Shown here: positions 1 to 64,000 of the stretch, in pieces
Position numbering within the stretch: the stretch's first letter is position 1
Layout of the letters: each line of letters begins with the position of its first letter
DNA from: Brachionus manjavacas
Lineage: Eukaryota; Rotifera; Eurotatoria; Ploima; Brachionidae
NCBI GenBank assembly: GCA_019054805.1
Contig: JAHQIY010000002.1
Coordinates: 6,882,001 to 6,946,000, forward strand
Length of the DNA: 64,000 nt
Direction: 5' to 3'
The notes under the pieces: generated by a model
What the model was told of the DNA's origin: nothing
The model's input: only the letters and a program-made list of their open reading frames with translations
Database searches by the model: none
Position numbers and translations under genes: made by a program

Positions 1-173
1 AAGTTTAGTTAACTTAATGTAAAATTTAAATTGCCCATTCTAAGAATTGCTGTAAGCATTAGTATTTAATTTACTCATTATAAATTCTAGTCTTAAATTT
101 TATTTAAATTATATTTTATTATTTAGAAACACATGCTGAAAGGTAAAATAATAAAAAATAAACTTGTTTAAAA

Positions 174-1310
174 ATGGATATTGAAACAGACTTGGAGAGT
201 ATAATCGAGAATATATTGTCGGATTTAAAGCAAAAAATAGAAAATAATTTATTAAATGATACCGAAATAAACCAAAAATTAAATGACGATTTCATGAAAA
301 TGCTCGACGATTCGTCTTCATGTGATTCCTCATCTGAAGATGAAACCATCAAAATTGATAAAAAAAAGCCTCAAAATTTAGTCGATACCGATGATGAAGA
401 AGAAGATTTACTCAAAATAAAAAATCAAAAGTATTTAAAAACCAAAGATGAGCTAAGCATAGACGATTTTGGTCCAGTGGAATATTTCGAGATTCATTTG
501 GAGCCCAATGTCAAATTGGAAAGAATTGGCAAAGTAATATCCAAAGTAGACAACAAACTAGTGGTAATTCAGTCACTAAAAGAAAATCCAGACCAAAAAC
601 CACCAACACTGGACGAAGAAACTTATCTCTTTGATTCGAATAAAAATTGTATAGGGAAAATTTTTGAAACATTTGGTCCTGTAGTTAATCCATTTTATGT
701 TGTTCGTTTTAACAATTTAAATGATATAGAAAACCGAAATTTAAGTTTAGATATAAATTCAGAAGTATTTATAGCTCAGTCGAATCAGTACACTAAGTAT
801 GTGTTTAACATCGACGCGCTTAGAAAACAAAAAGGATCTGATGCATCTTGGTCTAATGATAACGAACCTCCTGCAGAATGTTTGGACTACAGTGATGATG
901 AACAAGAAAAAGTCGCCAAAAAACAATTAAAAGGAGCTAGAGTTAAAATAGTCGATGATTATTCGGACTCTGATACAGAAACGAAAAAATCTTCGCATAA
1001 AAATATTAAAAAATCTACTCCAAATCCAGCTCAAAAAAGGAGACATGATCAAAGACACGTGAATACGAATGGGTATTCCAATCAGCCTAGTATTCATAAT
1101 GCATTTTATTACCCTGGTGCAATGTACCCACCTCATCCTTATCCCTTTTATCCCAATCCTCAAATGTTTAACTATGGGTATCCACCACAGATGTATCCGC
1201 CTAATTTTAACTACTATCAGCAACCAATGCCAAGCCAACAAAATGCTCAGCTAGCTGAAAAAAATTTTGCAAAAAATAATAACCCAAATGTTGTTAAAAA
1301 GAAATTTTAA
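174..1310 (+). CDS. NAF1: H/ACA ribonucleoprotein assembly factor NAF1
   Basis: Single-exon frame of 378 residues. NAF1 is the nuclear chaperone that occupies the GAR1 site on dyskerin while box H/ACA particles assemble, and is later exchanged for GAR1. The Gar1-like core spans about residues 100-225, with the family signatures GKVISKVDNKLVVIQSL, GKIFETFGPVVNPFYVVRFN and, just after the core, KGSDASWSNDNEPP followed by LDYSDDEQEK. The N-terminus is acidic with serine/aspartate stretches. The C-terminus is a basic patch followed by a proline/tyrosine/asparagine-rich tail (about residues 305-355), as in other NAF1 proteins. The start is the first ATG, in an AAAATGG context. The protein is shorter than the vertebrate form mainly in the low-complexity ends. 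Identification rests on the Gar1-like core and the KGSDASW motif. Confidence 0.93.
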   Translation: MDIETDLESIIENILSDLKQKIENNLLNDTEINQKLNDDFMKMLDDSSSCDSSSEDETIKIDKKKPQNLVDTDDEEEDLLKIKNQKYLKTKDELSIDDFGPVEYFEIHLEPNVKLERIGKVISKVDNKLVVIQSLKENPDQKPPTLDEETYLFDSNKNCIGKIFETFGPVVNPFYVVRFNNLNDIENRNLSLDINSEVFIAQSNQYTKYVFNIDALRKQKGSDASWSNDNEPPAECLDYSDDEQEKVAKKQLKGARVKIVDDYSDSDTETKKSSHKNIKKSTPNPAQKRRHDQRHVNTNGYSNQPSIHNAFYYPGAMYPPHPYPFYPNPQMFNYGYPPQMYPPNFNYYQQPMPSQQNAQLAEKNFAKNNNPNVVKKKF

Positions 1311-1447
1311 TATTTGTTTATTCTTATTTTTTTTAAATTTAAATGTAAAATAAAGTTTAAATCAAGCAAGTTTTTTTTCAAACCAAAGTGGGTATTAAAA
1401 TTCGCTTAAATATTTTGAAATTAACAATATTTATCAAATAATTTAGA

Positions 1448-4054
1448 ATGTCTTCAAATTATGATGTCATTAATTTGGACAAAATAAACCAAAATCCTTT
1501 TTGTAAACATGGTAAATTTGGCTGCTAGGGTTTTTGTTTTAGCTAATTCTTTTAAAGGTCCAACTATTTTGTTTAAAAATAAAGATAAATTGTTTTATGC
1601 TTGTTCGGCATGCAGGGATCATAAATTGTGTAATTTTTATCTCAAGTATGAAGAAGGAAAAAAAATCTCACAGGAAAAGTACGATTTTTGGCTCCATCAA
1701 TTCAAGTCAACATTGATACCAATTGAGGATCAAAACAAAAAGTAATTAAAATTTTTATTTAAAAAATTTTCAATATTTTTTCAAATAGAAGAAAAGAAAT
1801 ATTCAATTCAAAAAATAAAAATTACTGTCACAATTGTAATGAGTTTATTTTTAATACTGAATGTCTAAAAAAGCATACTGCCCATTTTGTGCTAGAAAAC
1901 ATTACAGACGAAATGCTTAAAAAACCACTACAAAACATTTTGAATCCGATTGAAAAAAATTCTTCAAATGCGGTAGGTCAAAACCTTAAAGCCTAGAATT
2001 CTTTTATTATTTCTAGGGTTGATTGATATTTGAAATATAAAACCTAAGCATAAGCCATCACATTTTATTAATTAAAATTTGAATCAAATAATGTATCTTT
2101 TAATTTAAATTAATTTTTTTCAAGGAAATTAGATTTTTATTCATTTAATCTATCTAAATTTTTTAAAATTAATCTAAATAATTTCATTTAGAGTTTGAAA
2201 GAGTTTAGTAAACTTGCGCAAAAGTCAGAAAAAAAAAGTCATTTTAAAGCCTTTGAAAGTCTTAAATTAAACTAAAATTTTAATTTTAATTAAAAAATTG
2301 ACTTTATTTTTTAGTGAAAGTTTACCGTTCCATGCAAACATTATCGCGTCCACATTAATTTTTAGCCGTTCCATGAAGTCATTGTGGTGACCCGATTTAC
2401 TGTCAAAGACTTTAAAATGATTCTAATTTTTAGTTCATTTTATGTCTAGCAAAACTAAATGATTATCACTTTCATTTTTGGTTCAAATTCTAGACGTACT
2501 AGTTAAAGTGTACTTTTTGTAAAATCTTGATTTATTAATAGGATAAAAGAAAATAAATGGAAAATTTTGTGGATCAGCTTATGCGTTTAGAGATGTTGTG
2601 CCTATTTATATAATTTATCTAATCAAAAATTTAAGGTTACAATTTATTTTTAAATAATTTAAAATTTTGTATTTTCTTTATTTTTTTGTTCCTTCAAAAA
2701 GGAGTTTAAAATAACAAAATAATCCCAATAAATCCCAATATTACATAAATAAAATTAAATAACCATAGGATATGAGATTATGAATCAATCGCAAACAGCT
2801 TTTTTTTTGTCTTTACAGCTCTGAAATATTTTTAACTTACATTTTTTATATTTTAAAAAAAGCAATTCGTATTCGATGACCAAACAAATGCGTTTATACA
2901 AAATCACATAAAGAAATTTGAATATGACAGTGTTTTGTGTATTGGAACCCCAAGGTAATTTGAATTATTTATCAATTTTAGAGTGAGGTTGAAAAACATA
3001 AATTTGAACGCCACAATAATTTTTTTTTCCTGAAATTTTGAGACTTTGAGTATAATTAAAGCCTAAACACTAAATATTGCAAAACATTTTTATAGAAATT
3101 TGACTCTTAAAAGCTTTCGAATAGAACAATCAGTTTTATGATTTCTAAAGTTCTTAGATTTCTAATTCTATGGCCTTAAACAAGAAAAAATTTATTTTGG
3201 TAAATTTTAAATCCCACTTTTCTTGTTTTGTTTCAACTTCACCCAATTTTTCGAAGAAAAAATAAATTTTTTTGTTTTTAAAGTGTTTTTGAAAATTTAA
3301 TCGATTCCAACATCAACCTTATGTTATTGGATATAGACGACAGATTTGTATATTTAAATAGCCTATTTTGCGATTAATTGTATATTCTATTTTTTATTAG
3401 ATGATGTTTTATGACGAAAATCAATATCAAAAATTTAACATGTTCAACAATTATTTTTTTTATGACAAAATAAAATATGATCTATTTTTAGCTAAAGCAA
3501 AAAATCTCTTAGTGTTAATTGATCCACCATATGGAGGCTTGGTGAAACTAGTATCAAACACAATAAATACAATAATGAAAGATAAAGGAGATAGAGATTC
3601 TTCGGTATTTTTAATATATCCGTATTTTATGGAAAGCTGGATTAAAAATTGGCTTAAAGATTTTAAAATGTTAGATTACAAAGTCTCCTATGGGAATCAA
3701 AAAAAATTTTCCAAAAGTGCTAAGGTAAAAAAAGGCTCTCCTGCGCGAATTTTTACTAATATAACATTAGACAAAATTCAATTACCAGCCGATCAGGGAT
3801 ATCATTTTTGTGATATTTGCTCCAAATATACTTTTGAAGAAAATATACATTGTTACAAATGCAACATTTGTCCTTCCAAAGATGGGTTTTTTTATAAACA
3901 TTGTAAATTGTGTGAAAGGTGTGTTAAATCAGCTTATGAACATTGCAAAAAGTGTAATAATTGTCATTTGAAGAATTCTTGTCTAAAAGATCTAAACCAA
4001 GGATCAAAGAGAAAAATATCGATAAACTTATGTAACAAAAAATTAAAAAAATAA
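1448..4054 (+). CDS. ZCCHC4: rRNA N6-adenosine methyltransferase ZCCHC4 (6 exons)
   Basis: ZCCHC4 places m6A on 28S rRNA. I read six exons with consistent phase: 1448-1511, 1558-1741, 1789-1972, 2863-2954, 3284-3347 and 3401-4054, giving 413 residues. Visible domains in order: an N-terminal GRF-type zinc finger with FYACSACRDHKLCNFYL; a C2H2-like segment (YCHNCNEF...HTAHF); a Rossmann-type methyltransferase with LCIGTPR, LLDIDDRF and the catalytic DPPYGGLV; then a cysteine-rich region (FCDICSKYTF...HCYKCNICPSKDG...CKLCERC...CKKCNNC). The chain stops soon after this region, so the usual C-terminal CCHC knuckle seems short or absent, or lies in an exon I missed. The fourth exon is preceded by an 890-bp intron in which I see no gene. 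Confidence 0.9.
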
Positions 4055-4860
4055 AATTATTTCAAATATTTAAATTTTTTTTATTATCACTAATAATGTT
4101 TTTTTTATTGGAAAATTTTTTTTCCATTTTTTTCCAGACATTTCTACAAAGCACTTTTAAAATAAAATAAAACTGATAACTCCTTAAGAGCTCATGAGCA
4201 TAAATTTTGTAACTTTGTCTCATGCTTTCTAATTCTGTCATTTATTTGTTTATTGATTAATAAATTAATCTCCTTTAAGGAGAAGTCAAAATTAAAAAAT
4301 ATTAAAACACAGAATAAAAAATATCGAATAATAAATTTAGTTAAGAATGCCCAAAAATGAATTTTTTGGAAATTTTATTCAAGATATTGATGAATTAATT
4401 TTAAATATATATTTATTTGATCATTTGATGCTATGTTTATGGTGTCTTAAGTTTCATTGAGTCAAATAATTTAAAATGTAAATTTTGATCTTTTTTAAGG
4501 CTTCAGACTTGAAAAACTTTAACCAGAATACTCAGAATCGTTTGAGAATTTTAAAGATAAAAAATTTTGGACAAATTATTTTCAAATTAAGTTCTGGTCT
4601 TGATATAAAAAAATTTAAATATTATTAATGTATGATTACTTTGAGATCTTCAGGAACCCCCATCTCATTGACCATTCTGTAAAACCATGCTATACAGCTA
4701 GGTTCTTCTAAGCCTCATCCTTAAATAAACCATCTAAATTTTTATTTTAGCAGTTATTTTTTTGTATAAAACTTAAATAAAAGTTACTTAGCAATTTTAC
4801 TTAAATTTTGATTTAAATGAATTTTTTTCAAAGCAATAAAGAGATTATTTGTTTGTTAAA
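4055..4860. other. intergenic, no gene seen
   Basis: About 800 bp of AT-rich sequence between ZCCHC4 and the next + strand gene. I see no conserved coding frame, RNA gene or repeat in it. Confidence 0.6.
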
Positions 4861-5555
4861 ATGCTGGCCTTTCTTCCAAATTTACCAATTGTGTCATGCC
4901 TACAATTAAGTCGTTTTTTGATTTTCTTCTTTTTAGTTGGAATGTAAGTAATTGCTTAATTTATTTAATTACCTTAAAGATTTTTTTAAAATATAGTGAA
5001 CTGGCCTATGGTTTACTTGGTTTTACTTTTCATCTCACATCGGCAGCTATTCTTGTTATGGCAATTTTTACAATTTCTTATCCCGATAAAGCTATTTTGT
5101 TTTTTATGGTAATTAATAATTTTTTAAAATCATTTTGGCATTTTTTTTCAAAGCATGGATACTCATTACTTATCTCCATTATATTGGATATAGTAGCTGT
5201 TTCTTTCAATTGGGGCTTAACAGGTATTAAAATCTAAATTAGACATAAAATTATATTTTTTTTTTAGAATACAAGACATGGCGTTTTTATTTCATCTTAG
5301 TGTAAGAATTAAAATTTTAAGAGTTAAAAAATTTAAATTAATCATTATCATAGAGTAGCTTTTTTAATGTTATTTTACAAAATATATTATGCATTGGCTC
5401 AAATACAAAAAGGTAAGGAACTGAACAATGAACCTTCATTACCAATTGAAGTAGACAACTTGTTTAATATTCCTACTAACAACGCAAATCAATCTATTGA
5501 TTTGAATGAAACATTACCTCCTAGTTATAATCATGTGCTCCGAGAAATTATTTAA
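4861..5555 (+). CDS. AGTRAP-like small multipass membrane protein, copy 1
   Basis: Five exons (4861-4943, 4997-5108, 5154-5223, 5268-5301, about 5354-5555) give a 166-residue protein with four hydrophobic segments and a soluble tail. The pattern matches the angiotensin II receptor-associated protein AGTRAP/ATRAP (159 residues in human): an N-terminal helix, a second helix ending in SYPDKAILFF, a third containing SLLISIILDIVAVSF like the AGTRAP segment LLATIFLDIVHIS, a fourth ending in a basic turn, then a polar tail with the PPxY-like LPPSYNHV. Exon 2 is exactly 112 nt and exon 1 ends in phase 2, as in the two paralogues near 10-12 kb. In mammals the family acts in endosome and receptor trafficking; the role here is unknown. 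The exon 5 acceptor is ambiguous between two in-frame AGs. Confidence 0.65.
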
Positions 5556-5725
5556 TTTGAATTAAATTTTATTAATTTTCTTGAAAAATGCATTAAATAA
5601 AACTAGTTTTTGAATTTTGATCAAAATTCGAAACATTTTTTTTCAATAAAATAAAATCAGATTACATCCATCTGTACTAAAACAACATAAGAAAAAACTT
5701 CAATTTTAAAAATTAAATAAACTTT

Positions 5726-5839
5726 TTAATAACAAGCAGCATTATAGATAGCAAATTAGGGTCTGACAACAGATACAACGGACACTACTGGTACTATTGG
5801 AACAATTGGAGTTGCAAAAACTCCGTAAGTACAAACCAT
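5726..5839 (-). pseudogene. diverged type A micropeptide gene with an in-frame stop
   Basis: On the - strand an ATG at 5839 opens 27 codons ending at a TAA (5756-5758). The peptide contains ATPIVPIVPVV, clearly related to the PVVP-V/L-P-V core of the type A micropeptides at 12-31 kb. After the stop the same frame continues with FAIYNAACY and a second stop at 5726, at the place and in the style of the type A tail (TYYSAVWY). So either the gene has a nonsense mutation at the codon after RP, or a shorter 27-residue form is now used. No clear TATA box is seen at the usual distance; a T-rich TTTATTTATTAA lies about 90 bp upstream. Confidence 0.55.
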
Positions 5840-6168
5840 TTTGGTTAGATTCTTATTTGTTTGAAAAAAGTATTTTAAAATAAAAAACAGATAGATGAAG
5901 TAAAAATTTATTTAATCTTTTCTTAATAAATAAATTTATCATGAATGTTTCAAAAAGTTTTACCTAGATTTTACAAATTGCTTTTTTTTTCAAAAAAATT
6001 AAAATTAAATTTTTATCTTTTTATTGATTTTCCTTTTAATTTTTTTTTCCAGCGTAAAAAATTTAAATATGCATTATTTAAAAATTATTGATAAATTGAG
6101 TTTTTGTTAACATGCATCAAATGAACGTCAATTATCACTAAAGTCAAAATTTATAGAGAAAAAAATAA

Positions 6169-6851
6169 AGTTTTTCGGGTCTAGTCGGTTAGGTGAACCA
6201 TGGTTCACCTGTTACTGGAACAATTCTTGTTCTCAGGTTTTATGAACTATTAGTTGATCTAATCTAAAATTGTTCACCTTTATTGAAATTTCTTCATTTA
6301 TTTAGAAAAAAGCTAATGTAATGATAAAAATAAGAAAGAAAAAATAATTAAAAAGAAACTTTAAAGTTGGGCAGATTAGGAAAATTTTGCGAAATAGATG
6401 AATCTATGTTCCCAAAGTCAAAAACTAGAAGGGTGCAAAAATTAATTTTAATTTTCTTTAATTTTTTATTATTTATGCTGAAATGCAAAGATTTAAGAAG
6501 AGAGCGCATTTGGGTATTTGGGATTATGAAAAGAGTATTGCCAAGTCAATCAGATCAGAGCAAATGCTATTTCTAAAGCTCCTTCAAAAATAAAAAAAAC
6601 AAAAAAATTATTAATAGATTTAGAAATTAATTAATAATTTTTTTGTTTTTTTTTATATCAGTTTCGAAAATTAGGCATTCATTTATTAAATAGTTTTATT
6701 CAATTTATTCACATAATTTGAAATTTGTTCACCAAATTCTATTTTGAACAAAAAAAATTGGATAAACCAGTATTTGACAAAACCTGATAAAAAAAATTTT
6801 TCAGATTATAAGTGAACTGTGGCTAACCTAACCGACTAGATCCAGTTTTTC
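6169..6851. mobile_element. Merlin-like (IS1016/IS1595-type) DNA transposon remnant with TIRs and 8-bp TSD
   Basis: The element runs 6177-6843 (667 bp). Its ends are 18-bp inverted repeats, GGGTCTAGTCGGTTAGGT on the left and the complement of GGATCTAGTCGGTTAGGT on the right, with one mismatch. It is flanked on both sides by the same 8 bp, AGTTTTTC (6169-6176 and 6844-6851), a perfect target-site duplication. The interior carries a fragment of a DDE transposase (see 6367-6576). Size, TSD length and transposase type fit a small, internally deleted Merlin element. Confidence 0.8.
6367..6576 (+). pseudogene. fragment of ISXO2/IS1595-type DDE transposase
   Basis: The translated segment reads CEIDESMFPKSKTRR, then RRERIWVFGIMKR about 25 residues later. 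This is the signature around the first catalytic Asp of the IS1595/Merlin transposase domain (xIDES-F-K-K ... WVFG). The open frame has no ATG at its start, the stretch between the two motifs is hydrophobic junk, and the downstream catalytic residues are missing. It lies inside the inverted repeats of the 667-bp element and is a dead internal remnant. Confidence 0.6.
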
Positions 6852-8584
6852 AGCGACTGAATATAAACTTTAATCAAATGAATTAATTATCTATTTTTTT
6901 TTATTTTTGTTCATTTTTTATTTTATTTTATATTATTTAACTTTTTTTTAGTTTTTTCATGTGTTTTTATTCTGAAGGAGCATTTGCTCGGTAGAAAATA
7001 AATAGATGAATTACCTAAAAGTTAAAAAAGAATTTTCAAAATTTTTTTCAAATTTCCAAACAAAAATTAAACTCATTCTATTTCACTAACGAGTTTAATT
7101 TCATATATGATTATGCTTGAATATTAACTTAAAATTAATTTTTTTATTTGAGACTGAAAAAAGTATTTGAAACTTCGCACTTTTTCAATGTTATTTCAAC
7201 ATTGGATTCATTTTGTAATTCAAACACAAAAAATTAAACCAAATGGATAGAAAATTTTTTTTATATTGTTTTATTTTAGATATCTACATAACTTGTAAAG
7301 CATTTAATAATTTTAAATTATTTAAATTAAAATAAAGATTAATTTTAATTATTTACTAGATTTTATGTAAAATTTGGGTAAATTTCGAAAATTTTACGTA
7401 AATTTATGTAAAAAAAATGTCCAAAAAATTGAAATAGTTTGACACTTTTTAAAAAAAATTTTATTTTCAAAATTATGTAAAAACAAATTTACCATGATTT
7501 CCGTAAATTTTGTTTAAATGTAATAAATTTAATAGTAGAACAAAGTAAAAATTAATAAAAAATGATTAATTAAAATTTTCGCTGTTAAATTTAAATTGGA
7601 AAAAATTTTCTATTTACATTTTTTTTTTACGTTAATCGTTTTTGATTGTTTTTAATTGCAATTACTTTAATTATTATCTAGAATTTAGTTTAAATTAATT
7701 ATAATTTTATTTTATATTTTCAATTTTAACTTTTTTTAAATGTTAAATGTAATTTTGACATTTTACCATTTTTACTATTTTTTACTGTTAAATTGATTAC
7801 ATTTTACCAAAATTTATGTAAATTATGGTAAATTTTCTTTTTAAATAATTTTGAATATAAATATTGAAGAATAAACATATATTTATATTGAATATATTTC
7901 ATTTAAATTATTTCATTTTTTTTCATTTACAGTACTGATATAGTAGTAGTAGTAATCAAATCAAAGACTTAATATCTTATTAATGTAAAATAATTATAAA
8001 AAGAGATGCTCAATGGAATATAAATCAAAAAATAATTCAAAATTAAAATTTCTTTATTATCGATTATTATATGAAAATTTTTTGAGTTTTCAAAATTTAA
8101 TTTTCCAATTTTTTTGATTAATTTAAAAGAAAATTTTTGTAATTTTACGTAAAATTATTTAAAAAAATTATTTTTTGCGGTAAAAAATCGTAAAAAAGAT
8201 AAAAAAAAGCTACAAAAGTAAAAAAAACGTTAAAAACACTGAGTTTTTTTTTCCATTTATTTTAATTTTAATTTTAATTATTAGTTCTGTGAATTAAAAA
8301 TTCTGCAACATAAATAGCTAAATCAACATTACTCTGCTTAACTCTTCAGTTTTATTTTGATTTTTTTAAAAAATTAATAAATTTTTAAATAAATCATGAT
8401 CATTTGTTACAATGATCTAATAGCAAGTTTATAAGGTTATTTGACTTAAAAATATTTAACAAAAGAATATTGAACAAAATAGAAAATTAATGTTAAAAAA
8501 TTTTCCCAAATTTTTTATTATATTAAAGTAAAATCGTATTTGAAAAATAATGAATTTTTAAACAAAAATGTTAAATTTTCTTTT
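6852..8584. other. AT-rich intergenic DNA with recurrent GTAAA/TTTAC words
   Basis: No gene is seen. Between about 7340 and 7860 and again at 8140-8240 the sequence keeps returning to short words such as GTAAATTT, TTTACGTAAA and AAAATTTAC in both orientations. This gives a degenerate low-complexity tract rather than a clean tandem repeat. Confidence 0.5.
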
Positions 8585-9844
8585 TTACAACTGAGTATTT
8601 TTATGAGCTGTTTGATTGAGATCAAGTCTAGGAGGATACAAACTTTTGTTAGTTCCATCAATTGAGTTTAAGCCTTGATATCTGGCAGCAGGAATAGGCG
8701 GAGGTCTCTGGTCAATAGCTTCATCAGGTAATACAATTGCATCTCTTTTCTGAGGTGATCTCTGTCTATCCAAAGGAGTTCTTTTCGCATAATTGACCGC
8801 TTCGATATTTCGTGGCAATCGATTCGTGTTTCCCAAGTTATCCAAGCTTTCATAACTAGCTTTAGGCTCGATCACACCGTAAGAAGCATTTCTTATTTTT
8901 TGTTGCTTGAGCAAATAATTTCGTCTGGCCAACTCATTTGGATCAAATAAATTTTTTGTTTCTTTGTCGAATCCTGGCTTATCTTTTAGACTTCGTGCTT
9001 CCCTATTCTGTCGAATTTCGCGCTCCAAAAAAGTCGCTCTTATCCGAAACACCTGAAGCAAAATCATCAAAATATTCTTGGATGCAAAAAAATAGCTGTT
9101 GTAATTATGGGAGCCAAATGCGAATATGGCAGCAATTCGGACCGCTAGATATGGCAAATCTAGAAAAATTGTACTCAAAAATGAACTTGTAATGTAGGCA
9201 AAAAACTCATTTTTTTCCGTATCTTCATATTTGGGCACGAAAATAAAAAATTGTACTGTTGACCAGCTCCAAGTTGCCAATGTCCAATAGACCAAATATT
9301 CTATTTTTATCAGAGTAACGTCTTGTAATATACTCAAGAAGTCCAACATGTCGCATGAGATGGCGAAGTATTTGAACAACAACTCGGACAATCCGTAATG
9401 GGTCAAGCTGGATTTTGGAATCAGCCATCTAATGAAAATAATAAGAGCGAAAAATATTTGCAATTCAACTTTGGACCATACAACTTTGATATTGGATACA
9501 ATATCGCCCATTAGCTGATCCCGAGTTATCATGTAATCTCGGACACCTGTTCCGGTCAGAGCTTTTCGAATATTTTCCAATTCTAGAAGCCAATAGCATG
9601 GAACAATGGTGGCTACATAAATAAAAAATGCTGTCGAAAACCATCGGGTCGGTTCCTTGCCCTGGAATATGACCACAATTATTCCGGTCTCGAATATTAA
9701 AAGTATTGCGCCAATTATTGGTAAGAGATACAAGAAGTCTTTTTTGACGCTGTATAGAAAATAAATTGAAAAGGCAATGTGTAGAAGGCACAATACCCTT
9801 GCCAGCAAAGCTCTAAATATACGATGAGTTGATGTATACTTCAT
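8585..9844 (-). CDS. TMEM26 family multipass membrane protein
   Basis: Intronless frame of 419 residues starting at the ATG at 9844. The first 280 residues hold about eight hydrophobic helices and match TMEM26 along their length: an N-terminal LARVLCLLHIAFS helix, then RWFSTAFFIYVATIVPCYWLLELE (human: [24 protein letters not shown]), the later WTLATWSWSTVQF (human: IWTWSMLQF), and LPYLAVRIAAI with FFASKNILMILLQVFR (human: FLVVRL and FFAAKNFLVVVLQLYR). The last 140 residues form a polar, probably cytoplasmic tail with DNLGN and proline-rich RPPPIPAARY. TMEM26 is a plasma-membrane protein of uncertain biochemical role. The next genes leftward and rightward lie more than 280 bp away, so there is no sign of co-transcription. 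Confidence 0.88.
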   Translation of the reverse strand: MKYTSTHRIFRALLARVLCLLHIAFSIYFLYSVKKDFLYLLPIIGAILLIFETGIIVVIFQGKEPTRWFSTAFFIYVATIVPCYWLLELENIRKALTGTGVRDYMITRDQLMGDIVSNIKVVWSKVELQIFFALIIFIRWLIPKSSLTHYGLSELLFKYFAISCDMLDFLSILQDVTLIKIEYLVYWTLATWSWSTVQFFIFVPKYEDTEKNEFFAYITSSFLSTIFLDLPYLAVRIAAIFAFGSHNYNSYFFASKNILMILLQVFRIRATFLEREIRQNREARSLKDKPGFDKETKNLFDPNELARRNYLLKQQKIRNASYGVIEPKASYESLDNLGNTNRLPRNIEAVNYAKRTPLDRQRSPQKRDAIVLPDEAIDQRPPPIPAARYQGLNSIDGTNKSLYPPRLDLNQTAHKNTQL

Positions 9845-10128
9845 TTTTGAATAAAACTCTGAATTACATTGCTAACTTAATATTTTTTCATTTCAACTGA
9901 CCTGAAATTTTTTTGAATTAGACCAAATTTGGCCTAAAAAATGAAGTTTTTCGATCTATAATTATATGTCTACTTGAATTGTATTTTTTGAGAAAACTAT
10001 AAATATGATTTTTTTTTTCTTCTATATAATGAGTTTAAGTGAGACAGGTAAAAACATAATTTTAAATGCTTAATAAAATTTTATTCATCAAACAAAATTA
10101 ATGCTAAAATAAATAAAAAGTAGATTTG

Positions 10129-10835
10129 TTACAACGAGCCCTGATAGCCGGCTGAATTGGTTTGAAAATTTTGCTCGTGATACTGAGGCGGATTTTGCTG
10201 ATAGTTTGTCGGTGGCGATACCCAACTTGACAAAAATTAAATTAAATTAAATCGATATTTTTTTAATTTACTTTCCGAATGACGGAATGTTTATTCCGGT
10301 CTCTCCTTCTAATTGTCTTGCTGAGTTAAGGCTCACTAAAAATATCGCTGGTTTAACAAAAATCAATATTAATGCCATTCTTTTTTAATATTTTTTTAAA
10401 AAAGTTTTTTATTTGAAAAATTTTCTTACGCCAATTGAAAACCATTATCTTTTATAATTATAATTAGACATTTTGTTTGAAAAAAAGTTAATTTAATTTA
10501 CGTGGAAACCAGTTCAGTGCTATAATGATAATGTCAGAAAAAAATGTAATAAATGCTATTGAATTCAACTAAAAAAATTTATTTAGTAAAAATCTATTTT
10601 ATATAGATTTACCATATAAAATGGTTCAGATGTTTCCTTATTGACAAAAGTCCAAAAGTTTGCAGCGACCATTAGCGATTGAGATAATAAATACCCGCTC
10701 GGCATCGCAAATGAAGACATTGCACTAGGCAAAAGCTTTAAAATTAAACAAATTTTAAAAGCGAACTTACAGGACTGAGAGAACAAAATGGCCAAAAAAT
10801 AGGAATCGTTGAACTGTGAACCGTGATAACTCCAT
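10129..10835 (-). CDS. AGTRAP-like small multipass membrane protein, copy 2 (6 exons)
   Basis: Exons on the - strand, all phases consistent: 10835-10771, 10724-10613, 10568-10502, 10448-10430, 10379-10272, 10225-10129; 155 residues. The protein starts MELSRFTVQRFLFFGHFVLS, close to the human AGTRAP start (MEL...ILLGHWLLT). It continues with a NFWTFVNKETSEPFYM segment (human: GVWAVAQRDSIDAISM), FITFFSDIIIIALNWFP (human: ATIFLDIVHISIFYP) and AMALILIFVKPAIFLV...EGE (human: GMAILSLLLKPLSCCF...GGE). The tail is rich in Q, N, P and Y. Exon 2 is 112 nt. Exon 4 is a 19-nt micro-exon. This is the best AGTRAP match of the three paralogues and supports calling the other two. Confidence 0.75.
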
Positions 10836-11011
10836 CTTAAATTTTATTGTTTATGTTAAATCTATTTATTAAAAAATTTAAGCTAAAATTTTTAGTTCTT
10901 ACAAAATCATCACATGATTTAAAGTTTTAAATTTCTAAAAAAAATGTTTATATCTTGCATAAATAATTTTATTTTAAAAGAAAATTAAATAATTTAAATA
11001 TAGAATTTAAA

Positions 11012-11860
11012 TCAAATTTCAACAGGAACAGTACGAATTAGTGGAGATTGGGGTTCTGTTTTAAGGCCGCAAGTAACCTCATCTGAATTTTTTTCATTCT
11101 CAGTTTTCACATTATAGACAGAATACATTGGATATTTTGTGTGATTAAAGATGTCAATTGAAAAACTAAACTTTAATTCGGGTTCATCAGCTAAAAATCT
11201 TGCAATTTGAATTTCCGATAAACTGATAAAAATTTTTAACAGAATAAATACTGAGCCAAAGCTAAAAATTTAAATGTAAAGAAAAGTTTAATCCAAAATT
11301 CTTACAAAGAATACATTATTGGTGCGAAGTAGTTAAGTTTTTGATCTGTATTCACTCGAACTTAAAAATGTAGATGAGTGACAAAATTTTTTTAATTTAA
11401 ATTTTACCTAAAGCCAAAGTCATGGATATGATTAGCAAATCAATGCAACTCGAAATAACTTGATAAAAATAGTGAAAAGAAAAATTATTTAATGAAATGT
11501 TACCACAGGCATAGGCAAACTTCAAAGGCAAATTAAATTAAAATTATAGGATTGATTTAAAACTCACTGTTAGGTAACTCTGAAAACTTTTAAGATACGC
11601 AATTGGAAAAGCACTAATTATCAAAAGAATTACATTGTTTAAGGTGTAAGAGACTCCAAGTCCATTACCAACTGAAGTTCTTAAAAAAAAAATTTAAGCA
11701 TTGATGATTTATAAAATATTAATTTTACATGCAGGTAAAAATGTAAATAATCAGAAAGACCAGCTTGTAACATGAAAAATAAATATATTAATAAAAGTTG
11801 TATCGATGAAATTACGATTTGAATTTTGTATTGTTTAAAATTAAATTTGTTCACATTCAT
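11012..11860 (-). CDS. AGTRAP-like small multipass membrane protein, copy 3
   Basis: The gene starts at ATG 11860 (MNVNKFNFKQYK...) and ends at TGA 11012-11014. In the - strand I can join LIYLFF with TSVGNGLGVSYTLNNVILLI, FAYAC, VISSCIDLLIISMTLAL, VRVNTDQKLNYFAPIMYS and FFGSVFILLKIFISLSEIQIA, followed by a polar tail of about 65 residues. Exon 2 is again exactly 112 nt and is entered in phase 2, as in the other two copies. To keep this phase, exon 1 must end at an unusual GTTACA donor, so that junction is uncertain. It sits tail-to-head behind copy 2, about 180 bp away, consistent with tandem duplication and strong divergence. Function unknown. Confidence 0.55.
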
Positions 11861-12204
11861 TATATTCTTTGGTTGTAGATTTTTATTAAAATTGTTTAAA
11901 ATTGAAATGAAAAAATTTAAATGTAAAAAAATTTTGCTATATCAAAAAATCTGTTCAGTAAAATGTTGCAGAATAAAAAACATGAGATTAAAAGAAAAAG
12001 AAATTTAACAATAAGAATTCAAATTTGAAATTATTTTTCTTTGATTATGGACTAGATAAATCAATAAATTTGTTAAATCTTGAAATTTAATTTTCTCTAA
12101 TTAGAAAAGCAATACATAGAAATTTTAAAGATAATTGTAATTTTCTGTTTTTCGTTCAGTATTAAATAAGGTAAATGAATATTTTTGAAAAATTTTTAAA
12201 TCTT
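11861..12204. other. spacer left of the array, nothing recognised
   Basis: AT-rich sequence between the third AGTRAP-like gene and the first array unit. The first unit begins near 12205 with TTAAAGTATAAATTTTAG, which recurs at each direct-unit junction. Confidence 0.5.
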
Positions 12205-12385
12205 TTTTTAAAGTATAAATTTTAGTTTATGTACGTTAAAAGACACAGTTTTGTCTTGGAAAAAAATAAAAAAATTATCTAAAAAAAATTAGGATTTATT
12301 TAAACAGTTAAAATCAACAATTTTTAAAGTTTTCTCCCAGATTTATTAAATAAAATTAAAAAACTAAATAAATAAATATTCAATT

Positions 12386-12481
12386 TCAATACCAAACAGT
12401 TGAATAATATGTGGGAAATGATACAATTGGTCTATAAACTGGCACTAATGGAACAACTGGAGTAACATAACTGTAATACAT
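12386..12481 (-). CDS. type A micropeptide, left-facing (unit 1)
   Basis: 31 codons plus stop. The peptide begins MYYSYVTPVVP and ends FPTYYSTVWY, with LVPVYRPIV between. It has no acidic residue or lysine, one arginine, no signal peptide and no cysteine. A TATAAATA box sits 91 bp upstream of the ATG (12565-12572). On the - strand an AATAAA lies downstream near 12342-12347. The sequence recurs in every unit that retains this region. No known family is recognised; coding status rests on conservation, paired arrangement and promoter spacing. Confidence 0.55.
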   Translation of the reverse strand: MYYSYVTPVVPLVPVYRPIVSFPTYYSTVWY

Positions 12482-12564
12482 CTTCCGTTTTTTTAAATTG
12501 GTTGACTTTATTTAAGATTTTATTTCCCTAATTTTTTTAATGAAAAAATGTCTTAAAAAACAAA

Positions 12565-12572
12565 TATTTATA
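12565..12572 (-). promoter_or_regulatory. TATA box of left-facing type A gene
   Basis: TATAAATA on the - strand, 91 bp before the ATG at 12481. The same motif or a close variant lies 85-91 bp before each of the four micropeptide ORFs of unit 1. Confidence 0.5.
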
Positions 12573-12907
12573 CGAAATATTATTTATTAAAATTTAAACA
12601 TTTACGTATATTGAAAATTATAATTGAAACACAATTTATTTCTTTGTTATCCAACATTCTAATGTTTAAAAAATATTTCCCAAAAGTATTGATACGAATT
12701 AAATTAAACATTCAAAGATTTTAACTCAAAATCTAGCATTGTTTTCATTTAATGTTTATTTCAAGTCGATTATGAAATTTTTTTTTATCTATTTGTCAAG
12801 TCAAATGAATATTGCTCATTTTTTTCTAGGGTAAAATATTTCAGGTATTCAATACATTTGTTTATTTAAAATCTAAATGTTTTAGCCAAATTCAAAAATT
12901 ACCAGAC

Positions 12908-12915
12908 TATATATT
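12908..12915 (+). promoter_or_regulatory. TATA-like box of right-facing type A gene
   Basis: TATATATT, 86 bp before the ATG at 12994. In direct units 2 and 3 it reads TATGTATT; in the inverted copies the TATATA form is kept. Confidence 0.45.
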
Positions 12916-12993
12916 TGAGAATATTTTTAAACGTTTCCTAAAGCAAAATTTAAAAGCACAAAATTAAAAAGACCTAAACATAACAAAAACAAA

Positions 12994-13089
12994 ATGTATT
13001 ACAGCTATGTTTCTCCAGTTGTTCCGGTACTACCTGTTTATAGACCAATTGTAGCTGTTCCCACATATTATTCTGCTGTTTGGTATTAA
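12994..13089 (+). CDS. type A micropeptide, right-facing (unit 1)
   Basis: 31 codons plus stop. The peptide begins MYYSYVSPVVP and ends VPTYYSAVWY, with VLPVYRPIV between. It is a clear paralogue of the left-facing ORF at 12386-12481: same length, same start and end, conservative changes between. The two ATGs face away from each other across 512 bp. An AATAAA-containing tract follows about 75 bp after the stop. The pair is flanked by direct repeats of AAAGTTTT(T)CTCCCAGA at 12326-12341 and 13133-13149. Confidence 0.55.
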   Translation: MYYSYVSPVVPVLPVYRPIVAVPTYYSAVWY

Positions 13090-13667
13090 AACAAAGAATC
13101 GAAGCAATTTTTTTAATTGAGCACATTTTTTGAAAGTTTTTCTCCCAGAATTCAATTTTTTCAAATAAAAAAAAAATTAATTTTAATAATTTTTTTAAAG
13201 ATATTTAATAACAGAGTTGATTTATTTCATTTTCAGTGAAATTTAATGTTCGCTGATATCAATATCACAATTAAAGAAATACAAAATATTTAGTATTTTT
13301 TAAGCCTTGGCTCTACTCTTTTACTTTTTAGAAAAGAAGAAAAAGAATGACTCAGTCTTACATATCTACGAACTCTAACATACATGTTCTAATTATCAAA
13401 ATCATTCTACCAAATTTCTAATTACTCTTTTTTAGTCAGTTTTGAAAACTGATTTTTGTTGAAACATAATGAAATGCAATTGATTAAATTAAAAAATATT
13501 TCTTAAAATTATGTGATTAATTTTTTATCCTCATCTTCGTTAATAAATCACTTATTTTAACATTTAGAGATCGATTTTTGTCAGCCTTGTATAATATGCG
13601 ATAACTGATACCAATAAATGAATAATATTAATTATGGATAAATTAACGATTTTCGCTATCGTTTTCT

Positions 13668-13708
13668 TATCGATAGAATTAACCAATTATGTGGTGACTT
13701 TATCGATA
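13668..13708. promoter_or_regulatory. paired TATCGATA palindromes (DREF/GATA-like cluster)
   Basis: Two perfect TATCGATA octamers at 13668-13675 and 13701-13708, 33 bp apart (about three helical turns), with further GATA words just upstream (GCGATAACTGATA near 13600). About 30 bp downstream is TATTTAAATA and then a 12-codon ORF (see findings). TATCGATA is the DRE core bound by DREF in insects. The cluster is kept in the other units that contain this region. Confidence 0.4.
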
Positions 13709-14098
13709 AGGCAAAATCGGTATTTAAATATGCTTTATATCAAATAAAAGAAAGTTTTGCCAACAAAGAATTTTTATTCCAAATTTTTACTAATTTGAAA
13801 AAGCGAATCAAATAAAAGAAATGAAATCATTTTTCCTTCTTTTAAAAATAATTAAATAGACGTTTTACATGACAAATGACTGGGGAATTTTTTTTTAAAC
13901 CAGACACATTTTTTTGAGAAAAGAAACACAAATAAAGACAATTTTTGACTAATTTATCTTTTGGTCGCTTCTATTTGATGAAATAAGAGCGCTTTCCAAA
14001 AAACAGGAGTGTGATTATTTATCAGATCAAAAAATATTACATTGGCATATTTTTTTCAATATTGAAATGAACATAAAATCTTTAAAAGATTAAATCAC

Positions 14099-14104
14099 TT
14101 TATT
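14099..14104 (-). terminator. AATAAA polyadenylation signal of left-facing type B gene
   Basis: AATAAA on the - strand, about 125 bp after the stop codon of the ORF at 14227-14292. It is mirrored in the right arm at 14932-14937. Confidence 0.4.
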
Positions 14105-14226
14105 TGTAAAAAGGAGAAACAATGGCCCTTTTCTCTCCTTGATTGACATTTAAAAAACAATAAATAAAATCAAATAATCAATAAAAATGATTCAGTAAAT
14201 CATTTGTTCAACGGTTCAATTGTTTT

Positions 14227-14292
14227 TCAGTACCATCTTCCATAATAATATGATGCATATGAATAGTATGGCATGCCGTAGTAAAAGTACAT
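14227..14292 (-). CDS. type B micropeptide, left-facing (unit 1)
   Basis: 21 codons plus stop. The peptide begins MYFYYGMP and ends YYYGRWY, with YYSYAS between. More than half the residues are aromatic. It shares with type A the M-Y-(Y/F) start, a lone arginine and a terminal WY. TATAAATA lies 85 bp upstream (14370-14377, - strand). The ORF is identical at every base to its partner at 14734-14799. No known family is recognised. Confidence 0.5.
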   Translation of the reverse strand: MYFYYGMPYYSYASYYYGRWY

Positions 14293-14369
14293 TTTGATTT
14301 GTTAGTCTTGCTGTTTAGAAAGAGTTTTTTCTTTATTTTTTGTTGTTGAAATGTTTGAAAAATATCTCT

Positions 14370-14377
14370 TATTTATA
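14370..14377 (-). promoter_or_regulatory. TATA box of left-facing type B gene
   Basis: TATAAATA on the - strand, 85 bp before the ATG at 14292, at the loop edge of the left arm. Confidence 0.5.
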
Positions 14378-14646
14378 GGAAATGAAACTTAAATGTTAAC
14401 TATCGATTTAATTAAGAAATTATCACATTTGATGATTCACCGATATTTAAAGTCAAACGAAATTAAAAAGGAATGCAAAATATCATGTCAAACTTCATTT
14501 AATTTAAATTTTGTATTTATATGTTGAAAAATCGGATGAATGTGAACAATTTTTCTCTGGAAAATATTTTCATTACATCAATTAAACGATTATAAAAAAA
14601 AAAATTTTATCAAAATATTTAATTAAAGAGCTTTTATATTTTTATT

Positions 14647-14654
14647 TATAAATA
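14647..14654 (+). promoter_or_regulatory. TATA box of right-facing type B gene
   Basis: TATAAATA, 87 bp before the ATG at 14734, at the loop edge of the right arm. Confidence 0.5.
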
Positions 14655-14733
14655 AGAGACATTTTTCAAACATTTCAACAACAAAAAAAATAAAGAAAAA
14701 ACACTTTCTAAACAGCAAGACTTACAAATCAAA

Positions 14734-14799
14734 ATGTACTTTTACTACGGCATGCCATACTATTCATATGCATCATATTATTATGGAAGATGGTACTGA
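14734..14799 (+). CDS. type B micropeptide, right-facing (unit 1)
   Basis: Same 21-codon ORF as 14227-14292, in opposite orientation on the other arm of the inverted repeat. The start codons are 442 bp apart and face outward, so the loop region would serve as a shared bidirectional promoter. Confidence 0.5.
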   Translation: MYFYYGMPYYSYASYYYGRWY

Positions 14800-14931
14800 A
14801 AAACAATTGAACCGTTGAACAAATGATTTACTGAATCATTTTTATGGATTATTTGATTTTATTTATTGTTTTTTAAATGTCAATCAAGGAGAGAAAAGGG
14901 CCATTGTTTCTCCTTTTTACAAATAAAGTTG

Positions 14932-14937
14932 TTTAAT
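14932..14937 (+). terminator. AATAAA polyadenylation signal of right-facing type B gene
   Basis: AATAAA about 135 bp after the stop at 14797-14799, just after a GGAGA...TCTCC short hairpin. Confidence 0.4.
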
Positions 14938-15611
14938 CTTTTAAAGAAATTATGTTCATTTCAATTTGGCAAATATAAAATGGCGTGCCTGACTTAATTT
15001 AATTATTTTAAACATTTTAGAAATAAAATAGAAAATATTAACGAAATGTCTTTAGAATGATTCAACACTAGCATATTATATTTACATGTTTATGTTAAAT
15101 TTAATTATTAAAAATTAACATTTAAAATAAAGATTCTGATTTTATAATTTAGTTTGAAAATATTTTCTTTTTATTATCTGAATTTTAGAAAAATGAATTT
15201 TGAGATAGTTTAGAAAAACTTTGGAATTAGAACGAGCACTAACTAATTACTAATGCTCCGGAGTATAAATTACCCTTTTTTTTACTTCTTTGGCTTATTA
15301 CTCAATAGATTGAACTTTTTATCCATTTTTTCCATAGAATCGAATCTAAAAATTTTTAATTAAATATTATAATTTATTACCAAATATTTGTTTTTTCATG
15401 CTAAAAGGGTTTTCGTTATTATTACACGTATATTTAAGATTATAAAAAAATGTTTAATATTACTTTCTTCAAATATTAAACAAGCTAGACAACATATGAA
15501 CAAAATTTAGTTGAAAAAACTTCAAAAAATAAAATGTATTGTATTAATTCTTAAATGATCAACAAGTAATTAATGAATCAATCTAAGCTTTAAAAAAGTC
15601 AAATAATGAAA

Positions 15612-16570
15612 TAACGAAAGACCCGACAGAGATATCAAATCTTCTAAAAAGATTTTTTAAAAAATGTTTTGTAATTGAACAAGATTGAAGGCTTCCACCT
15701 TTTGAAGCTGAATTTAAAGAAAACTGGTCAGAATATATTGATATTTTACCAAATGATATTTGCTATGAAATGGTTTCTTAAAAAACTACAAATGCTAAAT
15801 CAAAATAAATCATGTGGTTTAGACAATCTTTATCCGTCATTACTTAAAAACTGTGCAGAAGACTAAACTTTCATTTAACTTAGATTTTACAGATCAGCAA
15901 ATATTAGTCCATTGTTAAAAAAGGTAAAAAATCAATTCATTGTGAAAATTAATAAATTGTGAAAAAATTTCACAATAGAAAAAAATTAAAGCGTGTGTAA
16001 TGTAATTTTTGTGCTAATATCTGACATTGCTAGATTCTTTTTATAAATTTTATTATCTTCCTTAAACTCTAAAGAACAGCATAAATTTTGTAAGGAAAAA
16101 GTAATTTACAACTAATCTTCTGGAAACTCTAGATTTAGTCTCAATGAGTCTAGACAAATTTTCCTGTTAATGTGATTTTAATAGATTTTGCAAAAGCATT
16201 TGATACTAATCTGCACAGACCACACACAGCTTAAAAGAAACAAATGAATTTATTGGTCTGGCACTAAAATGGATCGAAGCTTTTTGAAAAAAGAAGAAAA
16301 CGAGATGTTCATGGTAAAATTGTGTCGGAATTGATAAGAAATTTTTGGCGTTGTACCACAAGGATAAGTGATTAATCCACTTTTGTTCGTTTTCTATATT
16401 AATGATCTCCCAAAAGGAAAAAAGAATATGGTGAAGATGTTTGCAGATGCTATAAAATTTTCTCGCAAACGGTATCAGAAATAAGTGCAGTGAAACTACA
16501 ATCAGATTTAGATTTAGTTTTCAAGTGGAATCTAGATTGGCTTCTTCTCTTCAAGTCCAAGACGGCCTGT
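15612..16570 (+). pseudogene. dead non-LTR (LINE) reverse-transcriptase fragment, unit 1
   Basis: Broken frames show the order of motifs of a LINE reverse transcriptase: DPTEISNLLKRFFKK; QNKSCGLDNLYPSLLKN (typical KSPGPDGI-type block); YRSANISPLLKKGKK; LIDFAKAFDT; then VVPQG, a stop, and NPLLFVFYINDLPKG; and MVKMFADAIKF. The catalytic F/YADD box reads FADA, so a metal-binding aspartate is lost. Several stops and frame shifts separate the motifs. The same lesions occur in the other copies (20091-21049, 25000-25958, 28510-29470). The element was already dead when the array was amplified. Confidence 0.75.
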
Positions 16571-16862
16571 TGACGTAATCTATCTTTATTTTGACAATTA
16601 CACACGAATTACTTTTATTAAATTACACACAAAGATCTGATAGTAAAATAAATTGCAATGGGATTCCAAATACAAATCATTTTTTTAAAGTATAAATTTT
16701 AGTTTATGTACGTTAAAAGACACAGTTTTGTCTTGGAAAAAAATAAAAAAATTATCTAAAAAAATTTAGGATTTATTTAAACAGTTAAAATCAACAATTT
16801 TTAAAGTTTTCTCCCAGATTTATTAAATAAAATTAAAAAACTAAATAAATAAATATTCAATT

Positions 16863-16958
16863 TCAATACCAAACAGTTGAATAATATGTGGGAAATGATA
16901 CAATTGGTCTATAAACTGGCACTAATGGAACAACTGGAGTAACATAACTGTAATACAT
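16863..16958 (-). CDS. type A micropeptide, left-facing (unit 2)
   Basis: Same 31-residue peptide as 12386-12481 (MYYSYVTPVVP... ending TYYSTVWY). Confidence 0.5.
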   Translation of the reverse strand: MYYSYVTPVVPLVPVYRPIVSFPTYYSTVWY

Positions 16959-17469
16959 CTTCCGTTTTTTTAAATTGGTTGACTTTATTTAAGATTTTAT
17001 TTCCCTAATTTTTTTAATGAAAAAATGTCTTAAAAAACAAATATTTATACGAAATATTATTTATTAAAATTTAAACATTTACGTATATTGAAAATTATAA
17101 TTGAAACACAATTTATTTCTTTGTTATCCAACATTCTAATGTTTAAAAATATTTTCCAAAAGTATTGATACGAATTAAATTAAACATTCAAAGATTTTAA
17201 CTCAAAATCTAGCATTGTTTTCATTTAATGTTTATTTCAAGTCGATTATGAAATTTTTTTTTATCTATTTGTCAAGTCAAATGAATATTGCTCATTTTTT
17301 TCTAGGGTAAAATATTTCAGGTATTCAATACATTTGTTTATTTAAAATCCAAATGTTTTAGCCAAATTCAAAAATTACCAGACTATGTATTTGAGAATAT
17401 TTTTAAAAGTTTCCTAAAGCAAAATTTAAAAGCACAAAATTAAAAAGACCTAAACATAACAAAAACAAA

Positions 17470-17565
17470 ATGTATTACAGCTATGTTTCTCCAGTTGTTC
17501 CGATACTACCTGTTTATAGACAAATTGTAGCTGTTCCCACATATTATTCTGCTGTTTGGTATTAA
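17470..17565 (+). CDS. type A micropeptide, right-facing (unit 2)
   Basis: 31 residues. It differs from unit 1 (12994-13089) at two positions: VPVLPV becomes VPILPV and YRPIV becomes YRQIV. Confidence 0.5.
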   Translation: MYYSYVSPVVPILPVYRQIVAVPTYYSAVWY

Positions 17566-18702
17566 AACAAAGAATCGAAGCAATTTTTTTAATTGAGCAC
17601 ATTTTTTGAAAGTTTTTCTCCCAGAATTCAATTTTTTCAAATAAAAAAAAAAATTAATTTTAATAATTTTTTTAAAGATATTTAATAACAGAGTTGATTT
17701 ATTTCATTTTCAGTGAAATTTAATGTTCGCTGATATCAATATCACAATTAAAGAAATACAAAATATTTAGTATTTTTAAGCCTTGGCTCTACTCTTTTAC
17801 TTTTTAGAAAAGAAGAAAAAGAATGACTCAGTCTTACATATCTACGAACTCTAACATACATGTTCTAATTATCAAAATCATTCTACCAAATTTCTAATTA
17901 CTCTTTTTTAGTCAGTTTTGAAAACTGATTTTTGTTGAAACATAATGAAATGCAATTGATTAAATTAAAAAATATTTCTTAAAATTATGTGATTAATTTT
18001 TTATCCTCATCTTCGTTAATAAATCACTTATTTTAACATTTAGAGATCGATTTTTGTCAGCCTTGTATAATATGCGATAACTGATACCAATAAATGAATA
18101 ATATTAATTATGGATAAATTAACGATTTTCGCTATCGTTTTCTTATCGATAGAATTAACCAATTATGTGGTGACTTTATCGATAAGGCAAAATCGGTATT
18201 TAAATATGCTTTATATCAAATAAAAGAAAGTTTTGCCAACAAAGAATTTTTATTCCAAATTTTTACTAATTTGAAAAAGCGAATCAAATAAAAGAAATGA
18301 AATCATTTTTCCTTCTTTTAAAAATAATTAAATAGACGTTTTACATGACAAATGACTGGGGAATTTTTTTAAACCAGACACATTTTTTTGAGAAAAGAAA
18401 CACAAATAAAGACAATTTTTGACTAATTTATCTTTTTGGTCGCTTCTATTTGATGAAATAAGAGCGCTTTCCAAAAAACAGGAGTGTGATTATTTATCAG
18501 ATCAAAAAAATATTACATTGGCATATTTTTTTCAATATTGAAATGAACATAAAATCTTTAAAAGATTAAATCACTTTATTTGTAAAAAGGAGAAACAATG
18601 GCCCTTTTCTCTCCTTGATTGACATTTAAAAAACAATAAATAAAATCAAATAATCAATAAAAATGATTCAGTAAATCATTTGTTCAACGGTTCAATTGTT
18701 TT

Positions 18703-18768
18703 TCAGTACCATCTTCCATAATAATATGATGCATATGAATAGTATGGCATGCCGTAGTAAAAGTACAT
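18703..18768 (-). CDS. type B micropeptide, left-facing (unit 2)
   Basis: 21 codons, base-for-base identical to the unit 1 ORFs. Confidence 0.48.
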   Translation of the reverse strand: MYFYYGMPYYSYASYYYGRWY

Positions 18769-19209
18769 TTTGATTTGTTAGTCTTGCTGTTTAGAAAGAG
18801 TTTTTTCTTTATTTTTTTTGTTGTTGAAATGTTTGAAAAATATCTCTTATTTATAGGAAATGAAACTTAAATGTTAACTATCGATTTAATTAAGAAATTA
18901 TCACATTTGATGATTCACCGATATTCAAAGTCAAACGAAATTAAAAAGGAATGCAAAATATCATGTCAAACTTCATTTAATTTAAATTTTGTATTTATAT
19001 GTTGAAAAATCGGATGAATGTGAACAATTTTTCTCTGGAAAATATTTTCATTACATCAATTAAACGATTATAAAAAAAAAATTTTATCAAAATTTTTAAT
19101 TAAAGAGCTTTTATATTTTTATTTATAAATAAGAGACATTTTTCAAACATTTCAACAACAAAAAAAATAAAGAAAAACACTTTCTAAACAGCAAGACTTA
19201 CAAATCAAA

Positions 19210-19275
19210 ATGTACTTTTACTACGGCATGCCATACTATTCATATGCATCATATTATTATGGAAGATGGTACTGA
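19210..19275 (+). CDS. type B micropeptide, right-facing (unit 2)
   Basis: 21 codons, base-for-base identical to the unit 1 ORFs. Confidence 0.48.
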   Translation: MYFYYGMPYYSYASYYYGRWY

Positions 19276-20090
19276 AAAACAATTGAACCGTTGAACAAAT
19301 GATTTACTGAATCATTTTTATTGATTATTTGATTTTATTTATTGTTTTTTAAATGTCAATCAAGGAGAGAAAAGGGCCATTGTTTCTCCTTTTTTACAAA
19401 TAAAGTTGTTTAATCTTTTAAAGAAATTATGTTCATTTCAATTTGGCAAATATAAAATGGCGTGCCTGACTTAATTTAATTATTTTAAACATTTTAGAAA
19501 TAAAATAGAAAATATTAACGAAATGTCTTTAGAATGATTCAACACTAGCATATTATATTTACATGTTTATGTTAAATTTAATTATTAAAAATTAACATTT
19601 AAAATAAAGATTCTGATTTTATAATTTAGTTTGAAAATATTTTCTTTTTATTATCTGAATTTTAGAAAAATGAATTTTGAGATAGTTTAGAAAAACTTTG
19701 GAATTAGAACGAGCACTAACTAATTACTAATGCTCCGGAGTATAAATTACCCTTTTTTTTACTTCTTTGGCTTATTACTCAATAGATTGAACTTTTTATC
19801 CATTTTTTTTCCATAGAATCGAATCTAAAAATTTTTAATTAAATATTATAATTTATTACCAAATATTTGTTTTTTCATGCTAAAAGGGTTTTCGTTATTA
19901 TTACACGTATATTTAAGATTATAAAAAAATGTTTAATATTACTTTCTTCAAATATTAAACAAGCTAGACAACATATGAACAAAATTTAGTTGAAAAAACT
20001 TCAAAAAATAAAATGTATTGTATTAATTCTTAAATGATCAACAAGTAATTAATGAATCAATCTAAGCTTTAAAAAAGTCAAATAATGAAA

Positions 20091-21049
20091 TAACGAAAGA
20101 CCCGACAGAGATATCAAATCTTCTAAAAAGATTTTTTTAAAATGTTTTGTAATTGAACAAGATTGAAGGCTTCCACCTTTTGAAGCTGAATTTAAAGAAA
20201 ACTGGTCAGAATATATTGATATTTTACCAAATGATATTTGCTATGAAATGGTTTCTTAAAAAACTACAAATGCTAAATCAAAATAAATCATGTGGTTTAG
20301 ACAATCTTTATCCGTCATTACTTAAAAACTGTGCAGAAGACTAAACTTTCATTTAACTTAGATTTTACAGATCAGCAAATATTAGTCCATTGTTAAAAAA
20401 AGGTAAAAAATCAATTCATTGTGAAAATTAATAAATTGTGAAAAAATTTCACAATAGAAAAAAATTAAAGCGTGTGTAATGTAATTTTTGTGCTAATATC
20501 TGACATTGCTAGATTCTTTTTATAAATTTTATTATCTTCCTTAAACTCTAAAGAACAGCATAAATTTTGTAAGGAAAAAGTAATTTACAACTAATCTTCT
20601 GGAAACTCTAGATTTAGTCTCAATGAGTCTAGACAAATTTTCCTGTTAATGTGATTTTAATAGATTTTGCAAAAGCATTTGATACTAATCTGCACAGACC
20701 ACACACAGCTTAAAAGAAACAAATGAATTTATTGGTCTGGCACTAAAATGGATCGAAGCTTTTTGAAAAAAGAAGAAAACGAGATGTTCATGGTAAAATT
20801 GTGTCGGAATTGATAAGAAATTTTTGGCGTTGTACCACAAGGATAAGTGATTAATCCACTTTTGTTCGTTTTCTATATTAATGATCTCCCAAAAGGAAAA
20901 AAGAATATGGTGAAGATGTTTGCAGATGCTATAAAATTTTCTCGCAAACGGTATCAGAAATAAGTGCAGTGAAACTACAATCAGATTTAGATTTAGTTTT
21001 CAAGTGGAATCTAGATTGGCTTCTTCTCTTCAAGTCCAAGACGGCCTGT
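20091..21049 (+). pseudogene. dead LINE reverse-transcriptase fragment, unit 2
   Basis: Same stops, frame shifts and FADA box as the copy at 15612-16570. Confidence 0.72.
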
Positions 21050-21341
21050 TGACGTAATCTATCTTTATTTTGACAATTACACACGAATTACTTTTATTAA
21101 ATTACACACAAAGATCTGATAGTAAAATAAATTGCAATGGGATTCCAAATACAAATCATTTTTTTAAAGTATAAATTTTAGTTTATGTACGTTAAAAGAC
21201 ACAGTTTTGTCTTGGAAAAAAATAAAAAAATTATCTAAAAAAAATTAGGATTTATTTAAACAGTTAAAATCAACAATTTTTAAAGTTTTCTCCCAGATTT
21301 ATTAAATAAAATTAAAAAACTAAATAAATAAATATTCAATT

Positions 21342-21437
21342 TCAATACCAAACAGTTGAATAATATGTGGGAAATGATACAATTGGTCTATAAACTGGCA
21401 CAAATGGAACAACTGGAGTAACATAACTGTAATACAT
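21342..21437 (-). CDS. type A micropeptide, left-facing (unit 3)
   Basis: 31 residues. One change from unit 1: PVVPLVP becomes PVVPFVP. Confidence 0.5.
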   Translation of the reverse strand: MYYSYVTPVVPFVPVYRPIVSFPTYYSTVWY

Positions 21438-21950
21438 CTTCCGTTTTTTTAAATTGGTTGACTTTATTTAAGATTTTATTTCCCTAATTTTTTTAATGAA
21501 AAAATGTCTTAAAAAAACAAATATTTATACGAAATATTATTTATTAAAATTTAAACATTTACGTATATTGAAAATTATAATTGAAACACAATTTATTTCT
21601 TTGTTATCCAACATTCTAATGTTTAAAAAATATTTTCCAAAAGTATTGATACGAATTAAATTAAACATTCAAAGATTTTAACTCAAAATCTAGCATTGTT
21701 TTCATTTAATGTTTATTTCAAGTCGATTATGAAATTTTTTTTTATCTATTTGTCAAGTCAAATGAATATTGCTCATTTTTTTCTAGGGTAAAATATTTCA
21801 GGTATTCAATACATTTGTTTATTTAAAATCCAAATGTTTTAGCCAAATTCAAAAATTACCAGACTATGTATTTGAGAATATTTTTAAACGTTTCCTAAAG
21901 CAAAATTTAAAAGCACAAAATTAAAAAGACCTAAACATAACAAAAACAAA

Positions 21951-22046
21951 ATGTATTACAGCTATGTTTCTCCAGTTGTTCCGATACTACCTGTTTATAG
22001 ACAAATTGTAGCTGTTCCCACATATTATTCTGCTGTTTGGTATTAA
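21951..22046 (+). CDS. type A micropeptide, right-facing (unit 3)
   Basis: 31 residues, the VPILPV / YRQIV variant as in unit 2. Confidence 0.5.
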   Translation: MYYSYVSPVVPILPVYRQIVAVPTYYSAVWY

Positions 22047-23181
22047 AACAAAGAATCGAAGCAATTTTTTAATTGAGCACATTTTTTGAAAGTTTTTCTC
22101 CCAGAATTCAATTTTTTCAAATAAAAAAAAAAATTAATTTTAATAATTTTTTTAAAGATATTTAATAACAGAGTTGATTTATTTCATTTTCAGTGAAATT
22201 TAATGTTCGCTGATATCAATATCACAATTAAAGAAATACAAAATATTTAGTATTTTTAAGCCTTGGCTCTACTCTTTTACTTTTTAGAAAAGAAGAAAAA
22301 GAATGACTCAGTCTTACATATCTACGAACTCTAACATACATGTTCTAATTATCAAAATCATTCTACCAAATTTCTAATTACTCTTTTTTAGTCAGTTTTG
22401 AAAACTGATTTTTGTTGAAACATAATGAAATGCAATTGATTAAATTAAAAAATATTTCTTAAAATTATGTGATTAATTTTTTATCCTCATCTTCGTTAAT
22501 AAATCACTTATTTTAACATTTAGAGATCGATTTTTGTCAGCCTTGTATAATATGCGATAACTGATACCAATAAATGAATAATATTAATTATGGATAAATT
22601 AACGATTTTCGCTATCGTTTCCTTATCGATAGAATTAACCAATTATGTGGTGACTTTATCGATAAGGCAAAATCGGTATTTAAATATGCTTTATATCAAA
22701 TAAAAGAAAGTTTTGCCAACAAAGAATTTTTATTCCAAATTTTTACTAATTTGAAAAAGCGAATCAAATAAAAGAAATGAAATCATTTTTCCTTCTTTTA
22801 AAAATAATTAAATAGACGTTTTACATGACAAATGACTGGGGAATTTTTTTAAACCAGACACATTTTTTTGAGAAAAGAAACACAAATAAAGACAATTTTT
22901 GACTAATTTATCTTTTTGGTCGCTTCTATTTGATGAAATAAGAGCGCTTTCCAAAAAACAGGAGTGTGATTATTTATCAGATCAAAAAAATATTACATTG
23001 GCATATTTTTTTCAATATTGAAATGAACATAAAATCTTTAAAAGATTAAACAACTTTATTTGTAAAAAGGAGAAACAATGGCCCTTTTCTCTCCTTGATT
23101 GACATTTAAAAAAAATAAATAAAATCAAATAATCAATAAAAATGATTCAGTAAATCATTTGTTCAACGGTTCAATTGTTTT

Positions 23182-23247
23182 TCAGTACCATCTTCCATAA
23201 TAATATGATGCATATGAATAGTATGGCATGCCGTAGTAAAAGTACAT
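23182..23247 (-). CDS. type B micropeptide, left-facing (unit 3)
   Basis: 21 codons, identical to the other type B ORFs. Its right-facing partner is removed by the internal deletion, and so is most of its own upstream region beyond about 60 bp, including the TATA box. Confidence 0.42.
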   Translation of the reverse strand: MYFYYGMPYYSYASYYYGRWY

Positions 23248-24002
23248 TTTGATTTGTTAGTCTTGCTGTTTAGAAAGAGTTTTTTCTTTATTTTTTTTGT
23301 TGTTGTTTAATCTTTTAAAGAAATTATGTTCATTTCAATTTGGCAAATAAAAAAATGGCGTGCCTGACTTAATTTAATTATTTTAAACATTTTAGAAATA
23401 AAATAGAAAGTATAAACGAATATGTCTTAAGAATGATTCAACACTAGCATTTTATATTTACATGTACATGTTTATGTTTATGTATCAGTTATCGCATATT
23501 ATACAAGGCTGACAAAAATCGATCTCTAAATGTTAAAATAAGTGATTTATTAACGAAGATGAGGATAAAAAATTAATCACATAATTTTAAGAAAAATTTT
23601 TTAATTTAATCAATTGCATTTCATTATGTTTCAACAAAAATCAGTTTTCAAAACTGACTAAAAAAGAGTAATTAGAAATTTGGTAGAATGATTTTGATAA
23701 TTAGAACATGTATGTTAGAGTTCGTAGATATGTAAGACTGAGTCATTCTTTTTCTTCTTTTCTAAAAAGTAAAAGAGTAGAGCCAAGGCTTAAAAATACT
23801 AAATATTTTGTATTTCTTTAATTGTGATATTGATATCAGCGAACATTAAATTTCACTGAAAATGAAATAAATCAACTCTGTTATTAAATATCTTTAAAAA
23901 AATTATTAAAATTAATTTTTTTTTTATTTGAAAAAATTGAATTCTGGGAGAAAAACTTTCAAAAAATGTGCTCAATTAAAAAAATTGCTTCGATTCTTTG
24001 TT

Positions 24003-24098
24003 TTAATACCAAACAGCAGGATAATATGTGGGAACAGCTACAATTTGTCTATAAACAGGTAGTATCGGAACAACTGGAGAAACATAGCTGTAATACAT
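24003..24098 (-). CDS. type A micropeptide, SAV-type, inverted unit I
   Basis: Counterpart of the right-facing type A ORF, here on -. VPILPV / YRQIV variant with a further change near the end (TYYPAVWY instead of TYYSAVWY), shared with the other inverted copies. Confidence 0.5.
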   Translation of the reverse strand: MYYSYVSPVVPILPVYRQIVAVPTYYPAVWY

Positions 24099-24610
24099 TT
24101 TGTTTTTGTTATGTTTAGGTCTTTTTAATTTTGTGCTTTTAAATTTTGCTTTAGGAAACGTTTAAAAATATTCTCAAATATATAGTCTGGTAATTTTTGA
24201 ATTTGGCTAAAACATTTAGATTTTAAATAAACAAATGTATTGAATACCTGAAATATTTTACCCTAGAAAAAAATGAGCAATATTCATTTGACTTGACAAA
24301 TAGATAAAAAAAAATTTCATAATCGACTTGAAATAAACATTAAATGAAAACAATGCTAGATTTTGAGTTAAAATCTTTGAATGTTTAATTTAATTCGTAT
24401 CAATACTTTTGGGAAATATTTTTTAAACATTTGAATGTTGGATAACAAAGAAATAAATTGTGTTTCAATTATAATTTTCAATATACGTAAATGTTTAAAT
24501 TTTAATAAATAATATTTCGTATAAATATTTGTTTTTTTAAGACATTTTTTCATTAAAAAAATTAGGGAAATAAAATCTTAAATAAAGTCAACCAATTTAA
24601 AAAACGGAAG

Positions 24611-24706
24611 ATGTATTACAGTTATGTTACTCCAGTTGTTCCATTAGTGCCAGTTTATAGACCAATTGTATCATTTCCCACATATTATTCAACTGTTTGG
24701 TATTGA
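24611..24706 (+). CDS. type A micropeptide, STV-type, inverted unit I
   Basis: Counterpart of the left-facing type A ORF, here on +, with PVVPLVP and TYYSTVWY. Confidence 0.5.
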   Translation: MYYSYVTPVVPLVPVYRPIVSFPTYYSTVWY

Positions 24707-24999
24707 AATTGAATATTTATTTATTTAGTTTTTTAATTTTATTTAATAAATCTGGGAGAAAACTTTAAAAATTGTTGATTTTAACTGTTTAAATAAATCC
24801 TAATTTTTTTTAGAAAATTTTTTTATTTTTTCCAAGACAAAACTGTGTCTTTTAACGTACATAAACTAAAATTTATACTTTAAAAATGATTTGTATTTGG
24901 AATCCCATTGCAATTTATTTTACTATCAGATCTTTGTGTGTAATTTAATAAAAGTAATTCGTGTGTAATTGTCAAAATAAAGATAGATTACGTCAACAG

Positions 25000-25958
25000 G
25001 CCGTCTTGGACTTGAAGAGAAGAAGCCAATCTAGATTCCACTTGAAAACTAAATCTAAATCTGATTGTAGTTTCACTGCACTTATTTCTGATACCGTTTG
25101 CGAGAAAATTTTATAGCATCTGCAAACATCTTCACCATATTCTTTTTTCCTTTTGGGAGATCATTAATATAGAAAACGAACAAAAGTGGATTAATCACTT
25201 ATCCTTGTGGTACAACGCCAAAAATTTCTTATCAATTCCGACACAATTTTACCATGAACATCTCGTTTTCTTCTTTTTTTCAAAAAGCTTCGATCCATTT
25301 TAGTGCCAGACCAATAAATTCATTTGTTTCTTTTAAGCTGTGTGTGGTCTGTGCAGATTAGTATCAAATGCTTTTGCAAAATCTATTAAAATCACATTAA
25401 CAGGAAAATTTGTCTAGACTCATTGAGACTAAATCTAGAGTTTCCAGAAGATTAGTTGTAAATTACTTTTTCCTTACAAAATTTATGCTGTTCTTTAGAG
25501 TTTAAGGAAGATAATAAAATTTATAAAAAGAATCTAGCAATGTCAGATATTAGCACAAAAATTACATTACACACGCTTTAATTTTTTTCTATTGTGAAAT
25601 TTTTTCACAATTTATTAATTTTCACAATGAATTGATTTTTTACCTTTTTTTAACAATGGACTAATATTTGCTGATCTGTAAAATCTAAGTTAAATGAAAG
25701 TTTAGTCTTCTGCACAGTTTTTAAGTAATGACGGATAAAGATTGTCTAAACCACATGATTTATTTTGATTTAGCATTTGTAGTTTTTTAAGAAACCATTT
25801 CATAGCAAATATCATTTGGTAAAATATCAATATATTCTGACCAGTTTTCTTTAAATTCAGCTTCAAAAAGGTGGAAGCCTTCAATCTTGTTCAATTACAA
25901 AACATTTTTTAAAAAATCTTTTTAGAAGATTTGATATCTCTGTCGGGTCTTTCGTTAT
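25000..25958 (-). pseudogene. dead LINE reverse-transcriptase fragment, inverted unit I
   Basis: Reverse-complement copy of the relic at 15612-16570, with the same inactivating lesions. Confidence 0.72.
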
Positions 25959-26337
25959 TTCATTATTTGACTTTTTAAAGCTTAGATTGATTCATTAATT
26001 ACTTGTTGATCATTTAAGAATAAATACAATACATTTTATTTTTTGAAGTTTTTTCAACTAAATTTTGTTCATATGTTGTCTAGCTTGTTTAATATTTGAA
26101 GAAAGTAATATTAAACATTATTTTATAATCTTAAATATACGTGTAATAATAACGAAAACCCTTTTAGCATGAAAAAACAAATATTTGGTAATAAATTATA
26201 ATATTTAATTAAAAATTTTTAGATTCGATTCTATGGAAAAAAATGGATAAAAAGTTCAATCTATTGAGTAATAAGCCAAAGAAGTAATAAAAAGGGTAAT
26301 TTATATTCCGGAGCATAAGTAATTAGTTAGTGCTCGT

Positions 26338-26376
26338 TATTCATATGCATCATATTATTATGGAAGATGGTACTGA
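26338..26376 (+). pseudogene. truncated type B micropeptide ORF, inverted unit I
   Basis: Only the last 12 codons and stop remain (YSYAS...YYYGRWY). The ATG, leader and TATA box were lost in the unit deletion. Confidence 0.7.
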
Positions 26377-27513
26377 AAAACAATTGAACCGTTGAACAAA
26401 TGATTTACTGAATCATTTTTATTGATTATTTGATTTTATTTATTTTTTTTTAAATGTCAATCAAGGAGAGAAAAGGGCCATTGTTTCTCCTTTTTACAAA
26501 TAAAGTTGTTTAATCTTTTAAAGATTTTATGTTCATTTCAATATTGAAAAAAATATGCCAATGTAATATTTTTTTGATCTGATAAATAATCACACTCCTG
26601 TTTTTTGGAAAGCGCTCTTATTTCATCAAATAGAAGCGACCAAAAAGATAAATTAGTCAAAAATTGTCTTTATTTGTGTTTCTTTTCTCAAAAAAATGTG
26701 TCTGGTTTAAAAAAATTCCCCAGTCATTTGTCATGTAAAACGTCTATTTAATTATTTTTAAAAGAAGGAAAAATGATTTCATTTCTTTTATTTGATTCGC
26801 TTTTTCAAATTAGTAAAAATTTGGAATAAAAATTCTTTGTTGGCAAAACTTTCTTTTATTTGATATAAAGCATATTTAAATACCGATTTTGCCTTATCGA
26901 TAAAGTCACCACATAATTGGTTAATTCTATCGATAAGGAAACGATAGCGAAAATCGTTAATTTATCCATAATTAATATTATTCATTTATTGGTATCAGTT
27001 ATCGCATATTATACAAGGCTGACAAAAATCGATCTCTAAATGTTAAAATAAGTGATTTATTAACGAAGATGAGGATAAAAAATTAATCACATAATTTTAA
27101 GAAAAATTTTTTAATTTAATCAATTGCATTTCATTATGTTTCAACAAAAATCAGTTTTCAAAACTGACTAAAAAAGAGTAATTAGAAATTTGGTAGAATG
27201 ATTTTGATAATTAGAACATGTATGTTAGAGTTCGTAGATATGTAAGACTGAGTCATTCTTTTTCTTCTTTTCTAAAAAGTAAAAGAGTAGAGCCAAGGCT
27301 TAAAAATACTAAATATTTTGTATTTCTTTAATTGTGATATTGATATCAGCGAACATTAAATTTCACTGAAAATGAAATAAATCAACTCTGTTATTAAATA
27401 TCTTTAAAAAAATTATTAAAATTAATTTTTTTTTTTATTTGAAAAAATTGAATTCTGGGAGAAAAACTTTCAAAAAATGTGCTCAATTAAAAAAATTGCT
27501 TCGATTCTTTGTT

Positions 27514-27609
27514 TTAATACCAAACAGCAGGATAATATGTGGGAACAGCTACAATTTGTCTATAAACAGGTAGTATCGGAACAACTGGAGAAACATAGCT
27601 GTAATACAT
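27514..27609 (-). CDS. type A micropeptide, SAV-type, inverted unit II
   Basis: 31 residues, same variant as 24003-24098 (TYYPAVWY). Confidence 0.5.
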   Translation of the reverse strand: MYYSYVSPVVPILPVYRQIVAVPTYYPAVWY

Positions 27610-28120
27610 TTTGTTTTTGTTATGTTTAGGTCTTTTTAATTTTGTGCTTTTAAATTTTGCTTTAGGAAACGTTTAAAAATATTCTCAAATATATAGTCTG
27701 GTAATTTTTGAATTTGGCTAAAACATTTAGATTTTAAATAAACAAATGTATTGAATACCTGAAATATTTTACCCTAGAAAAAATGAGCAATATTCATTTG
27801 ACTTGACAAATAGATAAAAAAAAATTTCATAATCGACTTGAAATAAACATTAAATGAAAACAATGCTAGATTTTGAGTTAAAATCTTTGAATGTTTAATT
27901 TAATTCGTATCAATACTTTTGGAAAATATTTTTTAAACATTAGAATGTTGGATAACAAAGAAATAAATTGTGTTTCAATTATAATTTTCAATATACGTAA
28001 ATGTTTAAATTTTAATAAATAATATTTCGTATAAATATTTGTTTTTTTAAGACATTTTTTTCATTAAAAAAATTAGGAAATAAAATCTTAAATAAAGTCA
28101 ACCAATTTAAAAAACGGAAG

Positions 28121-28216
28121 ATGTATTACAGTTATGTTACTCCAGTTGTTCCATTAGTGCCAGTTTATAGACCAATTGTATCATTTCCCACATATTATTC
28201 AACTGTTTGGTATTGA
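28121..28216 (+). CDS. type A micropeptide, STV-type, inverted unit II
   Basis: 31 residues, same peptide as 24611-24706. Confidence 0.5.
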   Translation: MYYSYVTPVVPLVPVYRPIVSFPTYYSTVWY

Positions 28217-28509
28217 AATTGAATATTTATTTATTTAGTTTTTTAATTTTATTTAATAAATCTGGGAGAAAACTTTAAAAATTGTTGATTTTAACTGTTT
28301 AAATAAATCCTAATTTTTTTTAGAAAATTTTTTTATTTTTTTCCAAGACAAAACTGTGTCTTTTAACGTACATAAACTAAAATTTATACTTTAAAAAAAT
28401 GATTTGTATTTGGAATCCCATTGCAATTTATTTTACTATCAGATCTTTGTGTGTAATTTAATAAAAGTAATTCGTGTGTAATTGTCAAAATAAAGATAGA
28501 TTACGTCAA

Positions 28510-29470
28510 CAGGCCGTCTTGGACTTGAAGAGAAGAAGCCAATCTAGATTCCACTTGAAAACTAAATCTAAATCTGATTGTAGTTTCACTGCACTTATTT
28601 CTGATACCGTTTGCGAGAAAATTTTATAGCATCTGCAAACATCTTCACCATATTCTTTTTTCCTTTTGGGAGATCATTAATATAGAAAACGAACAAAAGT
28701 GGATTAATCACTTATCCTTGTGGTACAACGCCAAAAATTTCTTATCAATTCCGACACAATTTTACCATGAACATCTCGTTTTCTTCTTTTTTTCAAAAAG
28801 CTTCGATCCATTTTAGTGCCAGACCAATAAATTCATTTGTTTCTTTTAAGCTGTGTGTGGTCTGTGCAGATTAGTATCAAATGCTTTTGCAAAATCTATT
28901 AAAATCACATTAACAGGAAAATTTGTCTAGACTCATTGAGACTAAATCTAGAGTTTCCAGAAGATTAGTTGTAAATTACTTTTTCCTTACAAAATTTATG
29001 CTGTTCTTTAGAGTTTAAGGAAGATAATAAAATTTATAAAAAGAATCTAGCAATGTCAGATATTAGCACAAAAATTACATTACACACGCTTTAATTTTTT
29101 TCTATTGTGAAATTTTTTCACAATTTATTAATTTTCACAATGAATTGATTTTTTACCTTTTTTTAACAATGGACTAATATTTGCTGATCTGTAAAATCTA
29201 AGTTAAATGAAAGTTTAGTCTTCTGCACAGTTTTTAAGTAATGACGGATAAAGATTGTCTAAACCACATGATTTATTTTGATTTAGCATTTGTAGTTTTT
29301 TAAGAAACCATTTCATAGCAAATATCATTTGGTAAAATATCAATATATTCTGACCAGTTTTCTTTAAATTCAGCTTCAAAAGGTGGAAGCCTTCAATCTT
29401 GTTCAATTACAAAACATTTTTTAAAAAATCTTTTTAGAAGATTTGATATCTCTGTCGGGTCTTTCGTTAT
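28510..29470 (-). pseudogene. dead LINE reverse-transcriptase fragment, inverted unit II
   Basis: Fourth copy of the relic, with the same lesions. Confidence 0.72.
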
Positions 29471-29850
29471 TTCATTATTTGACTTTTTTAAAGCTTAGAT
29501 TGATTCATTAATTACTTGTTGATCATTTAAGAATAAATACAATACATTTTATTTTTTGAAGTTTTTTCAACTAAATTTTGTTCATATGTTGTCTAGCTTG
29601 TTTAATATTTGAAGAAAGTAATATTAAACATTATTTTATAATCTTAAATATACGTGTAATAATAACGAAAACCCTTTTAGCATGAAAAAACAAATATTTG
29701 GTAATAAATTATAATATTTAATTAAAAATTTTTAGATTCGATTCTATGGAAAAAAATGGATAAAAAGTTCAATCTATTGAGTAATAAGCCAAAGAAGTAA
29801 TAAAAAGGGTAATTTATATTCCGGAGCATAAGTAATTAGTTAGTGCTCGT

Positions 29851-29889
29851 TATTCATATGCATCATATTATTATGGAAGATGGTACTGA
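29851..29889 (+). pseudogene. truncated type B micropeptide ORF, inverted unit II
   Basis: Same truncated remnant as 26338-26376. Confidence 0.7.
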
Positions 29890-30507
29890 AAAACAATTGA
29901 ACCGTTGAACAAATGATTTACTGAATCATTTTTATTGATTATTTGATTTTATTTATTTTTTTTAAATGTCAATCAAGGAGAGAAAAGGGCCATTGTTTCT
30001 CCTTTTTACAAATAAAGTTGTTTAATCTTTTAAAGATTTTATGTTCATTTCAATATTGAAAAAAATATGCCAATGTAATATTTTTTTGATCTGATAAATA
30101 ATCACACTCCTGTTTTTTGGAAAGCGCTCTTATTTCATCAAATAGAAGCGACCAAAAAGATAAATTAGTCAAAAATTGTCTTTATTTGTGTTTCTTTTCT
30201 CAAAAAAATGTGTCTGGTTTAAAAAAAAATTCCCCAGTCATTTGTCATGTAAAACGTCTATTTAATTATTTTTAAAAGAAGGAAAAATGATTTCATTTCT
30301 TTTATTTGATTCGCTTTTTCAAATTAGTAAAAATTTGGAATAAAAATTCTTTGTTGGCAAAACTTTCTTTTATTTGATATAAAGCATATTTAAATACCGA
30401 TTTTGCCTTATCGATAAAGTCACCACATAATTGGTTAATTCTATCGATAAGGAAACGATAGCGAAAATCGTTAATTTATCCATAATTAATATTATTCATT
30501 TATTGGT

Positions 30508-31604
30508 ATCAGTTATCGCATATTATACAAGGCTGACAAAAATCGATCTCTAAATGTTAAAATAAGTGATTTATTAACGAAGATGAGGATAAAAAATTAA
30601 TCACATAATTTTAAGAAAAATTTTTTAATTTAATCAATTGCATTTCATTATGTTTCAACAAAAATCAGTTTTCAAAACTGACTAAAAAAGAGTAATTAGA
30701 AATTTGGTAGAATGATTTTGATAATTAGAACATGTATGTTAGAGTTCGTAGATATGTAAGACTGAGTCATTCTTTTTCTTCTTTTCTAAAAAGTAAAAGA
30801 GTAGAGCCAAGGCTTAAAAATACTAAATATTTTGTATTTCTTTAATTGTGATATTGATATCAGCGAACATTAAATTTCACTGAAAATGAAATAAATCAAC
30901 TCTGTTATTAAATATCTTTAAAAAAATTATTAAAATTAATTTTTTTTTTTATTTGAAAAAATTGAATTCTGGGAGAAAAACTTTCAAAAAATGTGCTCAA
31001 TTAAAAAAATTGCTTCGATTCTTTGTTTTAATACCAAACAGCAGGATAATATGTGGGAACAGCTACAATTTGTCTATAAACAGGTAGTATCGGAACAACT
31101 GGAGAAACATAGCTGTAATACATTTTGTTTTTGTTATGTTTAGGTCTTTTTAATTTTGTGCTTTTAAATTTTGCTTTAGGAAACGTTTAAAAATATTCTC
31201 AAATATATAGTCTGGTAATTTTTGAATTTGGCTAAAACATTTAGATTTTAAATAAACAAATGTATTGAATACCTGAAATATTTTACCCTAGAAAAAAATG
31301 AGCAATATTCATTTGACTTGACAAATAGATAAAAAAATTTCATAATCGACTTGAAATAAACATTAAATGAAAACAATGCTAGATTTTGAGTTAAAATCTT
31401 TGAATGTTTAATTTAATTCGTATCAATACTTTTGGAAAATATTTTTTAAACATTAGAATGTTGGATAACAAAGAAATAAATTGTGTTTCAATTATAATTT
31501 TCAATATACGTAAATGTTTAAATTTTATAAATAATATTTCGTATAAATATTTGTTTTTTTTAAGACATTTTTTCATTAAAAAAATTAGGGAAATAAAATC
31601 TTAA
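30508..31604 (-). repeat. array unit III (inverted, truncated at right boundary)
   Basis: Runs from the GATAACTGATA element through one type A ORF and stops within the sequence just upstream of the other type A ORF (after AGGGAAATAAAATCTTAAAT). The sequence beyond is not array. Confidence 0.82.
31028..31123 (-). CDS. type A micropeptide, SAV-type, inverted unit III
   Basis: 31 residues, TYYPAVWY variant. The partner ORF is cut off by the array boundary. Confidence 0.48.
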   Translation of the reverse strand: MYYSYVSPVVPILPVYRQIVAVPTYYPAVWY

Positions 31605-32170
31605 ATGTTTTGCTCCTGTTACAGGCTTCTATTCTGATAAAAAATCAACAATTACAACTCTCTTCTTTTATCCCAGTGAAAAAGGCACTTACCTATTCAT
31701 TTAATGTAAAAGGAATCTTATTTGCGATTTGACTATCAGAAATTCGTGTGTAATTATATAAAAGTCTTTGGCAAAATAAAGATAGATAACGTCATCAGAC
31801 TGTCTTCGACTTACACAGTTAGTTAGTCAATCGACTGTTAGGATAAGGTTGGTTCAAATGACTTTTTATTTACAAAACCATGTTACTTCGTCGAAAGAAG
31901 TTTTTTGTTTTTATTTGAATTTTGGCGAAATATTGGCTTACTTCCACTGTCTTGGAAGACTCGACTCTCTTAATGTTTAATGAAACATATATATGTAAAT
32001 GGATCCACAAGAGCATCGGCCATTTTTTTGGGCATGAGTTGCCACTTTATCTTCACCTGTTTTCTTGACACTTTAAATTGCGAAAGTTTATCACGAACTT
32101 TGTTAGCCTCTTTGATTTTAATAGCATGATCAGTCAGTGCTCGATTAGTCTATCAGTTTTTTTTTGTCTT
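31605..32170 (-). pseudogene. degenerate LINE fragment at the right edge of the array
   Basis: The stretch 31720-31820 (ATTCGTGTGTAATTATATAA, AAAATAAAGATAGATAACGT, CAGACTGTCTTCGACTTA) is a diverged copy of the sequence following the LINE relic inside the array. Further right, on -, broken frames read MPKKMADALVDPFTYIC and then VEVSQYFAKIQ. This resembles the LINE reverse-transcriptase block with IADPLTHIFN and WKIAKVSPIFK. Stops and shifts abound. It is an older member of the same or a related element. Confidence 0.5.
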
Positions 32171-32827
32171 AAAAACATTTATTATTTTTTATTCATTATT
32201 TAGATTTTTAAAAGGATCAGTTTCATGTATTTGAGAATATTTATCATAAAATTACGTAAACAAAAGCTTTGCTAAAATCTCAGTTAACTCTTATCCTACC
32301 AAGATAAAAAAAATTACATTAAACGTTCATGATGGGGCGATTAAGAGACTAAAATATTCTATAAATTAGTTTTCTGTATGTTTTTTTTTATTTAAAAATA
32401 ACCGCAAATTTATATTAATATTATCTTTATAGCTCAACGACCACTAAAAGAAATATTTAGCTTTTATTTGTTGTACTTAAAGGTCGTCTTGTTGTAATAA
32501 AATTCTAAATCTTTAGAGAATCTCTCTTCATAGTGACCTTAGAGCACTGGTTAATTGAGCTTTTAAAGGGTGATCAACATCCATTTTTTAAGCAAATGTG
32601 ATTTTTTAAATAAATAATTTAATCAAAAGGAATGTTCAGTTAATGTTTTCAATTTTTATAGGTGTTTATGTTTAGTTACTGAAAAATCCTAAACCACTTA
32701 ATAAGATTAAAAATTTACTTGTTATTCGATTATTGATCTTGGTAAAATATAATATTTTTTTTTCAATTAAATGTACATTTTTTAAAAATTTTATTTATTA
32801 AATTATTTTTTTTTAAAATAAAAAACT
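32171..32827. other. intergenic, nothing recognised
   Basis: AT-rich DNA between the LINE debris and the SLC35G-like gene. No gene or clear repeat is seen. Confidence 0.5.
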
Positions 32828-34033
32828 CTATATTCTAAAAACGTTGTTTTCATTCTCAATTTGATTAATTTCTCGTTCATTTTCATTTTTCTTAAATTTT
32901 TTAATCAAAAATTTATAAAAGTAAATTAGAAAAACTCCAATTAAAACAAGTCCCGCCCCAATTACCGTAATCCAATGCGGCATTACATTTAAAACTAAAT
33001 ATTCCAATAAAAAGGCCACCAATATATCGATTGTTCTCAAAACAGCAATTTTATTTGCTGTTTCTCTGGCTATTGCAAGCGAAAAGCAAGCATGTCCTAT
33101 GAAGCTTATCATTCCAGATAGCAATCCGATTACTATATCTCTTAAGATGACTTCTTTAGTGTACATCAAATTGTGATGAGTTATTTTTGTTAAATATAAG
33201 GTTAATGATATTCCACTTGAAATTAAAAATCCAAACAATGAAAAATAAAATATCAAAACTATAAAGTGTATTTTTTTGTTTGTTAGTTTTTTTATAAAAA
33301 CAAAAGTTGATCCTGCAGTCATTGCACTAAAAATACTTAAACTGATGCCAAGAATGAACTCAATGGAACTTTCAACTTGTTGACTTTGTCCAAATCGGTG
33401 GAATATTAACGATGGTCTGATTACACATACTATTCCCAAAAAACTAAGACCGAAAGAAATAAAATGCATTATGCTGAGTTTGTCTTTGAGAATTATCCTG
33501 GCAAAAATGGCCGTGATTATTGGTGAACTGTATCTGATTACCATTGAGTCTTCAAAATTGATCAATCTTATGCTAAAATAAGCAGCCATCATTGAAGATG
33601 CGCCGACTAGACCCCGAAGTACAAGCCATAAGCGAGAACCCTTTGGACCAAACATATCTTGATGATAAAAATAAGCTATTGGAATAGAAAATATGATTTG
33701 AACCGCAAATTTTATAACTCCTATATCCGAGGCACTTAAGACATTACTTAATTTAACCATGAAAATGCTGCATGTAATGGCTATACTAGATACCAGTGCT
33801 AAAGATAATGAATAAAATTTCGACAAATGTACTGGCTTAATGCCAAGTTTGTTGGTAATTTGATTGCATTTAGATTGGTTTAATTCTTCTGTGGAATTAA
33901 CAGGCAAAGTGTTTAGAGAAATAGTTTTTAAAGTTATTGTTTCGTTTGAGTTGGGCTTAACATCGGTTGATTTTTGGTTGTTGTCCATAGTGAATATACT
34001 GTTGACAAATTGGTTTTTTGTGTTGCTTTCCAT
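32828..34033 (-). CDS. SLC35G-type drug/metabolite transporter (two EamA domains)
   Basis: Single-exon gene. The first ATG of the frame is at 34033, giving 401 residues; the frame stays open upstream but has no ATG there. A polar N-terminus of about 75 residues is followed by ten hydrophobic helices in two EamA repeats. Diagnostic segments are LVLRGLVGASSMMAAYFSIR, DSMVIRYSSPIITAIFARII and LGIVCVIRPSLIF in the first half. The second half has SAMTAGSTFVFIKKL and a final helix pair with VIGAGLVLIGVFLIY. These match the SLC35G1-like branch of the DMT superfamily, proteins of endomembranes or plasma membrane whose substrates are mostly unassigned. The C-terminus is charged (KKFKKNENEREINQ). No introns are seen. 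Confidence 0.82.
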   Translation of the reverse strand: MESNTKNQFVNSIFTMDNNQKSTDVKPNSNETITLKTISLNTLPVNSTEELNQSKCNQITNKLGIKPVHLSKFYSLSLALVSSIAITCSIFMVKLSNVLSASDIGVIKFAVQIIFSIPIAYFYHQDMFGPKGSRLWLVLRGLVGASSMMAAYFSIRLINFEDSMVIRYSSPIITAIFARIILKDKLSIMHFISFGLSFLGIVCVIRPSLIFHRFGQSQQVESSIEFILGISLSIFSAMTAGSTFVFIKKLTNKKIHFIVLIFYFSLFGFLISSGISLTLYLTKITHHNLMYTKEVILRDIVIGLLSGMISFIGHACFSLAIARETANKIAVLRTIDILVAFLLEYLVLNVMPHWITVIGAGLVLIGVFLIYFYKFLIKKFKKNENEREINQIENENNVFRI

Positions 34034-35607
34034 TTTTGTTATTCTCTGCTTTTTTGTTTCAATAAATAAAATTTTTGGTAAAAAAGATATTTTGATTGAA
34101 AATGGCAAATGTTTTTAATTTTTTTGATAAATTTAATTAGTCTAATTGGCACAAATAGAATAAAGATAAACATCACCTGATTTTCTATTAATAATCTGGA
34201 AAATAATTATTCATTTTTATTAGACCGAATAATTTAAATTTTTTTTTGGAATTTTTTTAATGGAAAGAAAATTTTTTTAAATGATTACAGAAAATATTCA
34301 AAGACTACTAGGTTAGGAATATGGAAAGATGATCTACGACGCTATTGGCATTGTCGAATTTAAAATTATATATTTATTTCAAAAATTACACCAGATTCAG
34401 CGATGACCAAAAAAATTAAATATAAAAAATTATAAAAAAATTAAGACAATTTTTTTTTTCGAATTCAAAAAGAACATGCTTAAAACAAAATTACATAATT
34501 TCTTTTTTTAGAAAAAAATTCAATTTTGTAGAGTTTGTTTGTTTTTTCTATTTCTTTCTTTCTTAGGACATAACGAAATACAGACACAGGTCGCCATTAT
34601 AGGAGAAAGGGCCGCTGTACCCATTACCAGCACCTCTAGAATTTAGTTCTCAAGATCCCTTCGAGAGTAAACTGACTGGATCTAGGATTTTATCTTTTAT
34701 TATTTCAGGGCGTTCTTTCATTAAAAGTGAACTTTAATAACTAATTTTAATTCAGTGGTTCTTTCCTTTAAGCTTTCTAAACAATATTAAATTGATTTGT
34801 CACGCCAAGATTAAATAAAGATGAGTTTATTTATTCTTGTTTACAATAAACCTTTTTGTTAAAAAAAAGAAATATGCTGATTATCTAATATGTCAAGACT
34901 TTAATAACTTGAAATTAGATAATTTTTGTTTTGATAATCAATTTTCAAAAAAACATAAAATCAAAATAATACTAAAAACTTTCAAAAATATTTGAGTTAA
35001 AATTTGGTTTAATTAAATTCAAAACAAAATTCCATTATAATTTCCAAATTTCTTAAAAACAAAATTTTATATTTTCAAAAAAATTTTTATTTAAAAAAAA
35101 CGATCTACTGTTAATGTGCGGTACGGAGGTACGCTCCTGATACGCTACGAGTTTCTATCATATTTTATTTTTTAAAGGATAAAGGCAAAATGAATTATAA
35201 AACAAACATCTAATCATTCAAATCGGTTAATTTTAAACGTCAACATTGCAATTTCGCAATTTTTTTTTAAAAAGTGGATATATTTTTTAATTAAAAAAAA
35301 ATTAAACCATTTTAAATATCAAAACTAATTTTAATCAACACTTTTTATCAAAACAAAAAAATTAATTATGTTTCACAAAAAAAAGGATAATTAAAAAAAA
35401 AACGCAAAATGTTTCTGTTTTGATAAATAATATTTGCTTTATATATTGAATATTTTTTATTAAAAATACAAATTAAATAACTAAGTTTAGTAGTAGTAGA
35501 AGTTTTCTACGACAATTAAAATAATTGTCAATAAAAATTAAAAAAAAAATTACAATTTATCTTGTAAATAAAATAAATAAAATTTTTCATCGTTGTCGGA
35601 TTTTATA
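34034..35607. other. intergenic, nothing recognised
   Basis: About 1.6 kb of AT-rich DNA. Two short patches are visibly richer in G+C (about 34560-34700 and 35100-35160), but I find no coding frame or known element in them. Confidence 0.5.
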
Positions 35608-35963
35608 GGGGTTGTGAAGTTTGTTTCAATTCGATCTTTTCAATTCAGAAAAACTTGAATAACTTTTTTGCAAAAATAGATAATTTAGTTCAGTGAAATG
35701 CTTAATTAAAAGCAAATTTGCTTAATGCAATAAAATAAGTCTGCAAAATACTCTGCAATTTTCTGCATTTTGCACGCCACTAAAAAGTATTCTCATCAAG
35801 AGTGCAATTATATTTTAGAGTTTTTGCAGACACATATTTTTGGATTAAGCAAAGTTGGTTAACCATTAAGCATTTCACAGAACTAAATTATCTATTTTTG
35901 TAAAAAAGTTATTCAAGTTTTTCTGAATTGAAAAGATCGAATTGAAACGGACTTCACAACCCC
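35608..35963. mobile_element. 356-bp MITE with long inverted repeats
   Basis: The ends are GGGGTTGTGAAGT and its complement. Similarity between the arms extends inward for about 95 bp, including TTCAATTCGATCTTTTCAAT and AAACTTGAATAACTTTTTT, with few mismatches. The flanks share GATTTTAT on both sides (left GATTTTATA, right GATTTTATT), an 8-9-bp target duplication. There is no coding capacity. TSD length fits hAT, Merlin or MULE-type MITEs; the superfamily is not resolved. Confidence 0.8.
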
Positions 35964-38841
35964 GATTTTATTAAATTTTGCAAAAAAAAAGCTTTAGGAC
36001 AGCTATGAGCGGTTTTGTATTTCGGTCAAAAAGTATGGTATTTCCCAATTTTTCTATGGATTAGGAAATATAAAATTAATTTTCATATTCATATTTAAAA
36101 TTAAAATAAAAAACATCAATAATTAATTTTCTTAAAATATTAATTCGGGTTTTTTTTGGAATTCAAGTATTCATTCTATTGGATCCATACTGATTGTATA
36201 ATGGTTAAAAGTTTTAAATCGAAATATAAAGTGAGTTGAATTTAAAAATATTTTATATTCTTAAAATATTTTTTGTAAAAATCTTTTTTTTAGATAATCA
36301 AAAGAAAATTCTAACTAAATCTAATTTATTTTAATTTTATTTAAAATAAATCGTTATTTTTTTTAATGCAATAATTCCAACAATGATTAAAATTAATGCT
36401 GGTATCAGTGATAATAATGGAGCATATCGATTGATTAAAGATAAATTACTTCTTTGAGCTTTAAAAAAAATTAATTGTATAAATAAATTTTAACTTTCAA
36501 TGATGATTAGAGCTTTTGTTATTTTCTTAATTTCAATTTTAAAGATTAAATAATTTTGTAAGTTACATTAAATAAAAATGAACTATGAATTTCAAATTCT
36601 ACAGAATTTACATTAGTGATTATGTCATCATAATATGCTATTTAATAGTTCAATTTTAAATTAAAATTGAAAAGTTTCTATATTATTTTGCTAGAAAAAA
36701 AATATTTTAGATCTACTTTTTTTCTAATAAGAGTAAGTAAAATTTCTGTTTTTTTTTTAATTTCTTTTGAAAAATAATGGTTCAAATCATCATTATAATA
36801 TTGAAATAATTATATGTTACTTATTTCAAAATCCAAAAAGATTTTTTTGGATAAATTTAAACACTTTTTTGACTCCATTGGAATCAAAAAAAATCAAATT
36901 AATAATTAGTTTTTTAATAAATTCATTTTGTTTTTTAAATTTTTTTATACTTTTTTCGAATTTTTCCTTAAAATCTTAAAAAAACAGTTATTCCTGTAAA
37001 AAAAAAATCATAAAAATATTAATCAAATGCCTGCAAAATCGTCTGCATCTTTTAATTTATGTTAAAAAAATTAAGATATAAATAGTTAAACCATTTTTAT
37101 AAATTTACTTTTTGCTATCTGCTTTTGCATTTCTTCCAAAAGAGCAACCAACGCTGATGGGAAAAATAAATAAATATATAGTTGAAAAGCTTTGTTAAAA
37201 AATTTAAATTACATTCATGATCTAAAAAAATAATACATTTTTATCATTTGAAAATTAATTAATTAATTACTTAGGTGATCTATTATTATATTATCAAACG
37301 AATTGAAAGGAAAAAGGTTTAATTGTGATTATTATGTAAAAAAAAAACCTTTTCTGAGTATAACTAAATAAACTATTAAATTTTATAATTATGATTTAAA
37401 AAGTAGAGTACTTAGCAAGAGATTTGCAATTTTATCACTAGAATTCTTCAAATCCAAATGATCTTAAAAAAAGTGTTAAAATTTTTTCAAAAGAAGCATA
37501 AAAAATTAATCACCTTGATGATCTTTTTAATAAAAAATAAATAAAAGTAATTTAAAAAAATGAAAAAAAAAATTAAAATACCAATATTTGTTTTCTCTTA
37601 AGGAAAAATTTAAATTTTATTAAGATATTTTTAAACTAAAATTTACTTGAAAGCTTGTTCTCAATATTTTTAAGATTTGATGCGATCATTTTGATATTTA
37701 AGTCACTTTTTGACTCTTCACCTTAAAAAAATATTTTACAATAATTCAGTATTTGAGATTCCATACTTTGAATGCTTTTTGATGTTTTTGGCATATTACT
37801 TTCCATTCTTAAATTTTTTGAGCAAGAAATAAAATAGCTAATTTTAACATTTTAGCTAGAAATATTTAAAATTATAAAGATGACTTGTAAAATAAATTTA
37901 AAATGTTTTTTGATTTGTCTTTCTAAAATTTTATGTAAATTAATTAATGAAAATTTTTAATTTAATATCTAGATTTGAAAATTTGAATAAATTGTATTAA
38001 TTTCAATAAACAGACACGCCAATTTGCGTAAAATATTTTTAAATTATAATAATACCTATTTTAAAAAACTTAATTACTGAATTTGAAATTTAATAAAAGC
38101 ATTTATTTTTTTTTATCTAATTTTAATTACATTTGAATAAGAATCAAGACTAAATTGTATCAGAAACTAAAACTTTGAAACTATTAGGAAAGCTATGTCT
38201 TATTCATTTATTTTTAGAACATTTGCTCTTCTATTTTTAATTCAACAAGAAAAAATCAAAACCTCGTTAACTTTTGGCTGAAATGAAAGGAAAAATGTAT
38301 TTGACGCATAAACACAAAAAAATTAAGTAAAGTTTAAAGATTTAGTCATTATAGCATATAAAAATTAGTCTCGCATATAATAAAATAAGTTAACTATACA
38401 AAAAAACTATAGCATTAAAAAAACATGACTTAATCAATATTCAAAAAAAATAAAGAAATTCTTAGTGTTTTCACGTTAAGACTTAAAGAGAAGGATGATT
38501 GTTTTCAACTTTCGACTTTTACAAATTTAATTCGCAAAACTCTGGCAATCATCAAATATGTCATTTTAATTTTTACCAATTTTTATTCTAAATAAAATTT
38601 GAATACTGATTTAAATAGTTTTAATAGAGAAAAAAATTTATGTATTTTAACTTTTATTGAGAATTATTATATTTTTACAAAAGAAATTTAAAACAAAAAT
38701 TGAGATTAAATTAGAAATTGGAATAAATAGAAAAAGAAATAATTCGATATGGTTAATAGACTACCTAAAACTTGATTAACAAAAACATCTAATAAGGGAT
38801 GGAACTAGAAAGGAATGTTTTGTGATCGACATTTTTGATAT
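35964..38841. other. intergenic, nothing recognised
   Basis: About 2.9 kb of very AT-rich DNA with many homopolymer runs. Short open frames here encode only F/I/N/K-rich sequence without recognisable motifs. Confidence 0.55.
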
Positions 38842-41800
38842 TTAGATACATCGCCATTTTTTGAGACAATTTGATTTCTCTTGACACCATTCATCTCTTG
38901 TAATCAAAATCTTCTCATATTCAGGTTGTTGAATAAACTTAAATGCACCCAAATAAGCCGAATGATAACTGTACTCGGATCTGTTGACTTTAACTTTAAT
39001 AGTAACTGGAAGTAGCTTTTTTAGCTCCAACTCAAGTCTTTCTTTTAAGCCTGGAATCTGAGACATCCCGCCACATAAATAAATATTTCTGGCCATTTCT
39101 CTTCTTAAATCCATGCTACTTGACTGAATTGCTTTGTAAATTAGCTTGTGTAAACCTTGGCCGTCAAGACCCCAGATCTCAGGATTAAATAGTCCCTCCA
39201 CTGCTCTGAATCTAGCTGATTCTGGAAATTCTAACTTTTTTAGCTCGTTGGCCCGACCAATCATTTCTAATTTAAATTTTTTGGAATCATTTGGGTATTT
39301 AGTCAATTCTTCTTGGAAATTTAGGGCAGTGTAGCAAGACTTTTCTTTTATGTAGCGCACAAAAAATTGCTCTATATCATTTACATAGCTCACATGGCCT
39401 CTTGAAATGTAAAAATTCAAAAACTCTGACATACAAGAACCACCGTAAGCCAAATTAGTGACACCATTTTGAAAGGGCATACCATTACAAATTGGTATGA
39501 CATCAATTTTTTCTCCCAAATTAGCTATTATTCCAATATTGGCGTTATATGAGTAGAGTGACATTAGCGATTGATTAATTAAAGTTGCCGACTTGAAATT
39601 ATAGTTTTCGCCAGAGAGGAGATAATTCAGATATTGGGTATTTAAGCGATCAGTCAGTTTGTGACTCGTGATTATCAAAATTTCTGTATTTTCACTATTA
39701 ATGTTCAAATTTTCCACCACATAAGAGATTATTGATTCAATGCTTTCCACTTCTACATTGAGTTTGTCAATTCCATTTCGATTTTTTAAAGGAAATATTA
39801 ATTGACCATTGCTTGATGTCAAACACCAGCTTGATATTGACTTGCGAAGATCGATCGTAGATGGAGCTGATGATCCAAGCAAAAAATCAAATGCATCAAA
39901 ACCGACTTTTAATCGACTTAAAAAAAAAATTCATCAAAAACTAAAAAAAAATTTTTTTGCGTGATTTTTAAAACTTTTGAAAAATTTCGCTTTTCATTTA
40001 ATTGAATTTTTTTTTATTTTAATGCTCTAGACAAAGCTTCATTTATACTTTGAGATTTGAGAACAAATTCTATTTTGTTTCATTTTATTTAAATAAAAAT
40101 TAGAATATTTTTTTCTGTATTTTTTAATTTATGTATTCAGACAATTTTTTTAAGGAATTTTCGGAAGTTTGCAAACAATTCTTCTTCAAAATTAAAAAAA
40201 TTTTGAAATAATCATTTGATACTTCAAACTAAAATAAAGAAAAAGAAGTACCAACATTTTTTGAAAAAGCTAAACATTATATTAACGTATTTTCAAATTT
40301 TTGGACAGGGTTTCCTCAGTAATTAAAATTTTTTGTTATTATTTTTTTAAATATAAGAGTCCAAAAATCGTTTTTCTTTAATCGACTAATTTGTTTATTT
40401 CCTAATTTATTAGCCTGTTTAATCCAAAATTTACTGGTACTTTTGGAGCTTAAAAATCTACCACATTGTATAAATTTAAATTAATTAAAAATTAAAATTA
40501 AAATTAAAAGCTGCCATTTTCAATTTCTAATTAACTAATTTAGACTCAAGATTGTAAAAATTTGCAAGATTTTAATTCTGATGATAACAAAATTTTTAGT
40601 AAAAATAATATTTTTTTACCAAAATATTACTATTAAATTTAATTTTTTTTTAACAATTATTTTTTGATTTGTTGTGTTGAGCCATAAGAACTATAGTAAG
40701 AACTTAAATTGAAAAATATCAGTTGAGCTCAAGTCAAAATTAATGTCAAATTATAACCTAAGATTAGTTTTATTGCACCAAAAGAACTTTGGATAAATTT
40801 TTCAAATTAGTTATAATTACTTTTTTAGTGGTTCTTGAAAAGGTAATTAAAAAGCAAAATAGCAGAGAATCGTTTTAAATGACTCAAATTTTCGAATGAA
40901 ATTCTATGATTTCTAATTTTATAAACACTTACTTTTTGTTTGGATCGTTTGAGCACACAGTTGGGACAAACAATTTGGGAAGCTTGGCTTTTTAAAAAAA
41001 TAAAAAAATATTTTGGCTTGAAAAAAAACCTACGTTCTTGATCAAAAAGTCCAGCTCTAATTGAACAAGTTCCAATATCAATTATCAAAACATTTCTATC
41101 TTTAGTCACATGGCCTTGATTAAGCGTAAGAGGTTGATTTGGCTGAACCCAAAGACACTCAGACCTGTCAACTATTTGCTGTTCAATTTCCTGCTTCCAT
41201 TTTGAAAACAACTCATCGCTATCTTCCGCACTAGCACAGCATCTAAATACCATATAATTACCACGTCCATCATCAAGACTTATTATTTTATTCTGATCAA
41301 ATTCAGCCTTTCCGCCCATCAAATTATAAATCTCATCAGGTCTTTCTTTAAAAGCACCAGTCTTCGAATCAATGTCAAAAACATGCAATTCCCCAATTGA
41401 GTTTAGCCTGAAATATCTTTTTTTCCAAGTAAGAAGAATACTATTTTTTAGATTTTTGCCCGGTGGAAGTTTTTCCATAAAACTTTCAACAAGTATATTC
41501 GGAACCTTAAACACTTCATTCTTATTTTCAGGTGCCAAATTTTGATTTCCTAAATCATATAGCTCGTAGATTAAATTAATCAAATGAGTTCGCTTAATGG
41601 TTGACTCATTTTTTGGCTTTAGATCCGCTTCAAATTGATCATAGCTTTCCTCGTCGTGAACAATCGTTTCATTCTCTTGATTTGTATTGCCACTAGTCAA
41701 ACTGCTTATGCTGGTTGTGTTGCTTTTTATGCTGGCTAAATTGTTGTTGGTGTCACAGTTTAAACTGTCTGAAGACGTCTCTGAAACATTACAGCTATTG

Positions 41801-42039
41801 TTTTCCAAATTGGCCCCTATTTGGTTGCTATTCACTTCATTTTCTTCATTTAAAGTTCCATTAAAGCTTTGCTTGTTAAGTAAACTAATCAATTCTTGCG
41901 GCAAAACAGTATCGTCATGCAAGTCTAGGAAAAAAAATGTAGTCGGTCTTGTTAGCTAAATAAAATGATAATTACCTTCTAAATTTATGACTTGTTCATT
42001 GTATTCGGACTGAGTCACAGTAGGTGAAAAATTTTCCAT
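38842..42039 (-). CDS. PH domain-actin-related protein fusion (4 exons, 694 aa)
   Basis: Exons on -: 42039-41976, 41924-41034, 40987-40933 and 39916-38842, with phases that join cleanly. The first 150 residues are polar and S/N/E-rich. A pleckstrin-homology-like domain follows at about 165-295: LTWKKRYFRLNSIGELHVFD, MVFRCCASAEDSDELFSKWK. From about residue 318 the chain is an actin fold: phosphate-1 loop LIIDIGTCSIRAGLFDQE, phosphate-2 region NLGEKIDVIPICNGMPF and adenosine motif YLCGGMSQIPGLKERL. The actin DSGDG loop is degenerate (ANLGEK), so ATP hydrolysis may be lost. I cannot assign it to a numbered Arp class. The PH domain suggests recruitment to membrane phosphoinositides. A 945-bp intron separates exons 3 and 4. 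Confidence 0.75.
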
Positions 42040-43909
42040 TTTGAAATAATTTTATTTCTGTCTGCAATTTGAAATTTTTAATTCGAATTAAAACAAAATC
42101 ACGTTATTAATCAAAAAAGTGGATTTTTGTCTTTTCAAAAAATCGATAATATATGCGAGATATAAATAAAGGTAACAAAGAATACAGAGAACAGCCCAGG
42201 TATACAAATAAACTCCAAGTCTTTGTTAAAATTTCTAAATAAATTTATGAGAAATAAAAATTGTTGGAAACCATTTTGTTAAATTTCTAATTTTAAGGTC
42301 AGTTAAGAAAATTTATATTTAATGATGACCTGTATATTTGTCATGTATTGTGTTTTGTTTAATTTTAGAGCTAAATTTATTTAATTTCGCCTCAATTTTT
42401 GATCAAATTTTAATTTCTTGCTATTAAATATTCAATTTTTATCTAAATTTTCTTCTAATCTAAGTGCACTTTAAATGTCAATCAGGTTTTTGAAAGTTGT
42501 TAATTAACGCTATGGATTATTTAAATTTAAAGCAATAAAATGCGCTTGATTATGAACTCATTCATAGACACTTCAAATAATGTACCTGGATATATAGAAA
42601 CTATATTGAATCATAGAAACCATTTTGAATACCGAATTTTTCTTGAATCACTCAACCGAATTATTCAAAATTTAAAATTAATATCTCCAAGGGTTTAGAA
42701 AACTTAATAAAATTTTGTCTTAAGTTAAAATTTTGTAGAGTTCTAATTAACTAAAAATAAAAGCGTTTCTAAAAGCTGATAAAATATTAAAATCAACAAA
42801 AAACTTTTGTTCTTTTTTTTCCTTAAAGGGAGGACATTTTGGGGTTAGAAATTAAATTCATTTTTAAATATTTTTGAAGCTAATTTACTATTAAATTTAT
42901 TAAAAATATCATGTCTAGTCCAAACGACATGATTAAATACTAAATTTTTCAACTTTTTTAATTATTTATTTCTGTACAGGCAACGAGGTTCTTTAGTTTA
43001 ATAAACATAATTTAAAAATAAATAAGTAAATTAAAATTTCAAAAGAATTTGTCGGTTCTAGAGAAAAAGAAGATATGGTGAGCAGATAATTACGCTAAAA
43101 ATTCACCAAAAAATTTATTCACCAGTTTCAGAAAAAAATGGAACGGAATTAGTCTCATAATGCATAAATTTGGAAGTGGTTTCGTATTTTAGATTTAGAA
43201 TTGATCAAACTTCCAAATTTTGAATTATTTGTATTATTTTGATATTAATATCTGAGAATTTGTCAAGACGGGGAAAAGAATAATCCATAATTGACCCGAT
43301 TAAAAATTAATTAAGATTACCTAGTATTTTATTACTATAACCTCAATTTTTATGCTTATTGAGTTTAGTCTTGAGTTACATCTTTCTTTGATTTCATCAA
43401 CCATTGAAGTAAAAGTTAATCTTTAGCCAAATTTAACCCCAAATTAAATAAAAATTTTATTTTTAATTATAAATCATAGATATGCTAAAAATGTTGAAAT
43501 TAAATTTTTTGGTTACCTAGTCTAAAATCTAATTATCACTTTGATAAAAAAGCACTTTTTTAAGATAAGTCTTATTTTTGAATTTTTATGAATCACATAC
43601 TTAGATTAAGCCTTAAAGCTAAACAAAATATATCATGATAATGTTGTTAATCACATTTATCTATAAAATAACGGTGTCTATTTAAAATTATCTAGATAAT
43701 CAAAATGATAAGACTAATGGCAAACAAATTTCAAATCTAGTTTAAACAAAAACTTTCCTTTTTGAGCAAACAAAAAATTTACAAGGCAATAAATCCAAAT
43801 TCAAAATCGGTGTCCGTTCATTCATTCAGACGAAAATAAATTAAAATTATTTTTTAACAAAAATATGTTTATTCAATTTTTTAGCTTTCAAAAAAATATA
43901 AAATTTTAG
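42040..43909. other. intergenic, nothing recognised
   Basis: About 1.9 kb of AT-rich DNA without convincing coding, RNA or repeat signal. Confidence 0.55.
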
Positions 43910-45241
43910 CTAAGCTATTTTATTAGAAAATATAAAATTAACTTTTTTCAGATTTTTCTTAATACACAAATTGAATAACAAAAAGCACAATATACTACCG
44001 AGGTAAACTAGATAAAATTTAATGCTTTTATACCTCGAAGGTAGCCATAAAATTGACACATAAGCTTTTCCATTGGGCACTTATAAAAAAAATTGAAATC
44101 AATTTTTAGAAAAAAAATTCAATTACTTATTGTAAGCAATCCATAGCCCATATTTGGAACACCCATTCTGTACGAACAAGTTGGAATCGAAAGTTCGTAC
44201 ACAAATTCAACACCCTTTTTGGGCTTTTCCGAGTCCAGAGAAAGCATGTAAAAATTGTTTGCCTTGTCCTTGAATGGAGTTATATATTCCTCAATACGAT
44301 TTTTCACATAGTTAAATTTAATAATCTCAAACTTTACATTTTATTAAAAAAATGAAAAAATTTTGATATTTTATTTTACCAAATGATTGTCGCCTTTAAT
44401 TATCAGGCTAGAGCCAGTATCTTTGTTCAACTTAGAAAAAAAATTTTTAGTATTTTTACTTTTCATTAAATGTATTTATTACATCATCTAATTCCTCGGG
44501 GTTTGTTCTAACCAAAGATATATGATTTAAAATTATTGTAAATTTATCTTTTTGATCCATTTCAGTATTTTGTTGCCTATTTTTTTCCACTAATGAACGA
44601 ACATGTCTTCGTTTATTCCCGGCATAAAAACTAGCTGTATAATCAACATCTAATTTAAGAAAGTTAATATATGAATTAAACTTGAACAGTTCTACATTGG
44701 GGCCAAAATATTTTTCAAATCGTTTAACCAAACGATTGTTCCGATCGCCCAAATATTCACCGCCAACATCATTATCTCCCGAAATGTAAATCTGCTTAAT
44801 TCCGTAATCACGAGACATTTTATGGCTGTGAAAAATCGATTCAAAACGTTTGAAGTATCGTTCCATCTGATCATCACTGGCCTTAAGTCCTTCGTCAAAT
44901 AAATCGCCTAGAAATATAGTGGCATCTGGTTTAGTATAAGAGTTGGCTAGAATGAAACAGGACCTAAGATATCTATCGGCGTCCCAGCGCGCCAACCAAC
45001 CTATAAACCACGGCTCATCGTTTTCGCCAATTAACTGTGGGTCGGCAACGAGGAGTAATCGAACTGGTCTTTCATTTAAGTCATGAATTTGTGAACCATT
45101 TTTGTGGTAGAATAAGGAGCTCTTGTGAGCCGATGGCCAGTTCAGGTACGCCAGCCAGTAGACGAACACTTCATTGTACAAAATGATCACAGCTGACAAA
45201 ATGATTAATAATTTAAATCTGTTTTTGGCAATAGGCCTCAT
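43910..45241 (-). CDS. MPPE1: metallophosphoesterase 1 (PGAP5/Cdc1 family), 4 exons
   Basis: Exons on -: 45241-44483, 44430-44380, 44331-44127 and 44079-43910; 394 residues, close to human MPPE1 (396). In mammals this ER-exit-site enzyme removes a side-chain ethanolamine phosphate from the GPI glycan so that GPI-anchored proteins can leave the ER. An N-terminal membrane anchor (LLIILSAVIILYNEVFVYWL) is followed by the phosphoesterase core: LLLVADPQLIGE, FLGDLFDEG, YISGDNDVGGE, ILNHISLVRT, IIKGDNHL. Then come YELSIPTCSYRMG, a C-terminal membrane helix (VYLGSILCFLLF) and a lysine-rich tail. Compared with the usual ADTH, GNHD and GHTH boxes, the motifs read ADPQ, GDND and GDNH, so some metal-ligand positions differ. 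Confidence 0.85.
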
Positions 45242-46899
45242 TTGGAACGTGAAAGGCTGATTTTTTAGTTCTTCTAATAATTTTCTATCAGCATATTTAA
45301 ATTTGTAACTATCAATCAGATTTTTTATCTACGTGTTTAGTGACATAAAATAATTTTAATAAATTTCAAAAATTGAGAATAAAATAGCTTGAATCATTCT
45401 AAATTCGAGCTTAACTTTGTGCTTAATTGTTCTCTTTAAGTTCAAAAAACTTCAAAATTACTTTGTATGGCCAGGGTTAGATTAAAAAATAGTTTTTGGA
45501 TAATTATTTTCAATTAATGCTGACAATCGACTCCAATCAAAAATTAAAAATTTTTTAAGTTTTTTTCAAAATTTTTCAATGGCAATAAATTTGTACATTC
45601 TAAAAAAATGGAATATATTTACTCGATAAAATTGGTCTAACTTACTTGATAAAAAGAATATTGAACAGCTACAAAAAATTGTCAGCTTTTTCAATCAATT
45701 TTAAGATATAAAACTCAGTAACTTATGAACTCAGCAACCATAAATAAATAAAAATTCATTTAAACTAAAATAAAGTATCGGTCACTGTCATATATTTGTT
45801 CGCCTTTATCTTCTTTTGTTACTAAAAAATTGTTATAATTTGTCCCAAATTTCGAAAAGCTTTTCTAAAAAAATCTATTCATTGATAAAGTTCGCGCGAT
45901 GCAAAACTTCCACACTATCTCCAGATATGGATTTCGACCTCATTTTTGGATTCTACGTAAATGAAAACCTAGGTTTAGCCAAAATTTTAGGGGGGTCAAA
46001 AATTTTTTTTTTTGGCCAGGGGGTCTGAATCTTTACAGCCTTATATAAAGTATATCTTATTTAAGCTTTTTTATCTCAGAACTTAATCAATCGAATCTAC
46101 TCGATTGACACATTTTCTGATAGAGAATTAAATGCTCTATATTCTGAGCTGGTTATCTTGAAAAAATCGGAAAAATTTTGACATTTTTTAACTTTTTCGG
46201 AATCTACTTTTTTGCAAACCCCTTAACCTATATATTTTTTTACAAATTCTGAAACCAGACAAAAGTCTGAACAAAATGATGGTTTTACTTTTTTTATTTA
46301 TTTAGTTTAAAAATTTTTATAATCGCTCAAAAAGAGTCCATTTTTTGAAAAAAAAAAAATTTTTGAAAATTTTTCAATTATTACTCAAAAAAAATTGATT
46401 CAATTAATTGTAGCAATAAATTTGTTATTTTTAAATGTTGTTGATGAGTTGCCTTAGTTTTACCTGAAAAATATGCCTTTAGGAAATTGAAAAAATATTA
46501 TATATCTTTAAATAAAATAATTTTTTTTAAATTTGATTTAAAAAATCCAAATTTAAATCAATCAACTGGTTATGTGAACAGTCTCTAATATTATTAAAAT
46601 GCTGAATATGAGGTGAAAATTTTGGATAAATGCAGAGTTTCTATAAAAATTTAACATTTCAAAAATCTTTTCTTTAAATATTTTTTTTTTTTTTTCAAAG
46701 GCCTTTATTTCTTTTATCAACTAGTTTTTATTTTGCATCTAATTTTTCTAGGCCATTTTTTTTATTTAAATAAGCTAAATACAAATTTGACGAGTTTTTC
46801 GATAATGTTATATCAGAGCCGAAAGCTTATATCGATCATCTATCACGAATAGTTATAGAAAATCTAAAAATTGCACAATTTAGCTAATTGGAACTACAG
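45242..46899. other. intergenic, nothing recognised
   Basis: AT-rich DNA. A 70-codon open frame at 45816-46028 on + shows no conserved motif and ends in a homopolymer-encoded KIFFFGQGV. I do not call it a gene. Confidence 0.5.
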
Positions 46900-47080
46900 A
46901 TCAAGCTTAAGCCTATTACCCTTTCGGAATTGCAGTTACCTATAGTAAAGACAAAGATTTTTTTTCTTTAAAGCTGACTGCAGAATGTATTTATCAAAAT
47001 GTTTATCAGCCGTCAATTCTAGTAACAGATGAAGCACATGTCATTACTAAAGGATTAATCTCTGCTAAGTACTTCTAGAA
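46900..47080 (+). pseudogene. possible MULE-type transposase relic
   Basis: A short frame reads FGIAVTYSKDKDFFSLKLT and, after it, NVYQPSILVTDEAHVITKGL. The pattern (hydrophobic block, then a P-x-I-L-V-T-D strand with an acidic residue) resembles the second catalytic region of MULE/FAR1-type transposases. Stops surround it. The call is weak. Confidence 0.35.
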
Positions 47081-48534
47081 GCAAAATGTTTACCAATTTG
47101 GCCAAAAACGTAAAAGAAATCAATCATCAAAAACAAGACCAGTCAAGTGAAAATAATGAAGTTTTTTTCCAGTGAATCAAGCTGCAATTATACTAGATTC
47201 AGAACCAACCTTTTGAACCTGCTTCTCGGAATAAACATACAATAATGATTAATGAAAATGAAACTACTCAACCAGCGAAAAATAAGAGGGGTATACAAAA
47301 AAAAAATAAGAATTTATTTGTCTTTTTTACCAAGTAAAAATATTTATTCACATTTTTGATTATTTACTTTTTAAAAAATTAACTTTTTTGATTAATAAAA
47401 CAATTTCGCTTAAAAAATAATTGCCCCCTTTGACCACTTTTAAGATGAAAAATTAAATCTTTTAATTTTCTTCAAAGGAATGAGCTAGAGAAAAAATTTT
47501 AAAACAGGAGTAAATGCTAAATAATTTTTTTCGTACCTATGTTAATGAAAATGGTAATATCTAGGTTTTTATTTGCCTTAATTGCTATTAAGCTTTCTAA
47601 AATAGTTAATTCAGATAGAGCTTTTGAGTTATAGTTGTATTTTTACATTACGTGGATACTATTTTTCAATAAAATCTAAAAATGTTTTAACACTCAAAGA
47701 ACCGGCTATTTTTGACAAAAACTTCGATTTCAAAAATTAGTTTATTCAAGACATTTTTAGAGCAATAAAAAATGTTAATTTAATTTTCTCAAAATTTATT
47801 TCAAAAACAAAAATTAAAATAAAACTAAAATAAAAACAAAAAATTTCAAAAAATCGTTTTCTTCTTTCTTTTTTGTCTCCAATTTCACGAACTAGAACAT
47901 TCTTAATTTTTTGTCGAAAAATAAACGTAAAAAATTAACATAGAAAAATTTTAAAAGTAAAAAGACAATGAATTAGTCGATTAAAAAATTTTGTTTTAAA
48001 AAAGCACAGTTAAAAACCAAAAAGATATATATTAAAAAAAAATTAAAATGGATGATGAATTACGCCACCTTAGTTTTAAACACCATGGTGACTTAGAGTA
48101 TTTGTATGAAAAATGCTTTAAAGATACGATTTACTGGAGATGTGCTCTAACAAATCCGCAGTTTAAAGCTAGAATACATAGTGACTTAAGTTATAAAATA
48201 GTCAAATTAGCAAATGGTTACCACTTTCATGAAGATGACGAATATGAAAACAAGGAAGTTAAAATTATGAAATCGAGGGTTTCAGGTGATATCAAAGAAA
48301 GAGCCAAAAAAGGTTCTGAAAAACCTAGAACAATCTTAAAAGATATTTTAATATTTTAGACGATTTTCCGGTTAGTTGTTCTTCAGCAATACCACCAATC
48401 TATAACTTAAAGCAACAAATTGATAGAAAAAGTCAAAAGTTTATGATTTTGGTACTGAATCAAAAGAAAAAGAAGGGCTCAAAATTAAAGAACAATTTAA
48501 GAAAACAAAAATTTCATTCTATTTGATAGTGGAT

Positions 48535-49477
48535 GAAATAAAGTTAATTATTTAATAAAGTTTAAATACTTTATTAAACTTATAAAGAAAAAATATGTCT
48601 CGAAAAATCATAAATCTAAAATATAAATATGAAATACGCGTGCATGCAACTGCACAGCGAACCGCGTACATACACAGTGATGTCTTCATCACATCTTCTC
48701 CCCCGCTTGAGCCGAAAGCTTGGCCTGCCTCCGCGTCTGCATCTGGTGCGTGGGCGGGTTTGCTGCCGTGCGCGCTGCACCTGCCGCCGCCGCTGCTGCC
48801 CTGTTGGCTGCTGCCTGCGCTGCCGTGGGCCGTCCTGCTTTGCGCTGCTGCGCCTGGGCCTCGTCTTGGGACGTCCTCGGCTTCGAGCTGTCGACCGTCG
48901 CGGTCGGAACCTGCTGGACTGCCGTTACCCCGTCTCCTGCTGCCTGCGTTGACTCCGCTTTTCTGGTCGTGCGCGTCGGTGCCGTTTCGGTGCCTTCCCC
49001 CCTCTCGAAGATTCGGCTGAATCCAGGGAAACTGGCTGGGCGCTCTGGAGCGGCGCGTTCAGGTCAAACGGTAAAAGGCCGGATGGCCTCGGAACCGGCG
49101 GGCACATGATCTTCGCGTGCGACCGAAGGCTGGTGAGTTCTTCGTCGTCGTTGTTGCTGCTCCGGAACAACTTAGAAGAACGACACGTTGCGTGTCGTCA
49201 AGATGTGGTTGTGCCGGTACACACTCACCATGCTGCCTTTTCGCTCCGTGATGACGTACGGCTCCGGGTCCCACTCAGGCGTTGTCTTGCATACTCGCTG
49301 AATTTTCCGGAGTACAAGATCACCCACCTTCAACTCGGACTGCTGCACACGCATGCGAGCGTTGTACTCGCGCGTCATCACCTCCTTAGCCTTGCGATCG
49401 TTCTCCTGCGCGAAAGGATGCGCGGCCTGGTTGCCGCTCTGATCACAGGCGGGAGCGCTGAGCTGCGGGATCATCAC
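48535..49477 (-). mobile_element. 5'-truncated Ty3/gypsy fragment inserted in the MULE gene, with 7-bp TSD
   Basis: The insertion lies between two copies of AGTGGAT (48528-48534 and 49478-49484). Removing it and one copy restores the MULE reading frame across the join. On the - strand it carries the end of a Ty3/gypsy polyprotein, the integrase C-terminal region (ELKVGDLVLRKIQ, PYVITERKGSMVSV, TTRNVSFF), then a shifted tail. A purine-rich tract (GGGGGAGAAGA, about 48694-48704) is followed by TGTGATGAAGACATCAC, which looks like the start of a 3' LTR. The left 100 bp is AT-rich. From about 48640 to 49480 the DNA is markedly GC-rich, unlike anything else in the window. Confidence 0.75.
49172..49477 (-). 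pseudogene. integrase C-terminal region of a Ty3/gypsy polyprotein (fragment)
   Basis: Frame on - with NDRKAKEVMTREYNARMRVQ, ELKVGDLVLRKIQ and TTRNVSFF. This is the chromodomain-like or GPY/F-proximal end of a gypsy integrase of the K02A2.6-like kind. It is truncated at its 5' end by the insertion boundary, and one extra base after NVSFF shifts the frame into a basic tail (LFRSSNNDDEEL ...). Codon usage is strongly G/C-ending. Confidence 0.7.
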
Positions 49478-50339
49478 AGTGGATCGGATGATTTAGAACG
49501 CATGATTGTTATTAGTACACTTGACAGTTTGACATTACAAAACACTGAGTCGGTTTGGTACATAGATGGCACATTTAATGTTAGTCCAGATATTTTCAAA
49601 CAAGAATTTTCAATTAATATTACCAAAAATAATCGAAATTTGGCAATAGTTTACAGCTACCTTCCGAGTGAACAAGATATTATATATACTCGTTTCTTCA
49701 ACATACTTAAGTTAAACGGTGTCAAAAAATTTTAAACCTGTCAAGATCAAATAATAGTATTGAGGCTTGGCACAAAGCGTTTTCCGAAGATATTCATAGT
49801 AACCCTGAGACTAATAGACAAATAAATCATTTTCCCAAAGAGCAGCTCAGCTTTTGATGGAAATATGCCTTAAACAAATCAAACGTGGAATCGTTTTTCC
49901 TCCTGATCCACGAGAAATGAAGAAAAATTTAGCCATCAATTGTATTTCAAGCAATTTCAATAAGACAGACTATATGGATTATTTTGATTATTTAATTAAT
50001 TAAGCTCCTCATAAAATAAAAATTGATCCAAATTTTTTAGATAACTAATTAAAAAAGTATTTTTCATTAATACTTATGAGGTTGGAGCGGATTTGTTTTT
50101 GATAAAATCTGGCGATTGATTCATTCAAACATTTTGAAATTTAAAGCATATATACATTATAATAATTGTCCCTATTCTATCCTAGTTGATAATGGGGAGG
50201 CGCTCATCTCCGTTTATGAAAAATAAAAATTATTTTTATTTATTATTTTCTTCACTATTTTTTATATCCTTTTTTTATGAAAATAATGTTAAAATGACTT
50301 TATTCAAGATTAAAGTTAATGTGCTTAAATTAAAGCTTA

Positions 50340-50765
50340 AGAGGCTGGCCTTTTATTAAATATACAATTCTTATTCTTTTTTGTTTTAATATAAGAATAC
50401 AGAAAAAGTGCAATTATTTGAATAATTTTCTTTAGAATTCCCTCCATTCCGAACTCATTGAAAAAAGAACAAACTGATTTTTTTACCTCTTTTGTTGGTG
50501 GTCTTTTATTCATTGCTCTATCTATTTCTTTAATAAATTCAACTTTTGTTGCAAATATATTCACTCTAATTCTGTAAGAATAGCATTCCGAAGATAAAAA
50601 TAGAATGGGTTCATGTCAGGTGAATCGAAATAATCAAATGTAGACTAATTTTAAGATAGTTTAGGCTAAAATTAACGGTATGTAGCTTCGCCTTATCCTG
50701 CTGGAAGCCATCATTTATTTGTTCCACATAACCGATTTCCTCTACGCTTTACAAAAGGCAAGATT
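50340..50765 (-). pseudogene. Tc1/mariner-like transposase relic
   Basis: On - the broken frames read FQQDKAKLHT, then FDYFDSPDMNPFYFYLRNAI and, further on, KEIDRAMNKRPPTKEVKKSV. The spacing and wording match the second catalytic block of Tc1/mariner transposases (FQQDNAPxHT ... SPDLNPIENLW). Frame changes and stops show it is dead. No terminal repeats were found. Confidence 0.5.
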
Positions 50766-51894
50766 ATTCTTTTGAAATAAATAGAGTCAAAAAGATAAAT
50801 ATTTATAATATATTTATATTATGATATTTCAATAGATAAATAGAATAGATATTGTCTCACCCTGGATTTGAGCCAAAAAAATAATGGCGACAAAAATTGT
50901 CATGACTCGTAGTAACGCACTCGGGATGCTGCAACATTCAATCGGCCATACTTAAAAAACTGTTTTGTGAAGTAACAAACTTATGCGGTTAAATGTCTCA
51001 CCCTGCGATTAGTTGATTGTCATTGCAAAAGCTAGACGAAAAGGTTGCTGAATTAGTCTTAGTCTCGCCCCCGTAAAATGTTGACCAGACTAAAATTCTG
51101 TTCAAAAAAACACGTACTCATTATCTTCTTTAGGGATGAATGTAACATCGCACTGTCTACTGTTTGAAATATAATACTACCATGTTGAAAACAAAAGTGC
51201 CTTTTAGCTCCTATTTTTGTTTGATTATTTTTTTTTAAATAAAAATAATATAATGTATTAAATTTGCATTAAAAAATAGAAAAACATTTTTTTAAATAAA
51301 TGACGCAACTAAAAATTTGAAATTTTAAACAATCTAAAATTTCGATTCAAAATTCATCTATTCATTTTCTGTTTGTTTATATTATATGATATTTCGATTG
51401 GATTAATGAATCAATGTTAACAAAAAAATGATTTGTATTTTCATGTAAATTTAAAAAAAAATAGACATAGAAATACATTTCTTAAATAAATAGTGAGACG
51501 GCCAAACCGGGTGAACACTTATCAAAAGTTGTCACCCGATTTACACATAAAATAATATCCCCATCTTACAATATAAAATAAATATAAAAAACACAATTTA
51601 AAAAGAATTTGGATACTGGATATGTCAAATTCAGGAAAAATTTAAATCTGTGTTTTTTTTTTTAATATTAATTTTTTTGATTTTTCATTTAATTTATAAA
51701 AAAATAAAGTTATTTTTTATTCTTTTATTTAGATATTATTTCATTGAAATAACGGTAACTAAGCTCTATAAAATTTAAACCACTAGTAAATGTAAAGTTA
51801 AATCAATAATGTGTACTTAAAAAAATAATCTCCACCTTAAAAATGTGATTATCATTCAAAAAATTGTTCATGATAAAATGAATGGAAAAAAAAA
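50766..51894. other. intergenic with a less AT-rich patch
   Basis: No gene. Between about 50850 and 51150 the sequence is less AT-rich and contains GTCTCACCCTG twice (near 50853 and 50996). At 51493-51545 the words GTGAGACGG, AAACCGGGTGA and TCACCCGATTTAC suggest worn inverted repeats of a transposon. I cannot delimit an element. Confidence 0.4.
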
Positions 51895-52954
51895 TTATAG
51901 CTTAAAAATTTCAAAAAAATAATCATAAAAATGTAATGAAGCGATGATTCCATCTACAGATTTTGTTTTTTCTTCAGCGTTTGAGTAATCTACCGGTTTA
52001 CCATTTCTCTGTGTGAGTTTGCCACCCATATTGTTTAAAATGGCATTTGGTGCACATAAATCCCATTTGAAAATTTTGGATGAGTGTAAATAAAGATCAC
52101 TTTTGTTATCTAATAAACTTAGAGTTTTGTACCCTGAGCCTCCAGCAGGTATTATTACAGCGTTTTTTAATTTATTACCGATTATTTCATTTACTTTTTC
52201 AGCATGTGATCTTGAAACAATTATCTTTTTTTGATTTTCTGGCTTTGCCAAGTTATCTTTTTTTGGTGACTCGAAAAATGAACTCACTGAAAAATGAATA
52301 GAATTAAATTTGATTGAAAAATAAAAGCTTACCTGTTCTATTTGTGAAAGGGCTATGAATTATACCGGCCCTAGGTATTCCAATTTGAGAAATACAGAAC
52401 ATGACAGTCACATATTCTACTAAATTTTCGGAATATTCTTGTGTTGCATCCAATGGATCAATCCAGACATTTACCTCAAGAGTAGATTTAATCAGATCAT
52501 CTGACTTTGCTTTGTAATTATCGCATTTGGACATGTAAAATTTGAGGTCAAATTTCGAATCTTTTTGGTCATTTTCTTCAGAATTTATTTTTAAAGTTGG
52601 AAATTTATTTTTGAGAGTTTCAGTCAAAATTGTATGAGACTCAAGGTCAGCTTTTGTAACAGCACTATTATCTTTTTCCTTGTGATCCACTTTAAAATCA
52701 GACATTTTTCTTATCTGTAAAATTTTTTGACCAGCTTCCTTTAGAAGGCACTCTCCAAAGTGAAACAACTCATTTAGATTTATTTCTCCATCATTGAGTT
52801 GTTTTTTGAATAATCGATCTTGTTGATCCCGATCTTTTTGTCCAGCGTTAAATGTGAAAAATTTAACTGATGACCAAGTAATAGCAAATACAAAAAATAA
52901 ACTAAGCAAATATTTGGTCCTTAGTTTCATAAAAAAATTTGCATTCGATTTCAT
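51895..52954 (-). CDS. BPNT2: Golgi-resident PAP phosphatase BPNT2 (2 exons)
   Basis: Exons 52954-52333 and 52286-51895 on - give 337 residues. The enzyme hydrolyses 3'-phosphoadenosine 5'-phosphate, the by-product of sulfotransferases, in the Golgi lumen, and so supports glycosaminoglycan sulfation. An N-terminal signal anchor (KYLLSLFFVFAITWSSVKFF) precedes the Li-sensitive inositol monophosphatase-fold domain. Motifs: SAVTKADLESH, LKINSEEND, the metal-binding VWIDPLDATQEYSE, VVSRSHAEKV-like IVSRSHAEKV, IIPAGGSGYKTLSLLD and KWDLCAPNAILNNMGG. All main catalytic blocks are present. The intron is only 46 bp. The chain is slightly shorter than human BPNT2 (359). Confidence 0.92.
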
Positions 52955-55903
52955 TTTACAAATAAAATTGAAAATCGATTGGCATTTAAGGTCTAAAATG
53001 AAATATCACACAGCACACTTAAAAATTTATATTTTTACTTGGAATGTTGAAAATAAAATTATAATTTTAATATTTAAATTAATTTTCCATACTTTAAGAT
53101 TTAATTAATTGAGCTTTTAAATGTCTCATTGTTAATTCATTACTTTTTTAACAAAAATTCTCATTTAGTTTTTCGAAAAATTTACAAAATTTCAATTATT
53201 TTTTAATAGTTAAATAAATTAATAAAAAAATCAAAATAGTATTATTTTTTAATTTTAGAATTTAAATCAGCTTTTTCATGTTTCTTAAAAAGCTCATTTT
53301 AACTTACTTGAATAAATTTGGGATGTCTATTTACTTTTTTATTGATGATTTTTTAAATACTATTTTTTTTTTAAATAATATCATTTTATTAAGTTGGAAC
53401 CTTTTAAACTTACAGGTACAGTACAAATTTTGAAGACAATTTTTGATTGCTATGAAATTTAATCATAAATTTTTAAATCAAATGACATGTAAATTTTTTT
53501 ACATTAATTATGTAATATAGCTAAATTAAGTTTCTTTTTTAAACAGTACAAGATAAAAATATCTGAATTTTTTTTTTATTTTTTGTTATTAGTAAATTAA
53601 AAATATATTTTGCTTGGTAATAGAAATATAAATTCAAAAAATTTCTAATTTTGTCACCAATAGTTGTGAATATTCTCTATTAAAAAGTTATATAATCTAA
53701 ATTTATCTAAGCATAAGCAAAGAGAGAGGCAAAATTAAAATATTTCTTTGTCCTGATATAATTAGTTCGCTAAAATTTTATTAAAATTTTTTCACATCAA
53801 TTTCAACAAAGCATGCCATAACACAATTAATTAAATTAAACTAATGGTATTCTGAGATTATTTTTTTAGGCCAAACAAACAACTGGACCTAGCTTTGAAA
53901 ATATCATAAGTCGAGTTTAATAAACAATAATAAAAAGATAAGTTTTAATTTATTGTGTTATTTAATTTTATTAGATTTATCTCTTTGAAGAGATGAAATG
54001 AATAGTTTAACGTCATTTTTATCTTTTGAAACTTAATCTCTGTCTAGTATGCGAGTTTATAATAATCGACAAATTGTTTTCTATCCAAATTAACATATCT
54101 GTCAAGGCGCAATAGCACCCCTTTGTGTGTAGTTTAATTTTTTGAATTAATGTTTATTTTCATCAAGTTTTGACAAATAATGGTATCGATTAAAATCGAT
54201 TTTAATTTCATGTTTTCGTCAAACAAGGATATAAATATTAAAATTTATATTTTTATTCAAAGGTTGAGCGAAATCGTGTGTCTAGTCAAAAATTTTCGGG
54301 TCAAGTGATCATTTTTTTTGTTCTTAAAAAGATATTATTTTTTTGAATGATTATATATCAAAATTTGTTTATTTGCTGATTATATAATTAAATAAACATG
54401 TGCCAAGTTACCTTTATCCAACTTTTCGATTACATCAGTAAACAGAATTTTTTTCAACATTTAGTTGTATAAATGCATTTAGAGAAGCCATTAACTAAGT
54501 TTATTATCACTTTTAATTACAATTGCTTCAAAATGAGCTTTGATTTGTCTTCTAACTATTGGAAAATATTTTGAAGAGATAAACATAGGGACCTCATGTG
54601 ACATAATTCACTTGGTTTGATCACTTTCAAGTAAATAATGCCAAATTTAAAGGAATTGATGCGGAGAGTTAATTTTTTCACTAAATAATTCAACATAGCT
54701 GAGACAAAATCAGTGAAACAAATTAATTTTTATCGCTCTTTAATGAAGTTTTTCAAATATTTCTTATTTGAAAAATTAATTAAAATATAAAAGTATTACT
54801 TCAAATTTTTTCGGAGAACCTCAAAGAAGTTTTTGTTCTAAGAAAGAGTAAAATATTTTTGTTGATCTAAATACTTCTTGAGTTACAACAATCATAAAAA
54901 GGTTACAAAGAATAAATTTAAGAAATTCTATGGATTTTGCATAGAAGATTTGTTTATCTTTTAGGATACTCAGTAATTGATGAAAAAGAGATCATAAGTA
55001 TTTAATTTTTAGTTTAATAATTTCTAGTATGAAGTATTTTGAGTGTACAGCTACTTTAGCTAATATCACAAAGAATAAGAGATACATTTAAAATAAGGTT
55101 TAAAATTCAACTTGTATTTGTGTAATGTTTTTGGCAAACAAATTTAGATTAAAAAATTTAATCATTATAACATTTTGTGCCCCAAATTTTTACTTAAATT
55201 GAAAAATCGTTTTTATTTTTAAAGGCAGAATTTAAAATCTAAATTAACTTTTGGGTAAAATTATTTGGTTTGAAATAGTCAAATCATTGCGTTTAAGAAT
55301 TGGCTTCAAACAAAAAAATTAAATGCAAATAGGAATAAAATTTTAAAAAATGGGTGAAAAAGGATCATTTGAGCATTGTTCTAGTAATTCTGTTAATAAT
55401 TAATGATAAATTAAAGCTAAAAGAAGTTTTTATCTTGTCCTAAAGATTTTGGAATTAAACTATTGATTTTACAAGTTAGTTAAAATGAAAAATTTTAATA
55501 ATAAATTATAAAAATTTATAGAAAAATCGTTTTTATTTGTTTGCCAAAATAAACGATAAACAAACTCTAGATAATACATCACCACAAAGGCAAGAAATTA
55601 AATTTGGGATTTTTTAATTTTTTTACAAAAAATTAGATCTTATTTTTAAAAAAAATTATTTAATTTCTACTAGAAACAAAACTTAATTACATAATAAATT
55701 TTGAAATATTCATCATAGACTCGTTTAAAATTTTCTCTATTTTTGAGACTAGATTCAAATACTTTAATAAATTATGTATTAAAATTTTGCATTTTGTTTT
55801 CTCTTATTCTGATTGCTTTTTTACTCTTATTTGATTGCAATTATATAAATTCATATACTTGATTAACACCAAGTCGATTGATCTGTCACATAGCATTACA
55901 AAT
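52955..55903. other. intergenic, nothing recognised
   Basis: Nearly 3 kb of AT-rich DNA between divergently transcribed BPNT2 and intersectin. I see no coding motif, RNA gene or bounded repeat. It probably contains the intersectin promoter, but no element could be pinned down. Confidence 0.5.
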
Positions 55904-58900
55904 ATGGACAACCCAGAGACATGGAAAATATCAGCCGAAGAACGCACTAAACACAATACAACCTTTTCTCAATTGAATCCACTAAACGGAAACATGTTAA
56001 GCGGAGAACAAGTTAAACCTTTTTTTTTAAAATCAGGTCTACCTACGCCGGTTTTGGGTCAAATATGGAATTTGGCTGATTTGAACAAAGACGGCAGTTT
56101 GGACCGAAAAGAATTCAGTATTGCATGTTTTTTGATAAAAAAAGTTCTCACAAGTCAACAAGGTCCTGCAATACTTCCGATTACATGTCCCAAATCGCTA
56201 CAAGTTGATCCCGTTTCAGTGACACCATCTGCTATAATCGCAAACACTCCTCTAATTACTCCATCGTCAAATCCTAATAATAAGCCTCAAGCATCATCAA
56301 CACCGATTTTTTCGAGTAACTTTCCGCAAGCTAATCAAATTCCGATTTCCGGAATATCAAGTGTTCCTGCAGTAGCTTCTGCTCCTAATATGACTATGCC
56401 AATGATCACACCGACGCCTGGTCTTCCCTCTTTTCCGACCAATTTCGTCAGCCCACCGCCAAGTACCAACATAGCAGCGTCAGTAGCATCCCAACCATTG
56501 ACAGCAGGTGCCATATTCACTCCACTTGCAGCTGTAAATACAAATTTGTAAGTTAAACTTCATTTAAAAAAGAATAAAGGAATTTTTTAAATGTTAAATG
56601 TTTAATTAGTTTTAATCGTCATTTACCGTTTAATTTGTAAGCGAATAAGTTGGCTTTTTTAACACTAAAGCATGTTTTGTACTAGTTTAGCCTTTTAACA
56701 TCAAATGCTCTTTTAAAGTCCTTTTTACCTTGAATTTTTTCTTTACTTATTTTCGTTGAAAAGATGTAAACTTTTTTAAAATTTAGACCGAATCCATTGG
56801 TTCCGATTCCCAGTACTTCAAGAACCAAGTATGGTCAAATGTTTCAGAGTAATGACATCGGATCAACTGGTTTTTTGACAGGGCAACAAGCTAAGACTAT
56901 TTTAATGCAGTGGGGCCTTGCACAAAATATTCTAATTCAAATTTGGTAAATATATTTTTTTTGCATATATTACCAGAATCAAATCGAGTTAATGTTTTCC
57001 TCATTTTATTTGATTAATACCTTTACTGATTTCGTGGCAATCTTGCTAAAATAAATCAAGTTAAGTTTTACCCTCATTTTCTTATAGAGATTGCCAGAGA
57101 ATTCAGAAAAAAAATTCAAAATTCTTTTCATTGAGATTTTAACCTCTACTTTAAAAATTAACCGAGTCTTTAAACAAGCATTATATTTTTTTATAAATTT
57201 TTTTTCAAAAAATTTAAATAAAGGTGCTATATTTAAAAAAATGGTTTTATTTTATTTACGGGTTAGTTTTTGTGAAAAAATGGAAATGAATTTTTCTAAT
57301 AATAATAATTTTTAAAAAGCGATTTTGATTAAAAAATTAATTTGAAATTGACGTCTCCAAAATTATTTATTAAAATTTATAATAAATAATAACCATCAAT
57401 AAATTAAATATTGGAAATTTTATCTTTAAAAATTATCTCAAGTTTCGTTTTTAGTAAAATAAAGAATTATTTGTAGTTTAAGGCCAAAATTTAGTTTAAA
57501 AAAATTTTTTTTTCCAATTTAATGCTTCAAAAAGTATTTAATCGATAAAAAAATAAGATTTATAGTTAAACCTATTAATTCAATTTATCTATCAAAAAAT
57601 TCATTAAATGTGTTTTTTTTACTATTACTAAACATGAAAACCTAAAATGCAGAGTTATCTCATCTTAAGATTTATCAATATTCTGGTAAAAAAATTAATT
57701 TAAAACTTACTAACACAAAACTCTAAATTTGAAAAGAAATCCTTCGCACTTAAACAATAATAGATCTATTAAATTTTCGAGTAAAAATTAATTTTTATTT
57801 TTAAATAGTAAGAACTATGAGTATTGGGTCTATTGAGTAGCTAATTTTTAATTATATTTTTCTATTAAATTCAAAGATATAAGCCAAAATATTAGGAAGG
57901 TCAGCTGGTCTGCGATAAACTTCTGGAACAGGGAGTTGGAGAATCATCAAAATCATAGTCATCATTTGAAATTTCATTAAAATTAAAATTACCCTCTATT
58001 CATTGACTACTTAATTGGTTTTAACTACTTTCCTTTTACTGCCTGTTTTTAAATTTTTTTATTACAAGAGGGTCAAAAAGAAATGAAAAGGCCTATTTGC
58101 TTATATGTGATATTTGAAAAATATTTTTTTTTCTTTCTCAGTTTTTTTTACATCTCCAAGACCAACTTTTAGATGTGTTTGATTAATCTCTTCGAAAATC
58201 TCTTCGTAAGTACGTATGTAGATGATCGCATTTTTACTTTCATCTAGCTTTATCAATTTCTTGATACCAGCTACTTCAATTAATTAGTAATTAGACATCA
58301 GATAGTAAGTTACTTGTGGTTTTGTATTTGGGTTAGTCATAGCTTCAAAAATTTTTCTAATTTTTTCTTCCACTTCATTTCTCTGGTAAACTTTTCTTAA
58401 TCTAGTCAAGAATGGTTCAAGTGTTTTATAAAATTCATTCTTGGGATGAAACAATGTTTGTTTTTTCTCTAATTTTGACTGAACAATTAGTTTCACTTTT
58501 TAAATTCTATAGATTAAAAAATTAAAGCAAAAAATATTTTTCAAAATTAAAATTGTACAATAAAATAATTTTTAAATCTAGTCTCTGCAAAAACTTAGAA
58601 AGTAAAAAATTAAAAAGGATATAAAAATTTCTTGTTTAATAAAGCCTATTTAAAAAAAAAACATTAAAAAATGAAGAATCAGTTAGACTTTTTTTCAGTT
58701 TATTTTTATATTTACTTTATTAATTCTCAAAAATTGAAGTCGCATTACTACTTAATTGAAAATGAAATTGTTATAAGATTTAATCTTGGGTTCAAAATCT
58801 TGTTTAACTTAATGTGTATTTTGTGTCTTAAGTAATTTTTTTTCTCGGAGCAGGGTAATTTTGTACATTTATCTTGATTAAATTTTTCTTGAAAGTGAAC

Positions 58901-61900
58901 TAATTGTAGTTCAGAACCAAAAACAACACGGCAATTAAATTTAATGAATATTATTTTATTCTTTTATTTTTTAAAAGAGTTACGAAATTAGAAAAAATAA
59001 GATGCATAATTTTTGAAGAACAATAATTTAATAAATATTAATCAGAGTTGTTCAAAAGCCATATTCAAGTCATTTGATATGGAAAAAAAATTAAAATTTA
59101 ATTAATTTAAAAATTAACTATCAAAAAAAATTTAAAAGATTAATATGACTATTTTTTTGGTTTTGCACAAGTCCGATTTAAATATTGTGTTAGTTTATGA
59201 GATTCACAAATAATGTTAAATTTTATAAAATATTAATTAAGTCCCTAATCGTTTTGTTAGCCAAAAGGTCAAAACATTTCTAATTTTATTTTTCCTAAAA
59301 TTATTTAAAAGCAAAACAAAAAAAATAATTATCGACATGTTAGTTCAATTTTCTTAGGAATCTACATGACCATGAAAACAATTTGAAATTTCTAAATGAA
59401 GATTTTAAAAAATTTTAAATATGAAAAAGGGTTTCATGGTTTTTATGGTCACGTATTATGTGACTAGCGTTGTTCACCAAAGACTTAACATCCATAATCT
59501 TGTTTCATATAATTTATTAAATAGCAAAACTTGTACAAAATTCTCAATAAATTAATTCAATTTTCTTTAAGGAATTTAGCTGACCATGACAAAGATGGAA
59601 AGTTGTCTTATGAAGAGTTCATAGTGGCAATGCATTTATGTGATTATGCCAAGACCGGAAACATCCTGCCATCCACTTTACCAATAGAACTACAACCGCA
59701 AAGGTCTAGATCCTCATCAGCGGTTTTGAACACCACTCTTTCGCCCGAAGCGTTGAACAAATCAGGCTCGGAATCTTCACCTGTAATGGCAAATAAACTA
59801 ATGGCTGCTTCGTTTGAGGACAAAAGACGGGAGAATTATGACCGAGGAAATGCGATACTAGAGGCCAAGCGACAAGCATTGCGCGAGCAGGAAGAAAGAG
59901 AAAAACGAGAGCGCGAAGAAAAGGAAAGAATCGAAGCCGAACGTAGACAAAAATTGAAGGAGGAGCAAGAAAGAAGACGACTAGCTGATATGGAAAAACA
60001 AATGGAAAGGCAGAGACTACTGGATATGCAACGAGAAGAAGAGAGACGCAAGGCAATCGAACAGCGCGAAAGGGCCCGAAACGAACTCATCAAACAACAG
60101 CGAATTGAATGGGAAAAACAAAAAAAACAAGAGCTCGAAACTCAAAAAATAAAACTCCAGGAACAATTGAGCATTGCCAAGGCTAAAGACAAAAATCTAG
60201 AATTTGATATGCAGGCATTGAATGATAAGATATCTTCGTACAAGACAAAAATATCTGATAATCAAACGAGTTTAATCGATTTGAACAATCGACTTGATTC
60301 AACAAGAAAAATAAACTCTGAAAAGCATGCACAAATGGAAGCTGCTGAAAAAGAAATGAAGGATTTTTCGCAAAAGTTGGCCCGTTTGGCCCAAGAAAAA
60401 TATCATCTGAACGAAGAACTAAAAAACTTAAAGCAAGATAGTTTGGCAAATGAGGACTTGGTTAAACAAAATAATCAGTTGAAGGAAAAAGAACAGTCTG
60501 TAAATCAGCTCAAACAAGAGCTAAGTAAATTAGAGAATCAAATAAACTCAGCTAGGACTCAATTGGAGGTGGTCAAACATGAACTGGAAGTTACCAAATC
60601 TGATGAAATCGAACTAGCAAAAGAAAATGAACGATTGAGTAAAATAATTGAATTGAAGAAAAATAGTCTGGCTAGTGTTACTACCAACACGGCAAAATTA
60701 AATGGAACCCTTTCTAGTTCTCTAAATAAATCAAATAATTCTGTTTCTTCAAAACCGGCAAATGCATCAATGTCTAAAGCAAGTCAATTGGATGACATTT
60801 CAAGATCGGCTACACCTAAAAGTAAGTTATTCGTTTTTCTATCTTGCTCAAAGCTGAATTTTTAATTAAAATCAATTAATTCGAATTGCTTTTCTAAATT
60901 TAATTGACAAAGATTTATTTAAAATATTCATCTATTGATTTAAGACAATTATTAATTTATTTTTATTCATTTTTTCAGGAAAAATATTAGGCTATGCTTT
61001 GATTGCTTGAAATCAAGACTTAGACCTTCTTTTCAGTCACTTGCTAACATTTAATTTAACGAACGAAGGATGAGAATAATAAATAATTTTTAGATTAAAT
61101 TGGTGTATTTTTTTATCTTTTAATAAAAAATTTTATGCAATTGTTAAAAAGCTTGAAAAAAGTACGATGTTTCAAATTAATTTTTAAATATAATAAATTT
61201 TTCAATTTAAAATTTTTTGAAAATATTTTATTAAAATGAATATTTTTGATTAACAATTTTAGTGTAATTAAGTTATGAAACTAATAAATAAAATAAATAA
61301 TTTTTTTGTCTTTTTTTAAATATTTTTTAATTAAATAAAAAATAAATTTTAAGATCATTGTTTTAAAACAATAAAAACTATGCTTGATGTAATCCATCTA
61401 ATTTTAATGTAATAAGATTGAAAAAGAAACTCAAAATTAATTATTTATGAAACTTGAAAAATCGCACTTTTTATCAAAAGACTAATAATACACCATTTAA
61501 AAGCTTAAATAAACAAATTAAAAGAAATAAAGAAGAAAATTGTTTGGAAAAATGCTTTGTTTTTTACTTATTTTGCTTTGATTTTGTTTTAAAACTGAGA
61601 ATTTTTAAAATTTTTTATTTTTTTTTCAATTGTAACTTTTTGGTTATTTTTAAGATCGTATTAAGTATATTTAAATACACAATTAAATATATTTATTTTA
61701 TTATTTTCGATGCTTTCAATTTTTTTTATAATTAGAACAAAACTAAACGTTAATAAATAATTAATTAAAATAAAAATTAAATTAAGAAAAAAAAACAATT
61801 TTAAAAATTGTATAATTTTAAAATGTAATTTTTTTTAAATTAAATTAAAATTCTATTTAAAAAATGCTCATAAACTTAGAATTGCATGTTTTTAAAAAAT

Positions 61901-64000
61901 TTAATTCAGCAAAAATAAACTAACTCTTCTAATAAAAAAATTCTAAAAAAAGATAACTACGATGCTATTAAAGATGAAATTTTTAAAATACAACAAACAA
62001 CCTCCAGCAAACCGGGAGGTAATTTCGACCCATTTTCACCAGGCCCAACAGTGAAGAGCTCCAAACCGGAGTCAACAACAAAAACAGATAGTAATTTTAA
62101 TGTAGATTGGACATCTGCTTTTGATCATCATAATGAAACAAATTCGGGCTTTGGAGTCGATAATGATCCATTCACTAGTTTAGACACCAAAAAATCTGAA
62201 AAAGTCGATCCATTCGGGGCTTTTGGCTCGCCAAAAACAAATGTAAGCTTTGAAGACGTGTGGTCCAATGCACCAAAACCTCAAAGTAATTTAGAATCGG
62301 TATTCGGTGAAATTCCAAAAAGTACATCTACCAATACGGGCTTTGGCCTAGATGATAACTGGGCGGCAAATTTAACTAGCCAAACTTCACCAACTAAAAC
62401 CACTAACTTAAATACTAACGCTGCTGACTGGGCTGCGTTTACCGACGGTAGTTAACTAATTTCCTCTTAGTTAGAAATGTTTATAATTTTCAAATTTAGA
62501 ATCTTCCAAATCATCGATCAAAAGCACTATAAGTTTTTTCAATGATAATCTTAAAATGCAGAGTCCATCGATTCCTAGTCACTCAGTGGCGAAACCGAAT
62601 AAAACAAATTTACAGTCACCAACTGCCAATTGGGTTAAATTTAAAGCACTCTACACCTTTGAAGCAAGTCAAGGTGATGAACTATCAATTACTGAGGGAG
62701 ATGTTCTCAATGTTTGTTTTACTAATTAATTTCGAATATTTTTGTAATAAAAATTAAAAAAAAAGGTTGATTTAAATTTTAGAGCCGATGATGGTTGGTT
62801 GTTTGGAGAGTTTAAGGGAAAAAGTGGAATTTTTCCAGCTTCATTTACAATAAAATTAAGTGATTTAGAGTAAGCTGTATAAAAATAAACTTGGTTAAAA
62901 GAAATTAATAATTATTCAAAAGAGCTATTCAAGAGGAAAATTTGGCTCCACAACAAGCATTGTCGATGGTCTCTAATGATTTTTCCCAATCAGCGCCACA
63001 AATCAATCCTGATAAGTAATTTTTCGAAAAATTTTAAATTTTTTATTTTAAATTTTTATATTTTATTTAAGACTGGTTACAGATATAAAGAGTAAATTTT
63101 TTTATTACTAAATCAAGTTTAAAAAATTGAGTATTTTTTTTTAAAGATTATTTTATATCCGTTTATGCATATATTTCTAATGAACCTGGCGATTTAAATT
63201 TTCGTGAATTCGAGGTAATAAATGTGATAAGCCGTAATGAAGATTGGTTAACAGGACAAATAGTGGGCTCTGGTATAGACCCATCGAATCCATTAAGATC
63301 AGGAATATTTCCAGCCAATTTCGTAGTGAAGTTTAATCTACCTGTTGACTACATTGGCAAGCACACAATATCAATGGCCACCGAGCCCTATGTAGCCCAG
63401 AATAGTGGCGAGTTATCCTTAGATCCCAGTTCAAATCAGTTAATTGCAATCAAGAAAATATCTCCTGATGCAAAATGGTCATTTGGAGAAACTTTTGTAA
63501 TTATCAAAAAAATCTTATTTTAAAAATTTTATTTTATTTCCAAAGGATATTAATAATCAAATACATCGGGGCTGGTTTCCGATCGCAGCTGCTACACCAT
63601 TAATCGATGCCGGCGCACCACCTGTTTACTCACCGGTAAATTTTTTTCTAAAAAAAAAATATTCTTATTTTTAAAATGAAAATTTTTCAGTCGAAAAGTA
63701 AAAATTCGAAAAATTCTCTAAAAATTTAAAGCTTTCTTGGCTCTATTCTTCTTTTTAATTTATTTTTAAAGGCTAAAGCGGAATCTGTAGCTCAAAACTT
63801 TTCAAATAACAGTATTAACAATGAGCTTAGAGGTGCAAATGATTCAAGCTTTAATCAGTCACCTCCGCCGCCTCAGGCACAAAAAGCGCTTTTTCCCAGC
63901 CTCCAAAATAATGATACTTTTAACACTCTAGAACCAAGTAAAATTGCTTTTTGATTACTAATTCTTAAAAATTTAATTAATAAAATCTGACATTAATTAA
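55904..64000 (+). CDS. ITSN1: intersectin, 5' part (2 EH, coiled coil, 3 SH3; continues past window)
   Basis: Intersectin is the endocytic and exocytic scaffold that links clathrin coats, dynamin and actin regulators. Start ATG at 55904 (MDNPETWKISAEERTKHNTTF). Exons read: 55904-56547, 56787-56945, 59572-60821, 61953-62447, 62500-62711, 62766-62869, one from about 62925, a 20-nt micro-exon near 63073, one from about 63147, and two more to 63937. EH1 has the calcium loop DLNKDGSLDRKEF. EH2 is split by a 2.6-kb intron inside IQIW/NLAD and has DHDKDGKLSYEEF. A long K/E/R/Q-rich coiled coil follows at 59850-60660, then an F/D/N linker with DPF motifs. Three SH3 domains are visible: KALYTFEASQGDELSI...DDGWLFGEF; VYAYISNEPGDLNFREFE...NEDWLTGQ; and one ending HRGWFPIAAATPL. 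The last exon ends at a GTAAAA donor, so the gene continues. Whether it is ITSN1 or ITSN2 cannot be said for an invertebrate. Confidence 0.9.
58130..58496 (-). pseudogene. KRBA2/Ginger-type integrase fragment inside the intersectin intron
   Basis: On - the frame reads NEFYKTLEPFLTRLRKVYQR, then QVTYYLMSNY, a stop, and in continuation LIEVAGIKKLIK, NAIIYIRTYEEIFEEINQTH and LKVGLGDVKK. This is the order seen N-terminal to the integrase core in KRBA2/SCAND3-type transposon-derived proteins: YYLL-x-RYDVL, GVEKLI, FDVIxxxHxxTGHGG. One in-frame stop, loss of the HHCC zinc-binding pattern and absence of the core show a dead fragment of a Ginger-like element. Confidence 0.5.
60822..61952. other. intersectin intron, AT-rich, nothing recognised
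   Basis: 1.1-kb intron between the coiled-coil exon and the DPF-rich linker exon. It contains long homopolymers and no recognised element; an open frame at 61454-61735 is F/I/N-rich low complexity. Confidence 0.5.

What the first reader, a model, noticed from the sequence alone, without database searches (positions are those of the whole stretch)
12386..31123. Undescribed family of 31- and 21-residue aromatic micropeptides in an amplified array
Seen: eleven type A ORFs of exactly 32 codons and five intact type B ORFs of exactly 22 codons, with shared peptide grammar: M-Y-(Y/F) start, one arginine, terminal W-Y, no acidic residue, lysine or cysteine, and no signal peptide. Type A has a PVVP...PV core with tyrosine-rich ends; type B is mostly tyrosine, glycine and other aromatics. 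I recognise no family with this pattern. ORFs this small are skipped by standard gene finders, so a real multicopy gene family could be missing from annotations. Candidate roles (adhesive or shell material, self-assembling peptide, selfish element product) are speculation.
Basis: partly seen in the sequence, partly recalled or inferred. Interest (0 to 1): 0.9.

Follow-up and report, generated by a model that had tools for sequence, protein, structure and literature searches.

The report
Tyrosine-rich micropeptide gene family in rotifers
A rotifer genome carries a family of tiny genes, most of them amplified in one array, that encode 21- to 37-residue tyrosine-rich peptides; the longer type shows selection on its protein sequence and also occurs in a second rotifer species, and it may be a building material inside cells.

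Summary
In detail: 11 intact 31-aa type A and 5 intact 21-aa type B ORFs. The genome is that of a Brachionus rotifer. Type A is very probably a protein-coding family. Two more members (34 and 37 aa) form a head-to-head pair 306 kb to the left and differ in length by whole 9-nt steps. Between the loci the frame is kept with dN/dS 0.12-0.27. B. plicatilis has array-like (MYYS) and second-locus-like (MYYR) forms in four hypothetical, partial, extended or misjoined protein entries. Promoters pair across the two loci, so the head-to-head pair is older than the duplication. Against: recent changes among array copies show no constraint. Type B is weaker: five identical copies, no relative found. No expression data were available. 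Function is inferred: no signal-like core, aromatic, uncharged apart from arginine, multicopy; [quoted passage not shown] 'Selfish element' and 'non-coding' are rejected for type A.

The parts
12386..12481 (-). type A gene (A-minus lineage), 31 aa
12994..13089 (+). type A gene (A-plus lineage), 31 aa; head-to-head with 12386-
16863..16958 (-). type A (A-minus), 31 aa
17470..17565 (+). type A (A-plus), 31 aa
21342..21437 (-). type A (A-minus), 31 aa
21951..22046 (+). type A (A-plus), 31 aa
24003..24098 (-). type A (A-plus lineage, inverted unit), 31 aa
24611..24706 (+). type A (A-minus lineage, inverted unit), 31 aa
27514..27609 (-). type A (A-plus lineage, inverted unit), 31 aa
28121..28216 (+). 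type A (A-minus lineage, inverted unit), 31 aa
31028..31123 (-). type A (A-plus lineage, last inverted unit; its A-minus partner is cut off by the array end)
14227..14292 (-). type B gene, 21 aa
14734..14799 (+). type B gene, 21 aa; head-to-head with 14227-
18703..18768 (-). type B gene, 21 aa
19210..19275 (+). type B gene, 21 aa
23182..23247 (-). type B gene, 21 aa
26338..26376 (+). 3' remnant of type B (last 12 codons and stop), 5' part deleted
   Evidence: sequence; DNA match
29851..29889 (+). 3' remnant of type B, 5' part deleted
   Evidence: sequence; DNA match
12565..12572 (-). TATAAATA, 91 nt before the ATG of 12386-
12908..12915 (+). TATATATT, 86 nt before the ATG of 12994+
14370..14377 (-). 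TATAAATA, 85 nt before the ATG of 14227-
14647..14654 (+). TATAAATA, 87 nt before the ATG of 14734+
12203..31606 (.). the amplified array: three direct units (about 4.48 kb), then inverted units (about 3.51 kb); ends approximate

Best explanation
SUPPORTED BY THE CALLS: type A is a protein-coding family of single-ORF micropeptides of Brachionus rotifers, built on an old head-to-head gene pair; one pair was copied in an array together with a second, type B micropeptide ORF. INFERRED: each gene is a short TATA-driven transcript (TATA about 88 nt and start point about 55-60 nt before the ATG, AATAAA 39-123 nt after the stop), and the array raises output. The peptides have no signal-like core, no K, D, E or C, aromatic ends (MYY...WY) and either a PVVP core (type A) or nearly half tyrosine (type B). 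I think they are made in bulk and stay inside the cell, where they self-assemble by aromatic stacking and possibly dityrosine links into a matrix: a keratin-associated-protein-like filler. The best candidate site is the intracytoplasmic lamina (lorica) of the rotifer's syncytial skin, together with cytoplasmic intermediate filaments. My confidence: type A coding 0.95, type B coding 0.75, structural material 0.5, site in the lamina 0.25. The overall figure is for coding family plus structural role.
For: Own-genome search: 13 type A matches, 13 of 13 without a stop, though 11 are young copies. dN/dS between array and second locus 0.12-0.27, and 0.16 within the second-locus pair. A-plus against second-locus minus: 5 amino acid changes from 15 base changes, simulated mean 10.1, P 0.0015; 11 of 15 at third positions, P 0.0004. 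Length changes are whole 9-nt steps. Four B. plicatilis entries match the profile (E 5e-10 to 3e-5, 903 candidates) and include MYYS and MYYR forms. The first 29 residues of BpHYR1_045195 resemble the antisense of type A genes (scores 52-59; best of 500 shuffles 41-49), so two genes probably stand head to head there too. Promoters: A-minus with second-locus plus z 53, A-plus with second-locus minus z 58, cross pairs within type A z 1.4-2.9. A TATA-like box at -85 to -91 in five of six promoters. Y 18-23% in A, 48% in B. A cytoplasmic-type filament protein exists: one of two checked has a filament rod and no lamin tail match. Short peptides with Tyr pairs at both ends can assemble and cross-link (passages of PMC6382316).
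Against: No transcript, peptide or localisation evidence. Inside the array constraint is not seen: 4 of 192 CDS columns changed, all four changing the amino acid, against 15 of 1,146 non-coding columns; absence of CDS indels is not significant (0 seen, about 1.7 expected, P 0.19). The pairwise tests share branches; A-minus against A-plus is not significant (P 0.076, third positions P 0.17) and the second-locus pair is marginal (0.046, 0.093). TATA-like matches are frequent here (2 to 7 per 160 nt upstream), the second-locus minus gene has only TATTTATT at -76, and no chance test of the placement was run. Three of the four B. plicatilis entries lack the WY end as annotated. Type B has no divergent relative. 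No glycine in A and no cysteine in A or B, unlike keratin-associated proteins. The filament gene 29 kb right of the window has a lamin tail, so its nearness is no support.
Confidence: 0.48

Rival explanations
1. Extracellular structural or adhesive material (toe cement, egg shell, trophi), released without a classical signal peptide or by gland cell lysis.
For: Tyrosine-rich composition and a multicopy array suit adhesives and shells.
Against: No hydrophobic signal core: best 9-residue Kyte-Doolittle mean 1.6-2.3 in A, in stretches that hold prolines, and about 0 in B. No signal-peptide predictor was available.
Confidence: 0.2
2. A regulatory or signalling micropeptide that acts inside the cell at low abundance, for example on a membrane or a protein partner.
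For: Both ends of the peptide are kept between loci; small regulatory smORFs are known in animals (recalled).
Against: Bulk-type composition, multicopy array and in-frame change of the core's repeat number are unlike a one-partner ligand; this is a judgement, not a test.
Confidence: 0.17
3. The type A ORF is the last exon of a longer spliced gene; ATGTATTACAG would hold the splice acceptor, as one B. plicatilis model seems to have it.
For: BpHYR1_045195 runs into YVTPVV... in place of MYYS, and ATGTATTACAG is the same in 13 of 13 genes.
Against: The first 29 residues of that model resemble the antisense of a type A gene; two other B. plicatilis entries begin at the family's ATG; residues before the ATG are hardly conserved in the four frames aligned; a TATA-like box sits 85-91 nt before the ATG in five of six genes.
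Confidence: 0.05
4. Not coding: chance ORFs carried by a repeat or mobile element, or a structured RNA.
For: Units carry a decayed multicopy retroelement piece; ORFs of this size are frequent (94 of 20 aa or more overlap 12000-31500); a 37-aa ORF of the same units is a dispersed repeat; no constraint is seen among recent copies.
Against: Third-position bias, whole-codon length changes and a second species; no Rfam match; only two loci found genome-wide.
Confidence: 0.05

Closest known systems
[quoted passage not shown]
   Same: Small and tyrosine-rich, genes clustered by duplication, coding sequence in a single exon in mammals; the lamprey case is called independent evolution by its authors (passages of PMC2528016 and PMC12101200). 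Leaderless: recalled.
   Different: No glycine in type A, no cysteine, only 21-37 aa, V/P-rich core, no link to keratins shown. Gene conversion is frequent in the high-cysteine KRTAPs and rarer in the HGT ones.
Designed tyrosine-rich assembling peptides (YYAYY, YYACAYY)
   Same: Tyrosine pairs at both ends of a short peptide (passages of PMC6382316).
   Different: Synthetic; not genes; YYACAYY needs its cysteine for sheets, which the rotifer peptides lack.
Hypothetical proteins BpHYR1_045195, _025105, _050624, _011129 of Brachionus plicatilis
   Same: Members of type A by sequence.
   Different: Two are partial, one is extended at its start, one is joined to an antisense stretch; three lack the WY end as annotated; no name or function.

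Membership tests
Type A family of Brachionus (as defined here) | MYY[SR]YV start, PVVP core, PVYR, WY end in one open frame | tested here: met
   13 of 13 genes of this genome; of the four B. plicatilis entries only one has the WY end and it lacks MYY as modelled
Type A family of Brachionus (as defined here) | purifying selection on the frame | tested here: met
   between loci; not seen among recent array copies
Type A family of Brachionus (as defined here) | type B belongs to the same family by descent | tested here: inconclusive
   searches with A or B did not find the other; core promoters of A and B weakly alike, best z 5.5, others 0.5 to 4.4
HGT keratin-associated proteins | homology to mammalian KRTAP | tested here: inconclusive
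   no Pfam match, but peptides this short may score below any model; no direct comparison with KRTAP sequences was made
HGT keratin-associated proteins | rich in glycine and tyrosine | tested here: not met
   Y 18-48% is high, but glycine is 0 in type A and 2 of 21 in type B
HGT keratin-associated proteins | binds or embeds intermediate filaments | not testable with these tools
   filament genes exist in the genome; no binding data
Mobile or selfish element | many dispersed copies | tested here: not met
   two loci only
Known structured RNA | match to an Rfam family | tested here: not met
   0 matches in the whole window at gathering threshold

The most novel reading that the evidence does not exclude
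Rotifers build their intracellular skin skeleton with the help of the shortest keratin-associated-like structural proteins known: two interleaved families of leaderless aromatic micropeptides (a V/P-core type and a nearly half-tyrosine type), expressed from head-to-head TATA genes whose copy number sets the amount.
Probability: 0.22. Interest if true: 0.78.

Novelty: new variant of a known kind. Interest (0 to 1): 0.6.

Why it matters
A gene family found in two rotifer species is absent or wrongly modelled in the annotation seen, because its products are 21-37 residues. If structural, the peptides would be natural counterparts of designed tyrosine-rich assemblers and give a molecular handle on the rotifer intracytoplasmic lamina, whose make-up is poorly known (recalled).

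Tried and rejected
Selfish element: the only other locus found is one pair on the same contig; the repeated piece in the units is a decayed retroelement with many copies elsewhere. The 37-aa ORF MDKLTIF... of the units: 9 matches, 4 outside the array, 3 of those 4 with a stop, so a dispersed repeat. The antisense 50-aa ORF over type A: its frame is open over the CDS in one of four divergent genes. A 39-nt DNA match of the type B 3' region on C14: no micropeptide of this kind beside it. Link by nearness to an intermediate-filament gene 29 kb right of the window: it has a lamin tail domain, so dropped. Type B relatives in the protein collection: no candidate shared three 5-residue words with the query, which included codons before the ATG. 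PDB sequences: no match for one type A peptide. Global-alignment identities of flanks (67-91%) were dropped as evidence where below the random-pair maximum of 84% (mean 72%, sd 6); local scores with shuffles were used instead. Papers: nine searches; the listings were capped (for example 15 of 349 and 10 of 861), I saw no paper on these peptides in them, and no paper holds any of the four B. plicatilis locus tags. Structure prediction was not run: the peptides are too short for it to be informative.
Full report
OBSERVATION. The ORF list and the codon listing confirm 11 type A and 5 type B ORFs, all intact, at the coordinates given. The repeat search shows units of about 4.48 kb (three direct) and about 3.51 kb (inverted). 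Reading the sequence, the first two direct units run A-minus, A-plus, B-minus, B-plus; the third lacks an intact B-plus; the inverted units are about 0.97 kb shorter and keep only a 3' remnant of B at 26338-26376 and 29851-29889; the last one ends before A-minus. So 3+2 pairs plus one single gene make 11.

WHERE IT IS. The window is 64 kb of a 114 Mb, 61-contig assembly. A window ORF (32828-34033, minus strand) is 89% identical to a B. plicatilis protein named solute carrier family 35 member G1 and 74% to one of B. calyciflorus, so the source is a Brachionus rotifer; the species is not settled. Window G+C is 25.7%, within the 24.95-31.14% reported for monogonont assemblies (passages of PMC11954553).

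MORE MEMBERS. tblastn in the genome gave 13 type A matches with each of three queries, none with a stop inside: the 11 of the array and two on the same contig, 306 kb left of the first array gene (L014 4707-4811 minus and 5275-5388 plus). These are 34 and 37 residues, again head to head, and differ from the array form by whole 9-nt steps in the PVV core. Type B gave only its 5 copies even at E up to 10.

SELECTION. With the extra codons left out, dN/dS (Nei-Gojobori) is 0.12-0.27 between loci, 0.27-0.36 between A-minus and A-plus, and 0.16 within the second-locus pair. Under random change the number of amino acid differences seen has P 0.0015 for the best pair and 0.012-0.015 for the other three between-locus pairs, 0.046 for the second-locus pair and 0.076 for A-minus against A-plus; third-position P values are 0.0004, 0.0056-0.0084, 0.093 and 0.17 in that order. 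The pairs share branches and are not independent. Only the named frame is open to its end in all four genes. Against this, inside the array (5 units aligned, the sixth A-plus copy left out) 4 of 192 CDS columns changed, all four changing the amino acid, against 15 of 1,146 non-coding columns; the CDS have no indel and the non-coding columns have 10 indel events, which is not significant (P 0.19). So constraint is shown over the older time span, not on the recent copies.

SECOND SPECIES. A profile of four frames found 4 proteins among 903 candidates, all from B. plicatilis. Two start at the family's ATG and are marked partial (one MYYS, one MYYR form), one MYYR form is extended at its start, and one, BpHYR1_045195, joins a type A end to a stretch that resembles the antisense of a type A gene. 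Three of the four lack the WY end as annotated. Hence both sub-forms, and probably a head-to-head pair, exist there; the split into MYYS and MYYR loci is then probably older than the species split (inference). I had no DNA of that species.

GENE ANATOMY. Upstream regions match in pairs across the two loci (A-minus with second-locus plus, z 53; A-plus with second-locus minus, z 58), and other type A pairs do not (z 1.4-2.9). The coding sequences do not follow this: the second-locus genes are closest to each other, 93% in the CDS and 97% in the first 60 nt after it (random 120-nt pairs under the same aligner reach 84%). The plain reading is an old divergent pair whose coding parts are evened out by gene conversion (inference). 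TATAAATA lies at -91 (A-minus), -90 (second-locus plus), -85 and -87 (type B), TATATATT at -86 (A-plus), and only TATTTATT at -76 in second-locus minus; TATA-like words are common in this AT-rich DNA (2 to 7 per 160 nt) and the placement was not tested against chance. AATAAA lies 39-123 nt after the stop. Type B minus and plus share the CDS exactly and 98-99% of the first 120 nt downstream, a young inverted duplication.

FUNCTION. Inferred only. Composition, lack of a signal-like core, copy number and the repeat-number change of the core point to a bulk material. Keratin-associated proteins are the nearest working model: small, tyrosine-rich, clustered, and matched by independently evolved proteins in lampreys (passages). 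They fail as a family assignment on glycine (membership table). A rotifer has a fitting place, the intracytoplasmic lamina of its syncytial skin (passages of PMC13403294, on another monogonont); that this lamina is keratin-like in Brachionus is recalled, not read here. The genome has filament rods: 11 of 13 matches over the family cut-off, two of them adjacent and probably one gene; of two scanned one has no lamin tail match and one is lamin-like.

VERDICT. A real, undescribed (as far as the nine paper searches show) micropeptide family seen so far only in Brachionus, type A firm and type B likely, with function open and a structural role most likely.

Noticed in passing
window 15438-16554 and the matching stretches of the other units: Four units of the array carry a decayed piece of a multicopy retroelement: 102 matching pieces listed (4 in the array, 98 elsewhere; the longer ones 79-85% identical); only 40 of 352 candidates were scored, so a lower bound.
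   Followed up: partly
window 13634-13747 and copies: 37-aa ORF MDKLTIF... in five units is a dispersed repeat; three of four outside matches have a stop.
   Followed up: yes
window 48001-50000: G+C rises to 43% in this 2-kb bin of an otherwise 18-33% window; translated frames there resemble the tail of a retroelement integrase (recalled resemblance).
   Followed up: no
window 162-1310, 3401-4054, 8585-9871, 38842-39930, 52304-53005: Ordinary genes by Pfam: Gar1/Naf1, probable N6-adenine methyltransferase, TMEM26, actin, inositol monophosphatase family.
   Followed up: partly
L025 2867-4762 (C2, 29 kb right of the window): Intermediate-filament gene with a lamin tail domain; five filament loci were fetched and translated, two of them scanned with Pfam.
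   Followed up: partly
L014 1047-1244 and 3047-3430: Reverse-transcriptase-like ORFs (FADD motif, recalled) near the second type A locus.
   Followed up: no
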